A stretch of 64,000 bases of DNA from Lachnospiraceae bacterium (GTDB lineage: Bacteria > Bacillota > Clostridia > Lachnospirales > Lachnospiraceae). Where the stretch lies: positions 1-64,000 of the forward strand of contig JAFZUW010000026.1 in the NCBI GenBank assembly GCA_017618195.1, given 5' to 3'. Both the position numbers and the translations under genes were made by a program. The notes beneath the pieces were generated by a model that worked only from the letters and a program-made list of their open reading frames with translations, was not told where the DNA came from and searched no databases. Below, piece by piece: positions 1 through 64,000 of the stretch (its first letter is position 1; each line of letters opens with the position of its first letter).

Positions 1-2301
1 ACCTCTGCAAAGGGTACCGTAGAGTGCAAGTTCTGGGGTCTCGGCGGTGACGGTACCGTTGGTGCGAACAAGAACTCCACCAAGATCATCGGTGACCATA
101 CCGACAAGTACATCCAGGCATATTTCCAGTATGACTCCAAGAAGACCGGCGGTATCACGATCAGCCATCTTCGTTTCGGTGACAAGCCGATCAAGAGCCC
201 TTACTACATCAACCAGGCTGACTTCGTAGCATGCCACAATCCGTCTTACGTAATCAAGGGTTACAAGATGGTTCAGGACGTTAAGCCGGGCGGAATCTTC
301 ATGATCAACTGCCAGTGGAGCGACGAAGAGCTCAACCAGCATATGCCTGCTGAAGCTAAGCAGTACATTGCAAAGAACAACATCAAGCTTTACACGATCA
401 ACGCTATCGACAAGGCAATCGAAATCGGTATGGGCAAGAGAACCAATACGATTCTCCAGTCCGCATTCTTCAAGCTTGCCAATGTTATGCCGATCGATGA
501 GGCTGTTGAATACATGAAGGCTGCTGCTAAGAAGTCCTACGCTAAGAAGGGCGACGCAGTAGTAGAGATGAACTACAAGGCAATTGATGCCGGTGTAGAC
601 GCTATTCATGAAGTTAAGGTTCCCGCTGACTGGGCTACCGCAGTTGACGCTCCTAAGAAGATTGAGCGTACCGGCCGTCCCGCAACCGTTGAGATGGTTA
701 ACAAGCTTCTTGATCCGATCGGTCTCATGGATGGTTACAGCCTCCCTGTTTCCGCATTCAAGGATATCGCTGACGGTCAGTTCGAGACCGGTGCTTCCGC
801 ATACGAGAAGCGCGGTACCGCAGTTACCGTTCCCGAGTGGGATGCTGCTAAGTGTATCCAGTGTAACCAGTGTGCATTTGTCTGCTCACATGCTACGATC
901 CGTCCGTTCCTTCTTTCCGAGGACGAGGTTAAGGCTGCTCCCGCATCCATCAAGCTTGCGGATACGAAGCCTAAGGCAAGCGAGTACAAGTACACGATGA
1001 CTGTTTCCCCGCTTGACTGTATGGGTTGCGGTGAGTGTATCACCGTATGTCCGGTAGGCGCTATCGCTATGGTTCCTCAGGAATCTCAGGCAGCAGAGCA
1101 GCCCGTATTTGACTACCTTGTAGCAAATGTAGGCAAGAAGGCTGTTGCGGATACGATGCCCGCAGTTAAGGGATCTCAGTTCAACCAGCCTTTGCTTGAG
1201 TTCTCCGGCTCCTGTGCAGGTTGTGCAGAGACTTCTTACGCACGTCTGATCACCCAGCTGTTCGGTGAGCATATGTACATTTCCAATGCGACCGGTTGTT
1301 CCTCCATCTGGGGCGGCCCGGCTGCAACGTCTCCTTACACCGTAAACAAGGACAGCAAGAAGGGTCCGGCTTGGTCCAACTCCCTCTTCGAGGATAACGC
1401 TGAGCACGGTTTCGGTATGTATCTCGGCCAGAAGGTTCTTCGTGACCAGGCTATTGCCAAGCTCGAAGAGATCGCTGCCGGCGACGCTTCCGATTCTCTG
1501 AAGGATGCTATCGCTGCATTCCTTGCAACGAAGGATGACACCCAGAAGAACTCCGCTGATGCGGCTGCATTGATCGCTGAGCTCGAGAAGTGCGATTGCG
1601 ACCTCTGCAAGGAAGTTCTTGAGAAGAAGGATTACCTCGCTAAGAAGTCCGTATGGATCTTCGGCGGCGACGGTTGGGCATATGATATCGGTTACGGCGG
1701 ACTTGACCACGTACTTGCTTCCGGCGAGAACGTAAACGTAATGGTATTCGATACCGAGATGTACTCGAACACCGGCGGTCAGGCTTCTAAGGCTTCCAAT
1801 ATCGGTGAGGTTTGTCAGTTTGCCGCAGCCGGTAAGGAAATCGGCAAGAAGAGCCTTTCCGAGATTGCTATGCAGTATGGTTACGTATATGTAGCTCAGA
1901 TCGCACTCGGTGCTAACCCTGCTCAGGCCGTTAAGGTTCTGCAGGAGGCTGAGGCTTACAACGGTCCTTCCCTTATCATCGGCTACGCTCCCTGCGAACT
2001 CCACGGAATCGCAAAGGGCGGCATGAACCACTGCCAGGATGAGATGAAGAAGGCTGTTAAGGCCGGTTACTGGAACCTGTTCTCCTTCAATCCTGCTCTT
2101 AAGGCAGAAGGCAAGAATCCGTTCACCCTTACCTCCAAGGAAGGCGACGGAACGTATCAGGAGTTCCTGAACAACGAGTCCCGTTACACCCGTCTTGTAA
2201 AGCCGTTCCCGGAGAGAGCAGAGAAGTTGTTCGCAGAGTCCGAGAAGGTTGCAAACGAGCGTTACCAGCACCTGCTGAAGCTTGTTGATCTCTACAAGTA
2301 A
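1..2301 (+). CDS. nifJ: Pyruvate:ferredoxin (flavodoxin) oxidoreductase, 5'-truncated
   Basis: The reading frame is open from base 1, so the start lies outside the window; 766 residues of an enzyme that is usually about 1170-1190 long are present. It decarboxylates pyruvate to acetyl-CoA and CO2 and passes electrons to ferredoxin or flavodoxin, the central step of anaerobic fermentation. Seen in order: the end of the gamma domain, a two-[4Fe-4S] ferredoxin domain with a CxxCxxCxxxC motif near base 853 (CIQCNQCAFVC) and a second near 1018 (CMGCGECITVC), then the thiamine-diphosphate domain with GSCAGCAET (about 1210) and the GDGWAYDIGYGG pyrophosphate/Mg motif (about 1667). The Cys in the CAGC segment and the distal CDCDLC segment fit the third cluster of the family. 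Domain order matches the fused clostridial enzyme. A hairpin terminator follows. Confidence 0.97.
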   Translation, partial: TSAKGTVECKFWGLGGDGTVGANKNSTKIIGDHTDKYIQAYFQYDSKKTGGITISHLRFGDKPIKSPYYINQADFVACHNPSYVIKGYKMVQDVKPGGIFMINCQWSDEELNQHMPAEAKQYIAKNNIKLYTINAIDKAIEIGMGKRTNTILQSAFFKLANVMPIDEAVEYMKAAAKKSYAKKGDAVVEMNYKAIDAGVDAIHEVKVPADWATAVDAPKKIERTGRPATVEMVNKLLDPIGLMDGYSLPVSAFKDIADGQFETGASAYEKRGTAVTVPEWDAAKCIQCNQCAFVCSHATIRPFLLSEDEVKAAPASIKLADTKPKASEYKYTMTVSPLDCMGCGECITVCPVGAIAMVPQESQAAEQPVFDYLVANVGKKAVADTMPAVKGSQFNQPLLEFSGSCAGCAETSYARLITQLFGEHMYISNATGCSSIWGGPAATSPYTVNKDSKKGPAWSNSLFEDNAEHGFGMYLGQKVLRDQAIAKLEEIAAGDASDSLKDAIAAFLATKDDTQKNSADAAALIAELEKCDCDLCKEVLEKKDYLAKKSVWIFGGDGWAYDIGYGGLDHVLASGENVNVMVFDTEMYSNTGGQASKASNIGEVCQFAAAGKEIGKKSLSEIAMQYGYVYVAQIALGANPAQAVKVLQEAEAYNGPSLIIGYAPCELHGIAKGGMNHCQDEMKKAVKAGYWNLFSFNPALKAEGKNPFTLTSKEGDGTYQEFLNNESRYTRLVKPFPERAEKLFAESEKVANERYQHLLKLVDLYK

Positions 2302-2340
2302 TCAGTACCTTCAAAGTGTATTTGACGAAGTTCCCCAAAC

Positions 2341-2370
2341 TTTACAAATATACGGAAAATGATGTATAAT
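2341..2370 (+). promoter_or_regulatory. Sigma-A-type promoter of the GH39/rhomboid pair
   Basis: TTTACA (2341-2346) and TATAAT (2365-2370) are 18 bp apart. The spacer contains ATACGGAAAATG (2350-2361), one base off a 12-mer that recurs in other intergenic regions here. Transcription would start near 2377, inside the hairpin that ends nifJ. Confidence 0.55.
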
Positions 2371-2372
2371 GT

Positions 2373-2405
2373 GAGACGGTATGTTACGGCATACCGTCTC
2401 ATTTT
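2373..2405 (+). terminator. Rho-independent terminator after nifJ
   Basis: A perfect 11-bp stem (2373-2383 with 2390-2400, loop 2384-2389) is followed by ATTTTC. It sits directly downstream of the -10 box of the next gene, so the stem also overlaps the expected transcription start of that gene. Confidence 0.7.
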
Positions 2406-2453
2406 CGTTGGGGTGAAAACCCGGCGCAACAATACAGAGAGGGGTTACGGCAG

Positions 2454-3956
2454 ATGAAATTAGACATTTCTTTGAAGGGCAATGAGAAGGTATCCTTTTG
2501 GAACAATGTGGATTTCTGCGTCGGCACCGGCCGCGCAGGCCTGGCGCTTACGGAAGAGTATCTGAAGGAACTCTCATTTGTCCAGGACATTATCGGATTT
2601 AAGCATATCCGCGGACACGGACTGTTCACGGACGACCTTGCGATTTACCAGAAGCGCAAGAACTGGCACACCGGCGAGATTACGATCGAGTATAACTTCA
2701 CGTATCTGGACCGCATCATGGATGCGTATCTGGAGCGGAATATCGTACCTTTCCTCGAGCTCGGATTCATGCCGAAGGAGATGGCGAGCGGCGACAATAC
2801 GATCTTTTATTGGAAGGGCAATACGACGCCTCCGAAGGATTACAGGGACTGGACGGATATGGTTACCGCAACGCTTGCGCACCTCGTAAAGCGTTACGGC
2901 GAGCAGGTTTATTCCTGGCCGATCGAGGTATGGAACGAGCCCAACCTTCCGGGATTCTGGAAAGACGCGAACATGGAAGAGTACTTCCGCCTGTTTAAGG
3001 AGACGTTCCTTGCGATCAAGAAGCTTGACAAGCGTTTCCGCGTCGGCGGTCCGGCAATCTGCGGCGTCCGCGATAAGGAATGGATGAAGGGATTCTTCGA
3101 TTTCTGTAAGAAGGAAGGCTTAAAGCCCGATTTCGCGACGAGACATCATTATACGACCGAGATGCCGAAGTTCGACGGCCACTACACCTATCAGCAGCTG
3201 TCCGATCCGGAGCTCGGGTTTGAGAATCTGCAGAGTTCCCGCGACATTATCGACTCCTATAAGGAGTTCAAGGGCATGGAGATGCATCTGACGGAGTTCA
3301 ACACCTCCTATACGCCTACCAACCCGCTGCACGATACGAACGAGAATGCGGCTTATCTTGCTTATCAGCTCGAGCGCCTCGGCGAGACCTCGTATTCTTA
3401 TTCCTACTGGACGTTCGGCGACGTTTTCGAGGAGAACGGCGTACCGTTCTCGCTGTTCCACGGCGGATTCGGTCTCGTAGCGCACGGCTGCATCCCGAAG
3501 CCGACGTTCTGGACATTTGCCTTCTATAAGAGACTTCAGGATGACGCGACGGAATGCGTTTATAAGGGTAAGAACGCGGTTATCGTAAAGACCCGTCAGG
3601 GCGGCTACGAAGCAATCTTCTGGAACATGTCGAACGACGAGACGCTTCCGGTAAATGTGAAGCTTCCCGCCGACGTGAAGGAATACACGATGATCAGCGA
3701 GACCGTCGACTGGGTCACCTGCAACCCGCAGAAGGCATGGCATGACCTCGGCGAGCCGAAGAACCCGTCAAAGGAGCAGGTGGAACTGATCCACAAATTC
3801 GCTTATCCGCTCTGCGCTAGTGATGTTCTTACGAAGTCGCGCGGCGGCAAAGTAACCGTTTCCCTTGAGGTCCGTCCTCAGGGCGTCGTATACGTATCCC
3901 TGACTCCCCGCGAGTTCGAGGGAGACCGCGGATTCACGTACGGACGGAGAGAATAA
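2454..3956 (+). CDS. xynB: Glycoside hydrolase family 39 beta-xylosidase
   Basis: This 500-residue protein matches GH39 beta-xylosidases in length and motifs. The proposed acid/base Glu162 lies in EVWNEPN and the proposed nucleophile Glu281 in LTEFNTSY; these positions are close to the Glu160 and Glu277 known for the Thermoanaerobacterium enzyme. It should release xylose from the non-reducing end of xylo-oligosaccharides with retention of configuration. No signal peptide is visible, so it is probably cytoplasmic and acts on imported oligosaccharides. The ATG at 2454 follows a purine-rich AGAGAGGGG. The rhomboid gene starts 22 bp downstream on the same strand with no terminator between, suggesting a shared transcript without an obvious functional link. 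Confidence 0.93.
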   Translation: MKLDISLKGNEKVSFWNNVDFCVGTGRAGLALTEEYLKELSFVQDIIGFKHIRGHGLFTDDLAIYQKRKNWHTGEITIEYNFTYLDRIMDAYLERNIVPFLELGFMPKEMASGDNTIFYWKGNTTPPKDYRDWTDMVTATLAHLVKRYGEQVYSWPIEVWNEPNLPGFWKDANMEEYFRLFKETFLAIKKLDKRFRVGGPAICGVRDKEWMKGFFDFCKKEGLKPDFATRHHYTTEMPKFDGHYTYQQLSDPELGFENLQSSRDIIDSYKEFKGMEMHLTEFNTSYTPTNPLHDTNENAAYLAYQLERLGETSYSYSYWTFGDVFEENGVPFSLFHGGFGLVAHGCIPKPTFWTFAFYKRLQDDATECVYKGKNAVIVKTRQGGYEAIFWNMSNDETLPVNVKLPADVKEYTMISETVDWVTCNPQKAWHDLGEPKNPSKEQVELIHKFAYPLCASDVLTKSRGGKVTVSLEVRPQGVVYVSLTPREFEGDRGFTYGRRE

Positions 3957-3978
3957 AATCATACACAGGGGGATAAAG

Positions 3979-5157
3979 ATGACAGAGGATATACTGGAGT
4001 TTTTGGTGAAAATGGGCTTTTCGGCTCTTCCGAACGGACCGGAAGGGTTCCCGATTTATGTGAAAAAGGATCATGGTCAGGGCTTCGGAATCATTGTGGC
4101 TGACTGTGAGGAAACGGACGGCCGATTGACGAAGGAACTGCATCGTACGATGATTGCATGGACTCAGGAACGGCTGACAGCCGACGGATGTGCGGTAATC
4201 TCGGTCATTACATTTTTCATCACGTCCGAACTTGCCAAGTACGCGCTTTTCGGCGAAGGAACAAAGTTCTGGATCATCACGCCGGCGGGAAGAATCATCG
4301 TGAGAAGCGGACAGCCGGAGGATTTTGCGGATATTCGTGCCGAACTCAATAAGAAGATTTCACCTCCGGCGCCGGTACAGAGCAGCAGTTCGGTTGAGCT
4401 TTCGACACCGGTTGTTCATATCAATAAAGCGAGAGGCTATATGCCGGACGGCTTTTTCGAGGAATCGGCGTACAGTCTGAAGAGTTGTTTTTTTACGCTT
4501 GCCTTGGTGTTATTGAACGTAATATTTTATTTCTGTCCTCAGGCAACAAGCGGCTCGGATGGTATTGAGAGACAGTGGAATTTGTTTGCATCCAGCTGGA
4601 ATTCCACGATCAGGGGCGGAAAAGTATGGCAGATGTTCACCTCCATGTTCATACATATTAATTTTCTGCATCTGTTTTCGAACATGCTTGTACTGCTGAT
4701 CATCGGCTATTGGCTCGAGAGGAGGATCAGCAGAAGAGCTTACCTTGCTGTCTACTTCGGAGGAGGGCTCGTTGCAAGCATAGTGTCCCTTCTTTACCGC
4801 GGTGTCGTTATGGCCGATTCTCCGAAAATCGTGCAGATCGGCTGGTTCTCCTATGAAATTGATCAGCGGACCATCGTGGCAGGCGGAGCTTCCGGCGCCA
4901 TCATGGCACTTGCCGGAGCGGCATTCTTCCGAATGTTCATCGGCCGCTCGTTCGACGGCTACTGGCTGGCGGAACGTAAGCCGTATCTCGATGTGCTTGT
5001 ATTTATCTGTGTCATTGTAAACATATACATAGCGTTATTCGTAGAGGAACAGGGCAATACCGACATATCCGCTCATCTGGGCGGCCTCTTCGGCGGATTC
5101 CTGATCATGAGCCTTGTAATGGTCATTCTATACAGGCGGGAACAGCAAAACGCGTGA
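3979..5157 (+). CDS. Rhomboid-family intramembrane serine protease with an N-terminal soluble domain
   Basis: The protein has 392 residues. The first 165 or so are soluble and of unrecognised fold. A six-helix rhomboid core follows, starting near residue 168. The core carries the signature residues: HxxxN around His231-Asn235 (HLFSN), catalytic Ser305 in GGASGA and catalytic His366 in SAHLGG. Rhomboids cleave transmembrane helices of other membrane proteins. The long N-terminal extension recalls YqgP-like Bacillota rhomboids, but I do not see a clear homology that names it. The ATG at 3979 follows AGGGGG. It lies 22 bp after the GH39 gene and is closed by a strong terminator. Substrate unknown. 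Confidence 0.9.
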   Translation: MTEDILEFLVKMGFSALPNGPEGFPIYVKKDHGQGFGIIVADCEETDGRLTKELHRTMIAWTQERLTADGCAVISVITFFITSELAKYALFGEGTKFWIITPAGRIIVRSGQPEDFADIRAELNKKISPPAPVQSSSSVELSTPVVHINKARGYMPDGFFEESAYSLKSCFFTLALVLLNVIFYFCPQATSGSDGIERQWNLFASSWNSTIRGGKVWQMFTSMFIHINFLHLFSNMLVLLIIGYWLERRISRRAYLAVYFGGGLVASIVSLLYRGVVMADSPKIVQIGWFSYEIDQRTIVAGGASGAIMALAGAAFFRMFIGRSFDGYWLAERKPYLDVLVFICVIVNIYIALFVEEQGNTDISAHLGGLFGGFLIMSLVMVILYRREQQNA

Positions 5158-5177
5158 CGGTTTACGGGATTAACGGA

Positions 5178-5206
5178 CCGGGCAGATTATTCTGCCCGGT
5201 TTTTTT
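5178..5206 (+). terminator. Rho-independent terminator after the rhomboid gene
   Basis: A perfect 9-bp GC-rich stem (5178-5186 with 5191-5199, loop TTAT) is followed by seven T residues. Confidence 0.93.
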
Positions 5207-5256
5207 CAGGGGATATTCCATGAAAAAGAATATTACGGAAAATGTGAAGATTATTC

Positions 5257-5285
5257 TTGACTTTAACGCGTTAAAGTGTTACACT
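5257..5285 (+). promoter_or_regulatory. Promoter with an embedded 16-bp palindrome, upstream of the acyl-CoA synthetase
   Basis: TTGACT (5257-5262) and TACACT (5280-5285) are exactly 17 bp apart. The spacer is almost filled by a perfect palindrome, CTTTAACGCGTTAAAG (5261-5276). It overlaps a second inverted repeat, AAAGTGT-T-ACACTTT (5273-5287), which covers the -10 box. A dimeric repressor bound here would block RNA polymerase directly. TetR- and GntR-type regulators of lipid genes work this way, but the regulator is not in the window. A TTACGGAAAATG motif lies at 5233-5244. The rest of the 5158-5402 gap holds nothing else I can name. Confidence 0.65.
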
Positions 5286-5402
5286 TTGACCGAACGAATT
5301 GTGAGAGGTATGTATGCCTTAAAAGGGTACATGCTTCTTTTACGGAAATAAACGAAAAGCGGCAGGATGGATGAAGCCTCGCCGCGGTTTTAGGAGAGAA
5401 CA

Positions 5403-7031
5403 ATGCCGATTACCGAATTTCTTGTAAGAAACGCCGAGCTCTATCCGAACGAGGTCTGTCTCGTTGAGATCAACCCGGCGGAGCAGAAGAGCCGTACCTG
5501 GCGTGAATATGAGCTGATTGAGAGCGACCGTGACGAGAAATACCGCCGCGAGATGACATGGGAGGATTTCGACCGCAAGTCCAACCGTTTCGCGAACCTG
5601 CTTTTGAGCCGCGGCGTTAAGAAGGGCGACAAGGTTGCAATCCTTTTGATGAACTGCCTTGAGTGGCTTCCGATTTACTTCGGCGTTCTGAAGACCGGCG
5701 CGCTTGCCGTTCCGATGAACTACCGTTACACCGCCGATGAGATCAAGTACTGCCTTGATCTGGCGGACTGCAGCGTCCTCGTATTCGGCCCCGAATTCAT
5801 CGGCCGTATCGAAGACATCGCGAACCGGATTCCCAAGATTAAAGAGATGTTCTATGTCGGAGAGGACTGCCCGTCATTTGCCGACAGTTACGAAAAATAC
5901 GCCGCATACTGCACTTCGAAGAACCCCGGCATTGCTTTGACGGATGATGACGATGCGGCAATCTACTTCTCGTCCGGCACGACCGGATTCCCGAAGGCGA
6001 TCCTTCACGCGCACCGCGCACTTGTTTCGTCCTGCCGTACCGAGCAGAACCATCACGGCCAGACGCACGACGACGTGTTCCTCTGTATCCCGCCGCTTTA
6101 TCATACCGGCGCGAAGATGCACTGGTTCGGAAGCCTTCTGGTAGGCGGCAAAGCCGTTCTGCTTCGCGGCGTAAAGCCCGAGTGGATCCTTGAGACGGTA
6201 TCCCGCGAGAAGGCGACTATCGTATGGCTGCTTGTTCCGTGGGCGCAGGATATTCTCGATACGATCGACCGCGGAGAGATCGATGTAACGAAATACGAGC
6301 TGTCCCAGTGGAGACTGATGCATGTCGGTGCACAGCCCGTTCCGCCGAGCCTTATCAAGCGGTGGAAGGAGCATTTTCCGAATCATGATTATGATACGAA
6401 CTACGGTCTGTCCGAGTCCATCGGACCCGGCTGCGTACATCTCGGAATCGAGAATATAAGAAAAGTCGGCGCGATCGGCGTTCCCGGTTTCGGCTGGGAG
6501 TGCGATATCGTGGATGAGAACCGCAAGAGCGTTAAGCAGGGTGAGGTCGGAGAGCTTGCCGTTAAGGGCCCCGGCGTCATGAAATGCTACTACAAGGATG
6601 AGGCGGCGACCAAGGCCGTTCTTTCCGACGACGGATGGCTTTACACCGGCGATATGGCAAAGCAGGACGAGGAAGGCTTTATCTACCTCGTAGACCGCAA
6701 GAAAGACGTTATCATCATGGGCGGCGAGAATATCTACCCCGTTCAGATTGAAGACTATCTGCGGGCAAATGACAAGATCGCGGACGTAGCCGTAATCGGT
6801 GTTCCGGATGCGCGTCTCGGCGAAGTTACGCTGGCGGTTATCCAGGTAAAAGAGGGCATGAGCATGACCGAGGAAGAGGTCAACAACTTCTGCCTTGACC
6901 TGCCCAGATATAAGAGACCGCGTCAGATCGTCTTCATGGACGTACCGCGTAACCCTACCGGAAAGATTGAAAAGCCGAAGCTTCGTAAGCAGTTCTGCGG
7001 CGGCAGTCTGGTAGAGGCGCAGATTAAGTAG
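5403..7031 (+). CDS. Acyl-CoA synthetase (AMP-forming, ANL superfamily)
   Basis: This is a 542-residue adenylate-forming ligase. The phosphate-binding loop YFSSGTTGFPKA is at residues 189-200. The hinge region includes GWLYTGDMAKQDEEGF and DRKKDVIIMGGENIYP, and the C-terminal catalytic Lys is about residue 521 in NPTGKIEKPK. It should activate a carboxylic acid, probably a medium- or long-chain fatty acid, to its acyl-AMP and then acyl-CoA; the substrate cannot be read from sequence. Residues about 25-50 form a charged insertion before the usual N-terminal core. The ATG at 5403 follows TAGGAGAG. The gene stands alone between terminators, with a promoter that looks operator-controlled. Other ANL enzymes (aryl-CoA ligases) are possible. 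Confidence 0.9.
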   Translation: MPITEFLVRNAELYPNEVCLVEINPAEQKSRTWREYELIESDRDEKYRREMTWEDFDRKSNRFANLLLSRGVKKGDKVAILLMNCLEWLPIYFGVLKTGALAVPMNYRYTADEIKYCLDLADCSVLVFGPEFIGRIEDIANRIPKIKEMFYVGEDCPSFADSYEKYAAYCTSKNPGIALTDDDDAAIYFSSGTTGFPKAILHAHRALVSSCRTEQNHHGQTHDDVFLCIPPLYHTGAKMHWFGSLLVGGKAVLLRGVKPEWILETVSREKATIVWLLVPWAQDILDTIDRGEIDVTKYELSQWRLMHVGAQPVPPSLIKRWKEHFPNHDYDTNYGLSESIGPGCVHLGIENIRKVGAIGVPGFGWECDIVDENRKSVKQGEVGELAVKGPGVMKCYYKDEAATKAVLSDDGWLYTGDMAKQDEEGFIYLVDRKKDVIIMGGENIYPVQIEDYLRANDKIADVAVIGVPDARLGEVTLAVIQVKEGMSMTEEEVNNFCLDLPRYKRPRQIVFMDVPRNPTGKIEKPKLRKQFCGGSLVEAQIK

Positions 7032-7112
7032 TCCGTAAGTGGCCTGAAAGGCCCGGGAGCTGTCCCTGCGGCTTACCCGCGGAACCGGTTCCGAGAATAA
7101 GATTGAAATAAG

Positions 7113-7139
7113 TTGTGGGGCTTCCCGCCCCACAATCTT
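7113..7139 (+). terminator. Probable terminator after the acyl-CoA synthetase
   Basis: A perfect 9-bp stem (7113-7121 with 7127-7135, loop TTCCC) is followed by a short, imperfect T tract (TCTTT). Confidence 0.65.
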
Positions 7140-7233
7140 TCGACCAAAGAACTCGGTGCTTTAGAGTGCGAAAGTGCGAAGTGCCGCATTTGTCCGATAT
7201 AGAAAAATCCCCCACAATAAGGAGAGTAAAAAC

Positions 7234-8838
7234 ATGTTGATCCCTTTGACCTGTACCCTGTTGGTGTGTTTCTTCGCACTGATGATCTTCGTCGGATTCC
7301 GCTGCAGAAAGCATGCGACCGACGTAAACGGTTTCGTACTCGGCGGCCGTAACGTAGGCCCGTGGCTTACCGCATTTGCCTTCGGTACCTCGTATTTCTC
7401 GGCCGTTATCTTTGTCGGTTATGCCGGTCAGTTCGGCTGGAATTTCGGTCTTTCCTCGACCTGGATCGGTCTCGGAAATGCGTTCATCGGTTCCCTTCTT
7501 GCATGGGAGATCCTCGGACGCCGTACCCGTGTTATGACGAGACATCTCGATACGAAGACGATGCCCGATTTCTTTGAGAAGCGTTATCAGAGCAAGGCGT
7601 TGAAGATTATCGCTTCCATCATCGTATTTGTCTTCCTGATCCCTTACACCGCTTCACTTTACAACGGTCTGTCGAGCCTTTTCAACATCGTATTTACGAT
7701 CCCTTACTGGGTTGTAATCCTGATCATGGCAGTGCTGACCGCTATCTACGTAATCTTCGGCGGATACATGGCTACCGCCGTGAACGACTTCATTCAGGGC
7801 ATCATCATGCTGGTCGGCATCATCGCTGTTGTCGTATCCGTACTGCTGAGCCAGGGCGGTTTCTCCGAAGCTGTCAGCAAGCTTTCCGCGGAGAGCGCAC
7901 CGCTTCCGGGCGGCCCGGTTCTGAACGGCGCTTTCACAAGCTTCTTCGGACCTCATCCGTTCGCGCTGCTGTTCGTAGTTCTGCTTACCTCCCTCGGTAC
8001 CTGGGGACTTCCTCAGATGGTCGGCAAATTCTACTCCATCAAGAATGAGGACGCGATTAAGAAGGGCACGATCATCTCCACATTTTTCGCCATCGTTGTT
8101 GCAGGCGGATGCTACTTCCTCGGCGGCTTCGGCAGACTGTTCGCGGATTCGGAGTTCATTAAGAAGAAGCCCGACGGCACGATCCTTTTCGACTCCATTA
8201 TTCCGGCAATGCTCCGCGAGCTTCCCGACCTTGTAATCGCCATCGTTATCGTACTTGTTCTTGCCGCTTCGATGTCGACGCTTTCCTCACTCGTTCTTAC
8301 ATCGAGCTCGACGCTGACGCTGGACGTTGTTGCTCCGGCTGCAGGAGAGAAGATGGACGAGAAGAAGAAAGTCTTCACCATGCGTGTATTTATCGTTTTC
8401 TTCGTAATCGTTTCCGCAGTGATCGCGGTTCTGAAGGATCGTTTCAACATTACGTTCATCGCACAGATGATGGGTGTTTCATGGGGCGCGCTTGCAGGCG
8501 CATTCCTTGCTCCGTTCCTGTACGGTCTGTACTCGAAGAAGATTACGAAGGCTGCCGTTGCGGTATGCTTCGCATTTGCCACCTGCATGACCGTAATCCA
8601 GCTCCTTTGCTCCTTCGGCGCAATTTCCTTTAACGGCGCGGTACTCGGTTACATTTTCAAGTCCTCCATTAACTCCGGCGTTGTTTCGATGGTAGGCGGT
8701 CTGATCCTTGTTCCGATCGTCAGCCTGATCACGCCGAAGCCTGACAAGGACAAAGTGGACGCCATGTTCTCCTGCTACGACCAGAAGGTTGTTGTGGAAG
8801 TGAAGATGAGCGAGCGCCTTGAAGAAGAGAGTAAATAA
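7234..8838 (+). CDS. Sodium:solute symporter family protein
   Basis: This 534-residue integral membrane protein of the SSS (sodium/solute symporter) family has about 13 predicted transmembrane helices. The signature region includes GGRNVGPWLTAFAFGTSYFSA near the N-terminus and a long helix-rich core with GGYMATAVNDFIQG. It should take up an organic solute by sodium co-transport across the cytoplasmic membrane; the substrate is not determinable. I chose ATG 7234 over an in-frame ATG at 7174 because AAGGAGA lies at 7219-7225 and the upstream extension is hydrophilic and non-conserved in character. It forms its own transcription unit, bounded by hairpins on both sides. Confidence 0.92.
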   Translation: MLIPLTCTLLVCFFALMIFVGFRCRKHATDVNGFVLGGRNVGPWLTAFAFGTSYFSAVIFVGYAGQFGWNFGLSSTWIGLGNAFIGSLLAWEILGRRTRVMTRHLDTKTMPDFFEKRYQSKALKIIASIIVFVFLIPYTASLYNGLSSLFNIVFTIPYWVVILIMAVLTAIYVIFGGYMATAVNDFIQGIIMLVGIIAVVVSVLLSQGGFSEAVSKLSAESAPLPGGPVLNGAFTSFFGPHPFALLFVVLLTSLGTWGLPQMVGKFYSIKNEDAIKKGTIISTFFAIVVAGGCYFLGGFGRLFADSEFIKKKPDGTILFDSIIPAMLRELPDLVIAIVIVLVLAASMSTLSSLVLTSSSTLTLDVVAPAAGEKMDEKKKVFTMRVFIVFFVIVSAVIAVLKDRFNITFIAQMMGVSWGALAGAFLAPFLYGLYSKKITKAAVAVCFAFATCMTVIQLLCSFGAISFNGAVLGYIFKSSINSGVVSMVGGLILVPIVSLITPKPDKDKVDAMFSCYDQKVVVEVKMSERLEEESK

Positions 8839-8847
8839 ATGACTGCG

Positions 8848-8875
8848 ACTGCCGGGACCTTCCCGGCAGTTGTTT
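8848..8875 (+). terminator. Rho-independent terminator after the symporter
   Basis: A perfect 10-bp stem (8848-8857 with 8861-8870) with a three-base loop is followed by TTGTTT. The ybaK ribosome-binding site begins about 12 bp later, so ybaK may depend on read-through or on an unseen promoter. Confidence 0.85.
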
Positions 8876-8895
8876 CATGACAGGAGAACCATATT

Positions 8896-9369
8896 ATGAA
8901 GCCAAATGAGAAGACCAATGTGATGCGCGTGCTCGACCAGAAGAAGGTCGCCTACGAGAGCCACTCCTACACGCCCGACGCGACGATGACCGGAGAGGAG
9001 ATTGCGGCGCTTCTCGGGGAAGACCCCGCGCACGTATTCAAAACGCTTGTGACGCGCGGCAAAACGGGGCAGTACTACGTATTTGTCGTGCCCGTGGCTG
9101 CCGAACTGGAGCTGAAGAAGGCGGCCAAAGCCGCCGGCGAGAAATCGATTGAGATGATCAAGCAGAAGGAGCTGCTTCCGCTGACCGGCTACGTGCACGG
9201 CGGATGCTCGCCGATCGGCATGAAGAAAGCGTTCAAGACCTTCATCCACGAGACGGCGGAGCCGCTTGAGAAAATGTTCGTGAGCGCCGGCAAAGTCGGC
9301 TTCCAGGTAGAACTGTCGCCGCAGGATCTTATTAAAACCGTCGGGTGCGGGTTCGCGGATCTGGTATAA
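8896..9369 (+). CDS. ybaK: Cys-tRNA(Pro)/Cys-tRNA(Cys) deacylase, YbaK/EbsC family
   Basis: The protein has 157 residues, the normal family length. It carries the YbaK core: a conserved Lys in HVFKTLVTRG, the GGCSPIGMKK loop around residues 97-106, and the GKVGFQVELSPQDL C-terminal part. The family hydrolyses Cys wrongly attached to tRNA(Pro), a proofreading step acting in trans to ProRS. The ATG at 8896 follows AGGAGA. The gene is closed by its own terminator. A related free-standing editing domain such as ProX is the main alternative. Confidence 0.93.
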   Translation: MKPNEKTNVMRVLDQKKVAYESHSYTPDATMTGEEIAALLGEDPAHVFKTLVTRGKTGQYYVFVVPVAAELELKKAAKAAGEKSIEMIKQKELLPLTGYVHGGCSPIGMKKAFKTFIHETAEPLEKMFVSAGKVGFQVELSPQDLIKTVGCGFADLV

Positions 9370-9382
9370 GAAAGACTTGCAG

Positions 9383-9413
9383 GAGGAATGGGTCATACCA
9401 TTCCTCATTTTTA
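9383..9413 (+). terminator. Rho-independent terminator after ybaK
   Basis: A 9-bp stem (9383-9391 with 9398-9406) is followed by ATTTTTAAT. Confidence 0.88.
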
Positions 9414-9431
9414 ATATAAATATTTAAAGCG

Positions 9432-9476
9432 AAACTTTAAAAATGTATTGACAAACTTTAAACGGTATGATATTGT
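9432..9476 (+). promoter_or_regulatory. Promoter of the DUF2975/XRE pair with direct repeats
   Basis: TTGACA (9448-9453) and TATTGT (9471-9476) are 17 bp apart. The 10-mer AAACTTTAAA occurs at 9432-9441, upstream of the -35 box, and again at 9453-9462, in the spacer. Their starts are 21 bp apart, two helical turns, an arrangement that suits a regulator binding one DNA face; the downstream XRE protein is the obvious candidate. Confidence 0.6.
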
Positions 9477-9541
9477 TGAATCATCGAAGAGGAATCCAAT
9501 GCATTGAATGAATCGAAAGAATACTGTTTGGAGGATAGGTC

Positions 9542-10168
9542 ATGAAAAAGGAAACGTTAAGTAAGGAAGCGAAAAGAAGAATAAGACGGATGCAGTTTAC
9601 GGCGATTATCTCGCTGGCGATCGTAATGGTTCTCATTTTCCGCGCGAAGGATTTTGTTACGGCTGTTTTATCGAAGGATGACAGCTATGAAATCCGATAT
9701 GAAGAGGATACCGATCCGGCAGGTAACCGGAAGGTTTACAGTCTCTACAAAAACAATGAGCGTATGTGGGATATCGACTATAACCGGTATGCCGTTACGG
9801 ACGAAAACGGCAATCAGGATATCCGTTACTGTGTGCTTATGGACGAGGCGAAGAATCTCAGTTACGCGATTCTGCTCGGCGCCATGCTGATTATCGCAAT
9901 CGTTGTTGCCGTCGCATCCGCGGACGGAACACCGTTTACAAAGAAGAACGCGAGGCGCATCCGATGGATCGGCGCCCTGCAGTTCGGCCTCTCAATCATT
10001 CCCGGACTGGTATGGTTTTTGATGAGCTTCTTCCGGTTCGAACATACAAGTATCAGGCTGACAATGACCTCGTTCTATATGTTTGCAATCGGCGTTGCCA
10101 TTATGATTCTTGCGCAGGTCTTCGACCACGGCGTGAGACTGCAGGAAGATGTGGACAGCATTGCCTGA
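9542..10168 (+). CDS. DUF2975 family membrane protein
   Basis: The protein has 208 residues and four predicted transmembrane helices (about residues 18-38, 101-122, 145-164 and 171-190), with a 50-residue loop after the first. The segment GTPFTKKNARRIRWIG before helix 3 is typical of DUF2975 proteins. These commonly sit directly before a small Cro/CI-type regulator, as here. Function is unknown; the pairing suggests a membrane sensor or a protein that modulates its regulator. The ATG at 9542 follows GGAGG with good spacing. The XRE gene begins 31 bp downstream in the same transcript. Confidence 0.82.
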   Translation: MKKETLSKEAKRRIRRMQFTAIISLAIVMVLIFRAKDFVTAVLSKDDSYEIRYEEDTDPAGNRKVYSLYKNNERMWDIDYNRYAVTDENGNQDIRYCVLMDEAKNLSYAILLGAMLIIAIVVAVASADGTPFTKKNARRIRWIGALQFGLSIIPGLVWFLMSFFRFEHTSIRLTMTSFYMFAIGVAIMILAQVFDHGVRLQEDVDSIA

Positions 10169-10199
10169 ATGCGGTAGAATAAGTGAGCAGGAGGGAGTT

Positions 10200-10409
10200 A
10201 TGGGCATCATTATTCGACTGGACCGCATGATGGCGGACCGCAAGATATCTTTGAACGAATTGGCGGAAAAGGTGGGCATGACCAATGTCAACCTGTCCAA
10301 TCTGAAAACCGGCAAGATGAAAGGTATCCGGTTTGAGACACTCGAGGCAATCTGCAGGGTACTCGACTGTCAGCCGGGGGACCTGATGGAGTATAAGGCG
10401 GAAGAATAA
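10200..10409 (+). CDS. Small XRE/Cro-type DNA-binding regulator (DUF2975 partner)
   Basis: This 69-residue protein is essentially one helix-turn-helix domain (KISLNELAEKVGMTNVNLSN), ending with CQPGDLMEYK, the form typical of the short YozG-like XRE family. The ATG at 10200 is preceded by AGGAGGG (10189-10195). Longer in-frame starts upstream overlap the previous gene and lack a ribosome site. It probably binds its own promoter; the direct repeats at 9432-9462 are candidate sites. Confidence 0.87.
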   Translation: MGIIIRLDRMMADRKISLNELAEKVGMTNVNLSNLKTGKMKGIRFETLEAICRVLDCQPGDLMEYKAEE

Positions 10410-10422
10410 ACGGATCAACAAA

Positions 10423-10451
10423 GGCGGAGCGGTAAAATGCTCCGTCTTTTT
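10423..10451 (+). terminator. Rho-independent terminator after the small XRE gene
   Basis: An 8-bp stem (10423-10430 with 10439-10446, one G-T pair) is followed by five T residues. Confidence 0.8.
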
Positions 10452-10454
10452 CAT

Positions 10455-10533
10455 AAAAACAACGAGCGGTTGTAAAAAACAACGAATATCATACTTTCCG
10501 ATGTTTGAAAACGGTGATTTATGCTATTATAAT
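10455..10533 (+). promoter_or_regulatory. Promoter and candidate operator of the XRE/TPR regulator gene
   Basis: TTGAAA (10505-10510) and a perfect TATAAT (10528-10533) are 17 bp apart. Upstream, the 11-mer AAAAACAACGA occurs at 10455-10465 and 10475-10485, 20 bp apart. ACAAC-N5-GTTGT forms an inverted repeat at 10459-10473. These are plausible binding sites for autoregulation. Confidence 0.6.
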
Positions 10534-10580
10534 CATAGACAAGTGATCACGGAATAATGCAAAGGAAAGAAGGGAATTTT

Positions 10581-11684
10581 ATGGATATTAATCTGAAAGA
10601 TAAACTGCGTACGCTCCGTCAGCAGAAGAATGTAACGCAGGAGGCGCTTGCCAATCATCTCGGCATCACGCCGCAGTCCGTCGGCAAATGGGAACGCGGT
10701 GAAGGGTACCCGGATATCACGCTGCTTCCGAAGATTGCGCTTTATTTTGATGTTACCGTGGATGAACTGCTGAACGTTGACAGTGCCCGGATTGAAGAAC
10801 GGTACAACGCATACCTGGAGGAAAGCAGACAGTACGGTTTCGACGGCGAGACGGCGAAGGACCTCGAGCTTTGGGAAAAGGCATACAAAGAATTTCCGAA
10901 TGACTGCAGGGTTATGAAAAAACTGATGTACGCAATCTGGAGCGATACGGTCGGCGTGATGCCGGAAGAAAGGATGAAACAGACGATTGAACTCGGAGAA
11001 AAAATCCTCAGTAAGTCAACGGATAACAAGCTTCGTGAGGATGCCATCATATGTATCTGCAATGCGTACAGAGGAAACGATGATGAGAAGGCACTTCAAT
11101 ATGCGGATATGGCAGGAGACTTTATCGGAAACCGTGTCGATCTGCGTTGCGATATCTTAAGCGGGGAAGAAGGGGTCGCAGCGATTCAGGAATACGTGCG
11201 GGACCTGATTCTTGTGGCGGCGCAGGAGGCATCCGTGATGCCGCATAAGAAACGGCTCAGCTATGAGGAGATGATTGAAGCGTACTCATTTGCCATTGAC
11301 ATCATGAAACGTCTTTATTCCGACGGGAATCTCGGTTTTTACAACTGTTATGTGGCACATTATTACTACTGCCTGGCATTTGTTCATTCCGAGTTTCAGG
11401 AAGCCGATAAGACAATCGAAATGTTGAAGGAATGCTGCAGGCATACGCTTGCGTTTGACCGGGTCAGGGATAAGAGTTTTGATTATACGTCATTGATGGT
11501 AAATCGTCTGAAGCAGAGAAAAGAGGATGTGTCCAAGAACTATACCGGCAACAATGCAAATTATCAATTGCATTTGCTTTTAACCAAGGAAGTTTTTGAT
11601 TACATTCGGGACGACGAGCGTTTTCAGCAGATTCTCGCCGAACTGAGAGCACATGCGGTTGGAGAACATGCGGTGGGAGAATAG
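10581..11684 (+). CDS. XRE-family regulator with a helical, TPR-like C-terminal region
   Basis: The protein has 367 residues. An N-terminal helix-turn-helix (about 5-60, with QEALANHLGITPQSVGKWERG) is followed by roughly 290 residues of alpha-helical sequence. That region resembles the repeat regions of RRNPP-type or other large clostridial XRE regulators, so it may sense a peptide or a partner protein. I chose ATG 10581 because GAAGGGA lies upstream and the domain begins there; an in-frame ATG at 10557 adds eight residues without a ribosome site. The extreme C-terminus carries a short tandem duplication (AVGEHAVGE). It has its own promoter and terminator. Target genes are not evident. Confidence 0.8.
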   Translation: MDINLKDKLRTLRQQKNVTQEALANHLGITPQSVGKWERGEGYPDITLLPKIALYFDVTVDELLNVDSARIEERYNAYLEESRQYGFDGETAKDLELWEKAYKEFPNDCRVMKKLMYAIWSDTVGVMPEERMKQTIELGEKILSKSTDNKLREDAIICICNAYRGNDDEKALQYADMAGDFIGNRVDLRCDILSGEEGVAAIQEYVRDLILVAAQEASVMPHKKRLSYEEMIEAYSFAIDIMKRLYSDGNLGFYNCYVAHYYYCLAFVHSEFQEADKTIEMLKECCRHTLAFDRVRDKSFDYTSLMVNRLKQRKEDVSKNYTGNNANYQLHLLLTKEVFDYIRDDERFQQILAELRAHAVGEHAVGE

Positions 11685-11691
11685 AAATAGG

Positions 11692-11724
11692 GGCGGAACA
11701 GGGTATCTGTTCCGCCTTAGTTTT
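11692..11724 (+). terminator. Rho-independent terminator after the XRE/TPR gene
   Basis: A perfect 9-bp stem (11692-11700 with 11708-11716) is followed by TTAGTTTT. Confidence 0.85.
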
Positions 11725-11730
11725 GTGTGC

Positions 11731-11813
11731 AAAATACAATATATGATATTTTAACAGCGATTTAATGATGTAAAATATAATATATTGACTTTTAAAATGG
11801 AACACGGTATAAT
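11731..11813 (+). promoter_or_regulatory. hipBA-type promoter with AT-rich direct repeats
   Basis: TTGACT (11785-11790) and a perfect TATAAT (11808-11813) are 17 bp apart. Two 14-base repeats of the form AAAATAYAATATAT lie at 11731-11744 and 11772-11785, differing in one base and 41 bp apart. The second abuts the -35 box. CAATATAT (11737-11744) also pairs as an inverted repeat with ATATATTG (11780-11787). These are good candidates for antitoxin operators and would explain autorepression. Confidence 0.65.
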
Positions 11814-11850
11814 GGGGACAGAGGGAAGAAGAAAGAGAGGGCGGAACACT

Positions 11851-12189
11851 ATGAGAATTAATGAAACTCTTACGGAGAAAGCAATCACGGCGGAACTGGC
11901 CAACCGGTTCCGGCAATACCGTATTTCCTATCCGATGACCAGAGAGGAACTGTCAGAGACAGCCATGGTTTCCGTCGGCACCATCGCCCGCTTTGAAACC
12001 GGAAGCGATATCGGTCTTTGCAATTTCGTGAAACTGATGAAAGCGCTCGGAATCGCCGCACATTTTGAGGAACTGCTTCCGGACCCGGAGGAGAGACCGT
12101 CACGGTATCTTGACACCTATAAACCGAGGGAACGTGCTTCGAAGGCTGCCGAGAAGAGCGGCGAATGGAAATGGGGGGATGAGCAATGA
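11851..12189 (+). CDS. hipB: HipB-like antitoxin / XRE regulator
   Basis: The protein has 112 residues with one helix-turn-helix near residues 15-70 (MTREELSETAMVSVGTIARF) and a charged C-terminal tail. It sits directly before a HipA homologue with a 4-bp ATGA overlap, the usual antitoxin-toxin arrangement. It should bind both HipA and the operator repeats upstream. I chose ATG 11851, preceded by AAAGAGAGG; the in-frame ATG at 11785 would lie inside the promoter. It is longer than Escherichia coli HipB (88 residues), so the tail is extra. Confidence 0.87.
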   Translation: MRINETLTEKAITAELANRFRQYRISYPMTREELSETAMVSVGTIARFETGSDIGLCNFVKLMKALGIAAHFEELLPDPEERPSRYLDTYKPRERASKAAEKSGEWKWGDEQ

Positions 12190-13490
12190 TTGAAACCGCT
12201 GAAGTTTTTCTGTGGGGAACAAGAATCGGAGTACTTCATCAGAAGAGCGGCGACAATACGGCGAGTTTTGAATATGATAGGAGTTTTCAAAGAAGCAGAA
12301 TTGAACTGTCACCGTTTAAGATGCCGCTTTCGGATCGAATCTATGCTTTTCCGGAATTAAATCGTACGGATGCATTTCGCGGAGTTCCCGGACTGTTTGC
12401 GGATTCATTACCGGACCGTTTCGGCAACGCCGTGATTAACCGCTGGCTGTCGGAAAAGGGCAGACCTGCGGAATCATTTTCCGCAATCGAAAGGCTTTGC
12501 TATACCGGCCGGAGAGGAATGGGAGCCTTGGAGTATGCTCCGGCGACCGGACCCGCATGGTCGAATCAGGAAGTTGACGTGACCGAGATGACCAACCTGG
12601 CATCAGATGTATTGAGCGGGAAGGAGAACAGAATTCTTCGGGACCGCGATGCAAGTATTGCGCAGCTGATGGAAATCGGATCTTCGGCGGGCGGAGCCCG
12701 TGCAAAAGCAATTGTCGCATGGAATGAGAAAACCGGAGAAGTGAAGTCCGGTCAACTGGATGCCGGCGACGGGTTTGAATATTGGATTATAAAATTTGAC
12801 GGGGTCACGGACAACGGTGATCACAACCTTTCGGACGGCAGGCAGTATTCTCTGATAGAATATGCGTATTATCTGATGGCCAAGGATCTCGGTATTGAGA
12901 TGAGTGAATGCCGGATTTATGAGAAAGACGGACTGAACCACTTCATGACAAAAAGGTTTGACCGAAAGAACGGCGATAAGATTCATATGCAGACGCTTGC
13001 CGCGCTCGGTCATTATGATTACAATGTTCCGAATCTTTGCAGCTATGAAACATATGCCGATATGGCAGTGAAACTCGGTGTCGGGCGCAAGGGCATAGAG
13101 CAGATATTCCGCCGCATGGTGTACTGTGTGCTTTCGGGAAACTGCGACGATCATGTAAAAAACGCGGCGTTCATGATGAACCGCCGCGGGGTGTGGAGTG
13201 TTTCTCCTGCTTATGATCTTACATTTGCCTTCCATCCGGATAACCGCTGGATTTCAAATCATCAGATGACTGTAAACGGACGTTCAGGCGGAATTACAAA
13301 GGAAGATTTGACCGCATGCGGCCGATCGATGGGACTGTCCGCACCTTTCTGCAGGCAGGTCATTCAGTTAACCGGGGAAACGGTATCCGGTTGGATGTCG
13401 TATGCCGAGAAATCGGGGATAACCGAGAAAAGGGCATTGGAAATCCGAAAGGGAATCGAGGCGGCCGGAGGCGTTCCCGAGCAGCACTAA
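12186..13490 (+). CDS. hipA: HipA-family serine/threonine kinase toxin
   Basis: The protein has 434 residues, close to the 440 of E. coli HipA. It has the N-subdomain-1 fold with GLFADSLPDRFGN (about 69-81), an AGGARAKA nucleotide-loop region near 168-175, the catalytic Asp321 in NCDDHVKNAAF and the metal-binding Asp344 in SPAYDL. Family members phosphorylate an aminoacyl-tRNA synthetase (GltX for E. coli HipA) and block translation. All the kinase residues I can check are present, so it looks active. It is translationally coupled to hipB. Its stop codon overlaps the stop of the convergent GH2 gene, leaving no room for a terminator between them. Confidence 0.92.
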   Translation: MIETAEVFLWGTRIGVLHQKSGDNTASFEYDRSFQRSRIELSPFKMPLSDRIYAFPELNRTDAFRGVPGLFADSLPDRFGNAVINRWLSEKGRPAESFSAIERLCYTGRRGMGALEYAPATGPAWSNQEVDVTEMTNLASDVLSGKENRILRDRDASIAQLMEIGSSAGGARAKAIVAWNEKTGEVKSGQLDAGDGFEYWIIKFDGVTDNGDHNLSDGRQYSLIEYAYYLMAKDLGIEMSECRIYEKDGLNHFMTKRFDRKNGDKIHMQTLAALGHYDYNVPNLCSYETYADMAVKLGVGRKGIEQIFRRMVYCVLSGNCDDHVKNAAFMMNRRGVWSVSPAYDLTFAFHPDNRWISNHQMTVNGRSGGITKEDLTACGRSMGLSAPFCRQVIQLTGETVSGWMSYAEKSGITEKRALEIRKGIEAAGGVPEQH

Positions 13491-16400
13491 TCAAACCGGA
13501 ACGATTTCAGATCAAAATCGGTTCCCGGAAGGAATATGAAGTTCACGACGCAGGTCCCGAACACGGGCTCAAGGGCAAATGCGAACGTTTCCGCCTCAGC
13601 CGTCTTAGGAATGTCGATAATCTGCGTTTCGGTATTTCCGTCCTTCGTAAAATGCAGATGAATCGTGCACTGCGGGGCATGCGAACGGCCGGTAACGGTA
13701 ATCGAGCGGGCGCCGCGCTCACCGAAGTCGAATGTGCCGAAGCCGAGGTCGACGTTGTTCGAGATGCCGTAGATACCGTCCGGTTCCACGCGGTAGGCAT
13801 CGCCGCTTGCATGAACGAGCTCGGTAACGCCAATCTCGGCCCATGCTTTATCGATGCGTGTAAAGACAAATCCGTGCAGCGACAGTTTAAACGGAACGCA
13901 TATCGAGAGGCTCGTTACGCCGCGCAGACGCTTTGAGAGTTTAAACGTGTTCGATTGATACGTGTTATAAATGCTTTTCGCTTCGTATTGTCCGCGGAAG
14001 AGCAGTTCGCCTTCGCCGGGAGTTCCTTCCCAGACTTCAATCGGAACAACATCCGAGAACGAAAAGATCGGAATCGTAATCGTGTCGGAACCGTAATCGC
14101 CGAAATCAATATTGTCATATCTTACCCACGTCGGTTCGTCCGCGGTAAATGCCCCGCCGTCGAAGCTGAGCGTGGGTTTTTGATTGCTTGCGTCATAGCG
14201 GATCGCGTTGACAAATGCGTACGGATCGACTGTTGCGCGGCCGAGACCGTCACTTCGAAGTTCCAAAGAGGAGATGACGTCGGCGTGCGGCTTCCCGTTT
14301 GCGGCAAATGCGTACAGATAGCAGGTTTCCTCATCGCCGAGCGCCGTAACCAGAGCAGAGCGCCCGTCCTCGCGGGGCGCAACGCGGATTGCGGCGGAAT
14401 CAATACCGTCTTTCGTGAGAACACGGAATGTAATATCGCGGAACGTCGTATTGGCGGGGAAGAGTTCCGCGTTCACAACCAGTTCCCGGCAGTCCGGGGT
14501 GAGGACGGCAGGAGAGGCGACGGTCTCTTTCGGGCAACCTTCGGACGGAACAGAAGAGATTTCTTGATGCGCGCTTTTGCAAAGAGCGGAAAGCGTCAGC
14601 GCAATCTTACGGACCGGAACCTCGTTAAGAACGGCCGGATCGGTAATCCGGAGCGAGTTCTCGAAGGAAGCGCAGACGGCGGAACGATAGGATGCATTGC
14701 CGGTACTGCCGAAAGCCGCATCGGAACTGTCGGAAGCGGAGCATTTGCCGTAAACAGGCATTACCGCCTGAAATTTAAGCTCCGCATCCGGAAGACCTGC
14801 GGATGTAACTTTCACGGTTATCTCGCCGGGTTCCTTGCGGGCCGCGAGCATGATAAGAAGCTTCCCAGAGAACAGTCTCCGCGAAGTGCCTTTGTATTCG
14901 TCGTAATCGGTCGAATCGCCGTTATCAAGGCCGACAAGGCGGGCAGCGCCGCTAACGGTAACATTCATGCGGTTACGGGCGTTGTGAACGGGCCTTCCGT
15001 CCGCGTCATTGAGCGTAACGGTTAGGAAGGCCATATCCTCGCCGTCTGCAGATAAAACGCGCTTATCGGGCGTTAAAATGATTTCTGCGGGGTCTTTGAA
15101 GGAACATTGCCGGTCGGTTGCGGCAATATTGCCTGCGGCGTCATAAGCAACCGCGTACAATTCGCCCGGAGCATACGGAACCTGCCACGAGCCGTGCAGT
15201 TCTTTGCCGTGAATCGGGTCGATATCGCGCGTGCCGAGGGAGACGCCGTCCTTAAACAGTTCCACCTTCGGGCAGTTCGAAAACACCTGGACGTCGATCG
15301 TTTGCCCGACATTGAAATCCCAATACGGCACGATATGCACCATAGGGTGTGTTTTGGCGTCGGTCCAGCCGGCCTGATAAATGTAATAGGAGTCCTTCGG
15401 GAAGCCGGCGGTGTCGCACTGACCGAAGTACGAATTCTTCGTGTGATACGGCGTCGGCTCGCCGATGTAATCCCAGCCGGTCCAGATGAACTGGCCGAGG
15501 CTGAACTGGGTATCCCGGTCACCGGTAATGACAACGGTCGGATTCTTTGCGCCCCAGTTCGTCGAGCAGTTTGAAAGCGAAGAACACTGCATGTCCGCAA
15601 ACGTCAGCAGTCTTACATCCGCCGGAAAATGGTACACGCCCCGGCTTTGTACCGTCGAGCTTGTTTCGCTGCCGTAAATGCACCAGTGCGGGTACTTCTT
15701 ATGGTGCTCGTCATAGAGCCGCTCAAGATAGTTGTAGCCGGATGCCTCGAGCTGATCCGCGCACTGCTGCGCGCCGTCCCAGGCGACATAGTTCGAGCCG
15801 ATGGTAATAAAGGCGTGGTGACGGTAATCGTGTGCCCGGACCGCGTCACGAAGTTCCTTCGTAATGCGAAGACCGTCGCCGCCGTGTGTATCATAGATTT
15901 CATTGCCGATGCTCCAGAAGAAGATTGAAGGACGGTTCCGGTCACGGCGGATCCATGAGCGGACATCCTCCCGCCAATGGTCTTTGAAGAAGCGGGCGTA
16001 GTCGTATTCGGTTTTATGAAGCTCCCACATATCAAACGCCTCGGAATTCACGAGAATGCCGAGTTCGTCGCAAAGGTCCATGAACTCGACCGAAGGCGGA
16101 TTGTGGGAGGTGCGGACGGCGTTACAGCCCATCGAAAGAAGGGAGAGCAGCTGACGCTTCGTAGCCGCCTTGTTGACCGCCGCACCGAGCGCGCCGAGGT
16201 CGTGGTGCATACAGGCGCCTTTCAGTTTCACATGGCGTCCGTTCAGGAAGAACCCCTGATCCGGATCAATCCGTACCGAGCGGAAGCCGATCTTTTGCGT
16301 ATAAGAATCAAGCAGAACCGGTGCTTCCGCACCTTCGCCCGGAAGGTACAGCTCGGTTGTCAGTTCATATAAAGCGGGAGAGGTGATGTCCCAGGCACGG

Positions 16401-17185
16401 GCATCCGAAACGGAGAGCGTCTGCGTGCAGACCTTGACGGCCGAAGTATCATCAGACAGATTTTCCGCCGAAGTCATAACTCTCGATTCAACCGAAGAAG
16501 CAGCTTCCCCGTCGGCATCCCTTAGCGTCTGCCGAAGCAGCACTTCGTCCGCATAATCGCCTGCAATTTCCGTATCAATCGTAACTTTGCTTTCGCCTGT
16601 AAACACGCCGTCTGCGTTCATCGCCTCGCACGCCGGCTCCGTAGACACATAGATGCCGTCCGAGACGAGATGGGTGTCACATTTACCGAGGAGCCACACA
16701 TTCCGATAGATGCCTGCGCCCGAATACCAGCGGGTGTTCGGGCTTTGATAGGTGACCGTTACGACGAGCTCATTGTCCCCGTCAATCAGATACGGGGTAA
16801 TCTCAAATTCAAAGGTCGTATAGCCGTAAGGCCACGCGAAAACCTCGCGCCCGTTTATGTAGCAGCGCGAGTCCATATAGACGCCTTCAAACCGAAGAAA
16901 GAAGCGGGGATTTCCGAAAGGATTGCCGTCGGCAGATTTGTTACCTGGAGAATGGTTGCCGAGCGGATAGCTGCAGCCTGCCGCCGGAACCGTAAAATGC
17001 TTCCGGTAGCAGCCGATGCCGTCCTCGTAAAGATTGTTCACCTGTCCGATCAGCCAGTCATGCGGAATGTCAACCGGCGCCGGGGCGGAGAGAAGATGGG
17101 CATAAGAGCCCGAAAGGAGTTCGTCTGCAGACGCCTCCAAAGAGTACTTGGCAAATGTCCAGCCGTCATTAAATAATTGTTTCAT
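13487..17185 (-). CDS. Large glycoside hydrolase family 2 protein (beta-galactosidase-like)
   Basis: This 1232-residue GH2 enzyme starts with a jelly-roll sugar-binding domain (about 1-175), then an Ig-like domain and a TIM-barrel. The barrel has acid/base Glu429 in SIGNEIYDTHG and nucleophile Glu507 in YGSETSS. A DUF4982-like Ig domain follows (YWDFNVGQTIDVQVFSN), with about 400 more residues of beta-rich sequence. It should release a non-reducing-end sugar, most often galactose in this architecture. No signal peptide is seen, so it is probably cytoplasmic. A Pro/Gly/Asn-rich insertion (about residues 70-92) interrupts the sugar-binding domain. ATG 17185 has GGGAG upstream; a TTG at 17197 is less likely. 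It lies 48 bp after corA and converges on hipA with overlapping stop codons. Confidence 0.9.
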   Translation of the reverse strand: MKQLFNDGWTFAKYSLEASADELLSGSYAHLLSAPAPVDIPHDWLIGQVNNLYEDGIGCYRKHFTVPAAGCSYPLGNHSPGNKSADGNPFGNPRFFLRFEGVYMDSRCYINGREVFAWPYGYTTFEFEITPYLIDGDNELVVTVTYQSPNTRWYSGAGIYRNVWLLGKCDTHLVSDGIYVSTEPACEAMNADGVFTGESKVTIDTEIAGDYADEVLLRQTLRDADGEAASSVESRVMTSAENLSDDTSAVKVCTQTLSVSDARAWDITSPALYELTTELYLPGEGAEAPVLLDSYTQKIGFRSVRIDPDQGFFLNGRHVKLKGACMHHDLGALGAAVNKAATKRQLLSLLSMGCNAVRTSHNPPSVEFMDLCDELGILVNSEAFDMWELHKTEYDYARFFKDHWREDVRSWIRRDRNRPSIFFWSIGNEIYDTHGGDGLRITKELRDAVRAHDYRHHAFITIGSNYVAWDGAQQCADQLEASGYNYLERLYDEHHKKYPHWCIYGSETSSTVQSRGVYHFPADVRLLTFADMQCSSLSNCSTNWGAKNPTVVITGDRDTQFSLGQFIWTGWDYIGEPTPYHTKNSYFGQCDTAGFPKDSYYIYQAGWTDAKTHPMVHIVPYWDFNVGQTIDVQVFSNCPKVELFKDGVSLGTRDIDPIHGKELHGSWQVPYAPGELYAVAYDAAGNIAATDRQCSFKDPAEIILTPDKRVLSADGEDMAFLTVTLNDADGRPVHNARNRMNVTVSGAARLVGLDNGDSTDYDEYKGTSRRLFSGKLLIMLAARKEPGEITVKVTSAGLPDAELKFQAVMPVYGKCSASDSSDAAFGSTGNASYRSAVCASFENSLRITDPAVLNEVPVRKIALTLSALCKSAHQEISSVPSEGCPKETVASPAVLTPDCRELVVNAELFPANTTFRDITFRVLTKDGIDSAAIRVAPREDGRSALVTALGDEETCYLYAFAANGKPHADVISSLELRSDGLGRATVDPYAFVNAIRYDASNQKPTLSFDGGAFTADEPTWVRYDNIDFGDYGSDTITIPIFSFSDVVPIEVWEGTPGEGELLFRGQYEAKSIYNTYQSNTFKLSKRLRGVTSLSICVPFKLSLHGFVFTRIDKAWAEIGVTELVHASGDAYRVEPDGIYGISNNVDLGFGTFDFGERGARSITVTGRSHAPQCTIHLHFTKDGNTETQIIDIPKTAEAETFAFALEPVFGTCVVNFIFLPGTDFDLKSFRFD

Positions 17186-17233
17186 ACAGGCTCCCAAACC
17201 ATATTATTACGCGCAAATAATCAAAACATGTGG

Positions 17234-18151
17234 TTAAAACCACTTTTTCTTTTTCAGAATGATCAGAATCGTTGTCGCAATCAGCACACAGACGCCGGCG
17301 ACAATCGGGTAGGAGTATTTAAAGTCGAGTTCGGGCATGTACTTGAAGTTCATGCCGTACCAGCCGGTGATCAGCGTGAGCGGCGTGAATACCGTGGCAA
17401 TGATCGTTAAGAACGACATGTTGCGGTTCTGCTTGACCTCAAGCTGTGAATGATAGAGGTCGCGCACCTGCATCGTATGCTCGCGAAGCGAAGCAACATT
17501 GGACTGCAGTCTTGCCGCGCGCTCAATGAAGAGCCGGAAGAAGCGGAGATTCTTCGTTTGGAAGAAGCCGTTCTCATTTTCCTCGAGCTCCTGCCCTAAA
17601 TCAATCAGCTGCTCGTAGTGCGTGCGAAGGTCGAGAAGCTCGCTTCGGATGTCCACAAGCCGCGCCATGATCCCGTCGAGGTCGCCCGAAAGAATGCGGT
17701 CCTCCATCGCGTCCATTTCCTTTTCGTATTTCTCAAGTGTGATCAGGTCGCCGGTTACGATGCCCTCAAGAAAATCGTAAAGAAAGCGCTCAATCGAAGG
17801 CAGCTTCCAGCGCTTGCTCGTCTGAATCCGGTCGAGAATCTTCTGGGCGGTGCCGTCGTCATCGAGAATAACGATGCCGCGCTCGTCGATTGCGAAGAGA
17901 AAGGTATGCGGCGGGCTCTCGATACTCGTAAAATCCGGAATCGCGAACCGTCCGGTCAGCGAATCGTAGTTTACCTGAATGTCCGTGACTTCGTCATCGT
18001 CCGAATCGAGCTCGAGGTCGATGCCCATGTCGAACAGGTCCTTCTTCTCCTCAAACTCCTCCAAAGAGATGTTCGCGACATAAGGAACTTTCCGGTTTTT
18101 AATGTCCGAAGCGTCGCATTCCGTAAGCGTGTTTTTAATCTGATAGTACAT
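17234..18151 (-). CDS. corA: CorA-family magnesium/divalent cation transporter
   Basis: The protein has 305 residues. A soluble alpha/beta and long-helix domain occupies the first 240 or so. Two C-terminal transmembrane helices follow, with the signature YGMNF between helix 1 and the short loop (GMN motif) and a basic end (KKKKWF). CorA forms a pentameric Mg2+ channel in the cytoplasmic membrane. I chose ATG 18151, preceded on its strand by AAAGGA; the longer frame from 18202 lacks a ribosome site. The end of the gene overlaps a short hairpin (17230-17243) that is too weak to be a sure terminator, so GH2 may be co-transcribed. Confidence 0.93.
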   Translation of the reverse strand: MYYQIKNTLTECDASDIKNRKVPYVANISLEEFEEKKDLFDMGIDLELDSDDDEVTDIQVNYDSLTGRFAIPDFTSIESPPHTFLFAIDERGIVILDDDGTAQKILDRIQTSKRWKLPSIERFLYDFLEGIVTGDLITLEKYEKEMDAMEDRILSGDLDGIMARLVDIRSELLDLRTHYEQLIDLGQELEENENGFFQTKNLRFFRLFIERAARLQSNVASLREHTMQVRDLYHSQLEVKQNRNMSFLTIIATVFTPLTLITGWYGMNFKYMPELDFKYSYPIVAGVCVLIATTILIILKKKKWF

Positions 18152-18205
18152 AGCAAGTCCTTTCCGCCGCAGGGCTTCCGTGATGCCTCTTATTATACCC
18201 AATTC

Positions 18206-18263
18206 TTACGGAAAATGATATTGTTTTTTCGGAAAGCAACAAAATCCATAACATTTTCCGTAA
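18206..18263. repeat. 12-bp inverted repeat between divergent corA and sulP
   Basis: TTACGGAAAATG (18206-18217) and its exact reverse complement (18252-18263) are separated by 34 bp in the divergent intergenic region. The same 12-mer also occurs upstream of the acyl-CoA synthetase. It may be a regulator site shared by both genes, or a long-stem leader element. Confidence 0.6.
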
Positions 18264-18293
18264 AGTGCCGATGATTTTTGGTTGATATCATTC

Positions 18294-18322
18294 TTGCGAA
18301 ACGCCTTTCGGAGTAGTAAACT
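18294..18322 (+). promoter_or_regulatory. Probable sulP promoter
   Basis: TTGCGA (18294-18299) and TAAACT (18317-18322) are 17 bp apart. An inverted repeat GGAGT-N5-ACTCC (18310-18324) overlaps the -10 box. Confidence 0.45.
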
Positions 18323-18375
18323 CCTACTTGTTGTGTCTTTCAGACGGTAACAGACAAGGAGAAGAGAGGTTTTCC

Positions 18376-20025
18376 ATGAAGATTTTTCAGCCGAAGATAA
18401 CGACGGCCCTCAAGGGCTATAAAAAGGAACAGGTGATCAAGGACATCGTTGCCGGTATCATCGTGGCGATCATTGCGCTGCCGCTTTCGATAGCGCTCGC
18501 GATTGCCTCGGGTGTCGGACCGGAGCAGGGTCTTTACACCGCGATTGTTGCGGGCTTCATCATCGCTCTGATGGGCGGAAGCCGTGTAAACATTTCGGGA
18601 CCGACCGCCGCATTTGCCACAATCGTTGCGGGCATTGTCGTACGCTATCAGATGAGCGGACTTGCGCTTGCCACGATCATGGCAGGTATCATTCTGATTC
18701 TGATGGGGCTTTTCAAGTTCGGATCCCTGATCAAATACATTCCGTACACGATTACGACCGGTTTCACCGCGGGTATCGCCGTGACGATTGCCATCGGCCA
18801 GGTGAAGGATTTTCTCGGCCTTACATATCCGGAGGGAACGGAAAATGTGGAGACCGTCGACAAGGCGCTGAACATCGTGAAGAATATTTCATCCTGGAAT
18901 TACATGGCGCTTCTGATCGGTCTTCTCGCGCTTGCGATTCAGATCGTATGGCCGAAGATCAACAAGAAGATTCCGGGCTCTTTGATTGCCGTTATCGTCG
19001 GTGTTTTGATTGTTAAGCTTGCAGGGCTTAAGGTAAATACGATCGGAGACCAGTATACGATTTCCAGAAGCCTTCCGAAGTTCGCGGCCCCTGCGTTTTC
19101 GTTCGCGCTTGTGAAAGAGCTTCTGCCGAGTGCCTTTACGATTGCGGTGCTTGCCGGAATCGAGTCGCTTCTTTCGTGCGTCGTTTCGGACGGTATGATC
19201 GGAAGCCACCACAATTCGAATACCGAGCTGATCGCGCAGGGTACCGGTAACATCGCATCCGCGCTGTTCGGCGGAATTCCCGCAACCGGCGCGATTGCAA
19301 GAACTGCGGCAAATGTGAAGAACGGCGGACGATCCCCGATTTCCGGTATGGTGCATTCCGTTACGTTACTCCTGATTCTTGTCGTTCTGATGCCGTATGC
19401 GTCGCTGATTCCGATGCCCGTGATCGCATCGATTCTCTTCATGGTCGCTTACAACATGAGCGAGTGGAGACATTTCCGCGACATCTGCAAAACCGCGCCG
19501 AAGAGCGACATTCTTGTTCTTCTTCTGACGTTCGGCCTGACCGTCGCATTTGACCTCGTTGTCGCAATCGAAGTCGGCATGGTGCTTGCCGCGTTCCTGT
19601 TCTTAAAGAGAATGACCGAAGTAACCGAAATCCGTACCTGGACTTACATTGCGGAGGACGAGAAGCAGACCGACGAGCTGCACGGCTTAAAGCCCGTTCC
19701 GAAGGGCGTCAGCGTATATGAGATTAACGGACCGATGTTCTTCGCCGTTGCGGACCGCTTTGCGCACATTACGCTTAATGCAGAGGAAAAGGTCGTAATC
19801 ATCCGCATGCGCAACGTTCCGGCGATGGATGCGACTGCGCTTCGTAACCTGACTAATATCTGCACGGCATTTAAGAAGGCCGGAACGACGGTGCTGATGT
19901 CGCATGTCAACGAGCAGCCGATGAGCGTGATGAAGAAGGCCGGCTTCGACCGGCTGATCGGAACGGAGAACTTCCTCCCGAACATCGACGCGGCGCTTGC
20001 CCGCGCGGAGGAACTCGTAAAGTAA
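18376..20025 (+). CDS. SulP-family anion transporter with C-terminal STAS domain
   Basis: The protein has 549 residues. A polytopic SLC26/SulP membrane domain covers about 15-420, with IALPLSIALAIASGVGPEQGLYTAI near its start and GGIPATGAIARTAANVKNGG in the core. A cytoplasmic STAS domain follows (about 440-545, with RMRNVPAMDATALRNL). It should import or exchange an inorganic anion such as sulfate or bicarbonate; the ion cannot be assigned from sequence. I chose ATG 18376, preceded by AGAAGAGAGG. The next promoter, for the thrS leader, begins 15 bp after the stop. Confidence 0.93.
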   Translation: MKIFQPKITTALKGYKKEQVIKDIVAGIIVAIIALPLSIALAIASGVGPEQGLYTAIVAGFIIALMGGSRVNISGPTAAFATIVAGIVVRYQMSGLALATIMAGIILILMGLFKFGSLIKYIPYTITTGFTAGIAVTIAIGQVKDFLGLTYPEGTENVETVDKALNIVKNISSWNYMALLIGLLALAIQIVWPKINKKIPGSLIAVIVGVLIVKLAGLKVNTIGDQYTISRSLPKFAAPAFSFALVKELLPSAFTIAVLAGIESLLSCVVSDGMIGSHHNSNTELIAQGTGNIASALFGGIPATGAIARTAANVKNGGRSPISGMVHSVTLLLILVVLMPYASLIPMPVIASILFMVAYNMSEWRHFRDICKTAPKSDILVLLLTFGLTVAFDLVVAIEVGMVLAAFLFLKRMTEVTEIRTWTYIAEDEKQTDELHGLKPVPKGVSVYEINGPMFFAVADRFAHITLNAEEKVVIIRMRNVPAMDATALRNLTNICTAFKKAGTTVLMSHVNEQPMSVMKKAGFDRLIGTENFLPNIDAALARAEELVK

Positions 20026-20039
20026 GTTTCAGATTATCC

Positions 20040-20067
20040 TTGACAAACGCCGTACGGGTGCTATACT
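20040..20067 (+). promoter_or_regulatory. Promoter of the thrS leader
   Basis: TTGACA (20040-20045) and TATACT (20062-20067) are 16 bp apart, directly upstream of the T-box leader. Confidence 0.7.
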
Positions 20068-20073
20068 ACTGTT

Positions 20074-20310
20074 AAATCGTTGAAGGAGAAGAGTAAGCCG
20101 TAAGACTCCGCCAGAGAAAGGCACCGCGCAAGCGAGCTGGAAGTGCCGAAGGAAGAAGACGACCGAAGACCACCTCCCGAGAGACCCCAATCCGGTCCGG
20201 TGATTCCGTTATCATCACAATGAAGAGGGCTTTCTTCGGAAAGTCAAATAGGGTGGAACCGCGAAGAAATTCGTCCCTGTTGATACGTAAGTGTCGACAG
20301 GGATTTTTTA
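20074..20310 (+). promoter_or_regulatory. T-box riboswitch controlling thrS
   Basis: A leader of about 240 nt contains the canonical T-box core AGGGTGGAACCGCG (20250-20263). It ends in an intrinsic terminator: 13 bp with two G-U pairs (20274-20286 with 20291-20303, loop GTAA) followed by a T run. An AGTA-type loop-E segment near 20091-20094 fits Stem I. Candidate threonine specifier codons ACC lie at 20162-20164 and 20169-20171; I cannot decide between them without folding. Uncharged tRNA(Thr) pairing with the specifier and with the T-box would stabilise the antiterminator and switch thrS on. Confidence 0.93.
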
Positions 20311-20358
20311 TTCCTGCCGACAGAGTTTTTCACAGTCAACGAAAAGGAGAAAGAAGAC

Positions 20359-22323
20359 ATGAAAATTACTTTGAAAGACGGCTCTTTTAAAGAGTACGCG
20401 CAGCCGATGCGCATCATCGACATCGCTGCGGACCTGAGCGAAGGACTCGCCCGTATGGCATGCGCAGGCGAAGTTGACGGAAAGGTTGCAGACCTTCGTA
20501 CCGTCATTGACAAGGACTGCGCGCTGAACATTTTAACGTTTAACGACGAAGCCGGTAAGGCAGCTTACCGTCACACGACCAGCCACGTGCTTGCCGAGGC
20601 GGTGAAGAGACTTTATCCCGACGCCAAATGCGCCATCGGTCCGTCCATCGACACCGGTTTCTATTATGATTTCGATATGGCCCCTCTGGACCGCGAGGCA
20701 CTCGACGCCATCGAGGCCGAGATGAAGAAGATCATCAAGGAAGGCAACGAACTGAAGCGCTTCACGCTTTCCCGCGCCGAGGCAATCGAGCTGATGGAGA
20801 AGCGAGGCGAGCCTTACAAGGTTGAGCTCATTAACGATCTTCCGGAGGATGCGGAACTTTCGTTTTATGACCAGGGCGGATTCGTTGATCTCTGCGCAGG
20901 ACCGCATCTGATGAGCACGAAGCCGATTAAGGCATTCAAGTTGATTTCTTCTTCAGGTGCTTACTGGAGAGGAAGCGAGAAGAACAAGATGCTGACGCGT
21001 ATCTACGGTACGGCTTTCACGAAGAATGCCGACCTCGACGAGTATCTTGCCCATCTTGAGGATATTAAGAAGCGCGACCATAACAAGCTCGGCCGCGAGA
21101 TGAAACTTTTCCTGACGGCCGACGTTATCGGTCAGGGCCTTCCGCTCTTTACGCCCAAGGGAACGAAGATGATCATGACGCTTCAGAGATGGATGGAAGA
21201 CCTCGAGGATAACGAGTGGGGCTATGTCCGCACGAGAACGCCTCTGATGGCAAAGTCCGATCTCTATAAGATTTCCGGTCACTGGGACCACTACATGGAC
21301 GGCATGTTCGTTCTCAATAAAGATGCCGAAGCAGGCAAGGAAGTTATGGCGCTCCGTCCGATGACGTGCCCGTTCCAGTACTACGTTTACATGAATGAGC
21401 AGCGTTCCTACAGAGACCTTCCTTACCGTATGTCCGAGACGAGTACGTTGTTCCGTAATGAGGATTCCGGTGAGATGCACGGACTTACGAGAGTACGTCA
21501 GTTCACGATCACGGAAGGTCACATCGTCCTTCGTCCCGACCAGGCGGAAGAGGAGCTGACGCGCTGCGTAGAGCTTGCAAACTACGTTATGAAGACGCTC
21601 GGAATTGACGGAGACGTAACGTACCGTCTTTCCAAGTGGGATCCCGAGAACAAGGACAAATACGAAGGCGACGAAGAGTATTGGAATTCGACGCAGCAGT
21701 ACCTCCGCGACGTTATGAACAAGAACGGCATCAAGTTCACGGAAGCTGACGGCGAAGCCGCTTTCTACGGCCCGAAGATTGATATTCAGGCAAAGAACGT
21801 ATACGGCAAGGAAGATACGATGGTTACGATCCAGCTCGACTGCGAGAGCGCCCAGAAGTTCGGCATGACGTATGTCGGAGCGGACGGCGAGAAGAAGTTC
21901 CCGTGGATCATCCACAGAACGTCCATGGGCTGCTACGAGCGTACGCTTGCATGGCTGATCGAGCACTATGCCGGCCAGTTCCCGACGTGGCTCTGCCCCG
22001 AGCAGGTTCGCGTGCTTCCGATTTCCGAGAAGACGAATGACTACGCCGAAGAGGTTTGCGCAAAGCTGAAGAAAGCCGGCATCCTCGCTACGGTCGATGC
22101 GCGTGACGAGAAGATCGGCTACAAGATCCGTGAGGCACGTCTCGACAGACTTCCTTACATGCTTGTTGTCGGTGCCAAGGAGGCAGAGGAAGGACTCGTT
22201 TCCGTCCGCAGCCGTTTCCTCGGAGACGAAGGCCAGAAGAGTCTTGACGAATTCATCGCTGCGATCCGTAAGGAAATCGACACGAAAGAAATCCGCAAGA
22301 TCGAAGTGGAAGAGAATAAATAA
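20359..22323 (+). CDS. thrS: Threonine--tRNA ligase
   Basis: The protein has 654 residues, the usual full length for ThrRS. It has an N-terminal TGS domain (1-60), an editing domain with the HxxxH motif HTTSHVLAEA and DLCAGPHL, a class II catalytic core with MTCPFQYY (zinc Cys) and FRNEDSGEMHGLTRVRQF, and a C-terminal anticodon-binding domain. It charges tRNA(Thr) and edits Ser-tRNA(Thr). The ATG at 20359 follows AAAGGAG. Expression is governed by the T-box leader immediately upstream, and a strong terminator follows. Confidence 0.98.
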   Translation: MKITLKDGSFKEYAQPMRIIDIAADLSEGLARMACAGEVDGKVADLRTVIDKDCALNILTFNDEAGKAAYRHTTSHVLAEAVKRLYPDAKCAIGPSIDTGFYYDFDMAPLDREALDAIEAEMKKIIKEGNELKRFTLSRAEAIELMEKRGEPYKVELINDLPEDAELSFYDQGGFVDLCAGPHLMSTKPIKAFKLISSSGAYWRGSEKNKMLTRIYGTAFTKNADLDEYLAHLEDIKKRDHNKLGREMKLFLTADVIGQGLPLFTPKGTKMIMTLQRWMEDLEDNEWGYVRTRTPLMAKSDLYKISGHWDHYMDGMFVLNKDAEAGKEVMALRPMTCPFQYYVYMNEQRSYRDLPYRMSETSTLFRNEDSGEMHGLTRVRQFTITEGHIVLRPDQAEEELTRCVELANYVMKTLGIDGDVTYRLSKWDPENKDKYEGDEEYWNSTQQYLRDVMNKNGIKFTEADGEAAFYGPKIDIQAKNVYGKEDTMVTIQLDCESAQKFGMTYVGADGEKKFPWIIHRTSMGCYERTLAWLIEHYAGQFPTWLCPEQVRVLPISEKTNDYAEEVCAKLKKAGILATVDARDEKIGYKIREARLDRLPYMLVVGAKEAEEGLVSVRSRFLGDEGQKSLDEFIAAIRKEIDTKEIRKIEVEENK

Positions 22324-22343
22324 TCATACGGCATGAATGATGA

Positions 22344-22373
22344 AAGGCTTCGGAGCAGCTCCGAAGCCTTTTT
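22344..22373 (+). terminator. Rho-independent terminator after thrS
   Basis: An 11-bp perfect stem (22344-22354 with 22360-22370) is followed by TTT plus the T pair in the stem. Confidence 0.9.
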
Positions 22374-22392
22374 CTATGCCGTTCCGGGAATG

Positions 22393-22424
22393 AAAAAGGC
22401 TGCGTTGGTTATTCCGCAGCCTTT
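22393..22424 (-). terminator. Rho-independent terminator of the minus-strand membrane-protein gene
   Basis: A perfect 10-bp stem (22395-22404 with 22415-22424) has AAAAA on its left side, which is a T run on the minus strand. It sits back to back with the thrS terminator between two convergent genes. Confidence 0.8.
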
Positions 22425-22441
22425 GTTTCATTGTATGGGTA

Positions 22442-25400
22442 TTATTTATTGCGCTTTCGGATCTCGTTTCGGACGGCAACCGTGATCAGTGCAATTCCGC
22501 TTAATCCGAAGTAAATCCACCATGCCATATCGCCCCAGATCCGGTTGATGATATAGAGGACAAATATGATCATGCAGACAACGCCGATCCTGAAGTAATA
22601 CTTCTTTTGGAACAGATATCCGAACAGAATCAGTGCAACCGCGGGAACTGCATAGAAGAAGATATCCTCGGTGTTTCCGCTGACCAGTGCCGCAACCCCT
22701 AAAAGAGCCATGGCGCCGGTGCAATAAGCAATCCGGATCGTTCCGATAAGCGTGCGTTCGGGATCGGACGGTTCCGGACGGTCTTCAATGATCCACGGCA
22801 GCACGGCCATCAGCACAAGTGACGGAAGCAGATAGAACTGTCCGATCTGTTCGGCAATTGAGCGTGTGCCCGGGAAACGCATGCAAAGAAGAGTCGAAGC
22901 AATCACAAGGGCTATTCCGAGTACGCGCTTCTTAACGGTCTCGTCATCACGGTAGATTAAGAAGAAGCATATTCCGGTGAACACGAAGCCGGGCAGGGCG
23001 TAAGCCAAGAAGAAGCAGTTCGTAAACAGCATGAAGACGCTTTCAAAGATGGAATTGAACAGATTTCCCTGCGCCAGGGCGCTGCCGGCCTTCTGCAGAA
23101 GTTCCGCCTCATTCTCACTTGCATCCCAGGTAAGGAAAGGCGTTGCGAAGAAGATTATGCTCTGCATCAGAAGCATGTAATCCGGGAAAGGATTACGCCG
23201 GTAAGCATCCGGCTTCAGAATCGTCTGCAGGAATGCGAACAGGGCAAAGAGCAGCACCGGAATCTGACAGAACAGGACGGTAAGCCATGAGAAATTCGTG
23301 TGACCTTTCATCATGAATACCGCATAATGAATGCAGAGGATCGTCAGGAAGATGATCGGCACGAACGATACCGGATAGTATTTGCCGGCAAATATCAAAG
23401 CGCAGACCAGCAGGGTAATGCCGACGGAAAGCGCAATGACCGGATTGGTCTGAAGAGCCGGGTCGATGATCCGGATGAGGAACAGAAGCCCGCAAAGGCT
23501 CATCACCCAGATAAATACGGGGCTGACCGGCTTCAGCGAGCGTTCGGAGCGGAGCAGATAATATACGGCGAGTCCGAGCATGATCAGGGACAGCAGAAGT
23601 TCCGGACGCAGGCAGACTGCCGGGATGCCGAGCCGTTCAGCGGTTTTAAAGTGCCTGAAAATTTCCATGCCGTACCAGAGCGAGGCCGTGGCGGTATAAA
23701 GGCCGGTAAGCAGCAGCGCGGGTGAGGTATTCGGCGCAGTACAGCGGAAACGGAAGTATGCGTAGAACACAACGGCGGGAACAAGGAACGGAAGCAGGTG
23801 CGCAAGAACGTACAGCGTGTCCTTGCCGGAACCGGCGTATTTGCCGCCGAAAGAGATCACTGTGATTTCGACCGCCATGGTAAGTGCGGCAACGAAGAAT
23901 GCGGCTACGCGCGGCGCGGTAAGCTTTTCACTGAGCTCGGGCCGCAGCAGGCCTTCCGGTCCGCAGAGATTCAGGATTACGATCAGGCACACGAAGCAGA
24001 CCGCGATGAGAATCGTTCCCGAAACGGCTCTGCTCACAACGTTTACAACCGCTTCGGAAGGAGCGGTCAGAACGGAGATTCCGAGCGCGTAAAAAAGCGG
24101 CCAGATCATGGAATAAACGTACCGAAGACCGAGGATGCTCTTCGGAAGTTCCGTAACGGAACGGTCGCGCACGTTCAGAAGATCTCTTCGGAACGCATTC
24201 GCAAGCGTCAGCAGTAAGAGGGCAAATGCAAGCACCATCACGACAAGAAAAGCCGTATCGGGCGTGTACAGTTCCTCGTCGTACGTCTTTAAGAACACGA
24301 ACGCTCTCATATAGGCATATGTCCAGATAACGAGCATTCCCATCAAAATGCTTTCACCGAGTACGGTGTAAAGCGGGTGATGCGGAATATAGCAGAAGAC
24401 CGCATAGAGGACGGCGGCAATGATCAAAGCGGTCAGATAAACCGTCGTGCGCGGAAGTCCCGGGAAGATATCAAGAAATTCGTCGCCCGTATCAAGCGTA
24501 ACCGACGAAGCGATGATGTGAAGCACTCCGCCGAGCAGCAGCGTGAATAACGGAAGGATTGCTCCCGCAGCATAATGCGGCTGCTTCCGTATCTTGGTAA
24601 GGAACAGGAATCCGCCGATCAGCGGAATCGTCAGTAAAAGCGGAAGAGGCGTTTCGGTGTTGTAAACAAGCGCGTAGTAGAAGAGCGGAAATGCCGTAAG
24701 AATCAGGAACATGGCACCGCACCAATAGAATACGTTAGAAAGAACCGGAGAGCTCTTTAACAGGAAGGACATTGCGATCAGGCAGGCTGCCGCCGTAAGC
24801 ATCCAGAGAATCGCAGGAAGAAATGCGGTCGGGCGGAACATAAGACCCGTGCCGATCAAAAACAGAACCATGGAAGGCAGGCTTAAAAGACCGTTCTCCT
24901 TAAGACGGAAGGAAGCGGTAAGAAACGCTGCAGCGAGGACGCACAGGAATATACCCGCAATCCGGTTGACGGGACCCGTGCAGCACAAAGTGATTGCCAC
25001 AGCCGACATAACATAAAGGTTGATGACGGTGTAAAGCTCATAAATCCCGGAAAACGGTTCGAAAACGGAGTAACCCGGAATCTTCTTCATAAGCGGAACG
25101 AGAAGCACGGCCGCCGAAGCAAATACCGCGATCACTAGAACGTTCCAGCGGTACGGACTGCCGTTATACCGGAGTGCGACCGTAAAGATAATACAGCTTA
25201 AGGAACAGAGCGTTCCGGCAGCAAACACGCGGCTTTCAAAATAGAGCGCTCCGAAACCGAGCAGAATGAAAAGACACCAAAGTGCCAGAAGAATCGTATT
25301 ATAACTGTTCGGCCCGTCCATTGTGAAGAAATCTCCGAGCAGTCCGAAGGCGGCGGAGCCGAGGATCGTGATCGGCAGGGCAATGCTGCCGATCGAATAA

Positions 25401-26254
25401 AAGGCGATACTCGTATTATTCAGCTTCAGCTTTGCGCGGGCAAAGATACCGGCCGCAAGCAGGATGAAACTGAACGAAAGAAGACAGACGGCACGCGCCG
25501 CAATGCCTAAGCTGCTCCAGGTCGCGGAAATAAAGCCGACCGAAGCGAACAGCAGCAGTACGACACCGAGAACGAGAAGGATGACCATGTTGCTGTTCTC
25601 AGTATTACCTGCAGGCTTAACATGTACCGGCTGCTCCGAATAAGGCCGGTGCACGGGAGGCTCTGTATAAGGCGGCTGAACCGGCCCGGCGGGAGCATTC
25701 GAAGAATACCCCTGACGCGCCGTATTAAGCGGCTGAACGACCGGAGACTTCGGCATGGAAAGCGTCTGCACGGTTACCGGCTGAACGGCAGGCTGCGCGG
25801 GAACGACCGGCTGCTGTGCGGCGTCCGCGGTTACCGGCTGAACAACCGGCTGCTGAGAGGCGTCCGCGGTTACCGGCTGAACGGCAGGCTGCGCGGGAAC
25901 GACCGGCTGCTGAACGGCGTCTTCGGACGCCGGCTTGGGAAATGCAGTACCGGGTTCGTTCGGTTCCTTCATAAACAAAGGAACCGGAATACGGACCGGG
26001 TTTCCGGACTGTACGGTCTGTGCGTTCTGCACTCCGTCCGACGGCTGATCTGCGTCTTTTTGAGTCTCTGAAACAGCAACAACCGGAACATCGTTATAGA
26101 TGTCCGGTTGTATTTTAAACTGCTTGGATTGTTTCAGAAATTTCAGTTCTTCCGTAAGCTGCTTGACGCGGCTTCGCTGTGAAAGACCGTAAATCAGTAA
26201 CGGGACGGGCGACAGAAGATAAACAATCAGAAGTATAATCTCAATTGCCAACAT
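22442..26254 (-). CDS. Very large multi-pass membrane protein of unknown function
   Basis: I do not recognise this 1270-residue protein. Residues 1-20 form one hydrophobic segment with a short basic segment after it. Residues about 75-235 are a hydrophilic, Pro/Gln/Val-rich linker with repeated QPAVQPVTAD/QQPVV units. From about residue 238 to the end there are some 28-30 hydrophobic helices with very short loops. No catalytic motif or transporter signature is visible. The layout (one anchor, a disordered repeat linker, then a giant helical block) resembles DUF2157/DUF2339-type clostridial membrane proteins, but I cannot place it firmly. The ATG at 26254 follows AAAGGGG. An XRE regulator gene lies 40 bp upstream on the same strand. 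Confidence 0.8.
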   Translation of the reverse strand: MLAIEIILLIVYLLSPVPLLIYGLSQRSRVKQLTEELKFLKQSKQFKIQPDIYNDVPVVAVSETQKDADQPSDGVQNAQTVQSGNPVRIPVPLFMKEPNEPGTAFPKPASEDAVQQPVVPAQPAVQPVTADASQQPVVQPVTADAAQQPVVPAQPAVQPVTVQTLSMPKSPVVQPLNTARQGYSSNAPAGPVQPPYTEPPVHRPYSEQPVHVKPAGNTENSNMVILLVLGVVLLLFASVGFISATWSSLGIAARAVCLLSFSFILLAAGIFARAKLKLNNTSIAFYSIGSIALPITILGSAAFGLLGDFFTMDGPNSYNTILLALWCLFILLGFGALYFESRVFAAGTLCSLSCIIFTVALRYNGSPYRWNVLVIAVFASAAVLLVPLMKKIPGYSVFEPFSGIYELYTVINLYVMSAVAITLCCTGPVNRIAGIFLCVLAAAFLTASFRLKENGLLSLPSMVLFLIGTGLMFRPTAFLPAILWMLTAAACLIAMSFLLKSSPVLSNVFYWCGAMFLILTAFPLFYYALVYNTETPLPLLLTIPLIGGFLFLTKIRKQPHYAAGAILPLFTLLLGGVLHIIASSVTLDTGDEFLDIFPGLPRTTVYLTALIIAAVLYAVFCYIPHHPLYTVLGESILMGMLVIWTYAYMRAFVFLKTYDEELYTPDTAFLVVMVLAFALLLLTLANAFRRDLLNVRDRSVTELPKSILGLRYVYSMIWPLFYALGISVLTAPSEAVVNVVSRAVSGTILIAVCFVCLIVILNLCGPEGLLRPELSEKLTAPRVAAFFVAALTMAVEITVISFGGKYAGSGKDTLYVLAHLLPFLVPAVVFYAYFRFRCTAPNTSPALLLTGLYTATASLWYGMEIFRHFKTAERLGIPAVCLRPELLLSLIMLGLAVYYLLRSERSLKPVSPVFIWVMSLCGLLFLIRIIDPALQTNPVIALSVGITLLVCALIFAGKYYPVSFVPIIFLTILCIHYAVFMMKGHTNFSWLTVLFCQIPVLLFALFAFLQTILKPDAYRRNPFPDYMLLMQSIIFFATPFLTWDASENEAELLQKAGSALAQGNLFNSIFESVFMLFTNCFFLAYALPGFVFTGICFFLIYRDDETVKKRVLGIALVIASTLLCMRFPGTRSIAEQIGQFYLLPSLVLMAVLPWIIEDRPEPSDPERTLIGTIRIAYCTGAMALLGVAALVSGNTEDIFFYAVPAVALILFGYLFQKKYYFRIGVVCMIIFVLYIINRIWGDMAWWIYFGLSGIALITVAVRNEIRKRNK
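25771..25912. repeat. Tandem coding repeats in the Pro/Gln-rich linker
   Basis: A 46-base unit occurs exactly at 25771-25816 and again at 25867-25912. The stretch between holds a shorter, related unit (CGGTTACCGGCTGAAC at about 25828). Together they encode the QPVTAD/QQPVV repeats. Copy number here could change by slippage or recombination without breaking the frame. Confidence 0.8.
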
Positions 26255-26294
26255 AATGCTACCCCTTTCCCCAAAAGCCCTGCGGGCTTAAGCG

Positions 26295-26807
26295 TCAGCT
26301 GAGACGCTCAATCAGGCAGATGGCTTCCACTTTCCATTCTCTGCATGCATAAAAGCCTTTCTCGGAGTAGAGAAGTGCTTCTCTTGCATATGCGCAAGCG
26401 GTTTCCTTATCGAGTTCCGCTTTGCCCGCGCATGCGAGCGTGCTCATTGTATAGATGGCGCATGCCTCATCGAAAACTTCGTTGGTCTCGTTGAGACAGG
26501 ATTTCACAAGACGTGCGGCTTCTTCGTACCGGCCGTTGCGGTATTTCTCCTTTGCAAGACGGATGCTCTCGTAGTCGGTCGGTACGACGGACATGCGCTC
26601 CGCATTCTGACCGGAACTTAACATCTGAATGGAGATATCCAGCTTCTTGGAAAGATATTCCAGTGTTTTGATCGAAGGAACGGCAACGCCGCTCTCAATC
26701 TGGCTTAACATGTTACGCGTAATGAAATTTCCCACGACCTCGCTCTGCGTCATCTTCTTGGCAAGGCGTGCGTCTTTGATGATCTTACCTAATTCCGCTC
26801 GATCCAT
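26295..26807 (-). CDS. XRE-family regulator with a TPR-like C-terminal region
   Basis: The protein has 170 residues. A helix-turn-helix occupies about 5-60 (MTQSEVVGNFITRNMLSQIE, then SGVAVPSIKTLEYLSKKLDI). About 100 residues of helical, TPR-like sequence follow (YRNGRYEEAARLVKSCLNET). It resembles short members of the Rgg/MutR or PlcR-like regulators. I chose ATG 26807, which has AAGGAGGAG directly upstream on its strand. It is the first gene of a two-gene minus-strand unit with the giant membrane protein, and so probably controls it. Confidence 0.85.
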   Translation of the reverse strand: MDRAELGKIIKDARLAKKMTQSEVVGNFITRNMLSQIESGVAVPSIKTLEYLSKKLDISIQMLSSGQNAERMSVVPTDYESIRLAKEKYRNGRYEEAARLVKSCLNETNEVFDEACAIYTMSTLACAGKAELDKETACAYAREALLYSEKGFYACREWKVEAICLIERLS

Positions 26808-26913
26808 AAAACTCCTCCTTATTCTTCTGCGTGAAAAACAAACAAAGCCTTCGGCCGGAACGGCCGGGCTGTAATTGTAAAATTTCTGTAAATTTTGTTT
26901 ACTTGTCATTGTT

Positions 26914-26942
26914 ATTGTATCGGATTATAAAGGAAAATGCAA
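26914..26942 (-). promoter_or_regulatory. Promoter of the minus-strand XRE/membrane-protein unit
   Basis: Read on the minus strand, TTGCAT (26942-26937) and TACAAT (26919-26914) are 17 bp apart. Confidence 0.5.
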
Positions 26943-27003
26943 GTGCTATTTACAAAAAACAAGGGTATTTAAACCATATTGACAAGTTTGACGGCTTGAA
27001 AGG

Positions 27004-27032
27004 TTGAATTATTCAGTCCGTTCGGGTATACT
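27004..27032 (+). promoter_or_regulatory. Promoter of the DUF885 lipoprotein unit
   Basis: TTGAAT (27004-27009) and TATACT (27027-27032) are 17 bp apart. Confidence 0.55.
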
Positions 27033-27254
27033 GTCCGTATCGGAGCGGATAGAGCGCATCAATGAGAGGATGGACTGTCCGGATGGAAAGGGTCTCAGGG
27101 GGAGACCGGAATGATCCGCGCAGACCGCGAAGCAGTACGAATCGGCTCCGAAGACGAGGAAAACCGGTATAAAGCCCCGAAAAGAGGGCTTTCGGCGGCA
27201 GCGCATCAGGCGGCGTGCCGCTGCGTCCCACGCCTGAACGGGAATACAGATAAA

Positions 27255-29144
27255 ATGAAGAAAATAAAGAAGAAAATCGCCGTGTTCCTCACGGCAGTCC
27301 TTTGCGTTATCGCTTTGGGCGCATGTAAATCATCCGTTAAGAATCCCGGATCGAAGCGGGAGAGAAACGAGGCTACGCCGACCGTAACCGCTGTGCCGAC
27401 TGCGGTACCGACCGATAATCCGACGCCGGAGCCGACGCCCGATGTAAAGCCGTGGGCAACTCCGAATTTCGGAAAGATCACGGATTATACGGACGAGCAG
27501 AAGAAGTTTAACAAGCTGCTTGACGATCTGCTCGTTGAACTGCTTGACGGAGCCGGAATCTCCATGCATTTCTATTTCGAGGAACCGGAGAAATACGGAC
27601 TCAGCAAGCAGCTGAATTTCGGCGAAGCGGATGAATCCTCGGACGGATACGAACAGTATGCCGAGATGTGCCGCACCTATCAGGCGCGCCTTGCCGAGAT
27701 CCGCTACGACGAGCTGACGCCCGGACAGAAGCTGAATTATGACCGTCTTAAACATGAATTCGAAGCCGGCCAGAAGTATGCGCAGCTGAACACCAGCGCG
27801 TATTGCGGCTATTTCAGCCTTAATAACAACATTATCAGCGGTCTGTCCACGAACCTTTCGGAGTATACCTTCTTAAAAGAGCAGGATATTTTAGACTACT
27901 TTACGACTCTCGAGGACCTTCCGTCATATCTTAACAAAGTTCTGGACGGAGCGAAGAAGGCTTATATCGATGACGGCTGCCTGATGACCGAGGAGATGAT
28001 CGACAATCTGCTCGAGAAGGTTGATGAGCTTCTTGTGACCGAGAATAACCCGCTGATCGAGTCATTTGCCCAGAACATCCGGGAGACCGGCATCAGCAAG
28101 GAAGGCCAGGATGCGTATGTTGCGCGGTATCAGGACGTCCTGAATACGATCGTCTTCCCGGCACTGAAGGATTTCGCCGCGGAAGCAGAGAAAATGAGAC
28201 CTTACGCGGATAAGGAACTGTTCGGAATGTGCAAGCTTGAGGGCGGCAAGGAATACTATGAATTCCTTGCGCAGGAAACGCTCGGTGTTTCGATGAACGG
28301 CTATCAGATGCTCGAATACATGCAGAAACGCTTTGATAAAGAGTATAACGAACTGGTGGATTTCGCCAATGACATAAGCAACATACGTGCCTTTGCGAAG
28401 TATCCGTACAAGGACTATAAGGTAACCGACGCAAAGGAAATGATCGATTCTCTGAAGGAATACATCAAGACCGATTACCCTGCGATCCCGGATACCGATT
28501 ATATCGTTTCGTCCCTCCCGAAGGCGATGCAGCAGCCGAACGTTTTGGCATATTTCCTGCCGCCGCAGTATGACGTGCAGCAGAGAAAGGTCATCCGCTA
28601 CAACCCGAGCAGCCTTACCGAGGACGGCGGCGCAAGCTTCTTCAACACGCTGGCTCACGAAGGCTATCCCGGGCACCTGTATCAGAATGAGTATTTTGCA
28701 AACTGCGAAGGCTATCATCCGATCAACTGCATTTTAAACTACCTCGGCTATATGGAAGGCTGGGCGGTTGCCGCAGGAGACAATGCGTACAGCTACATCA
28801 TTGACGATGAGAAGGTTGCCTATCTGGCAACAATCGATTACAACATCAACATGGAGATCCTGGCAATTGCTTCGATCGGCATCAATTACGCAGGATGGGA
28901 AGCAGCGGACGTGGAGCAGTTCTTTGCGCAATACGATATCGAGCTGCAGATGGATCTGGTTATGCAGGAGGTGACGTCCGAAGGTGTTATTTTCCTTCCG
29001 TATTCGTTCGGACGCTGCCTGATCCTTGATACGATGGAGAAACTGGAAGCAAAGGGCTACACCGAGATGGAAGCGAGAACCGCGATCCTGAACATCGGTC
29101 CGTGCACCTTTGACGTGCTTTGGAAGAATCTCGGAATTGAATAA
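27255..29144 (+). CDS. DUF885-family lipoprotein, putative metallopeptidase-like
   Basis: The protein has 629 residues. A basic N-terminus and hydrophobic stretch end in a lipobox (IALGAC, Cys about residue 23), then a Thr/Pro-rich linker (TPTVTAVPTAVPTDN) leads into a DUF885 domain. The domain keeps the signature LAHEGYPGHLYQ, with a histidine pair arranged like a metal site, and the downstream EGWAVAAGD. It should be anchored to the outer face of the membrane. Family members are thought to be zinc-dependent peptidases, but the substrate is unknown. I chose ATG 27255 because the signal peptide starts there, although the ribosome site is weak. The Y-family polymerase begins 3 bp after its stop. 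Confidence 0.85.
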   Translation: MKKIKKKIAVFLTAVLCVIALGACKSSVKNPGSKRERNEATPTVTAVPTAVPTDNPTPEPTPDVKPWATPNFGKITDYTDEQKKFNKLLDDLLVELLDGAGISMHFYFEEPEKYGLSKQLNFGEADESSDGYEQYAEMCRTYQARLAEIRYDELTPGQKLNYDRLKHEFEAGQKYAQLNTSAYCGYFSLNNNIISGLSTNLSEYTFLKEQDILDYFTTLEDLPSYLNKVLDGAKKAYIDDGCLMTEEMIDNLLEKVDELLVTENNPLIESFAQNIRETGISKEGQDAYVARYQDVLNTIVFPALKDFAAEAEKMRPYADKELFGMCKLEGGKEYYEFLAQETLGVSMNGYQMLEYMQKRFDKEYNELVDFANDISNIRAFAKYPYKDYKVTDAKEMIDSLKEYIKTDYPAIPDTDYIVSSLPKAMQQPNVLAYFLPPQYDVQQRKVIRYNPSSLTEDGGASFFNTLAHEGYPGHLYQNEYFANCEGYHPINCILNYLGYMEGWAVAAGDNAYSYIIDDEKVAYLATIDYNINMEILAIASIGINYAGWEAADVEQFFAQYDIELQMDLVMQEVTSEGVIFLPYSFGRCLILDTMEKLEAKGYTEMEARTAILNIGPCTFDVLWKNLGIE

Positions 29145-29147
29145 TTC

Positions 29148-30428
29148 ATGAAAGACGACACCGCCTATTTATGTATTGACCTGAAATCCTTTTACGCATC
29201 CGTGGAATGCGCGGAACGCAATCTGGATCCGATGACGACCAACCTTGTCGTTGCGGATCCGGAGCGCTCGGATAAGACAATCTGCCTTGCCGTTTCGCCG
29301 TCAATGAAGGCGCTCGGGGTGAAGAACCGCTGCCGTGTATTCGAGATTCCGAAGAATATCGATTACATCATGGCGGAGCCCCGCATGCAGAAATACATCG
29401 ATTACGCCGCGGAAATCTACGGGATTTACCTGCAGTATATCGCTCCCGAGGACATCCATGTCTATTCGATCGACGAATGCTTCATGGACGTGACGGGATA
29501 CCGGAAACGGTACGGCCTGACCGCGCGGCAGATGGCGGTAAAGTTCATGGAGGAAATCCGTGAAAAGCTCGGCATCCGGGCTACGTGCGGGATCGGGACC
29601 AATCTGTACCTGACGAAGATTGCGCTTGACATTACGGCCAAGCATTCGCCCGAATTCATCGGCGAACTGGACGAGGAAAGCTACCGGGCAACCTTGTGGA
29701 ACCACCGGCCGCTGACCGATTTCTGGCGGATTGGGAGAGGGATCGCGGGAAGGCTCGAGTCGCACGGAATCTATACGATGAAAGACATTGCGCATGCCGA
29801 TGAGGACATGCTTTACCGGCTGTTCGGAATCGACGCGGAGCTTCTGATCGACCACGCCTGGGGGCGCGAGAGCGCTACGATCAAGGACATTAAGGCGTTC
29901 CGCCCGAAGGTGAACGGGCTGAGCTCCGGACAGGTTCTGATGCGGGATTATTCCTTTTCGGAAGCAAGGATCGTTCTTAAGGAGATGGTGGAAGCCATGT
30001 GCCTTGAGATGGTCAAAAAGGAGCTGATGACGAGATCCGTTTCGTTCTTCGTCGGTTTCTCCAATGCGCTCGGGCTGCCGGCAGTCGGCGGAACGGCGTC
30101 GCTTCCCGAAGAAACAAGCAGCGATACCGAATGGATCAAAGCGGTTCTTGCGGTGTTCGACGAGATTGTGGACCGCGACATTCCGATAAGGCGTATGGGG
30201 CTTTCGTGCAACAACGTCGTGAAGGATACCGGAATGCGCCAGCTGAGCTTTTTCGACGAAGCCGAGGCCGATGCGGACCGCGAACGCGAGAAGACGCTGC
30301 AGAAGACGGTCCTTGAGATCAAGAAGAAATTCGGAGGCAACGCGGTTTTAAAGGGCCGGGACCTTTCCGAGGGGGCAACCGCGATCGAGCGGAATAACCA
30401 GATCGGAGGGCACAAGCGTGGCAAATAA
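29148..30428 (+). CDS. Y-family DNA polymerase (UvrX/UmuC-like)
   Basis: The protein has 426 residues. The palm active site is visible as DLKSFYASVEC near the N-terminus and YSIDECFMDVT (about residues 104-114), which supply the metal-binding acidic residues. A thumb domain and the little-finger domain follow. Together with the small protein downstream it matches the UvrX/YqjW type of Bacillota, rather than plain DinB. Such enzymes copy past DNA lesions at low fidelity. The ATG at 29148 is 3 bp after the lipoprotein stop, with a poor ribosome site, so translation may be coupled. No LexA-like box is obvious upstream of the shared promoter. Confidence 0.9.
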   Translation: MKDDTAYLCIDLKSFYASVECAERNLDPMTTNLVVADPERSDKTICLAVSPSMKALGVKNRCRVFEIPKNIDYIMAEPRMQKYIDYAAEIYGIYLQYIAPEDIHVYSIDECFMDVTGYRKRYGLTARQMAVKFMEEIREKLGIRATCGIGTNLYLTKIALDITAKHSPEFIGELDEESYRATLWNHRPLTDFWRIGRGIAGRLESHGIYTMKDIAHADEDMLYRLFGIDAELLIDHAWGRESATIKDIKAFRPKVNGLSSGQVLMRDYSFSEARIVLKEMVEAMCLEMVKKELMTRSVSFFVGFSNALGLPAVGGTASLPEETSSDTEWIKAVLAVFDEIVDRDIPIRRMGLSCNNVVKDTGMRQLSFFDEAEADADREREKTLQKTVLEIKKKFGGNAVLKGRDLSEGATAIERNNQIGGHKRGK

Positions 30429-30765
30429 ACCGAGACCGAAGATGAGTCCCGCGGAGCGTGCGAAGCAGTTTATGCCGTTCGACGCGGTAAAGGGGCTTCG
30501 CGAGGCGCTTGCGAGGAAGGAAGCCGAGCTTTTGTATACCGAGCGGCAGGAACTGTCGGAGGATGCCGCGGCAGCACTCAACGAGACGCTTGCCTCGCTC
30601 CGTCCGGGAGACCGCGTGGCGGTCACGTATTTCGAAAACCACCGCTATCAGACATATTCGGACCGTTTCCGGCGCATCCGTGCGAACGATCCGGCGATCG
30701 AACTTGAGGACCGGAACATCCTTCTTTCGGACGTTTTTACGGTCGTCCGGGAGGAAGAAGAGTGA
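30418..30765 (+). CDS. Small YolD-like protein paired with the Y-family polymerase
   Basis: The protein has 115 residues, beginning at GTG 30418 with CGGAGGG just upstream. It overlaps the polymerase gene by 11 bp. The N-terminal motif MSPAERAKQFMPFDAVKGL and the following helical part recall YolD-like partners of UvrX-type polymerases in Bacillota. It is likely to associate with or regulate the polymerase. The family call rests on the motif and the position, not on a profile search. It is closed by a strong terminator. Confidence 0.75.
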   Translation: MANKPRPKMSPAERAKQFMPFDAVKGLREALARKEAELLYTERQELSEDAAAALNETLASLRPGDRVAVTYFENHRYQTYSDRFRRIRANDPAIELEDRNILLSDVFTVVREEEE

Positions 30766-30781
30766 CATACCTGTAAGAATC

Positions 30782-30823
30782 CGTGTCATTTTCCGCGAGA
30801 AACGGAAAATGGCACGTTTTTTT
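30782..30823 (+). terminator. Rho-independent terminator after the YolD-like gene
   Basis: A 14-bp stem with one G-T pair (30782-30795 with 30803-30816) is followed by seven T residues. Confidence 0.95.
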
Positions 30824-30855
30824 GTGATTATTTTTGGAATTATTAACAAAAACAA

Positions 30856-30884
30856 TTGAAAGATTGTACGGAAATTGGTAAAAT
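30856..30884 (+). promoter_or_regulatory. Promoter of the EF-G2 gene
   Basis: TTGAAA (30856-30861) and TAAAAT (30879-30884) are 17 bp apart, just after the preceding terminator. Confidence 0.7.
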
Positions 30885-30923
30885 GTTACTGTGTTTCACA
30901 AATCCTATTGGAGGTTTACCGTT

Positions 30924-33014
30924 ATGCAGACCTATAAGTATGAAAAGATCCGTAACGTTGCCATTTTGGGACATGGCAGCTGCGGAAAGACGACCCTGTT
31001 GGAAGCGATGGCTTATACAACGGGCGTAACGAAGAGAATGGGACGCGTTGAGGAAGGCAACACCATCAGCGACTATGACAAGGAAGAGCAGAAGAGACTG
31101 TTTTCCATCAGTGCAACGGTTGTTCCGATTCTCTGGGAGGAGACGAAGATCAACTTTATCGATACCCCCGGTTATTTCGATTTCGTCGGGGAGGTGGAAG
31201 AGGCTGTAGCCGCTGCTGACGCGGCAATCATCGTTGTTTCCGCAAAAGCCGGCGTGGAAGTAGGAACGCAGAAGGCTTGGGAAATCTGCGAGCGCTTCAA
31301 GCTGCCCCGTATGTTCTTTGTAACCGATATGGATGATGACAATGCCAGCTACCGTAACGTTGTGGAAGACCTGAAAGAGCGCTACGGCAACCGTATTGCT
31401 CCGTTCCATACCCCGATCCGTGAGAATGAGAAATTCGTCGGCTTCGTAAACGTAGTAAAGAACGCAGGCCGCCGTTTCACGAATAATCTCGGCGAGTATG
31501 TTGACGGCGATATTCCGGAGTACTGCAAGGAATATTCCGAGAACTACCGCGCCGCTTTGATGGAGTCCATCGCGGAGTCCAGCGAAGAGCTGATGGAGAA
31601 GTATTTCGAAGGTGAAGAGTTCACGATGGTTGAGATCGAGAACGCGATCCGTACGAGCGTCGGTGCCGGCGACATGGTTCCGATCCTTTGCGGTTCCGGC
31701 GTACAGGCAAGAGGCACATTTGCCCTCCTGCAGGCCATCGACAAGTACTTCCCGTCACCGAACAAGGGCGTTGTTACCGGTATGAGCCAGAAGACCGGCA
31801 CGACCTTCTTCGCGGACTACGATGCAAACAAGGACTTCTCCGCACGCGTTTGGAAGACGATCGCCGATCCGTTCATCGGTAAGTTCTCCCTGATCAAGGT
31901 TTGCTCCGGCGTTCTGAAGAGCGATTCCGTGATCTACAACGCGAACAAGGAAACCGAAGAAAAACTGTCCCGTCTTTACGTGCTTCGCGGTAAGGAGCAG
32001 ATCGAAGTAAAGGAACTGTACGCAGGCGATATCGGTGCGATCGGTAAGCTTTCCGACACCCAGACCGGCGACACGCTTTCCACAAAAGCCAATCCGATCA
32101 TTTACGATCCGATCAAGTTCTCCGTACCTTACACCTATGTGCGTTACGAAGCAAAGAACAAGGGCGATGACGATAAGATTTCCCAGGCGCTTGCGCGTAT
32201 CATGGAAGAGGACAAGACCCTTGCCCTCGTAAACGATAAGGAGAACCGTCAGGCACTCCTTTACGGTATCGGCGACCAGCATCTTGAAGTAACGGTCAGC
32301 AAGATCCTGAACCGTTACAAGGCCGAAGTGATCACCAGCAAACCGAAGATCGCATACCGTGAAACCATCAAGAAGCAGGTTCAGGTTCAGGGACGCCATA
32401 AGAAGCAGTCCGGCGGCGCAGGCCAGTTCGGTGACGTTATTATGGTATTCGAGCCGTCCGGCGATCTTGACAAGCCTTACATCTTCGAAGAGAAGATCTT
32501 CGGCGGATCCGTTCCGAAGAACTTCTTCCCGGCAATTGAAAAAGGTATCCAGGAAAGCGTTCTTGCAGGCCCGCTTGCCGGTTATCCGGTAGTCGGCATC
32601 AAGGCTACGCTTGTTGACGGTTCCTATCATCCGGTAGACTCGAACGAAATGGCATTCAAGCTTGCCGCAAGAAAAGCGTTCAAGCTCGGTATCATGGACG
32701 CTATGCCGATCATTCTTGAGCCGATCGCAACCCTGAAGGTTGTCGTTCCGGACAAGTTCACCGGCGATATCATGGGCGATCTCAGTAAGCGCCGCGGCCG
32801 CGTACTCGGTATGAATCCGCTTGCAAACGGCAGGCAGGAGATCATTGCGGATATCCCGCAGTCCGAGCTGTTCGGCTATTCGACCGATCTGCGCTCCATG
32901 ACCGGAGGTATCGGCGATTATTCCTATGAATTCGCGAGATACGAGCCTGCTACGGCCGACGTTCAGGCGAAGGTAATCGAAGAGTCCGATAAGGTTAAGG
33001 ACGAAGACGAGTAA
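30924..33014 (+). CDS. fusA2: EF-G2-type translation elongation factor homologue with variant GTPase motifs
   Basis: The protein has 696 residues with the five-domain EF-G layout. It belongs to the EF-G2 subgroup, judged by GHGSCGKTT (G1, 16-24), GRVEEGNTISDY (about 40-51) and DTPGYFDF (G3, 80-87) in place of the canonical AHIDAGKTT and DTPGHVDF. The guanine-specificity motif NKxD is replaced by T134-D-M-D137. Canonical EF-G drives ribosome translocation; the role of EF-G2 is not settled. I chose ATG 30924, preceded by TTGGAGGT. It is a single-gene unit between a strong terminator and a weaker one. The altered G4 suggests weak or different nucleotide selectivity. Confidence 0.9.
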   Translation: MQTYKYEKIRNVAILGHGSCGKTTLLEAMAYTTGVTKRMGRVEEGNTISDYDKEEQKRLFSISATVVPILWEETKINFIDTPGYFDFVGEVEEAVAAADAAIIVVSAKAGVEVGTQKAWEICERFKLPRMFFVTDMDDDNASYRNVVEDLKERYGNRIAPFHTPIRENEKFVGFVNVVKNAGRRFTNNLGEYVDGDIPEYCKEYSENYRAALMESIAESSEELMEKYFEGEEFTMVEIENAIRTSVGAGDMVPILCGSGVQARGTFALLQAIDKYFPSPNKGVVTGMSQKTGTTFFADYDANKDFSARVWKTIADPFIGKFSLIKVCSGVLKSDSVIYNANKETEEKLSRLYVLRGKEQIEVKELYAGDIGAIGKLSDTQTGDTLSTKANPIIYDPIKFSVPYTYVRYEAKNKGDDDKISQALARIMEEDKTLALVNDKENRQALLYGIGDQHLEVTVSKILNRYKAEVITSKPKIAYRETIKKQVQVQGRHKKQSGGAGQFGDVIMVFEPSGDLDKPYIFEEKIFGGSVPKNFFPAIEKGIQESVLAGPLAGYPVVGIKATLVDGSYHPVDSNEMAFKLAARKAFKLGIMDAMPIILEPIATLKVVVPDKFTGDIMGDLSKRRGRVLGMNPLANGRQEIIADIPQSELFGYSTDLRSMTGGIGDYSYEFARYEPATADVQAKVIEESDKVKDEDE

Positions 33015-33021
33015 GATCTGC

Positions 33022-33057
33022 AAAGGGTGGCATGGCGGGATGCTGTGCCCCCTTTTT
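33022..33057 (+). terminator. Probable terminator after EF-G2
   Basis: AAAGGG and GGCA pair with TGCC and CCCTTT (33022-33032 with 33046-33055, one bulged base), followed by a T run to 33057. Confidence 0.6.
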
Positions 33058-33111
33058 CTAAAAAGAGATGAAATCTCTGCGGAAATCCGATCAAAGGAAC
33101 TGTAACAAAGT

Positions 33112-34131
33112 ATGTTTTCCAAGTTTTATCCTGCCGAGATGGCGGAATCCAGTTATGACATCGATTATGAGTCACTTTACCGGCAAGGCTACCGCGGACT
33201 GATCTATGATATCGACAACACCCTTGTGGAACACGGGAACGACGCCAACGAAGAGGTAATCGCCCTGTTCCGCAGGCTCAATAAGATCGGTTTCCGGATA
33301 TGCCTTCTCTCAAACAACAAAGCACCGCGCGTCCGCAGGTTTTACCGCGGCGTCTCCATTAAGGGCGTTAAGCTGCATTACATTTTCAATGCGCACAAGC
33401 CGCTTCGCAGAAACTATCGCCGGGCAATGCTCGTGATGGGTACAACGAAGAAGAACACCCTCTTTATCGGAGACCAGCTGTTTACGGACGTATACGGAGC
33501 AAACCGTGCCGGTATCCGGTCATTTCTGGTAAAGCCGATCAACAAGCGCGAAGAGATTCAGATCGTTCTGAAGCGTCCGCTTGAAAAGTTCATCCTGTTT
33601 TTCTACCGTAAGAACAGGCTTAAGAAGCTGAAGAACACCAACCTGGTGCTGATCGGATTCATGGGAAGCAATAAGGCGGAGATCGGACAGCGCGTCGCGA
33701 AGGATTTCGGATATGAATTTATCGATACGGACCGGCTGATCGAGGAGAAGATGGGAATGACCGTCCCGAAGATCGTCGAAACAAAGGGCGAAGAGTATTT
33801 CCGTGACCTCGAGTCGATCGTATTGAAGGAACTGGTTTTGAAAGGCAAGCAGAACGTGATCGCAACGGGCGGCGGAATGCCTGTCAGACCGAAGAACCAG
33901 AAGAAATTAAGAAGGCTCGGCTACGTGATATGCCTCGGAATCGCTCCGGAACATATCGAAGAGCGCGTAGCGGACGAACCGTATCGGGCGCTCCTTCCGA
34001 AGGACGGCAAGCAGCTCCAGCGTATGCTGTCGGAGCGGATGTTTGCATACCGTATGACCGCGCACCGCGTGATCATGACGGACGGATTGACCGAGGACGA
34101 GCTCGTCGGAGAAGTCGAGCGCTGTATTTAA
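33112..34131 (+). CDS. Fusion: YqeG-type HAD phosphatase plus shikimate kinase-like domain
   Basis: One uninterrupted frame of 339 residues encodes two domains. Residues 1-165 are a YqeG-like HAD-IIIA phosphatase: nucleophile Asp33 in DIDNTL, motif II Ser67 in LLSNN, Lys96 in AHKP and the GDQLFTD acidic motif (120-126). Residues 174-339 are shikimate kinase-like: FIDTDR (203-208), the substrate Arg in GEEYFRDLES, and TGGG (252-255) are present. The P-loop reads GFMGSNKAE (182-190), so the Gly before Lys188 and the Ser/Thr after it are lost. Phosphorylation of shikimate is therefore doubtful. aroQ, the dehydroquinase gene, follows 60 bp later, which supports a link to the shikimate pathway. 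The ATG at 33112 has a weak ribosome site (AAAGGAACTG further upstream). Confidence 0.85.
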   Translation: MFSKFYPAEMAESSYDIDYESLYRQGYRGLIYDIDNTLVEHGNDANEEVIALFRRLNKIGFRICLLSNNKAPRVRRFYRGVSIKGVKLHYIFNAHKPLRRNYRRAMLVMGTTKKNTLFIGDQLFTDVYGANRAGIRSFLVKPINKREEIQIVLKRPLEKFILFFYRKNRLKKLKNTNLVLIGFMGSNKAEIGQRVAKDFGYEFIDTDRLIEEKMGMTVPKIVETKGEEYFRDLESIVLKELVLKGKQNVIATGGGMPVRPKNQKKLRRLGYVICLGIAPEHIEERVADEPYRALLPKDGKQLQRMLSERMFAYRMTAHRVIMTDGLTEDELVGEVERCI

Positions 34132-34191
34132 GAAAAAGCTGCCGCCGCGAGCGGCTTAAGAGGATAATCGAAACGTAAAGGAGGTTGATTT

Positions 34192-34638
34192 ATGGGACGC
34201 AGAATACTGGTTGTAAACGGGCCGAATCTGAACTTTCTCGGCAAACGGAACCCGCTTATTTACGGGTACGACAGCTATGATGATCTGGTTGCCCTGATCG
34301 AAGAACAGGCGAAAAGCCGCGGAATTGATGTAGAGTGTTTTCAAAGCAATTACGAAGGAGCAATCATCGACCGGCTCCAGAAGGCCGCTGATGACGGGGT
34401 TGACGGCGTGATCATAAATCCCGGCGCATTGACGCATTACAGTTATGCAATCTATGATTGCCTTCTGGATATCCCCATGCCGAAGATCGAGGTGCATTTG
34501 ACCGATATTTACAACCGTGAGCAGTTCCGCCGCCAGTGCGTTACTTCTCCGGCATGTGATTCCGTGATCATGCGTCTCGGAATGGACGGTTATATTGCCG
34601 CCATGGAAAAACTGATTGAAATCTGGGGAGAAGAATAG
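34192..34638 (+). CDS. aroQ: 3-dehydroquinate dehydratase, type II
   Basis: The protein has 148 residues, the typical size. It has the type II hallmarks GPNLNFLGKRNPLIYG (with the catalytic Tyr region), QSNYEGAIIDRLQ, INPGALTHYSYAIYDCL and EVHLTDIYNREQFR. It converts 3-dehydroquinate to 3-dehydroshikimate as a dodecamer in the cytoplasm. The ATG at 34192 follows AGGAGG. It lies between the shikimate-kinase-like fusion and the M24 peptidase, whose gene starts 4 bp after it. Confidence 0.96.
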   Translation: MGRRILVVNGPNLNFLGKRNPLIYGYDSYDDLVALIEEQAKSRGIDVECFQSNYEGAIIDRLQKAADDGVDGVIINPGALTHYSYAIYDCLLDIPMPKIEVHLTDIYNREQFRRQCVTSPACDSVIMRLGMDGYIAAMEKLIEIWGEE

Positions 34639-34642
34639 TTTT

Positions 34643-35713
34643 ATGTCAGATGTTTTAGCACGCGTCCGGGAGATGTTTCCGATCATGAAGGCAGATGCCG
34701 TATTGGTGTCCGACCATGCGAACGTTCGGTACATTTCCGGATACACAAATGATACCGGAGTACTTCTGGTAACCAAAGAAGCAGCGTTTCTGCTGACGGA
34801 TTTCCGTTTCCTGTTCCAGGCGCAGGAGGAAGTGAAGGGGCTTATTCAGGTCGTTGACATCTCATCGGTCGGCTATCCTGCGATGGTTGCGGAACTGTGT
34901 AAGACCTACGGCATTTCGAAACTTGCCTTTGAGCGTGAAACGGTAACGTACCGGGAGTTTGAGGAATACCGCGATGCTGTTTCCGCGGTGCTTGTCCCGA
35001 TCCCGAAATATCTGTCGGAACTGAGGTGGATCAAGACACCCGAAGAGATTGAAAAGCTGAGGACGGCGGAACATATCGGAGATCTGGCATTTTCCGAGAT
35101 TCTGCCTCATCTGAAGCCGGGCGTTACGGAACTTGAGATTGCAGCAAAGCTGACGTACTTCATGCAGATGCACGGAGCTTCGGGCAACTCGTTCCCGCCG
35201 ATCGTAGCATCGGGAATCAATTCGTCGATGCCGCACGCAATGCCTTCCGGAAGGAAGCTCGAAAAGGGCGACTTCGTGACGATGGATTTCGGCTGCGTTT
35301 ATCAGGGGTATTGCTCCGACATGACGCGAACGGTCGTACTCGGCAAAGCCGATCCGAAGCAGAAGGAAATCTACGATCTCGTCTATCGTGCGCAGACCGA
35401 GGCTCTGGCGGCGCTTCGTCCCGGAAAGACCGGCATGGAAGTTGACGCGGTGGCGCGTAATATCATTGCGGAAGCGGGATACGGCGACTGTTTCGGGCAT
35501 GGGCTCGGACACAGCGTCGGGCTTGAAATTCACGAAGACCCGAACTGCAATACGAGAGAAACGCGTATTCTGAAAGAGGGCATGATCATGACGGTCGAGC
35601 CCGGAATTTACGTAAAGGATTTCGGCGGTGTCCGGATCGAGGATATGGTCGTATTGACCGCAGACGGTTACGAGAATCTCGCATTTTCCGAGAAAAAGTT
35701 AATCGAACTGTAA
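34643..35713 (+). CDS. pepP: M24-family Xaa-Pro aminopeptidase
   Basis: The protein has 356 residues. An N-terminal creatinase-like domain (1-130) precedes the pita-bread catalytic domain. The metal ligands are visible: DFGCVYQGYCSDMTRT (two Asp), GHGLGHSVGLEIHE (His), and Glu in EPGIYV and GVRIEDMV. It should remove an N-terminal residue preceding proline, using two Mn or Co ions, in the cytoplasm. I chose ATG 34643; GGGGAGAAG at the end of aroQ serves as ribosome site. The neighbour efp handles polyproline translation, and this pepP-efp order is common in Bacillota. Confidence 0.94.
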   Translation: MSDVLARVREMFPIMKADAVLVSDHANVRYISGYTNDTGVLLVTKEAAFLLTDFRFLFQAQEEVKGLIQVVDISSVGYPAMVAELCKTYGISKLAFERETVTYREFEEYRDAVSAVLVPIPKYLSELRWIKTPEEIEKLRTAEHIGDLAFSEILPHLKPGVTELEIAAKLTYFMQMHGASGNSFPPIVASGINSSMPHAMPSGRKLEKGDFVTMDFGCVYQGYCSDMTRTVVLGKADPKQKEIYDLVYRAQTEALAALRPGKTGMEVDAVARNIIAEAGYGDCFGHGLGHSVGLEIHEDPNCNTRETRILKEGMIMTVEPGIYVKDFGGVRIEDMVVLTADGYENLAFSEKKLIEL

Positions 35714-35721
35714 AAAAATGG

Positions 35722-35750
35722 TTGAAAAATGCCAAAACATAAGATACACT
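35722..35750 (+). promoter_or_regulatory. Promoter of efp
   Basis: TTGAAA (35722-35727) and TACACT (35745-35750) are 17 bp apart, in the 126-bp gap before efp. Confidence 0.6.
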
Positions 35751-35839
35751 ATGTAGCGGTGGCTCTGCGGGCAGGCACAAGAGCGTGCAGAGTTGAATCG
35801 GAATAAGAGATAAGAATTGCCGAAAAGGAGGATTCCAGA

Positions 35840-36397
35840 ATGATTTCAGCAGGTGATTTCAGAAACGGTATTACGCTTGAGATTGACGGAAAAGTATTGC
35901 AGGTAGTAGAGTTCCAGCATGTTAAACCCGGTAAGGGCGCAGCATTTGTAAGAACCAAGATGAAGGACATCAAGAACGGCGGCGTGGTTGAGACGACTTT
36001 CCGTCCGACCGATAAGTATCCGCAGGCTCACATTGAGAGAGCGGATATGCAGTATCTGTATAAAGACGGTGATATGTACAACTTCATGAACACCGAGACG
36101 TTCGATCAGATTTCCCTGACCGAAGAGCAGTGCGGCGACGCCATGAAGTTCGTTAAGGAGAACGAGATGGTTAAGACGCTTTCCCATCAGGGTCAGATTT
36201 TCTCCATCGAGCCTCCGTTGTTCGTAGAACTTGAGATTACTTCCACCGAGCCCGGTTTCAAGGGCGACACCGCTACCGGTGCTACGAAGCCCGCTGTTGT
36301 TGAGACCGGCGCAACCGTATACGTTCCGCTTTTCGTTAACGAAGGCGAGACCATTCAGATCGACACCCGTACCGGTGAGTACATGAAGAGAGTCTGA
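35840..36397 (+). CDS. efp: Translation elongation factor P
   Basis: The protein has 185 residues with the three beta-barrel domains of EF-P. The loop [10 protein letters not shown] carries Lys32, the residue that is modified in other bacteria, and the C-terminal domain ends [17 protein letters not shown] relieves ribosome stalling at consecutive prolines. The ATG at 35840 follows AAAGGAGG. It has its own promoter and terminator. No EpmA/B- or YmfI-type modification gene lies in the window. Confidence 0.97.
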
Positions 36398-36432
36398 TCG
36401 ATTTCAATAGGATTTCATGAAAAGTTATGGGG

Positions 36433-36462
36433 ACCTCTCCGCATTGCGGAGGGGTTCTTTTT
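36433..36462 (+). terminator. Rho-independent terminator after efp
   Basis: A 10-bp stem with one G-T pair (36433-36442 with 36446-36455, loop ATT) is followed by TCTTTTT. Confidence 0.88.
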
Positions 36463-36544
36463 GCATGTTCCGCGGGACCGCTTCGCAAAACGGACCGCAT
36501 AAACTTTTTTTGTATATTTCGAAAGAAAATGTGACGCATTGTTT

Positions 36545-36562
36545 CTCTGAAGCATTTCAGAG
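36545..36562. promoter_or_regulatory. Inverted repeat upstream of the serpin operon
   Basis: CTCTGAA and TTCAGAG form a perfect 7-bp inverted repeat with a GCAT centre, about 50 bp before the first serpin start. I find no convincing -35/-10 pair nearby, so it could be an operator or a hairpin in the leader. Confidence 0.4.
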
Positions 36563-36610
36563 TCAGAACGTATTCCGAAACGTGCGGAATGTGTTCGGAA
36601 AGGGGGTACC

Positions 36611-37843
36611 ATGGTACGGTTCCGTAAAATCACAGGGATTATTCTTGCAATAGCGGTTGCGGTTTCCTGCTGCGGCTGCAATAATAAGCGGTTTAAGCCG
36701 AAAGGAAAGGATACGGTCGTTCTGACCGAGAAATACACGTTGAGCGCGAGCAGCTCCCGGACGCCGGACAAGAACTTTCAGCAGGTTTACGCGAAGTTCT
36801 CGCTCGGTCTGTTTCAACAGATGCGTAAGGAGGGAGCGGAGTTCGTTTCCCCTTATTCCGTGTATGCCGTGCTTGCGATTGCGATGAACGGCGCCGGCGG
36901 ACAGACGCTTGAAGAGATGAAGGACGTTCTCGGACTTCCGGAAGCAGAACTGAACGCATACATGAAAACGCTTTCGGACCTTTACAACAAGGGCGAGATC
37001 GTGGCGGTTGCCGATTCCGTATGGGTCAACAGCCCGTACCGCAAGAGCATCAAGGAAGATTTTCTGAATATCGCATCCGGTTATTATGATGCGGACGTGA
37101 TCTCGGCGGATTTCGGAAGCAACGAGACGGTCAAAGACATGAATAACTGGGTAAAGGCGAAGACGCTCGGCCGGATCAGCGAACTGATCGATAAGAAGGA
37201 ACTGGACAATATGACGGTGATGGCCGTGTTCAACTGCCTCACATTTGACGGCAAATGGGAGAAACGCTTCGAGAAAGACGCAACCTCCGACGCTCCTTTC
37301 ACGCAGGATGACGGAGCAAGCCGGACCGTTAAGATGATGAGCGGCAAAGCGGAAAGTTATTTCGAGACCGAAGAGTACATCGGAATTGACAAACAGTACA
37401 AGGAAGGATACTTCTTCCGGGCATACCTGCCGAAGGAAGGCGTGACGGCCGAACAGCTTCTGAACGCGATGACCGCCGAGCAGCTGATCAATCCGGGAAA
37501 CTATAACGGAGAGGCGATTCTGAAGCTGCCGAAGATTACGGTAAAGAGTGCGGAGATGAATATGGTTTCCGCTCTTCAGGAGATCGGAATCAGGAAGGCA
37601 TTTTCCGAAAAAGAAGCGGAGTTTCCGAGGCTTTCAACGATGGAATGTTATCTCGAGAAAGTATGTCAGAAGACGTTTCTTGAGGTGGACGAGGAAGGAA
37701 CGAAGGCCGCTGCAGCGTCGAAAGGACTTTTCAAAACCAATTCGGCACCTTTATACCACGAAGTTATCCTGAACCGCTCATTCATTTACGGAATCTATGA
37801 CGCAGCAAACGGAATTCCGTTATTCATCGGTATTTATAATTAA
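36611..37843 (+). CDS. Serpin 1, secreted lipoprotein protease inhibitor
   Basis: The protein has 410 residues. An N-terminal hydrophobic segment ends in a Cys-rich lipobox-like stretch (AVSCCGC). A full serpin fold follows, with NCLTFDGKWEKRF matching the conserved strand-3A/strand-4C region and PLFIGIYN at the end. The hinge EEGTKAAAAS is near-canonical, so the loop should insert and trap a protease. Aligning from the hinge puts Asn at P1; aligning from the C-terminal anchor gives Ala, because the loop is two residues longer than in alpha-1-antitrypsin. It is probably a surface-anchored inhibitor of host, diet or rival serine proteases. Serpin 2 starts 20 bp downstream. Confidence 0.93.
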   Translation: MVRFRKITGIILAIAVAVSCCGCNNKRFKPKGKDTVVLTEKYTLSASSSRTPDKNFQQVYAKFSLGLFQQMRKEGAEFVSPYSVYAVLAIAMNGAGGQTLEEMKDVLGLPEAELNAYMKTLSDLYNKGEIVAVADSVWVNSPYRKSIKEDFLNIASGYYDADVISADFGSNETVKDMNNWVKAKTLGRISELIDKKELDNMTVMAVFNCLTFDGKWEKRFEKDATSDAPFTQDDGASRTVKMMSGKAESYFETEEYIGIDKQYKEGYFFRAYLPKEGVTAEQLLNAMTAEQLINPGNYNGEAILKLPKITVKSAEMNMVSALQEIGIRKAFSEKEAEFPRLSTMECYLEKVCQKTFLEVDEEGTKAAAASKGLFKTNSAPLYHEVILNRSFIYGIYDAANGIPLFIGIYN

Positions 37844-37863
37844 GTTTTGAAGGAGACTTTGAA

Positions 37864-39120
37864 ATGAACAGAAAGAAGAAGTGGATCGCGCTCGTACTTG
37901 CAGGCACCATGGCCTTCGGGCTTTACGGCTGCAAAGGCGGAAACGATCCGGGGGAGAACAGAGATAGAATACAGGGAGAGAAGACGTCATGTCTGACCGA
38001 AGGAATCCAGGCGGGATCGAGCAACGCGAAGGAGCCCGACGACGTGTTCCGCAAAGCTTACGGACAGTTCGCCGCAGGTTTGTTCCGCGAGACGTATAAA
38101 ACCGGAGCGGAGTTCATCTCTCCGTATTCCGCGTACGCCGCGCTTGCCATGGTTTTAAACGGCGCGGACGGCGCGACGCTCGAAGACATGTGTAAGACGT
38201 TCGGTCTTTCCGCAGACGAGCTGAACGCTTATCTGAAGGTATTCGCGGACCGCTACAACAACGGTCAGTCCGTTACCGTAGCCAATTCCGTGTGGTTTAA
38301 CGGATCCTTCCGTGAGGAAGTCCGGAAGGAATTTCTGCAGACCGTTGCCGGTTATTATTCCGCGGAAGCGTTCTCGGCGGATTTCTCCGATCCGAAAACG
38401 CTCGGCGACATGAACGCCTGGGTCGAGGAGAAGACGCTCGGCCGCATCAAGGATATGCTGGATCAGCTGGACGCGGGAGCGGTCATGGTACTGTTTAATA
38501 CGCTCACATTTGACGGCAAATGGGCCGATCCGTTCGACAAGGAAGCAACGAAGGAAGAGGATTTCCGGAAGGCCGGCGGACAGACGGGCCGCGTACAGAT
38601 GATGAGCGGCGAGGCGGAAGCCTATTTCGAAAGTGAAACATACATCGGTTTTGAAAAGAACTACGAAGACGGTTTTTATTTCCGCGCATACCTGCCGAAA
38701 GAAGGATACACCGCGAAGCAGCTCGCGGAAGCATTGTCCGGCGATCAGCTGGCGAATCCCGGCACCTATGACGGCAAAGCATACGTTAAGATGCCGAAGA
38801 TCACTTTGAAAAGCAATATGATGGACCTGATCCCCGCGCTCACGGCTCTCGGAATGGGAAGCGCATTCGGCGGCGCTGCGAATTTCAGCAGGATTACGAA
38901 CAGCGGTGTCCCGATTCTGATTTCCGAAGTAAACCAGAAGACATATCTTGAGATTGACGAAGAGGGAACGAAGGCCGCGACGGCGACCGAAGTCGGTCTG
39001 AGATGCTATGCGGCCGCTCCGGTTCCCGTGAACCATACGGTTGTTCTCGACAGTCCGTTTATATATATGATCTGCGACAGAACAACCGATATTCCGCTGT
39101 TTATCGGCATTTATGAATAA
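37864..39120 (+). CDS. Serpin 2, secreted lipoprotein protease inhibitor
   Basis: The protein has 418 residues. The signal peptide ends in a clear lipobox (GLYGCKGG, Cys about residue 23), followed by a hydrophilic linker and a complete serpin domain (NTLTFDGKWADPF, PLFIGIYE). The hinge EEGTKAATAT keeps small residues, so the protein should be inhibitory. The reactive loop is about five residues longer than in alpha-1-antitrypsin; depending on alignment P1 is Tyr or Val, with Arg and Cys nearby. The ATG at 37864 follows GAAGGAGAC. It lies 20 bp after serpin 1 and 14 bp before serpin 3, so the three are almost certainly one transcript. Confidence 0.94.
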   Translation: MNRKKKWIALVLAGTMAFGLYGCKGGNDPGENRDRIQGEKTSCLTEGIQAGSSNAKEPDDVFRKAYGQFAAGLFRETYKTGAEFISPYSAYAALAMVLNGADGATLEDMCKTFGLSADELNAYLKVFADRYNNGQSVTVANSVWFNGSFREEVRKEFLQTVAGYYSAEAFSADFSDPKTLGDMNAWVEEKTLGRIKDMLDQLDAGAVMVLFNTLTFDGKWADPFDKEATKEEDFRKAGGQTGRVQMMSGEAEAYFESETYIGFEKNYEDGFYFRAYLPKEGYTAKQLAEALSGDQLANPGTYDGKAYVKMPKITLKSNMMDLIPALTALGMGSAFGGAANFSRITNSGVPILISEVNQKTYLEIDEEGTKAATATEVGLRCYAAAPVPVNHTVVLDSPFIYMICDRTTDIPLFIGIYE

Positions 39121-39134
39121 AAAGGAGAATTACC

Positions 39135-40415
39135 ATGAAGAGGTTCAAAAAAGTAATCGCGCTGCTGCTTGCGGCAGTGCTCATGACATCGCTTACCGCC
39201 TGCGGAAACGGGCAGGATGACGGATCGGACAAAAAGAAGCCCACTAAGCAGGCAGAGGAAAAATCCGGCACCGAAGAGCTGACGAAGACGTCTTCGGGCG
39301 AGGCTCCCGATCCGGAAAAGGTCGCGAAAGGATTTGAGGATGCGGACGATTTCCGTAACGGTTTAAGAAAATTCTCCGCATCTCTTTTGGAGCAGTGCTA
39401 TGAAGGCGATACCATCATGGTTTCGGCGCTTTCGGTCTATGCGGCGCTCGGAATGCTCGCAAACGGCGCGGAAGGCGAAACGCTCAAAGAGATGGAGAAC
39501 ATGTTCGGCTGCAGCGCGGAAACGCTGGCCAACGCGATCCTTTATCTGAATCAGTCTTCAAAGGACCGCAACGTCATGCAGATGGCAAACTCGATCTGGC
39601 TGAACTCCAACGTGAAGTTCAACGTTAAGGACGCATTTCTCGGCAAGATCGGAACCTATTATCAGTCGGCAGTCATGAAGGCGCCGTTCAGTAACGCGAA
39701 GACCGTTGAAGATATCAACGAGTGGGTAAAGAAAAATACCAAGAACCGTATCGAAAAGGTTATCGATGCGCTTACGGACGAGCAGGTTATGATCCTGATC
39801 AACTGCCTCACATTTGACGGCGAATGGATCGTTCCTTTTGACGAAGACGCGACGCAGAAGGATACCGTATTCCACCGCGCGAACGGAACCGAGAAGAAGG
39901 TTGACATGATGCACGGCGAGGGCGACCGTTATTTCGAAGACGAGGATATGATCGGCTTTGTGAAGGGTTACAAGCAGGGTTACGCATTCCGTGCATATCT
40001 GCCGAAGGAAGGCAAGACGGTAAAGGATATCGTTGCCAAGCTGAAATCCGCTCCGGAAATGCCTTATCAGGACGCTTCCGAGATCTATGTGAGGATTCCG
40101 AAGTTTGAAGAAAGAAGCGGTAAGACACTCAATCAGGCGCTTCAGAATCTCGGTATGAAGAAGGCGTTTACGTCCGATGCGGAGTTCGGCAATGTTGCGG
40201 ACATCGGCATCAACATCAGCACGGTCCTTCAGAAGACCTACATCAAGATGAGCGAGAGCGGTACGGAAGCGGCTGCCGTGACGGTTGTTACGCTCGAGAC
40301 GAGCTGTTACAATCCCGAACGGATCGTACGCACGGTTACGCTTGACCGGCCTTTCGTTTACGAGATCATTGATGAGAAGACGGGCGTTACGCTCTTCATC
40401 GGAATTTACGAATAA
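39135..40415 (+). CDS. Serpin 3, secreted lipoprotein protease inhibitor
   Basis: The protein has 426 residues with a lipobox SLTACGNG (Cys about residue 23), a Lys/Glu-rich linker of about 40 residues and a full serpin domain (NCLTFDGEWIVPF, TLFIGIYE). The hinge ESGTEAAAVT is near-canonical. The loop after it (VVTLETSCYNPERIV) is rich in Thr/Ser and carries Cys, Tyr, Glu and Arg; P1 is Ser by hinge alignment or Glu by C-terminal alignment. Its target therefore differs from those of serpins 1 and 2. The ATG at 39135 follows AAAGGAG. A GC-rich hairpin (40456-40470) lies after the gene, but lacks a T run. Confidence 0.94.
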   Translation: MKRFKKVIALLLAAVLMTSLTACGNGQDDGSDKKKPTKQAEEKSGTEELTKTSSGEAPDPEKVAKGFEDADDFRNGLRKFSASLLEQCYEGDTIMVSALSVYAALGMLANGAEGETLKEMENMFGCSAETLANAILYLNQSSKDRNVMQMANSIWLNSNVKFNVKDAFLGKIGTYYQSAVMKAPFSNAKTVEDINEWVKKNTKNRIEKVIDALTDEQVMILINCLTFDGEWIVPFDEDATQKDTVFHRANGTEKKVDMMHGEGDRYFEDEDMIGFVKGYKQGYAFRAYLPKEGKTVKDIVAKLKSAPEMPYQDASEIYVRIPKFEERSGKTLNQALQNLGMKKAFTSDAEFGNVADIGINISTVLQKTYIKMSESGTEAAAVTVVTLETSCYNPERIVRTVTLDRPFVYEIIDEKTGVTLFIGIYE

Positions 40416-40485
40416 ACGCAGTTTGTGTTTGAGGGGAATAGGAGTTCCGGCGCGTCGCGGCCATGCCGCGGCGTGACGCGGACGG

Positions 40486-40514
40486 TTGACGGATTGGGTG
40501 GCATGGGTTATACT
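40486..40514 (+). promoter_or_regulatory. Promoter of the ECF sigma/anti-sigma pair
   Basis: TTGACG (40486-40491) and TATACT (40509-40514) are 17 bp apart. This is a housekeeping-type promoter, not an obvious ECF autoregulatory one. Confidence 0.65.
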
Positions 40515-40581
40515 GTAGCCGTTCTTTGGGTTTTTTAACTGCGTGCGGACAGACGCACAGCTTACCTTCAGGAGACGACAC

Positions 40582-41070
40582 ATGAGCCTTAGCCGCTTAC
40601 AACAGGAGGAACATATCCGTCACATTTTGGATACATATGGTGACTTGATGTACCATATGAGCCTGTCCATTGTCGGAAACGCATCGGATGCGGAGGATAT
40701 GGTTCAGGACACGCTTGTCACATATGTGTCGGAGGCGCCCGATTTTCCGGATGAGGCGCATGAAAAGCAGTGGCTTGTAAAAGTCGTAAGGAATAACAGC
40801 CTGATGCTTCTGAGAAAGCAGAAGAACCGTGAACGGATTCTTTCCGAACAGGCGAAGGTAAGCGTCGGGAAAGACGCGGATTACGGGATTATGGACGTTT
40901 TACGGACCCTTCCGGAGAAATACCGGACCGTATTGGTTCTTTTCTATGTGGAAGAGTACAGCGTCGAAGAAATCGCGAAAGTGCTGAAACGATCGGTTTC
41001 GGCAGTAAAGATGAGACTGCAGCGCGGCAGGAAAATGTTAAGCGAACGATATAAGGAGAACGGCCAATGA
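40582..41070 (+). CDS. ECF-type RNA polymerase sigma factor
   Basis: The protein has 162 residues, with region 2 (IVGNASDAEDMVQDTLVTYV) and region 4 (LPEKYRTVLVLFYVEEYSV, then the EEIAKVLKRSVSAVKMRL helix-turn-helix) and no region 3, as in extracytoplasmic-function sigma factors. It should direct RNA polymerase to a small regulon in response to an envelope signal. I chose ATG 40582, preceded by CAGGAGA; the in-frame ATG at 40543 has no ribosome site. The next gene overlaps by 4 bp (ATGA) and encodes a membrane protein that is the likely anti-sigma factor. Confidence 0.94.
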   Translation: MSLSRLQQEEHIRHILDTYGDLMYHMSLSIVGNASDAEDMVQDTLVTYVSEAPDFPDEAHEKQWLVKVVRNNSLMLLRKQKNRERILSEQAKVSVGKDADYGIMDVLRTLPEKYRTVLVLFYVEEYSVEEIAKVLKRSVSAVKMRLQRGRKMLSERYKENGQ

Positions 41071-41861
41071 GGGCAGAAGAGCAATTGAAACAATCGATGC
41101 AGCAGATGCACCTTTCGACCGAAGCGAAGAACCGCATCCTTTCGGATGTGCTTGAAAAGGCTTCGGAACCGAAGGCGGCGAAGCGTCCTTTTTACTGCTC
41201 GGCCGTATTTAAGTCGCTTTCCGCTTCGGCAGCGGTGATCTTGGCGGTGATTCTCATCGTTAGCGGTGCGGCGGTCTTTAAAGACGGATTATTGAGTAAA
41301 ACCAAGAGCGAATCTGACTTTGATCAGGCACCCATTCAGCAGCTGAGTGAGGAGTCCGAACAGGTTGCATACGTTATTCCGATCAGAGGAGAGAAAAGTA
41401 AGGGGATAATCGATTTTTCTCCCGTCACGGACAACCCGAATGATACCACGATTGCCGCCAATCTCGGACCCGGCGAGAAAACGGAGACGGCGAAAAGAAG
41501 CGATGGTTCCGAAATGTATTCTTTCAGAATTCAGGATTATCCGGGTCTGGTTTTATCCAAAGATGCGAACAGCGAGTCAAACTCTTCAGACTCCGCTGTC
41601 TCACTTATGAAGCTTTACGGGACGCTTGAAGAATACCTGTCCGGTGATTATCCTTCCGGCAAATGCTACATCCTTTCCGTATCCAGATCCGGACTTACTT
41701 ACCGGGTCGAGATACGCCTTACCGAGGAGCCCGGATTAAACATACGGACGACTGTCGACCTGAAGGACGTTCCGCAGGAAGGAACCGATTATGTCGTAAC
41801 GCTTGAACGGGATGAGAATGAGGTTTCCTTCCGGGTAATCGACATCAGTAAGAAGGATTGA
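41067..41861 (+). CDS. Membrane protein, probable anti-sigma factor
   Basis: The protein has 264 residues: a charged N-terminal cytoplasmic region of about 45 residues with helical character, one transmembrane helix (about 48-68, SASAAVILAVILIVSGAAVF), and a 190-residue extracytoplasmic domain of unrecognised fold. No HxxxCxxC zinc motif is present. The 4-bp overlap with the sigma gene and the topology are typical of anti-sigma partners. The external domain would sense the envelope signal. The assignment rests on position and topology only. Confidence 0.72.
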   Translation: MRAEEQLKQSMQQMHLSTEAKNRILSDVLEKASEPKAAKRPFYCSAVFKSLSASAAVILAVILIVSGAAVFKDGLLSKTKSESDFDQAPIQQLSEESEQVAYVIPIRGEKSKGIIDFSPVTDNPNDTTIAANLGPGEKTETAKRSDGSEMYSFRIQDYPGLVLSKDANSESNSSDSAVSLMKLYGTLEEYLSGDYPSGKCYILSVSRSGLTYRVEIRLTEEPGLNIRTTVDLKDVPQEGTDYVVTLERDENEVSFRVIDISKKD

Positions 41862-41872
41862 CCGAAATACGC

Positions 41873-41907
41873 AATACCGCACTGCACGTCTGCAGTGCGG
41901 TATTTTT
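41873..41907 (+). terminator. Rho-independent terminator after the sigma/anti-sigma pair
   Basis: A perfect 14-bp stem (41873-41886 with 41891-41904, loop CGTC) is followed by a T run. Confidence 0.95.
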
Positions 41908-41977
41908 ATGCCCTTGTAAGGAGCCGGAACGGAAGCTCAAAAAGAGTTGCAAAAGGCGCTCCGAAAAGCGATTTTAG

Positions 41978-42006
41978 TTGCTATTTTCCGCTTGATTTGG
42001 TATAAT
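41978..42006 (+). promoter_or_regulatory. Promoter of the Asp23 gene
   Basis: TTGCTA (41978-41983) and a perfect TATAAT (42001-42006) are 17 bp apart. Confidence 0.65.
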
Positions 42007-42056
42007 GTCGATAATATTGGAGTAAAATGCCGTTCGAAAGAAGGAGGACTATAGAA

Positions 42057-42443
42057 GTGAGTAAAGAAAATGAGCCGATTTACGGCGCGAAACTGAATCC
42101 GGAAGGAATGGACGGGGCCGTAAAGATCGCGAATGACGTGATCGCATCGATTGCCGGACTCGCCGCGACGGAGGCGGAAGGCGTTGCCTACATGAGCGGA
42201 AACATGACGAAGGAATTCATCGGCAAGTTCGGTATCAAGAATCTTTCCAAAGGCGCCGTGATCGGCGTGGAGAACGGAGAGGTCAGCGCGGAGCTGTCGC
42301 TCGTGGTTCAATACGGCTACAGCATCCCGAAAGTGGCGAAGGCCGTACAGGAAAAGGTCAGAACCGCAATCGAAAGTATGACGGGTCTCACGGTACTGCG
42401 CGTGAACGTGCATATTGTGGGAGTGGACATTGAAAAGGCGTAA
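42057..42443 (+). CDS. Asp23/Gls24 family envelope stress protein
   Basis: The protein has 128 residues of the Asp23/Gls24 (DUF322) family, with IANDVIASIAGLAATEAEGV near the start and VNVHIVGVDIE at the end. Family members gather at the membrane and are linked to cell-envelope stress. I prefer the GTG at 42057, which has AAGGAGG (42041-42047) nine bases upstream; an in-frame ATG at 42027 has only a weak, crowded GGAG. In Clostridia this gene usually precedes nusB, as here. A hairpin with a T run lies between the two. Confidence 0.9.
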   Translation: MSKENEPIYGAKLNPEGMDGAVKIANDVIASIAGLAATEAEGVAYMSGNMTKEFIGKFGIKNLSKGAVIGVENGEVSAELSLVVQYGYSIPKVAKAVQEKVRTAIESMTGLTVLRVNVHIVGVDIEKA

Positions 42444-42458
42444 TGTGAGTAATGAACC

Positions 42459-42497
42459 GGGAAGTGACGGGTTACGCCGAAACTTCCCTTTATTTTT
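42459..42497 (+). terminator. Hairpin with T run between the Asp23 gene and nusB
   Basis: A 7-bp stem (42459-42465 with 42482-42488) encloses a 16-base loop and is followed by TTTATTTTTT. The long loop makes it a moderate terminator; some read-through into nusB is likely. Confidence 0.65.
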
Positions 42498-42518
42498 TGT
42501 CAGAGTAAGGAGAATCCC

Positions 42519-42974
42519 ATGGTGAATGAGGATAACCGGGCAGCAGAAGTTGAGAAGCTTTCCCAGAGCGCAAAGCGGGAGCAGGTATTCATTTCGCTGT
42601 TTCTTTCCGGATTTTATGAAGAGAGGGACAAGTCGGAAGCCCTTTCGAACTATTATGAGATGCAGGATTTCAGCGGGGAGCTGACGGAACAGATCCGTTC
42701 CCGCTACCTCGGCGTAAAGGAACATCTCGGAACCATCGACACGCTTTTGCAGCAGTATGCGATCGGATGGGATCTGAACCGGATGGGCAAAGCGGAGATC
42801 AGCATCCTGCGTCTTGCCGTTTATGAGATTTTGTATGACGAGACCATTCCGGAAAAGGTTGCAGCCAACGAGGCCGTTGAGCTCGCGAAGAAGTACGGAA
42901 CGAAGGAGTCTTACAGCTTCATCAACGGCATACTCGGAAAGGTAATAGCAAGCAATCATGAATCCGGTGTATAG
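42519..42974 (+). CDS. nusB: Transcription antitermination factor NusB
   Basis: The protein has 151 residues of the all-helical NusB fold, with SAKREQVFISLFLSGF near the start, LRLAVYEILYDETIP and NEAVELAKKYG in the C-terminal half, and FINGILGKV at the end. It acts with NusE/S10 in antitermination complexes on rRNA operons. The ATG at 42519 follows AAGGAGA. Its end overlaps the start of xseA by 17 bp. Confidence 0.95.
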   Translation: MVNEDNRAAEVEKLSQSAKREQVFISLFLSGFYEERDKSEALSNYYEMQDFSGELTEQIRSRYLGVKEHLGTIDTLLQQYAIGWDLNRMGKAEISILRLAVYEILYDETIPEKVAANEAVELAKKYGTKESYSFINGILGKVIASNHESGV

Positions 42975-44184
42975 CGTATCCGAGGTCAACATCTACCTGA
43001 AGAATCTGTTCAACCGGGACGCCGTGCTTTCGCGGATCGTGGTGGAAGGAGAGGTCTCCAACTGCAAATACCACTCGACCGGGCATGTGTATTTTACGCT
43101 GAAGGATTCGGGCGGACAGCTGAAGTGCGTGATGTTCGCATCTTCCCGCGTAAAAGGACTGGCGTTTCCGATGAAGGAAGGCGATCAGGTTCAGGCACTC
43201 GGAAGGATCTCAATCTTTGAGCGGGACGGCGTGTACCAGATGTATGCGGACCGGATCGTTCTGGCGGGTCTCGGGGAACTGTATGAGCGCTTTGAACAGC
43301 TTAAGAAACGGCTGTATGCCGAAGGTCTGTTTGATCAGGAACATAAGAAGCCGATTCCCCCGTATCCGAAACGGATCGGAATCGTGACCGCGCGTACCGG
43401 CGCCGCGCTGCAGGACATTTTGAACATCCTGCACCGCAGAAATCCGTATGTGCAGCCGATCCTCGCGCCGGCGCAGGTGCAGGGTGAGGGCGCTTCGGAG
43501 ACGATCGTCCGGGCAATCCGGCTTTTGGAGCATGCCGACGTCGACGTGATCATCGTCGGACGAGGCGGCGGATCGATCGAAGACCTTTGGGCGTTTAACG
43601 AGGAGATTGTCGCGCGGGCGGTATATGAGTGCCCGGTACCGATCATTTCCTGCGTCGGGCATGAGACCGACACGACCATCATCGATTATGCGGCGGACCT
43701 TCGCGCACCGACCCCTTCCGCGGCGGCGGAACTGGCAGTCGGCCTTGCGGAGGAGCTGAGCGCGAGAATGGTGGATTACCACTGTGCATTGACCGACGCG
43801 ATGACCGATATCATCGAGCGGCGGAGAGAAGCGCTTGCACACGCGGAACGGCTGCTTGCCATGCAGAAGCCTACGGCAAGGCTCGCCAGAAGACGCGAGC
43901 GCATGGAGGCAATCGAAAGGCAGCTCCGTTCGGCAATGGAGAACCGCCTCGCAAAAGAAACGAAACGGCTTGCCGTGGCGGCCGCGAGACTCGACGGGAT
44001 GTCGCCTCTTAAAAAGCTCGGAGGAGGGTTCGGATACGTTTCGGATCCGGACGGAAAGCCGGTCGTAAGCGTAACGCAGCGGAAGCCCGGAGAGACGATA
44101 CGGATCGTCCTGAAGGACGGCGAGCTGAACGCGGAAGTAAAGAACGCAGTCACATTTTCCGACCCGATGAACCGTACGGAGTAA
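42958..44184 (+). CDS. xseA: Exodeoxyribonuclease VII large subunit
   Basis: The protein has 408 residues. It has an N-terminal OB-fold (VSEVNIYLKNLFNRD, VEGEVSNCKYHSTGHVYFTLKD), the catalytic core with IGIVTARTGAALQDIL, GRGGGSIEDLWAFNEE and SCVGHETDTTIIDYAADLRA, and a coiled-coil region. With XseB it forms an exonuclease that degrades single-stranded DNA from both ends. The start overlaps nusB by 17 bp, and xseB follows 48 bp later. Confidence 0.96.
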   Translation: MNPVYSVSEVNIYLKNLFNRDAVLSRIVVEGEVSNCKYHSTGHVYFTLKDSGGQLKCVMFASSRVKGLAFPMKEGDQVQALGRISIFERDGVYQMYADRIVLAGLGELYERFEQLKKRLYAEGLFDQEHKKPIPPYPKRIGIVTARTGAALQDILNILHRRNPYVQPILAPAQVQGEGASETIVRAIRLLEHADVDVIIVGRGGGSIEDLWAFNEEIVARAVYECPVPIISCVGHETDTTIIDYAADLRAPTPSAAAELAVGLAEELSARMVDYHCALTDAMTDIIERRREALAHAERLLAMQKPTARLARRRERMEAIERQLRSAMENRLAKETKRLAVAAARLDGMSPLKKLGGGFGYVSDPDGKPVVSVTQRKPGETIRIVLKDGELNAEVKNAVTFSDPMNRTE

Positions 44185-44232
44185 GGTGCGTCGGAGACAG
44201 TCTGTCCCTTCCGGGACGGGAAGGAGAACCAA

Positions 44233-44445
44233 ATGGAAGAGAAACAGAAGGAACTGTCGTTAGAGGAGCGGATGCAGAAGATGGAAGACATCATCCGCCG
44301 CATGGAGAACATGGAACTGACGCTGGACGAATCGTTCCGGCTTTACAAGGACGGTATGGAGCAGCTGAAGAAATGCAGCGAGATGATCGATACCGTAGAG
44401 AAGGAATTACAGATTATTGAGGAAGGCGGGAATGACAATGAGTGA
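44233..44445 (+). CDS. xseB: Exodeoxyribonuclease VII small subunit
   Basis: The protein has 70 residues in two helices, with the family pattern EERMQKMEDIIRRMEN, then LTLDESFRLYKDGMEQLKKC. Several copies bind the XseA coiled coil. The ATG at 44233 follows GGAAGGAGA. The 3' end overlaps the start of ispA. Confidence 0.95.
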   Translation: MEEKQKELSLEERMQKMEDIIRRMENMELTLDESFRLYKDGMEQLKKCSEMIDTVEKELQIIEEGGNDNE

Positions 44446-45355
44446 CCGCACGTTTCAGGAAGTTCTGAAAGAGAAAACCGAGCAGATAACGGAGATCGTG
44501 AGATCGTTTCTTCCGGCGGAAGAGGGGAAGCAGCGCATTCTGTTTGAAGCCATGAATTACAGCGTTTTAGCGGGAGGAAAGCGGATCCGCCCTCTGCTGA
44601 TACTGGAGACGTACCGGTATCTCGGCGGGGATCCGGAGCGCGAGAAGGACATCGTATATCCGTTCCTTTCGGCAATGGAGATGATTCATTCGTATTCGCT
44701 CGTGCATGATGACCTGCCGGCGATGGACAACGACATGTACCGCCGCGGCAAGATGACGACGCACGTTGCTTACGGACACGCTGTCGGAATCCTTGCGGGA
44801 GACGGACTTTTAAACTACGCGTTTGAGACGGCGCTTAAGGCAAAGATGCTTCCCGGCGAGCAGGAAAATGTGCTGCGCGCCCTCCGCGTTTTGGCGGACA
44901 AGGCAGGCGCCTACGGCATGGTTGGCGGACAGACGGTCGACGTGATCGGAACCGGTAAGAGCTTTACCGGAGAGGAGCTTTTGTTCATCTACAAGCTGAA
45001 GACAGGAGCGCTTCTCGAGGCATCGATGATGATCGGAGCGATCCTTGCAGGTGCGGACGAAGAGACGGTCCGCGCAATGGAGGAGATCGCTGCGGATGTC
45101 GGAATGGCGTTCCAGATTCAGGACGACATTCTCGATGTAACGAGCACGGTTGCCGAGCTCGGCAAAGCCGTGTTCAGTGATGAGAAGAACAAGAAGACGA
45201 CGTACGCATCCCTGTTCGGAATCGAGGAATCGTCCGCGACGGTTGAAAAACTTACCGCAAGAGCTCTTGCCAGATTGTCGGAATACGGCAGTAACGGGCA
45301 GGAGAGCGTATTTTTGAAAGAATTGCTGATGTACCTCGTGCACCGCACGAAATAA
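44432..45355 (+). CDS. ispA: Farnesyl/geranyl diphosphate synthase
   Basis: The protein has 307 residues from ATG 44432; ATG 44438 is an equally plausible start with better spacing from GAGGAAGG. It is an all-helical prenyl synthase. The first Asp-rich motif is DDLPAMDND, the bacterial type with a two-residue insertion, and the second is FQIQDDILD; GGKRIRP binds the diphosphate. It condenses IPP with DMAPP and GPP to make C15 (or C20) prenyl diphosphate. The dxs gene follows 57 bp later, so two steps of isoprenoid synthesis are adjacent. Confidence 0.95.
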   Translation: MTMSDRTFQEVLKEKTEQITEIVRSFLPAEEGKQRILFEAMNYSVLAGGKRIRPLLILETYRYLGGDPEREKDIVYPFLSAMEMIHSYSLVHDDLPAMDNDMYRRGKMTTHVAYGHAVGILAGDGLLNYAFETALKAKMLPGEQENVLRALRVLADKAGAYGMVGGQTVDVIGTGKSFTGEELLFIYKLKTGALLEASMMIGAILAGADEETVRAMEEIAADVGMAFQIQDDILDVTSTVAELGKAVFSDEKNKKTTYASLFGIEESSATVEKLTARALARLSEYGSNGQESVFLKELLMYLVHRTK

Positions 45356-45412
45356 AGATACCGTTTACGGACCGAAGCCGGTTTACGGTCCCGTGCGGGG
45401 GGAAGAGAGAAC

Positions 45413-47284
45413 ATGAGTAGCATACTGGATACAATTGAACGGCCGAATGACGTAAAGAACGTCCCCGAGGACAAGCTGCCGCAGCTTTGTAAGGAGATCC
45501 GCCGCAGGATCCTCGATACCGTCAGCAAAAACGGCGGGCATCTGGCTTCCAACCTCGGAACGGTGGAGCTGACGGTTGCCCTGCACCGTTTCTTGGACCT
45601 TCCGAAGGACCAGCTGATCTGGGACGTGGGTCATCAGGCTTACACGCATAAGATTCTGACGGGCCGCAAGGATTCGTTCTATACGCTTCGCAGAAGGGGC
45701 GGCATCAGCGGCTTCCCGAAGCGGAAGGAAAGCCCGTGCGACGTCATCGATACCGGGCACAGTTCGACTTCGGTTTCGGTAGCTGCCGGACTTGCCAAGG
45801 CGAGGGATTTGAAGGGCGAGAACAATCGAATTGTCGCGGTGATCGGAGACGGCTCCCTTTCGGGAGGACCCGCGTATGAGGCTCTCAATCACGCGGGACG
45901 GTTTAAGACCAACCTGATCATTATCCTGAACGACAACGAAATGTCGATTTCGAAAAATGTGGGCGCGATGGCGAACTACCTCCGCAAAGCCCGCATGAGC
46001 GTAAATTATATCGATTTAAAGAGCAACGTCGAGCAGAAGCTCAATAAGACGTCGCTCGGCGCGAGAATCGCCAACCGCATCAAAAAGATGAAGGCTGCGA
46101 TCCGTTTCATGTTCGTTCCCGGCGAATTCTTCACCGAGATGGGAATAGCATATTACGGACCGGTTGACGGACATAACATCGCGGAGATGGAAAAGGCATT
46201 GAAGGCGGCTTCCCGCATCCGCGGAGCGGTTCTCATCCATTGCGTCACGAAGAAGGGCAAGGGTTATCAGTTCGCCGAAGCCGATCCGAGCAAATTCCAC
46301 GGAACGCCTCCGTTCGATCCGAAGAACGGCGATCCGGTGGGACTGCCCATAAAAGAAACCTATACCGACGTATTCCGGGATGAAATCGTCCGGATCGGGA
46401 AGGAACATCCGGAGGTTGCCGCGATCACGGCGGCCATGTCGGACGGTACCGGTCTCGACAGCTTCCGCAAGCAGTTCCCTTCCCGCTTTTTCGATGTCGG
46501 GATAGCGGAAGGACACGCTGCCTCATTTGCCGCAGGCCTTTCGATCAACGGGATGCATCCGGTGATCGCGGTATATTCCACCTTCCTGCAGCGTGCTTAC
46601 GATGAGATCATGGAAGAGATCTGTCTGAACGACAGACCGGTTACGCTTGCAATCGACCGCTCCGGCATTGTCGGTTCGGACGGCGAGACGCATCAGGGAC
46701 TGTTTGATATCGCATTCCTGTCGCACATGCCCGGAATGACCGTAATGGCGCCGCGAAACGGCGAAGAGCTCCGGACAATGTTACGGTACGCCGTTACTTT
46801 GGAAGGACCGAACGCGGTCCGCTATCCGAAGGGAAGCAAGGATCTGAAGGCGCTTCCCGTCGAAGTTTCGCCGATCCGTTACGGCAAAGCGGAAGTGCTC
46901 CGTAAAGGTTCCGAAACGGCGATCCTGTTCCTCGGAACGCTCGGAGAAGAGGCAATGGGCGTCAGAAACATCTTAAAGGAGCACGGAACGGACGCATCGG
47001 TTGTCAACGCGCGATTCGCAGCTCCGTTTGACAAGGAGATGATCCGCGAACTTTCGAAGACGCACAACCTTCTCGTGACGATCGAGGAAGGCGTACGGAC
47101 CGGAGGGTTCGGGGAAAGGGTTGCCGCTTTCGTGATGGAAGAGCGGCTTCCGATGAAGGTGCTGATATGTGCGATGCCCGATGCCTTCCAGGCGCAGGCT
47201 TCCCAGCAGGAGATCCGCGAAGCGTGCGGTTTGACCGCTTCGGCAATCGCGGACAAGGTTCTTCGGTACGGGACAAATGTATGA
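45413..47284 (+). CDS. dxs: 1-deoxy-D-xylulose-5-phosphate synthase
   Basis: The protein has 623 residues, the normal length. It is a thiamine-diphosphate enzyme with WDVGHQAYTHKILTGR, DTGHSSTS, the GDGSLSGGPAYEALN cofactor motif and a C-terminal transketolase half with RYPKGS. It makes DXP from pyruvate and glyceraldehyde 3-phosphate, the first step of the MEP route to isoprenoids. The ATG at 45413 follows GGGGGAAGAGAG. Its stop codon overlaps the tlyA start (ATGA). Confidence 0.97.
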   Translation: MSSILDTIERPNDVKNVPEDKLPQLCKEIRRRILDTVSKNGGHLASNLGTVELTVALHRFLDLPKDQLIWDVGHQAYTHKILTGRKDSFYTLRRRGGISGFPKRKESPCDVIDTGHSSTSVSVAAGLAKARDLKGENNRIVAVIGDGSLSGGPAYEALNHAGRFKTNLIIILNDNEMSISKNVGAMANYLRKARMSVNYIDLKSNVEQKLNKTSLGARIANRIKKMKAAIRFMFVPGEFFTEMGIAYYGPVDGHNIAEMEKALKAASRIRGAVLIHCVTKKGKGYQFAEADPSKFHGTPPFDPKNGDPVGLPIKETYTDVFRDEIVRIGKEHPEVAAITAAMSDGTGLDSFRKQFPSRFFDVGIAEGHAASFAAGLSINGMHPVIAVYSTFLQRAYDEIMEEICLNDRPVTLAIDRSGIVGSDGETHQGLFDIAFLSHMPGMTVMAPRNGEELRTMLRYAVTLEGPNAVRYPKGSKDLKALPVEVSPIRYGKAEVLRKGSETAILFLGTLGEEAMGVRNILKEHGTDASVVNARFAAPFDKEMIRELSKTHNLLVTIEEGVRTGGFGERVAAFVMEERLPMKVLICAMPDAFQAQASQQEIREACGLTASAIADKVLRYGTNV

Positions 47285-48102
47285 AAGACAGACTCGACAT
47301 CAGAATGACGGAACGCGGCTTGTGTCAGACAAGAACGCGTGCCAGACAGCATATTCTTGCCGGAGACGTTTCGGTTAACGGAACGGTTGTAACGAAGCCC
47401 GGAACAATGGTCGAAGAAGACGCGGAGATTACGCTCGGCGGAGACGGAGACCGTTATGTCGGACGGGGCGGCTACAAGCTCGAGCGGGCGCTTCACGAGT
47501 TCGGGATCGGCCTTACGGGGCTGACCTGTATCGATGCCGGCGCTTCGACCGGAGGCTTTACCGATTGCATGCTGCAAAACGGCGCCGCACTCGTTTATGC
47601 GATTGACGTCGGAACGGCGCAGCTTGCGGAGAAGCTCCGAAACGACCCGCGAGTCGTTTCGATGGAGCAGACCGATATCCGGGAGATGACCGGGGCGGAA
47701 TTGAAGGAACCGGCGCAGTTTCTGGCGGCGGATCTGTCGTTCATATCGCTTTCGAAGGTGCTTCCGGCATTTGCCTCACTCATAAGCGAAGGCGGCCGGA
47801 TCGTATGCCTTATTAAGCCGCAGTTTGAAGCCGGCAGAGAGCATATCGGAAAGAACGGGATTGTAAAGGACCCCAGAGTCCACCGGAACGTGATCGTATC
47901 GGTGACCGGAGCTGCCGCGGAACAGGGATTTGCCTGCGACGGCATCACATATTCGCCGATTCAGGGCGGAAGCGGGAACACGGAGTACCTCTTCACCGCC
48001 GTAAAGACACTTAAGCCCGCCGCGGGAACGGATGCCGCGACAGCGGAAAGGATTGTCAATGAAGCGTTTTTGTATCATAGCAAACAAGGAAAAGGATCCT
48101 GA
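47281..48102 (+). CDS. tlyA: TlyA-family rRNA 2'-O-methyltransferase
   Basis: The protein has 273 residues: an N-terminal S4 RNA-binding domain (about 5-65, with LCQTRTRARQHILAGDVSVNG) and an FtsJ-like Rossmann methyltransferase domain (VGRGGYKLERAL, IDAGASTGGFTDCMLQ, LIKPQFEAGRE). Homologues methylate 16S and/or 23S rRNA ribose and affect capreomycin sensitivity. ATG 47281 overlaps the dxs stop by 4 bp. nadK begins 44 bp before its end. Confidence 0.93.
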   Translation: MKDRLDIRMTERGLCQTRTRARQHILAGDVSVNGTVVTKPGTMVEEDAEITLGGDGDRYVGRGGYKLERALHEFGIGLTGLTCIDAGASTGGFTDCMLQNGAALVYAIDVGTAQLAEKLRNDPRVVSMEQTDIREMTGAELKEPAQFLAADLSFISLSKVLPAFASLISEGGRIVCLIKPQFEAGREHIGKNGIVKDPRVHRNVIVSVTGAAAEQGFACDGITYSPIQGGSGNTEYLFTAVKTLKPAAGTDAATAERIVNEAFLYHSKQGKGS

Positions 48103-48889
48103 CGGCCGGATCGCAAAGCGGCTTGCCGCATGCATTTCGGAGCACGGCGGGAGCGCTTATGTCGTTGCGCCGCTTGTTATGGGCACGGACTACTGCAAAG
48201 TGGATCTCGAGCCCGGAACCGAATGCACGATCATCCTCGGCGGCGACGGGACCTTCCTGCGCGGCGCCAAAGTGCTTCAGGCGAGCGGAATTCCGGTAAT
48301 GGGGATCAACCTCGGACACCTCGGATTTCTTACCGCCGCCGAATACCAGGACGCCGACAGGGCAGTTTCACAGCTTGTGAATGACGAGTATGTGATTGAG
48401 AAGAAGTCGCTTCTTAAGACGAGTCGCAACGGAGTCGAGTCCGAAATCCTTGCGATGAACGATGTCGTCATTGCGCGCTCGGGATTTTCCCGCCTGATCC
48501 GCTTAAAGGTTTCGGTAAACGGTCAGATGGCCGACAATTATCAGGGCGACGGCGTTATCATAGCGACGCCTTCCGGTTCGACCGGCTACAGCTTAAGCGC
48601 CGGAGGCCCGGTTGTCGCACCGCAGGCGCGTACGCTTGTCATCACGCCCGTATGTCCGCATATGCTTCACGCAAGACCGTTCGTCATTTCGGACGAGGAC
48701 GAGATTGAAATCGAAGTATGCAGCAGCTCGCGTTCGCTTGAGCAGGAAGCTACGGTGACCGTTGACGGAGACGAGGTTATGGGGCTTTCGGTCGGCGACA
48801 AGGTAACCGTCCGCCGGGCGGCAGCGGAGATTTCGGTCGTAATGCTCAGAGAGATTTCTTTCTGGGACAGAGTACGCGGGAAACTTTAA
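48059..48889 (+). CDS. nadK: NAD kinase
   Basis: The protein has 276 residues with the GGDGTFLRGAK motif, NLGHLGFLTAAE, the DGVIIATPSGSTGYSLSAGGP segment and the C-terminal beta-rich domain of NAD kinases. It makes NADP from NAD and ATP. I chose ATG 48059 (AAAGGA upstream; the Rossmann start MKRFCIIAN fits). It overlaps tlyA by 44 bp in another frame, an unusually long but real overlap. argR follows 12 bp downstream. Confidence 0.96.
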   Translation: MKRFCIIANKEKDPDGRIAKRLAACISEHGGSAYVVAPLVMGTDYCKVDLEPGTECTIILGGDGTFLRGAKVLQASGIPVMGINLGHLGFLTAAEYQDADRAVSQLVNDEYVIEKKSLLKTSRNGVESEILAMNDVVIARSGFSRLIRLKVSVNGQMADNYQGDGVIIATPSGSTGYSLSAGGPVVAPQARTLVITPVCPHMLHARPFVISDEDEIEIEVCSSSRSLEQEATVTVDGDEVMGLSVGDKVTVRRAAAEISVVMLREISFWDRVRGKL

Positions 48890-48901
48890 CAGGAGGTATC
48901 C

Positions 48902-49363
48902 ATGAAGAACAAGAGACAGAACAGGATTTTGGAACTGATCTCGGAGCGCGAGATCGGAACGCAGGAAGAGCTTGCGAGTCTTCTGACGGAATCCGGGTTT
49001 CAGGTTACGCAGGCGACAATCTCGCGTGACATCCGCGAACTGCGGATCACGAAGATGCCGATTGCGAACGGCCGGCAGCGGTACGTCAGCATTTCGCATG
49101 ACGATCCGTCGGACACGAACCGGGAACGCTATAAGCGAATCCTCAAAGACGCAATCGTTTCCATGGATACCGCGCAGAATATTCTGGTAGTCCGCACAAG
49201 CGCCGGAATGGCGATGGCGGTTGCCGCCGCGATTGACGGAATCCGGTTCTCCTCAATCGTCGGATCGCTTGCGGGCGATGACACGGTATTTCTTGCCGTG
49301 AAGTCCGCGGAAGAGGCCGAAGGGATTCTGAAACGGATCCAGGCAGTCACCGGAGAAGCTTAG
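48902..49363 (+). CDS. argR: Arginine repressor ArgR
   Basis: The protein has 153 residues. It has an N-terminal winged helix (ELASLLTESGFQVTQATISR) and a C-terminal oligomerisation/arginine domain with SAGMAMAVAAAIDG and GSLAGDDTVFLAV. In Clostridia this cluster position is typical. It controls arginine synthesis and breakdown genes, none of which lie here. The ATG at 48902 follows ACAGGAGG. Confidence 0.95.
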   Translation: MKNKRQNRILELISEREIGTQEELASLLTESGFQVTQATISRDIRELRITKMPIANGRQRYVSISHDDPSDTNRERYKRILKDAIVSMDTAQNILVVRTSAGMAMAVAAAIDGIRFSSIVGSLAGDDTVFLAVKSAEEAEGILKRIQAVTGEA

Positions 49364-49408
49364 GATTTAATAAAAATCAGATAAAAGGAAAGAGAGGAAG
49401 AAAGTTCT

Positions 49409-50149
49409 ATGTCAGGACATTCCAAATTTGCCAACATCAAGCACAAGAAGGAGAAAAACGATGCCGCAAAGGGTAAGGTGTTTACCCGTCTCGGCCGTGA
49501 GATCGCCGTTGCCGTAAAAGAGGGCGGCCCCGATCCGAACAACAACAGCAAGCTGAAGGATATCATTGCAAAAGCCAAATCCAACAACATGCCGAACGAT
49601 ACGATCGACCGCAGCATCAAAAAAGCTGCCGGCGACGCCAACGCAGTAAACTACGAGTTCGTTTCCTATGAGGGTTACGGCCCGAAGGGTATCGCCATCA
49701 TCGTTGAGGCGCTTACCGATAACAAGAACCGTACCGCGGCCAACATCCGCAGCGCGTTCACGAAAGGAAACGGAAGCATCGGTACTCCCGGATGCGTATC
49801 GTTCATGTTCGACGAGAAGGGACAGATCCTGATCGACAAGGAAGAGTGCGATATCGATCCCGACGATCTGATGATGATGGCTCTTGACGCCGGCGCTGAG
49901 GATTTTGCGGACAATGAGGATTCTTACGAGATCCTGACCGATCCCGATTCGTTCTCGGCAGTACGCGAGGCTCTTGAGGCACAGGGCGTTCCGATGGCAC
50001 AGGCCGAAGTAACGAAACTTCCGCAGACCGAAGTGGAGCTGACCGACGAGCAGGACATCAAAATGTTCAACCGCACGCTCGATCTTCTGGATGACGATGA
50101 CGACGTGCAGGAAGTATACCACAACGGCATTCTGCCGGATGAGGAGTAA
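49409..50149 (+). CDS. yebC: YebC/PmpR-family protein (TACO1 family)
   Basis: The protein has 246 residues with the family start MSGHSKFANIKHKK and later motifs such as NYEFVSYEGYGPKGIAIIVE and the conserved acidic C-terminal end. It was long annotated as a DNA-binding regulator; some homologues act on translation of proline-rich sequences. The ATG at 49409 follows AAAGAGAGGAAG. It sits between argR and recN. Confidence 0.95.
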   Translation: MSGHSKFANIKHKKEKNDAAKGKVFTRLGREIAVAVKEGGPDPNNNSKLKDIIAKAKSNNMPNDTIDRSIKKAAGDANAVNYEFVSYEGYGPKGIAIIVEALTDNKNRTAANIRSAFTKGNGSIGTPGCVSFMFDEKGQILIDKEECDIDPDDLMMMALDAGAEDFADNEDSYEILTDPDSFSAVREALEAQGVPMAQAEVTKLPQTEVELTDEQDIKMFNRTLDLLDDDDDVQEVYHNGILPDEE

Positions 50150-50182
50150 CCTTAATTCCCGGAGAGAGGGAAAGGGCGATTT

Positions 50183-51859
50183 ATGTTACTGAGTTTACAT
50201 GTCAAAAACTTTGCTATCATTGACGAAGTGTATGTGGATTTCGGCGCGGGGATGAACATCCTTACCGGTGAAACCGGCGCCGGCAAATCCATCCTTCTCG
50301 GCTCGGTAAATGCCGCGCTCGGCGGAAAGGTCAGCAAGGAGATGCTCGGCCGGAACGCCGACTATGCGCTTGCGGAACTGATCTTCGACAGCGGGGACGA
50401 GAGTATCCGTGCTCTGCTTGAACGAAACGAGATACCCATCGAGGATAATCTGATCATTTCCCGCCGCATTTCGGACAACGGACGGAGCATCAGCCGCGTA
50501 AACGGCGAAGTCGTCAATACGGGCTTTCTGAAGGAGCTGTCGGATAAGCTTCTCGAAGTTTACGGACAGCGGGAGAATCAAACTCTTCTTGATCGGAAGA
50601 ACCAGCTGAAACTGGTGGACCGTTTCTTTAAAGAGCAGACCGCGCCGCTTCTTGAGGAGATCCGTACGGCTTATACCGAGTACCGTCAGACGCTCCGTGA
50701 GTACGAGGAAGCGCAGGCGCATTCGGAAAGCCGGACGCGCGAGCTGTCGCTTCTGCGTTACGAGCATGAGGAGATTGAGAAGGCCGATCCGAAGCCCGGA
50801 GAGGATGCCGCGCTCGAAGAACGCTTCCGCGTACTTTCGAACCGGAGCCGTCTTTTGGAGGCTGCCGGAGAGGCGGACAGGCTTCTGTGCACGGATTCCG
50901 ACAGCGCGTCGGACCTTGTCGGACGCACGCTTCGGCAAATGGGACGAGTCATTTCGTACGATGAGAAGCTGGATGGCATTTACCGTGAGATTGAGCAGCT
51001 CGAGGAACTGCTCCGGGACATCGGAGCGGGACTTTCGGATTACGTCGACGACCTCGGTTCGGATGAAGGCGAGCTGAGCGAAACCGAGGAACGCCTCAAT
51101 CTCCTGAATCATTTGAAAGCCAAATACGGCAAGACCGTCGAAGACATCCGCGCTTACGATGCGGAACTTGCCGTCAAGATCGACCGGCTCGAGAATTACG
51201 ACCGTTATCTCGAAGAGACGAAGGCAAAGGTGCGAAAGCAGGAGAAGAAGCTTGCGGAACTTTGCGGAAAGCTCGGAGAGGTCCGCAGAGAATCGGCCGG
51301 AAAGCTTGAGGTTAAGATCCGTGAGGCACTGAAAGATCTGAACTTCCCGGATGTCGTATTCCGGATCGATATTGAAACGGTGCCGATGACCGGTGACGGA
51401 ACGGAGAGCGCGGAATTCATGATTTCCGTGAACCCGGGCGAGCCGGTGAGACCGCTTGCGAAGATCGCGAGCGGCGGCGAACTGTCGCGTATCAGTCTTG
51501 CGGTGAAGTCCGTATTTGCCGGCAAGGATGAGATCGAAACGCTGATCTTAGACGAGATCGATACCGGCGTCAGCGGACGTACCGCCCAGAAGGTTGCGGA
51601 GAAGATGGCCGCGATCGCGAAGGAGCATCAGATATTATGCATCACGCATCTGCCGCAGATCGCCGCATTTGCCTCAAAGCATTTCCTGATCGAGAAGGCG
51701 ACCGACGGGGCTTCGACGAAGACAGGCGTGACGCCGCTTACGGAAGAGCAGACCGTAGGGGAGCTTGCGAGAATGCTGAGCGGTGCGCAGATTACCGATT
51801 CGGTAATGGCCAACGCGAAGGAAATGCGCGAGCTCGCGATGAAAAGAAAGAACGCGTAA
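50183..51859 (+). CDS. recN: DNA repair protein RecN
   Basis: The protein has 558 residues. It is an SMC-like ATPase with Walker A GETGAGKSI near residue 35, a long central coiled coil, the ABC signature KIASGGELSRISLA and Walker B TLILDEIDTGVSG. It helps double-strand-break repair by gathering DNA ends. The ATG at 50183 follows GAGAGGG. It ends the cluster that began with the Asp23 gene. Confidence 0.96.
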   Translation: MLLSLHVKNFAIIDEVYVDFGAGMNILTGETGAGKSILLGSVNAALGGKVSKEMLGRNADYALAELIFDSGDESIRALLERNEIPIEDNLIISRRISDNGRSISRVNGEVVNTGFLKELSDKLLEVYGQRENQTLLDRKNQLKLVDRFFKEQTAPLLEEIRTAYTEYRQTLREYEEAQAHSESRTRELSLLRYEHEEIEKADPKPGEDAALEERFRVLSNRSRLLEAAGEADRLLCTDSDSASDLVGRTLRQMGRVISYDEKLDGIYREIEQLEELLRDIGAGLSDYVDDLGSDEGELSETEERLNLLNHLKAKYGKTVEDIRAYDAELAVKIDRLENYDRYLEETKAKVRKQEKKLAELCGKLGEVRRESAGKLEVKIREALKDLNFPDVVFRIDIETVPMTGDGTESAEFMISVNPGEPVRPLAKIASGGELSRISLAVKSVFAGKDEIETLILDEIDTGVSGRTAQKVAEKMAAIAKEHQILCITHLPQIAAFASKHFLIEKATDGASTKTGVTPLTEEQTVGELARMLSGAQITDSVMANAKEMRELAMKRKNA

Positions 51860-51947
51860 CGAAGGACAGAACAGCAAAACCGGATACGGATTTGTTTGGA
51901 ACGGGAGCCATCGGCTTCGTGGAAATATTACATTGAGCGAGGTTACT

Positions 51948-53384
51948 ATGAAAAAGGTTTTATTTGTAGCATCGGAATGTGTTCCGTTTATCAAAACGGG
52001 AGGTTTGGCGGACGTTGTCGGCTCACTGCCGAAGTACATCAACCGCGACGAATTTGACATCCGTGTAATGGTGCCGAAGTATCTTGCCATTCCGCAGAAA
52101 TACCGTGACAAGATGGAGTACGTTACGCACTTCTATGTGGATCTTGCGTGGCGCAGCCAGTATGTCGGCGTGCTGAAGACCGTGCTCGACGGCATCACCT
52201 TTTACTTCATCGACAACGAGTATTACTTCAACGGAGACAAGCCTTACGGCTACATCCATGAGGATATTGAGAAGTTCGCCTTCTTTGATAAGGCGTGCCT
52301 TTCCGCGCTGCCGGCGATCGATTTCAAGCCGGACATCATTCATTGCCACGACTGGCAGACCGGCCTGATCCCGGTTATGCTTCATGACCGTTTCCAGGAT
52401 AACCCGTTCTATCATGGAATCAAGACGATCATGACGATTCACAACCTGAAATTCCAGGGCGTCTGGGACGCGAAGTCCGTTCAGGACATCACGGGACTGT
52501 CTTCGTACTATTTTACTCCCGACAAATTGGAAGCCTACGGCGACGCCAACTATTTAAAGGGCGGCCTCGTTTACGCGGACCGCATCACGACGGTAAGCAA
52601 CACGTACGCCGAGGAGATTAAGACTCCGTTCTACGGCGAAGGCCTCGACGGCCTGATGAACGCGCGGAGCAACTGTCTGTCCGGTATCGTAAACGGTATC
52701 GATTATCAGGAGTACGATCCGGCGACCGATCCGTTCATCGTGCAGAACTATAACGCAATTACTTTCCGGAAGGAAAAGATTAAGAATAAGCGCGCTCTGC
52801 AGAAGGAACTCGGACTGAACAGCGATGACAAGGTATTCATGCTCGGCATCGTATCGCGTCTGACCGACCAGAAGGGTCTCGACCTCGTGGACTGCGTGAT
52901 CGAAGAGATCTGCGCGGAAGATACCCAGTTCGTTATCCTCGGTACCGGCGATCCGAAGTATGAGAACCTGTTCCGCCATTTCGAGTGGAAATACAAGGAC
53001 CGCGTATCCGCCAACATCTACTACAACAACGAGCGTTCGCATAAGATTTATGCTTCCTGCGACGCCTTCCTGATGCCTTCGCTGTTCGAACCCTGCGGAC
53101 TCTCGCAGCTGATGAGCCTCAGGTACGGTACCGTGCCGATCGTTCGTGAGACGGGCGGTCTGAAGGATACGGTAGAGCCTTACAACCAGTATGAAAATTC
53201 CGGCACCGGTTTCGGTTTTCGGAACTACAACGCGCACGAGATGCTCGGTACGATCCGGTACGCGAAGGATGTGTACTATAACCACCGCCGTGAGTGGAAC
53301 AAGATCATCGACCGCGGCATGTCCCGGGACTTCTCGTGGACCAATTCCGCGAAACAATATGAGGAATTGTACCGGTATATGTGA
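51948..53384 (+). CDS. glgA: Glycogen synthase (ADP-glucose type)
   Basis: The protein has 478 residues. It is a GT5 glycosyltransferase with the N-terminal KTGGLADVVGSLPK motif, DIIHCHDWQTGLIP, the GIVNGIDYQEYDP segment, and the C-terminal GIVSRLTDQKGLDL and PSLFEPCGLSQLMSLRYG. It elongates glycogen from ADP-glucose. I chose ATG 51948, preceded by GAGCGAGG; a TTG at 51933 would add five residues. Other glg genes are not in the window. It ends at a 690-bp gap with palindromic repeats. Confidence 0.95.
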   Translation: MKKVLFVASECVPFIKTGGLADVVGSLPKYINRDEFDIRVMVPKYLAIPQKYRDKMEYVTHFYVDLAWRSQYVGVLKTVLDGITFYFIDNEYYFNGDKPYGYIHEDIEKFAFFDKACLSALPAIDFKPDIIHCHDWQTGLIPVMLHDRFQDNPFYHGIKTIMTIHNLKFQGVWDAKSVQDITGLSSYYFTPDKLEAYGDANYLKGGLVYADRITTVSNTYAEEIKTPFYGEGLDGLMNARSNCLSGIVNGIDYQEYDPATDPFIVQNYNAITFRKEKIKNKRALQKELGLNSDDKVFMLGIVSRLTDQKGLDLVDCVIEEICAEDTQFVILGTGDPKYENLFRHFEWKYKDRVSANIYYNNERSHKIYASCDAFLMPSLFEPCGLSQLMSLRYGTVPIVRETGGLKDTVEPYNQYENSGTGFGFRNYNAHEMLGTIRYAKDVYYNHRREWNKIIDRGMSRDFSWTNSAKQYEELYRYM

Positions 53385-53402
53385 GAACCGGTTTTCGGCG
53401 AC

Positions 53403-53477
53403 GCCGCTGCTGTTACCGAAGCAGGGCCGCAATCAAGCTGAATTGATTGCTTACCCTGCTTCGGACAGCGCAGCGGC
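53403..53477 (-). repeat. Palindromic element, copy A
   Basis: Arms of 34 and 35 bases (53403-53436 and 53443-53477) pair nearly throughout. Read on the minus strand, the centre is CAATTCAGCTTG and the flanking stems match copy B. ACA precedes and GTC follows it on the minus strand. Confidence 0.85.
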
Positions 53478-53608
53478 TGTAATCGGAAGACGATAAGACA
53501 TACACTCGCTGCGATTTCCGATAAAGCCCTTCGCGGAATCGTCCCACGATTTGAGCCCCGTGCATGCGCTCCGGGGAAGGGAAGAGAACAGGATTTTAAA
53601 CCAAAGCC

Positions 53609-53697
53609 AGAACCTGCCGGTTATGAGTCGAAATTTAACAAATAAACCGGTCTCTAGTTTGATGGAGATGGGAACATAAACAAGAACCTGCCGGTTA
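53609..53697. repeat. 15-base direct repeats
   Basis: AGAACCTGCCGGTTA occurs at 53609-53623 and 53683-53697, 74 bp apart, with partly similar flanks (a purine-rich AAA-CAA run before, GA-TC after). Confidence 0.75.
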
Positions 53698-53910
53698 GGA
53701 CTCAGGATTCGATGAGCAAATATTATCCTGTGCTTCATGAAGGCGGGAATCCGGGCTTAGACTACTTGTCATAATACTTTATCATATTGGAATTGTTTCC
53801 TGACTGCATGATTTCGGAATCATGACCATGACATCTTTCCTCGGAACGGACGATTTATTATGTCACCTTCGACGGAAAGAACTTCAATTCCCATCGGCTT
53901 TGTCCTCACA

Positions 53911-53986
53911 GCTATCGCGCTGTCCGCAGCAGAGGACGGAGCCAATTCAGCTTGGCGCAGACCTCTGCTGCGGTTACAGCGATAGC
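53911..53986 (+). repeat. Palindromic element, copy B
   Basis: Outer arms 53911-53935 and 53962-53986 and an inner stem 53941-53945/53952-53956 surround the same CAATTCAGCTTG centre as copy A, in the opposite orientation. Differences from copy A fall in paired positions on both arms. ACA precedes and GTC follows it. Confidence 0.85.
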
Positions 53987-54010
53987 GTCAGGAATAACCC
54001 GTAGAAAATG

Positions 54011-54041
54011 CAGCTATGCAGCGATAGCGTCAATGATAACC
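54011..54041 (+). repeat. Internally deleted copy of the palindromic element
   Basis: CAGCTAT (54011-54017) followed by GCAGCGATAGCGTCA and ATAACC has the two ends of copy B and its 3' flank, without the middle. CAGCGATAGCGTCA is shared exactly with 53977-53990, 42 bp upstream. Confidence 0.65.
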
Positions 54042-54071
54042 AGCCAAGAATTATTAAGGAGGTTTCCCCTT

Positions 54072-55535
54072 ATGAAACTATCCGATTTGTGTAACGAATC
54101 CCGAGTCCTGATCCAAGGTGATCCGACGGCGGAAATCAGCGGGATCGCGTATGATACAAGAAAGATTCAGCCCGGTAACCTTTTCGTCTGCATCGTCGGA
54201 ACGGTGGTTGACGGACATGATTTTATCGATAAGGCAATCGAACTCGGCGCGGCGGCAGTCGCGGTCACGAAGGACGTGACGGTGCCGGAGAGTGTTGCGG
54301 TAATTAAGGTGGACGACGACCGTGCGGCGCTCAGCGCAATGAGTACGATCTGGTTCGGTCATCCGGCGGAAAAGCTGATTACGATCGGCATTACCGGAAC
54401 CAAAGGCAAGACGACTACCGCGTTTATGATCCGTGAGATACTCGAGGAAGCCGGCATTCCGTGCGGATTGATCGGCTCGGTGGAAAATATCATCGGTGAC
54501 GAGCATATCCCGGCGTCGCATTCGACGCCCGAATCGTATGTTCTGCAGGAGTATTTATCCCGCATGGCCGCAAAGGGGCTTCGCGCCGTTGTGATGGAAG
54601 TTTCCTCGCAGGGGCTTAAGATGCAGCGCGTCGGAGGCATGACGTTTGATTACGGTCTGTTCACGAACTTCGGGGAAGATCATATCGGAACGGGCGAACA
54701 TGCTGACTTAGCGGAGTATTTTTCCTGTAAGCGGATGCTGTTCGGAATGAGCCGTACCGGCATCTTTAACGGAGACGACAGGCGGGCAGCCGACATGATG
54801 GCGGACCAGCCGTGCAGAAAAGTCGTATTCGGCGCGAAGGAAGGCGCGGATTACCGCCTCAGCGACGTGACTCTGACCAGCCCGGGCGGAAGCCTCGGCG
54901 TTTCCTATACGGTTTCCGGACGCTGCAATATGCGCGTCGACGTGGACATTGCAGGCTCCTTTAACGCTTACAATTCCATTGCCGCGCTGGCGCTCACGAA
55001 GGAAATGGGGATCGCGGACGATGTGATTTTTAAAGTGATGAACCGCATCCACGTAAGAGGCCGTGTGGAGCCCGTAAAGGTTTCCGACACATTTTCCGTA
55101 ATGCTTGATTACGCGCATAACGGAATGGCTCTTGAAAGCCTTCTTAAGACGATTAAGGAGTACCGCCCGGCGCGCATCGTGTGCGTATTCGGGTGCGGCG
55201 GAAACCGGGCGAAGGACCGCCGTTACGAGATGGGCGAGGTGTCTTCGAGAATGGCGGATCTGACCGTCGTAACGACCGACAATCCGCGGTTTGAAGATCC
55301 GAAGGACATTATAGCGGACATCATCACCGGCGTGAAGAAGGCGGACGGAGAGTATGTGACGATTGAAGACCGCAGGGAAGCAATCCGCTACGTGCTCGCA
55401 AACGCAAAGCCCGGCGACTGTATCATCATCGCCGGCAAAGGACATGAAGATTATCAGGAAATCCGCGGCGTCAAATACCATATGGACGACCGTGAGATGA
55501 TCCTTGAGGAAGCGGCAGCCGTCGGACTTTTCTAA
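54072..55535 (+). CDS. murE: UDP-N-acetylmuramoyl-L-alanyl-D-glutamate--2,6-diaminopimelate ligase
   Basis: The protein has 487 residues. It is a Mur ligase with GITGTKGKTTTAFM (ATP), HSTPES, FGCGGNRAKDRR and the substrate motif DNPRFEDP. The DNPR form marks meso-diaminopimelate as the added residue, so the peptidoglycan is of the DAP type. I chose ATG 54072, which follows AAGGAGG; the open frame extends upstream into the repeats, but has no domain sequence there. Other mur genes are elsewhere. priA follows 34 bp downstream. Confidence 0.96.
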   Translation: MKLSDLCNESRVLIQGDPTAEISGIAYDTRKIQPGNLFVCIVGTVVDGHDFIDKAIELGAAAVAVTKDVTVPESVAVIKVDDDRAALSAMSTIWFGHPAEKLITIGITGTKGKTTTAFMIREILEEAGIPCGLIGSVENIIGDEHIPASHSTPESYVLQEYLSRMAAKGLRAVVMEVSSQGLKMQRVGGMTFDYGLFTNFGEDHIGTGEHADLAEYFSCKRMLFGMSRTGIFNGDDRRAADMMADQPCRKVVFGAKEGADYRLSDVTLTSPGGSLGVSYTVSGRCNMRVDVDIAGSFNAYNSIAALALTKEMGIADDVIFKVMNRIHVRGRVEPVKVSDTFSVMLDYAHNGMALESLLKTIKEYRPARIVCVFGCGGNRAKDRRYEMGEVSSRMADLTVVTTDNPRFEDPKDIIADIITGVKKADGEYVTIEDRREAIRYVLANAKPGDCIIIAGKGHEDYQEIRGVKYHMDDREMILEEAAAVGLF

Positions 55536-55569
55536 ACGGGAGCCGCATATATACGGAGGATTGATACGG

Positions 55570-57744
55570 ATGCAGTACGCGGATGTTATTGTTGATATTT
55601 CGACAACCGCACTGGACAGGACCTTTCAATACCGCATACCCGATGAACTTGAGGGGACGGTTACGGTCGGTTCTCCGGTGCTGATTCCGTTCGGTTCATC
55701 CGACAAGCTACGAAAAGGTTATATCGTCGGAATCGGAGACGAGCTGAAATTCCCCGTTGAGCGGATCAAGAACATCGTAGGACCCGCGGAAAAGGACCTT
55801 TCGATCGAAGATACGATGATGGGAATCGCATACTGGATGCGGGAGCAGTACGGCGGAACGCTTTATGACGCTCTTCGGACCGTGCTTCCGGTCCGCAAAA
55901 AGGTGCAGAAACAGCCGAAGCGGATCATCCGTCGCAAAGTAAGCGAAGAGGATATCCGAAAGGCTTATCAGGAAGCAACCGCAAAGAAGCATAAGGCAAA
56001 GGCAAGGCTCTTGGAGCCGCTCTGCACGCAGGATTTTATTCCGTATGAGATTGCTTCCGGAAAGATGAACGTCGCAAAGGCAACGATCGACTTTTACGTC
56101 GGAGCGGGTCTTTTGGAAGTGGCGGTTACGGCAGGGGATTATTACCCCGGAGACGGGCTGAAGGTCGGGCTCAACGAAGAGCAGCAAAAAGCCGCCGAAG
56201 CTGTTATCACAAGACGCGGAGAGGGAAGGCCGTTTCTGCTGTTCGGAATTACCGGAAGCGGCAAGACCGAAGTGTATATCCGCATTATCGAGCAGGTGCT
56301 GAGCGAAGGAAAGCAGGCAATCGTCCTGATACCCGAAATCGCATTGACATATCAGACGCTTTTACGGTTCTACCGTTGCTTCGGAGACCGGGTCGGCTAT
56401 GTGCATTCGAAGATGGCGCTTTCGGACCGGTATCTGCAGTGTGAAAAAGCCAAAAACGGCGAAATATCGGTTATGATCGGACCGCGGTCCGCTTTGTTTA
56501 CGCCGTTTCAGAATCTCGGGCTCATCGTGATCGATGAAGAGCAGGAACTTTCGTACCACAGCGAAACGACGCCCAAGTATTATTCGGACGAGGTTGCGAT
56601 CAAGCGCACCCGCGACTGCGGGGCGGCTTTGGTCCTCGGTTCGGCGACGCCTTCCGTGAAGAGCTTCCGGCGTGCGGAAAGCGGCGCTTACATCCTTTTA
56701 GAGCTCACAAAACGGGCTAAGGAAGGAGCACAGCTCCCGACGGCCGAAATCGTCGACATGCGCGAGGAACTGACAAGCGGAAACCGGAGCGTATTCAGCC
56801 GGAGCCTCAGGCAGGCGATTACCGAATGCCTCAGTAAGAAACAGCAGGCAATGCTCTTTTTAAACCGAAGGGGCTTCTCCGGATTTCTTTCGTGCAGAAG
56901 CTGCGGAGAGGTCGTCAAATGCCCGCATTGCGACGTTTCGATGACGGTTCACCGAAGCGGCAATCTGCAGTGCCATTACTGCGGACATACGGCGCCGATG
57001 CCGAAACAATGTCCGGCATGCGGATCAAAATACATAGCTGCATTCGGAACCGGAACACAGAAGATCGAAGAACTGGTTAAGAAGGAATTTCCCGATGCCC
57101 GCGTCATGCGGATGGATGCGGACACGACCAAAGGCAAAGACGGATACGAAACAATCCTGGGCGCATTTGCCGAAGGAAAAGCGGACATCCTGGTCGGTAC
57201 GCAGATGATTGTGAAGGGTCACGATTTCGGCAATGTGACGCTTGTGGGCGTGCTTGCGGCGGACCTTTCGCTCGGCGTTTCGGAATATTCGGCGGCAGAG
57301 AGGACATTTCATCTGCTCGCGCAGGCTGCGGGAAGAGCCGGAAGAGACCGGTTCCCGGGGAAGGTCGTTATCCAGACATACCGTCCGGACCATTACGCTT
57401 TGACGGCGGCCGCGGCGCAGGATTACCGGCTGTTTTACGAGCAGGAGATCCGATACCGCAAACTGGCGCAATACCCGCCGTGCGCAAGCATGTTAAGGGT
57501 ATTGGGACTCGGCAAGGACGAGGCGGCGCTTAACGAAGCGATGAAGACGCTTGCGGAAATTGTCCGCACAAAGGGCGTTACGGTGCTCGGTCCGGCAGCG
57601 GACGGCATGCGTTACGCGATGGACATATTCCGTGTGATCTTATACATAAAGGCGGGAAGCAAAGATGCTTTGATCGCCGTACGGGACCGGCTTGAGAGGG
57701 AGGTTCCCGAAGGAATTACGCTGCAATTTGAATTCAGTGAATAA
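55570..57744 (+). CDS. priA: Primosomal replication protein N' (PriA helicase)
   Basis: The protein has 724 residues. An N-terminal DNA-binding domain (YRIPDEL, VGSPVLIPFG) is followed by helicase core motifs: Walker A FGITGSGKTEVY, Walker B VIDEEQELSYHSE, and GSATPS. A zinc domain with paired cysteines (CRSCGEVVKCPHC, CHYCGH, CPACGS) is present, then motif VI in QAAGRAGRD. The Walker B reads DEEQ where DEEH is usual. It restarts stalled replication forks. I chose ATG 55570, with GGAGG upstream. def follows 58 bp downstream. Confidence 0.95.
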   Translation: MQYADVIVDISTTALDRTFQYRIPDELEGTVTVGSPVLIPFGSSDKLRKGYIVGIGDELKFPVERIKNIVGPAEKDLSIEDTMMGIAYWMREQYGGTLYDALRTVLPVRKKVQKQPKRIIRRKVSEEDIRKAYQEATAKKHKAKARLLEPLCTQDFIPYEIASGKMNVAKATIDFYVGAGLLEVAVTAGDYYPGDGLKVGLNEEQQKAAEAVITRRGEGRPFLLFGITGSGKTEVYIRIIEQVLSEGKQAIVLIPEIALTYQTLLRFYRCFGDRVGYVHSKMALSDRYLQCEKAKNGEISVMIGPRSALFTPFQNLGLIVIDEEQELSYHSETTPKYYSDEVAIKRTRDCGAALVLGSATPSVKSFRRAESGAYILLELTKRAKEGAQLPTAEIVDMREELTSGNRSVFSRSLRQAITECLSKKQQAMLFLNRRGFSGFLSCRSCGEVVKCPHCDVSMTVHRSGNLQCHYCGHTAPMPKQCPACGSKYIAAFGTGTQKIEELVKKEFPDARVMRMDADTTKGKDGYETILGAFAEGKADILVGTQMIVKGHDFGNVTLVGVLAADLSLGVSEYSAAERTFHLLAQAAGRAGRDRFPGKVVIQTYRPDHYALTAAAAQDYRLFYEQEIRYRKLAQYPPCASMLRVLGLGKDEAALNEAMKTLAEIVRTKGVTVLGPAADGMRYAMDIFRVILYIKAGSKDALIAVRDRLEREVPEGITLQFEFSE

Positions 57745-57802
57745 AGAGAGTCCGCGCCGGGCAGAAAGCCCGCACGGAACCATGGGGCAAGGAGGCAGGA
57801 AC

Positions 57803-58312
57803 ATGGCATTACGAAAGATTCGGACACAGGGAGACAGAGTTCTCGAAAAGGTTTGCAAGCCGGTAACGGAGATGAACGGACGTACGCTTGAGCTGATCGA
57901 CGATATGCTTGAAACGATGTATCAGGCGGACGGAGTCGGGCTCGCCGCACCGCAGGTTGGAATTTTGAAACGGATTTTCGTAATCGACGTTTCACCCGAA
58001 GGAAACCAGCCTCTTGTTTTTATCAATCCGGAGATTTTGGAATCTTCCGGAGAGCAGACCGGATATGAAGGCTGCCTCAGCGTTCCCGGAAAGAGCGGTG
58101 TCGTTACAAGACCGAATCACGTCAAATGCCGTTATCAGGACCGCGACATGAAGTGGCAGGAAATCGAAGGAGACGAGCTGCTCGCAAGAGCGATTCTTCA
58201 CGAGAACGACCACCTGAACGGTCATCTGTACGTATCGCTTGTGGAAGGCAGGCTTTACGACAATTCCGAGCTGGAACAGATTGAAGATGAGGAAGCATCC
58301 TCCAAGGAGTGA
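57803..58312 (+). CDS. def: Peptide deformylase
   Basis: The protein has 169 residues and contains all three motifs: GVGLAAPQVG, EGCLSVPG (metal Cys) and HENDHLNG (metal histidines and catalytic Glu). It removes the formyl group from nascent proteins. I chose ATG 57803, preceded by AAGGAGG; the longer frame from 57692 overlaps priA. The C-terminus is an acidic tail. fmt starts 3 bp after the stop, so formylation and deformylation genes are adjacent. Confidence 0.97.
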   Translation: MALRKIRTQGDRVLEKVCKPVTEMNGRTLELIDDMLETMYQADGVGLAAPQVGILKRIFVIDVSPEGNQPLVFINPEILESSGEQTGYEGCLSVPGKSGVVTRPNHVKCRYQDRDMKWQEIEGDELLARAILHENDHLNGHLYVSLVEGRLYDNSELEQIEDEEASSKE

Positions 58313-58314
58313 AT

Positions 58315-59238
58315 ATGATCCGTATCGTTTATATGGGAACCCCCGATATTGCGGCCGTAATACTGAAGAGGCTGATCGGGGAACCGTACAAAATCGTGCT
58401 TGCCGTTACGCAGCCCGACCGGCCGAAGGGAAGAGGCAAGGAACTTGCGAAATCGCCGGTGAAGCTTGTGGCAGAGGAAGCCGGAATTCCGGTATTCCAG
58501 CCGTTAAAGCTGCGTGATCCGGAAGCCGTAAAGGCGGTTGCGAAGGCAAAGCCGGACATGATCGTTGTTGCGGCATTCGGACAGATCCTTCCGAAAGCGG
58601 TTCTTGATCTGCCGAAATACGGCTGCATCAACGTCCATGCATCGCTGCTTCCCGCGTACCGCGGCGCGGCGCCGATCCAGTGGTCAATCATCGACGGACA
58701 GCGGGAGACCGGCATTACCATCATGAAGATGGATGAAGGGCTCGATACCGGCGATATCCTGCTGCAAAAGAGCATTGCGATTTCTCCTGAGGAAACGGGC
58801 GGTTCGCTGCATGACCGGCTGGCGGAGCTCGGTGCGGATGCGCTTGTTGAAGCAATCCCCGGAGTGATCGACGGCAGCCTGAAGCCGGTTCCGCAGGGAG
58901 AAATGACGACTCCTTATGCGAAACAGCTGACAAAGGAAATGGGACGCCTCGATTTCACGAAATCCGCGGAAGAGCTTGCTCGTACCGTGCGCGGTCTGGA
59001 TCCGTGGCCCGGTACGTATACCGATCTCGACGGTAAGCTTTTGAAGATTTGGAAGGCGGAGCCGGTGATCCTTCAGAATACCGGAATGGCGCCCGGAACG
59101 ATCACCGATATTACGAAGAAATCCTTTACTTATGTGACCGCAGTCGGCGGACTCCGCATTACGGAGCTGCAGCCCGAAGGAAAGCGGCGCATGACGACCG
59201 AGGAGTTCCTCAGGGGGTATCATTTTCCGGAGCGATAA
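58315..59238 (+). CDS. fmt: Methionyl-tRNA formyltransferase
   Basis: The protein has 307 residues. The N-terminal Rossmann domain carries GTPDIAAVIL, the catalytic region INVHASLLPAYRGAAPIQW and DTGDILL; a C-terminal OB-like domain follows. It formylates Met-tRNA(fMet). ATG 58315 has AAGGAG ending six bases upstream. rsmB starts 11 bp after the stop. Confidence 0.97.
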   Translation: MIRIVYMGTPDIAAVILKRLIGEPYKIVLAVTQPDRPKGRGKELAKSPVKLVAEEAGIPVFQPLKLRDPEAVKAVAKAKPDMIVVAAFGQILPKAVLDLPKYGCINVHASLLPAYRGAAPIQWSIIDGQRETGITIMKMDEGLDTGDILLQKSIAISPEETGGSLHDRLAELGADALVEAIPGVIDGSLKPVPQGEMTTPYAKQLTKEMGRLDFTKSAEELARTVRGLDPWPGTYTDLDGKLLKIWKAEPVILQNTGMAPGTITDITKKSFTYVTAVGGLRITELQPEGKRRMTTEEFLRGYHFPER

Positions 59239-59249
59239 GGAGATAACGG

Positions 59250-60617
59250 ATGAACGCACGCGAATTTGCGCTGAAAATGCTCCTTAAGATCAACGAAGAG
59301 CAGGTGCTGAGCCACGAGGCATTAAAAGCGCTTGATCAAAGCGGGCTCGAGCCGAGGGACCGGTCGCTTGCGACCAAGCTTGTTCACGGGACGCTTGAGC
59401 GGCAGCTGACAATCGATTGGATCCTTGTAAAGAAGACCGGAAAGCCTGTTTCGAAGATGAAACCGTGTGTTCGGAACATACTCCGGATGGGAGTTTACCA
59501 GCTGCTGTTTCTTTCGCAGATTCCCGCTTCGGCGGTCTGCAACGAGTCGGTGAAGCTCACGAAGAAGAACGGCTATGCGGGACTTTCGGGATTCGTAAAC
59601 GGCGTTCTCAGAGGCCTCAGCAGAGACATTGAGGCAGCCGGTTCGCAGGAAGAGGCACTCGCAACGTTTGCGAAAGAGTATCCGGAAAAGGAGAGGTTCT
59701 GCTTCCTTTATTCGGTGCCGGAGGAACTGGCGGATTATTACCGGACGAATTACCCCGGTGAGGCGGAAGAGATGTTCCGCGCATTCCTTTCGGAAAGCGG
59801 CGTTTCGATCCGGTGGAACAAGAGCCGCGGAAGTCTCGATGAGCTGAAGGCGGTGCTTCAAAAGGAAGACATCCCGTTTCGGGACGGGCTTCTGCCGAAT
59901 ACGTTAAGACTTATGAAAAGCGGCAGCCCTGCGGGAAGCGAAGCGTTCCGAAAAGGCCTGTTCAGCATACAGGATGAGAGCTCCGCGCTTGCGGGCAACC
60001 TGACTCCTTTGAAAAAAGGGATGAAGGTGCTTGATCTGTGCGCGGCGCCCGGCGGCAAGACCGTTCACGCAGCGGACGAGCTGACGGCTCTCGGCGGCGG
60101 AAGCGTAACCGCAAGGGACCTTTCCGCGGAGAAGACCGAACGAATCCGCGAACATGCCGACCGCGTCGGCCTCAGTAACGTGACATGCGAAAAACGTGAT
60201 GCGCTTCAATATGAAGAGGCATTAAAGGAAGCTTACGACATTGTCCTTGCGGACCTGCCGTGCTCGGGTCTCGGGGTGATCTCGCGTAAGCCCGACGTCA
60301 AATGGAAGACGTCCCTTGCCGATGCCGCAAGCCTCGCATCCGTTCAGCGTGATATTCTAAAAAATGCGGTTCGTTATGTAAAGAAGGGCGGATACCTTTG
60401 TTATTCGACCTGTACGATCACGAAAGAAGAGAACGATCGGAACTGCGATTTTATCGAATCGCTCGGGCTGGTTCCGTATGACGTGACCGAAGCGGTTCCG
60501 GAAGTGTTTCGGAAGCGTTATCAAAACGGCAGACTCCAGTTGTTCCCGCAGGACGGGACCGACGGATTTTTCATAGCAGTATTTCGAAAGAAAGACGATG
60601 CAGATGGACAGAATTGA
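59250..60617 (+). CDS. rsmB: 16S rRNA (cytosine-967 C5)-methyltransferase
   Basis: The protein has 455 residues: an N-terminal NusB-like domain (LLFLSQIPASAVCNESVKL) and a SAM-dependent methyltransferase domain with DLCAAPGGKTVHAA, the DLPCSGLGVISRKPD catalytic region and YSTCTIT, which holds the second Cys. The ATG at 59250 follows ATAAGGAGA. rlmN overlaps its end by 20 bp. Confidence 0.95.
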   Translation: MNAREFALKMLLKINEEQVLSHEALKALDQSGLEPRDRSLATKLVHGTLERQLTIDWILVKKTGKPVSKMKPCVRNILRMGVYQLLFLSQIPASAVCNESVKLTKKNGYAGLSGFVNGVLRGLSRDIEAAGSQEEALATFAKEYPEKERFCFLYSVPEELADYYRTNYPGEAEEMFRAFLSESGVSIRWNKSRGSLDELKAVLQKEDIPFRDGLLPNTLRLMKSGSPAGSEAFRKGLFSIQDESSALAGNLTPLKKGMKVLDLCAAPGGKTVHAADELTALGGGSVTARDLSAEKTERIREHADRVGLSNVTCEKRDALQYEEALKEAYDIVLADLPCSGLGVISRKPDVKWKTSLADAASLASVQRDILKNAVRYVKKGGYLCYSTCTITKEENDRNCDFIESLGLVPYDVTEAVPEVFRKRYQNGRLQLFPQDGTDGFFIAVFRKKDDADGQN

Positions 60618-61647
60618 TCTGAAAAACCTGACCTTGCCGGAACTTACCGAATTGCTGACGGGACTCGGCGAGAAGAAATTCCGTGCTGCGCAGCTTTATG
60701 ACTGGATGCATAAGAAGCAGGCGTGCTCGATCGCGGAGATGACCAACCTGCCGGAAGCGCTTCGTAAGAGGCTTTCGGAACAGTTTGATTATACGGTTCT
60801 CACGAAGGTCGTCGAACTCGTTTCCGAGATTGACGGAACGCGCAAATACCTGTTCCGCCTTCCGGACGGCAACGTGATCGAGAGCGTGAGAATGGAATAC
60901 CATCACGGTATTTCGGTATGCATTTCCTCACAGGTCGGCTGCCGGATGGGATGCAGCTTCTGCGCATCGACGATCGGCGGACTCGTACGGAACTTAAGCG
61001 CCGCGGAAATGCTTGAGCAGATTTATTCGATTGAACGGCTTGGCGGGGAGAAGATCAGCAATGTCGTCGTGATGGGGTCGGGCGAACCGCTTGACAACTT
61101 CGATAACCTTGTTCGATTTGTCGGAATGCTCAGTTCCGAAGACGGACGGAACTTAAGCCACAGAAACATTACGGTTTCGACGTGCGGACTCGCGGACCGG
61201 TTAAAGGAACTCGCGGATCTGGATCTCGGGATCAATCCCGCGGTTTCGCTGCATGCGCCGAACGACGAAATGCGCAGAAAACTGATGCCGGTCGCAAAGC
61301 GTTATTCCATGAAGGAACTGATGGAGGCGGTCGATTACTACATCGAAAAGACCGGCCGGAGGATGACATTTGAATACAGCCTGATCCGGGACCAAAACGA
61401 CACCAACGCCTGCGCGAGGGAGCTGATCACCCTCTTAAAAGGCCGGAATTGCCTGGTAAATCTGATCCCGGTGAACCCCGTAAAAGAGCGCGGATTTGAG
61501 CGTCCGGCGGGGCCAAATGTGCAGACTTTTCAGAAAAAACTTGAAAAAGCCGGCATAAATGTTACTATTAGAAGGGAAATGGGCTCTGACATTAATGCCG
61601 CCTGCGGACAGCTTCGCAGGCATTATGAGGAGGAAGCAAAGGGATGA
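60598..61647 (+). CDS. rlmN: Dual-specificity RNA methyltransferase RlmN
   Basis: The protein has 349 residues. It is a radical SAM enzyme with CRMGCSFCAS (the CxxxCxxC cluster site), GSGEPLDNFDNL and the GRRMTFEYSLI region; a C-terminal Cys in NAACGQL acts in the mechanism. It methylates C2 of A2503 in 23S rRNA and A37 of some tRNAs. ATG 60598 is favoured; a second ATG at 60604 is also in frame. Its stop overlaps the PP2C start (ATGA). Confidence 0.96.
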   Translation: MQMDRIDLKNLTLPELTELLTGLGEKKFRAAQLYDWMHKKQACSIAEMTNLPEALRKRLSEQFDYTVLTKVVELVSEIDGTRKYLFRLPDGNVIESVRMEYHHGISVCISSQVGCRMGCSFCASTIGGLVRNLSAAEMLEQIYSIERLGGEKISNVVVMGSGEPLDNFDNLVRFVGMLSSEDGRNLSHRNITVSTCGLADRLKELADLDLGINPAVSLHAPNDEMRRKLMPVAKRYSMKELMEAVDYYIEKTGRRMTFEYSLIRDQNDTNACARELITLLKGRNCLVNLIPVNPVKERGFERPAGPNVQTFQKKLEKAGINVTIRREMGSDINAACGQLRRHYEEEAKG

Positions 61648-62366
61648 AGGCAGTAGCCGTAACCAATGTGGGGAACAAGCGCAGCATGAATCAGGACTAC
61701 TATTTCTGCTCCGACGAACCGGTCGGGATGATGCAGAACCTGTACATTGTTGCAGACGGCATGGGCGGACACAACGCCGGCGATTATGCCGCCAGATTTT
61801 CCGTGGACCGTTTCGTAACGCTTGTAAGAGAAAGCAAAGAACGTACGCCGATCTCCGTAATGGAGAATGCGTTGAAGATTACCAATGAAGAGCTGATTGC
61901 GAAAGCGAAGACGCAGCGCGAGTATGACGGGATGGGCACGACATTTGTCGCAGCTACCCTGCAGGATGACGGATATCTCCTGATCGCCAATATCGGCGAC
62001 AGCCGTCTTTATATCGTGAACGACACGATCAACCAGATCACGCAGGATCATTCGCTTGTGGCCGAGATGGTGCGCAACGGGGAACTGAAGAAGGAGGAGG
62101 CTAGGTTCCATCCGCAGAAGAACGTTGTATTGCGCGCCCTCAGTACGAGGTCCGTGGCCAGCCCGGATTTTTACAAATATAAGGTGAAGCGGGGAGATTA
62201 TGTTCTTCTTTGTTCCGACGGATTGTGGGAAATGGTGGAAGAAGGAGAGCTCCTCAAGCTTGTCAGCGAATATGAGGACGTACAGGATATCGCCGACAAG
62301 ATGGTCTTTATGGCCAATGAAAACGGGGGTAAAGACAATATTACGCTGATTCTGATGAAGATTTAA
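61644..62366 (+). CDS. prpC: PP2C-type Ser/Thr protein phosphatase
   Basis: The protein has 240 residues with the PP2C metal motifs: the conserved Arg and Asp in SMNQDYYF, VADGMGGHNAG, ANIGDSRLY, LCSDGLWEM and GGKDNITLILM. It should reverse phosphorylation by the adjacent PASTA kinase. Translation is coupled to rlmN by a 4-bp overlap. This phosphatase-kinase pair is conserved in Bacillota and coordinates cell-wall synthesis and dormancy exit. Confidence 0.96.
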   Translation: MKAVAVTNVGNKRSMNQDYYFCSDEPVGMMQNLYIVADGMGGHNAGDYAARFSVDRFVTLVRESKERTPISVMENALKITNEELIAKAKTQREYDGMGTTFVAATLQDDGYLLIANIGDSRLYIVNDTINQITQDHSLVAEMVRNGELKKEEARFHPQKNVVLRALSTRSVASPDFYKYKVKRGDYVLLCSDGLWEMVEEGELLKLVSEYEDVQDIADKMVFMANENGGKDNITLILMKI

Positions 62367-62412
62367 CGTATAATGAGGCATCCGCGCGAATGGGGCTCGT
62401 GCTGATGCAATC

Positions 62413-62450
62413 GTTCCGGAAAGCTTTCCGCGAAGCGGGATTTTCGGAAC
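62413..62450 (+). promoter_or_regulatory. Long hairpin between prpC and the PASTA kinase gene
   Basis: GTTCCGGAAA (62413-62422) pairs with TTTTCGGAAC (62441-62450), with one G-T pair, around an inner stem TCCGC-GAA-GCGGGA. No T run follows, so it is more likely a partial barrier or RNA-processing site than a full terminator. Confidence 0.5.
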
Positions 62451-62477
62451 AAACAAGAGAAAGGACGACAGATTGGT

Positions 62478-64000
62478 ATGATTATTACACCTGGTATGTT
62501 AATCGGTGATCGCTACGAGATCATTGAGAAGATCGGAACCGGAGGAATGGCAGATGTTTACAAAGCCAAATGCCACCGCCTGAACCGTATGGTAGCGATC
62601 AAATTCCTGAAGCCGGAGTACAGCAGCGACAATTCCTTTGTCAGCCGTTTCCGAGGCGAAGCGGAATCCTGCGCGGGACTGACCCATCCGAACGTGGTCA
62701 GCGTATACGACGTAGGGGACGAGGGCGACCTTCATTACATCGTAATGGAACTGGTGGAAGGAATCACCCTGAAGCGCTACATTGAGAAGAAAGGACAGCT
62801 CGAGATCAAGGAAGCGGTCGGAATCGCAATCCAGATCGCACAGGGACTGGACGCGGCGCATACGAAGCACGTCATTCATCGTGACATCAAGCCGCAGAAC
62901 ATTATCCTTTCCCGTGAGGGCAAAGTTAAGGTTGCCGACTTCGGTATCGCGAAGGCGGCTACGACAACCAATACGATCCAGGAGTGTGCGGCTGGTTCCG
63001 TGCATTACCTTTCTCCCGAGCAGGCACGCGGCTACAGCGATGAGAGAAGCGACATCTATTCGCTCGGTATCACGATGTACGAGATGCTTGCGGGACGCGT
63101 TCCGTACGCCGGAGACAACAACGTTTCGGTTGCGCTTGCGCACATCAGCGAATCCGCAACCCCGCTGATCGAACTGAATCCGGCCGTAACGCCCGCCGTA
63201 GAGAAGATTGTCCGCAAATGTATGAGCAAGAAGCCGGAGCGCCGTTATGCGACGGCGGCCGATCTGATTGCCGATCTGAAGGCAGCGCTTGCCAATCCGG
63301 ACGGACAGTACGTTATGCTTGCTCCGGCGGTTACTCCCGATGCACCGACCAAGCAGCTTTCGGATTCGGAAGTGAGACAGATCAAGAGCGGAGCGAGATC
63401 CAGCTTCTTTGATGAAGACGGAGACGGAGACGACGAGGATGAAGATCCGAAGAAGGCTGCCGCAATGATCAGCAGACACCGGATTGATGATGACGAGGAA
63501 GATGACGATATCGACAACGTCGGAAGCATCTGGGAAAAGGTCGGACTGGTCAGCAGTATCGTTTTGATGGTTGCAATTGCCGTTATCGTTATTCTTGCTG
63601 TAAACAAGATGACGGGCATTTTCGATAAGACCAATAAGGGCAATACCCTGAAACCGAAGAAGCAGGTAACCGCAACGGCCACTCCCACGACGGTAGCGAG
63701 AAAGGCACAGATGCCGAACCTGGTCGGCCAGAAGTATCAGGCGGCATCGCAGAAGCTGAACGCTCTCGGTCTGAAGCTGAGTATCAGCGTTATCGCCGAA
63801 AGTGCTCCGTCCGATAAGTATGCTGCCGATACGGTTACCAGACACGAGCCTTTACAGGATGCGGAATTGTCCGAAGGAGACGTGGTTGTACTGTATTACA
63901 GTATCGGCCGCGGCGATATCACGATGCCGAAGGTCAAGGGACGCGATATTGAGACCGCGAAGAAGATTTTGGACGAAAACTTCTCGGTTATTGCGATTCC
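62478..64000 (+). CDS. prkC: PASTA-domain Ser/Thr protein kinase, 3'-truncated by the window
   Basis: About 507 residues are visible before the window ends. A cytoplasmic kinase domain occupies about 12-275: glycine-rich loop IGTGGMADVYKAK, Lys in VAIKFL, HRDIKPQNI, DFGIAKA and SPEQARG. A linker with strongly acidic runs (DEDGDGDDEDEDP) follows, then one transmembrane helix (about residues 357-377) and external PASTA repeats (MPNLVGQKY, then MPKVKGRDIE). The external part should bind muropeptides or lipid II, and the kinase phosphorylates division and translation proteins. I chose ATG 62478; ATG 62496 is also in frame. The full protein will have further PASTA units. Confidence 0.96.
   Translation, partial: MIITPGMLIGDRYEIIEKIGTGGMADVYKAKCHRLNRMVAIKFLKPEYSSDNSFVSRFRGEAESCAGLTHPNVVSVYDVGDEGDLHYIVMELVEGITLKRYIEKKGQLEIKEAVGIAIQIAQGLDAAHTKHVIHRDIKPQNIILSREGKVKVADFGIAKAATTTNTIQECAAGSVHYLSPEQARGYSDERSDIYSLGITMYEMLAGRVPYAGDNNVSVALAHISESATPLIELNPAVTPAVEKIVRKCMSKKPERRYATAADLIADLKAALANPDGQYVMLAPAVTPDAPTKQLSDSEVRQIKSGARSSFFDEDGDGDDEDEDPKKAAAMISRHRIDDDEEDDDIDNVGSIWEKVGLVSSIVLMVAIAVIVILAVNKMTGIFDKTNKGNTLKPKKQVTATATPTTVARKAQMPNLVGQKYQAASQKLNALGLKLSISVIAESAPSDKYAADTVTRHEPLQDAELSEGDVVVLYYSIGRGDITMPKVKGRDIETAKKILDENFSVIAI

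Follow-up and report, generated by a model that had tools for sequence, protein, structure and literature searches.

Three tandem lipoprotein serpins next to an ECF sigma factor gene in a Lachnospiraceae bacterium, and a proposed sensor role for related serpins

Described serpins and anti-sigma factors

The physiological role of serpins in many prokaryotes is called enigmatic in the available text of the 2021 phylogeny of the superfamily (PMC8233489). The same text places the gut and oral serpins known as siropins (Eubacterium siraeum) and miropin (Tannerella forsythia) in Group T, together with tengpin of Thermoanaerobacter tengcongensis. According to the accessible parts of the relevant papers, siropins have an inhibitory hinge (PMC5127057) and inhibit human neutrophil elastase and proteinase 3 (PMC5127057, PMC8233489), while cellulosomal serpins such as PinA of Clostridium thermocellum are extracellular and are thought to be protective of surface enzymes (PMC12484212). 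Two anti-sigma systems, likewise taken from partial texts, offer a second line of comparison. In SigV-RsiV of Bacillus subtilis the outer domain of the anti-sigma factor binds the attacking enzyme and is a lysozyme receptor (PMC4183432), and in SigI-RsgI an anti-sigma scaffold carries varied outer sensor domains (PMC3413522, PMC12484212).

The window analysed here, 64,000 nucleotides of a gut Lachnospiraceae bacterium (GCA_017618195.1, contig JAFZUW010000026.1), contains three tandem lipoprotein serpin genes, termed S1, S2 and S3 (Table 1). The tengpin loop sequence is unlike those of S1-S3, and the available text on siropins and miropin mentions neither a tandem array nor sigma coupling. The PinA type is cellulosome-borne, whereas the serpins of the present genus are lipoproteins or transmembrane proteins in which Pfam detects no dockerin. 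The trio by itself belongs to a known kind; the novelty is the coupling of serpins to sigma factors. The trio probably supplies the effectors of an inducible defence against proteases at the cell surface.

Table 1. Features of the serpin cassette, in coordinates of the window
Feature	Position	Strand	Details
efp, elongation factor P gene	35840..36397	+	Pfam EF-P domains; left cassette border
Two-box promoter-like element TGTGAC-N16-GCATTT	36530..36557	+	Upstream of serpins; candidate ECF-sigma promoter
S1 lipoprotein serpin	36611..37843	+	410 aa; Pfam Serpin PF00079, E 2e-75
S1 reactive loop	Hinge from 37691; P1 37739-37741		P1 Asn, P1' Ser
S2 lipoprotein serpin	37864..39120	+	418 aa; Pfam Serpin PF00079, E 3e-75
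S2 reactive loop	Hinge from 38959; P1 39007-39009		P1 Tyr, P1' Ala
S3 lipoprotein serpin	39135..40415	+	426 aa; Pfam Serpin PF00079, E 6e-76
S3 reactive loop	Hinge from 40254; P1 40302-40304		P1 Ser, P1' Cys
Sigma-A-like promoter TTGACG-N17-TATACT	40486..40514	+	From promoter scan; in front of sigma gene
ECF-type sigma factor gene	40582..41070	+	Pfam sigma-70 regions 2 and 4; possible earlier GTG start at 40543
Putative anti-sigma factor gene	41067..41861	+	Role suggested by position and topology
Asp23-family gene	42027..42443	+	Pfam Asp23, E 3e-31; right cassette border

The three serpins and their reactive loops

A sequence-only reading of this DNA had claimed three complete serpin open reading frames spaced by 20 and 14 bp, and both the coordinates and the gaps are as claimed. 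The PF00079 match covers almost the full domain in each protein, and the predicted structure of S2, the one member of the trio that was modelled, has the serpin fold; native and loop-inserted states are indistinguishable in this model. A hydrophobic N-terminal segment and a lipobox-like Cys are present in S1, S2 and S3, consistent with the secretion signal ending in Cys that had been described. All three were assigned to the lipoprotein class by script, the lipobox Cys being a sequence prediction, and the earlier picture of surface lipoproteins encoded in one co-oriented cluster is supported. The hinges EEGTKAAAAS, EEGTKAATAT and ESGTEAAAVT likewise read as reported. An inhibitory hinge was defined over P17-P8 by Gly at P15, Thr or Ser at P14 and small residues at P12-P9; Gly at P15, Thr at P14 and Ala at P12 occur in 12/12 sequences of the S1-S3 clade, with Ala or Val at P9.

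Four of the five shutter and breach residues, presumably numbered Ser53, Ser56, Asn186, Trp194 and His334, are invariant in the 12 S1-S3 sequences. His334 is replaced by Gln in 11 of the 12, including all three window genes, and is retained in 28/30 sequences of a second serpin array of the genus. The loss of this shutter His would suit non-inhibitory or decaying paralogues kept through inertia, an account made barely credible by the open frames, a core dN/dS of ~0.2, the intact hinge and breach residues and an S2 loop that is conserved across five species.

Protein identities to S2 of 48% (S1) and 40% (S3), together with the tree, bear out the proposed origin by duplication. In the phylogeny S1 is nested within the clade of S2 orthologues and is thus the younger duplicate, while S3 is the older paralogue. 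Two sets of P1 residues had been left side by side in the sequence-only reading, one counted from the hinge and the other aligned from the C-terminus (Ala, Val and Glu in S1, S2 and S3). The hinge count, which gives Asn-Ser, Tyr-Ala and Ser-Cys as the respective P1-P1' pairs, is preferred because it yields a P1' that is constant across orthologues (Ser in 2/2 S1, Ala in 5/5 S2 and Cys in 5/5 S3 sequences), and the C-terminal register is disfavoured. Loops of the related class B serpins, described below, have Ser or Gly at P1' in 11/13 cases in the hinge register. The P' side is long (7-10 residues), so that P1 is ambiguous and other bonds may be used; to judge by the title of its paper, miropin is likewise said to allow the use of bonds other than one P1-P1'.

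The P1 residue itself is fixed in S2 (Tyr in 5/5 orthologues), is Asn in the S1 of the window and Lys in its nearest orthologue (genome G005), and varies by species in S3 (Ser in one sequence, Asn in two, Glu in one and Ala in one) next to an unchanging Cys at P1'. No single host enzyme fits this variation in S1 and S3. Gut proteases such as elastases find no support as the targets. The named relatives in the genus are from the omasum of a goat (L089) and the reticulum of a water buffalo (L093), habitats in which proteases of microbes or protozoa are equally likely targets. A host-directed function, with inhibition of elastase-like or chymotrypsin-like host proteases as in the siropins, is consequently very improbable.

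Divergence of the loops between paralogues is confirmed, with identities of 6-13% in the loop against 37-50% in the core, and the three loops are not all identical in orthologues. The comparison of change rates gave a different picture from rapid loop evolution. With four orthologue pairs of the S1-S3 array pooled, the loop has a pN of 0.27 versus a mean of 0.22 over 183 same-length comparison windows, and 42 of these 183 change as fast as the loop or faster; the S2 loop is as conserved as the S2 core (62% versus 61% across five species). Since the loop is no outlier and that of S2 is held like its core, fixed and distinct specificities appear to fit these sequences better than an arms race, which is not supported for this array by the count of 42/183. 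In the second array of the genus none of the comparison windows (0/183) keeps pace with the loop.

The cassette and its promoters

The trio belongs to a bigger cassette, composed of efp, one to three serpins, an ECF sigma factor, an anti-sigma factor and asp23; the sigma/anti-sigma pair adjoining the serpins had gone unmentioned in the sequence-only reading. While efp is found in 22/22 genomes of the genus, a serpin follows it immediately in 7. The sigma factor, at 70% identity or more, is present in 7/7 of these and in 0/15 of the others. Its identity across the six other cassette genomes is 70-97%, the next best match having 36%. EF-P is 94-100% identical among the seven cassette genomes as against 82-87% in the rest; the seven are close kin, and their co-inheritance therefore represents one or few events rather than seven. 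Not every serpin in the slot is an S1-S3 orthologue: the only one in G012 and one of the G001 pair belong to a different clade. In cassette genomes the Asp23-family gene comes after the sigma region.

The start of the putative anti-sigma gene overlaps the sigma stop by 4 bp. Its product has an N-terminus of ~50 residues, one hydrophobic segment and an outer domain; the N-terminus is alignable in 7/7 cassette genomes and the outer domain hardly at all. At E 0.001 this protein matched no family in Pfam or in NCBIfam, and one implausible NCBIfam match appeared at E 0.028.

Upstream of the serpins, the alignment of the region that separates them from efp has a single strongly conserved block, GTGAC-N16/17-GCATTT, present in 7/7 cassette genomes (TGTGAC in six, AGTGAC in G005), and the promoter scan shows no sigma-70-type site between position 36300 and S1. 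The exact box pattern has one further match in G000. Across the seven cassette genomes TGTGAC-N16-18-GCATTT, whose spread was examined with a possibly broad regulon of this sigma factor in mind, occurs at 27 places, six of them the serpin promoter, a count that misses the AGTGAC copy of G005. Among ten non-serpin places examined, five were located: L335, L348 and L330 lie inside long ORFs, and L337 and L352 lie outside long ORFs, 60-80 bp before an ORF. The 15 non-cassette genomes hold 24 such places, two of them on serpin contigs (G015 C1 and G018 C6), both >50 kb away. In front of the sigma gene, a sigma-A-like match is visible in 5/7 cassette genomes.

In the proposed inducible defence, S1, S2 and S3 would be anchored outside the membrane and would offer bait loops with different P1 residues. 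A protease cutting the bait would be covalently trapped as the hinge inserts into sheet A, which is the ordinary serpin mechanism. The sigma factor and its membrane anti-sigma factor would be expressed from the sigma-A-like promoter; an outside protease, or the resulting stress, would lead to destruction of the anti-sigma factor by regulated proteolysis. The adjoining sigma factor, once free, would read the GTGAC-N16/17-GCATTT box and provide more serpin until the protease is gone. As a counterpoint, the sigma gene carries a promoter of its own, and its product may act on other genes.

That promoter would also suit a constitutive shield, by which the trio, in the manner of PinA, guards surface enzymes from the proteases of neighbouring microbes and the sigma/anti-sigma pair merely sits next door, serving a regulon of its own. 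Pointing the same way, the genus has a second array of three serpin genes with no adjacent sigma gene in the scan and with a shared inverted repeat (TGTTA...TAACA) upstream in 8/11 regions by strict count, so that a sigma factor is not obligatory. Such a shield is nonetheless unlikely, given the joint occurrence of sigma and serpins at the site and a serpin promoter box unlike that of sigma-A. A still less likely arrangement is that the serpins restrain the site-1 protease of the anti-sigma factor and set the threshold for sigma release, as negative feedback on their own regulator, more than they act on foreign enzymes. It would agree with the conserved cassette order, with an outer domain that hardly aligns, as could be the case for an accessible protease substrate, and with the recurrence in other Clostridia of a sigma gene lying 120-1300 bp before a serpin gene (16/78; a distance criterion, under which the number of intervening genes may vary). 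Against it, three different P1 residues exceed the need for one internal protease, and most classed serpins have no sigma gene in the scanned positions.

Serpins as candidate outer domains of anti-sigma factors

The statement that serpins are sparse in bacteria fails here: of 200 family genomes sampled, 73 carry a serpin. In the genus 21/22 genomes do, source genome included, so their presence is no product of chance. For 21/82 classed genus serpins, the gene immediately follows that of an ECF sigma factor (gap between ORFs of -260 to +120 bp; sigma detected by a custom profile of five sequences at E up to 1e-4). These make up 21/34 of the class B and C clades and 0/48 of the others, among which are at least two that the script does not class as lipoproteins (L041 9866 and L051 6529). 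The lipoprotein script mislabels transmembrane serpins whose helix contains a Cys; besides L201 and L205 of the family sample, this affects four class B rows of the genus that adjoin a sigma gene, as well as further rows that do not. The genus was regrouped by tree clade, not by topology. S1-S3 are not of this type, as they are classed as lipoproteins, where a cytosolic N-terminus followed by a transmembrane segment would be expected, and their sigma gene sits downstream, with none upstream.

In 22/22 pairs tested, the sigma-adjacent serpin shares N-terminal homology with non-serpin proteins that partner sigma factors of the same families. Profiles built from 23 and 23 non-serpin partners match 8/8 and 14/14 serpin partners at E < 1e-3, and shuffled copies give no match. 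In a scan of the serpin partners alone, the only Pfam family at E < 1e-3 was Serpin (with repeats as well in one protein), and no anti-sigma model of NCBIfam was matched. From these sequence relationships, the serpin in such pairs apparently serves an anti-sigma factor as its outer domain. The proposed serpin-bearing anti-sigma factors are present in the source genome (C66) and its relatives, and no literature report of a serpin in this position was found.

Class B serpins have Lys or Arg at P1 in 10/13. In class C, Ser56 is exchanged for Asn, Asn186 for Thr or Ser, and P14 is Val or Ala, each in 22/22, and the altered shutter residues make inhibitory ability doubtful. A FastTree phylogeny of 243 serpins requires 27 changes between sigma-adjacent and not, unpolarised as to gain or loss and with the fused row L189 doubtful. 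A promoter common to the sensor-type sigma genes and the lipoprotein arrays was not found; each group has its own motif, in strict counts TGAGA...GTCTA at 5/6 class B sigma genes and GTAAG...GTTGT at 7/14 of class C.

SigV-RsiV, which also pairs an ECF sigma factor with a membrane anti-sigma factor, serves as the model, with the difference that RsiV senses lysozyme and that the serpin domain is, by analogy, proposed to sense proteases. SigI-RsgI differs in having another sigma class and CBM or glycoside hydrolase sensors, and its available text mentions no serpin sensor. It is tentatively suggested, as a real possibility, that in Lachnospiraceae serpins act as the outer, protease-sensing domain of ECF anti-sigma factors, that this genus recruited them at least once recently (class B, from a lipoprotein array) and once earlier (class C), and that the window trio is an effector set of the same defence logic. 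A protease attacking the bait loop would change the shape of the trapped or cleaved serpin; regulated proteolysis of the anti-sigma factor would follow, releasing the sigma factor to switch on defence. With array serpins recruited as sensors, inhibitor and receptor would be interconvertible.

The cassette and the sigma-coupled serpins make the role of bacterial serpins concrete, as an inducible surface defence in which the serpin is effector and perhaps sensor, and they suggest that these bacteria use serpins both for blocking and for sensing foreign proteases. If the sensor reading is true, bacteria have made a signalling receptor from a suicide inhibitor. It would be to proteases what the receptor RsiV is to lysozyme, and a natural protease biosensor whose bait loop varies.

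The serpin trio and its cassette

The three serpin genes of the window lie exactly where the sequence-only reading had placed them, each with a full Pfam Serpin domain, and the secretion signal claimed for them is borne out, a lipoprotein-type signal preceding each domain. Serpins had also been described as sparse in bacteria, which does not hold for this lineage: they occur in 21 of the 22 genus genomes (own included) and in 73 of 200 sampled family genomes. Four serpins are encoded in the source genome (G000; 82 contigs totalling 2.75 Mb): besides the trio, which is on contig C64, C66 carries a single one. Genus members come from goat omasum (G005, L089) and water-buffalo reticulum (G008, L093), while G017 (L091) is a RUG-labelled bin, RUG presumably denoting rumen. 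By itself the trio is ordinary in kind, tandem lipoprotein serpins being present in other genomes.

Features of the window and of the compared loci
Locus	Coordinates	Feature	Remark
Window	36611-37843	S1, first lipoprotein serpin	
Window	37864-39120	S2, second lipoprotein serpin	
Window	39135-40415	S3, third lipoprotein serpin	
Window	40582-41070	ECF sigma gene	
Window	41067-41861	Putative anti-sigma gene	
Window	22442-26254, minus	1270-aa protein	Only hit is to DUF2157 (membrane), under that family's cut-off
L034 (G000, contig C66)	7735-9842	ECF sigma gene, then transmembrane serpin in anti-sigma position	Counted from the hinge, Met at P1 and Gly at P1'
L039	6613-8777 and 9337-11483	Sigma-serpin pairs, two abreast	
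L135	2144-6190	Sigma-serpin pairs, two abreast	
L135	2667-4046	Fused protein	AlphaFold2 model
L155	3355-5514	Sigma-adjacent transmembrane serpin	Also bears BspA-type leucine-rich repeats
L189	3336-7061	Sigma gene, signal-peptide serpin, serpin with anti-sigma-like N-terminus	
L229 (G110, another genus of the family)	615-7679	Lipoprotein serpins, five in tandem	

In seven genomes (G000, G001, G005, G007, G012, G017 and G020) efp, serpins and a sigma gene are followed by asp23 and nusB, with xseA next in all six whose sequence reaches that far; in G017 this cassette is divided between two contigs. Its sigma (at least 70% identity) is found in these seven and in 0 of the 15 other genus genomes, the next best identity being 36%, and no serpin lies within 1-1.5 kb 3' of efp at the other 15 efp loci. 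The seven are close kin, so the co-occurrence of sigma and serpin is to be read as few events. Among them the sigma shares 70-97% identity, while the anti-sigma orthologues align at the N-terminus in 7/7 and hardly at all in the outer domain, which is a candidate fast-changing sensor. A single block, GTGAC-N16/17-GCATTT, is conserved in the promoter region of the serpins in 7/7 (TGTGAC in 6/7), and this differs from the sigma-A-type site preceding the sigma gene.

Descent, reactive loops and fold

In a tree of the 84 genus serpins, with the reactive loop left out, S3 and its relatives form one clade (5 rows, 100/99) and S1 and S2 another (7 rows, 100/99), within which S1 (2 rows) is nested and is therefore the younger copy. 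Two serpins of the efp locus, that of G012 and one of the G001 pair, are placed in a different clade. A second three-gene lipoprotein array keeps its order in eight genus genomes (L037, L051, L054, L057, L060, L068, L074, L086), and an inverted repeat, TGTTA...TAACA, is common to the upstream region of 8/11 array regions. Its positions one and two each form a clade (9 and 10 rows); position three does so only when class B is included (25 rows, 96/87). Class B itself (14 rows, 100/98) branches from within this third-position clade, and the 22 class C rows form a clade of their own (100/100). From its origin within a lipoprotein-array clade, class B seems to derive from a lipoprotein serpin transferred onto an anti-sigma scaffold.

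Across the 62 rows outside class C, no stretch varies more than the loop (best 15-column window 3.0 bits against a mean of 1.85), and the divergence proposed among S1, S2 and S3 was confirmed, with 6-13% identity in the loop against 37-50% in the core. Among orthologues the S2 loop is kept (62% against 61% in the core), S1 shows 47% against 64% (one pair) and S3 is the least kept of the three (28% against 56%). In 17 pairs the core has a dN/dS of 0.13-0.34, and dS is above 1 in five of them. In a comparison of change rates, as the earlier reading had suggested, the loop of the window array is no outlier, 42/183 windows being as fast (4 pairs); it is the fastest window (0/183 each) in the second array, class C and class B (6, 5 and 2 pairs). 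Read from the hinge, S1 has Asn or Lys at P1 followed by Ser, S2 has Tyr-Ala (5/5), and S3 combines a variable P1 with Cys at P1' (5/5). Class B loops have Lys or Arg at P1 in 10/13 and Ser or Gly at P1' in 11/13; in class C the P1 residue is usually small or hydrophobic, and shutter residues are altered.

Tengpin is the top PDB match by sequence search for S1, S2 and S3 alike. An AlphaFold2 model of S2 (61 sequences; mean pLDDT 88, pTM 0.85) draws the hinge (368-373) as strand and the loop (residues 374-386) at pLDDT below 50; it scores alike against native, latent and polymer tengpin and against cleaved serpins, and so does not separate the native from the loop-inserted state. Breach and hinge residues are intact in S1-S3, and a shutter His is replaced by Gln in 11/12 sequences of their clades, a caveat on inhibitory activity.

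Sigma-adjacent serpins

On C66 the serpin gene overlaps the 3' end of an ECF sigma gene by 4 bp (first start codon). Across the 82 genus serpins classed (two ORFs cut at the 5' end were left out), 21 immediately follow a sigma gene, namely 14 class C members, 7 class B members and 0/48 others (Fisher p 5e-11; binomial p 7e-25 for a background of 22 sigma-type matches per 2500 genes, an estimated gene number), both p values being too small owing to kinship among the genomes. A sigma gene is missing from that position in thirteen further serpins of classes B and C, one being at a contig edge; the class C cases at L036, L042, L044, L050 and L084 look like pairs that were split or that lost their sigma. 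In the family sample (94 serpins in 80 regions, one serpin cut at the 5' end) 18/93 are directly downstream of such a gene, 17 reading as transmembrane and one (L189) as signal-peptide-like, and 61 similarity-selected loci have 4/78, with 16 more having a sigma gene 120-1300 bp upstream.

Non-serpin genes also occupy this slot behind the same sigma families and have an N-terminus and transmembrane helix in common with the serpins; in these parts L241, which has no serpin, differs little from L236, which has one. Profiles built on residues 1-60 of 23 non-serpin partners per sigma family match 8/8 class B and 14/14 class C serpin partners (E < 1e-3) and 0 shuffled copies; among background ORFs they also match 3/977 and 13/977, and in each set the top three adjoin other sigma genes. 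L045 and L072, labelled lipoprotein by script, match in the class B test and are class B by tree position. The fused protein of L135 is modelled (mean pLDDT 86) with helices at residues 2-17 and 22-32 and a further one at 43-62, besides the serpin domain. On the shared slot, N-terminus and helix, the sigma-adjacent class B and C serpins are apparently serpin-bearing anti-sigma factors.

Precedents and meaning

What is new here is the cassette together with the sigma-coupled serpins; among the papers listed by literature searches, outside which most subscription papers and all bioRxiv preprints fell, none dealt with a serpin coupled to a sigma or anti-sigma factor. A bifidobacterial serpin is protease-induced via a two-component system, and would be a precedent for protease-induced serpins. 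The closest model for the fused serpins is RsiV, an anti-sigma that binds the attacking enzyme, this binding allowing cleavage by signal peptidase (PMC4183432). For the window trio we favour, with some reserve, an inducible surface defence.
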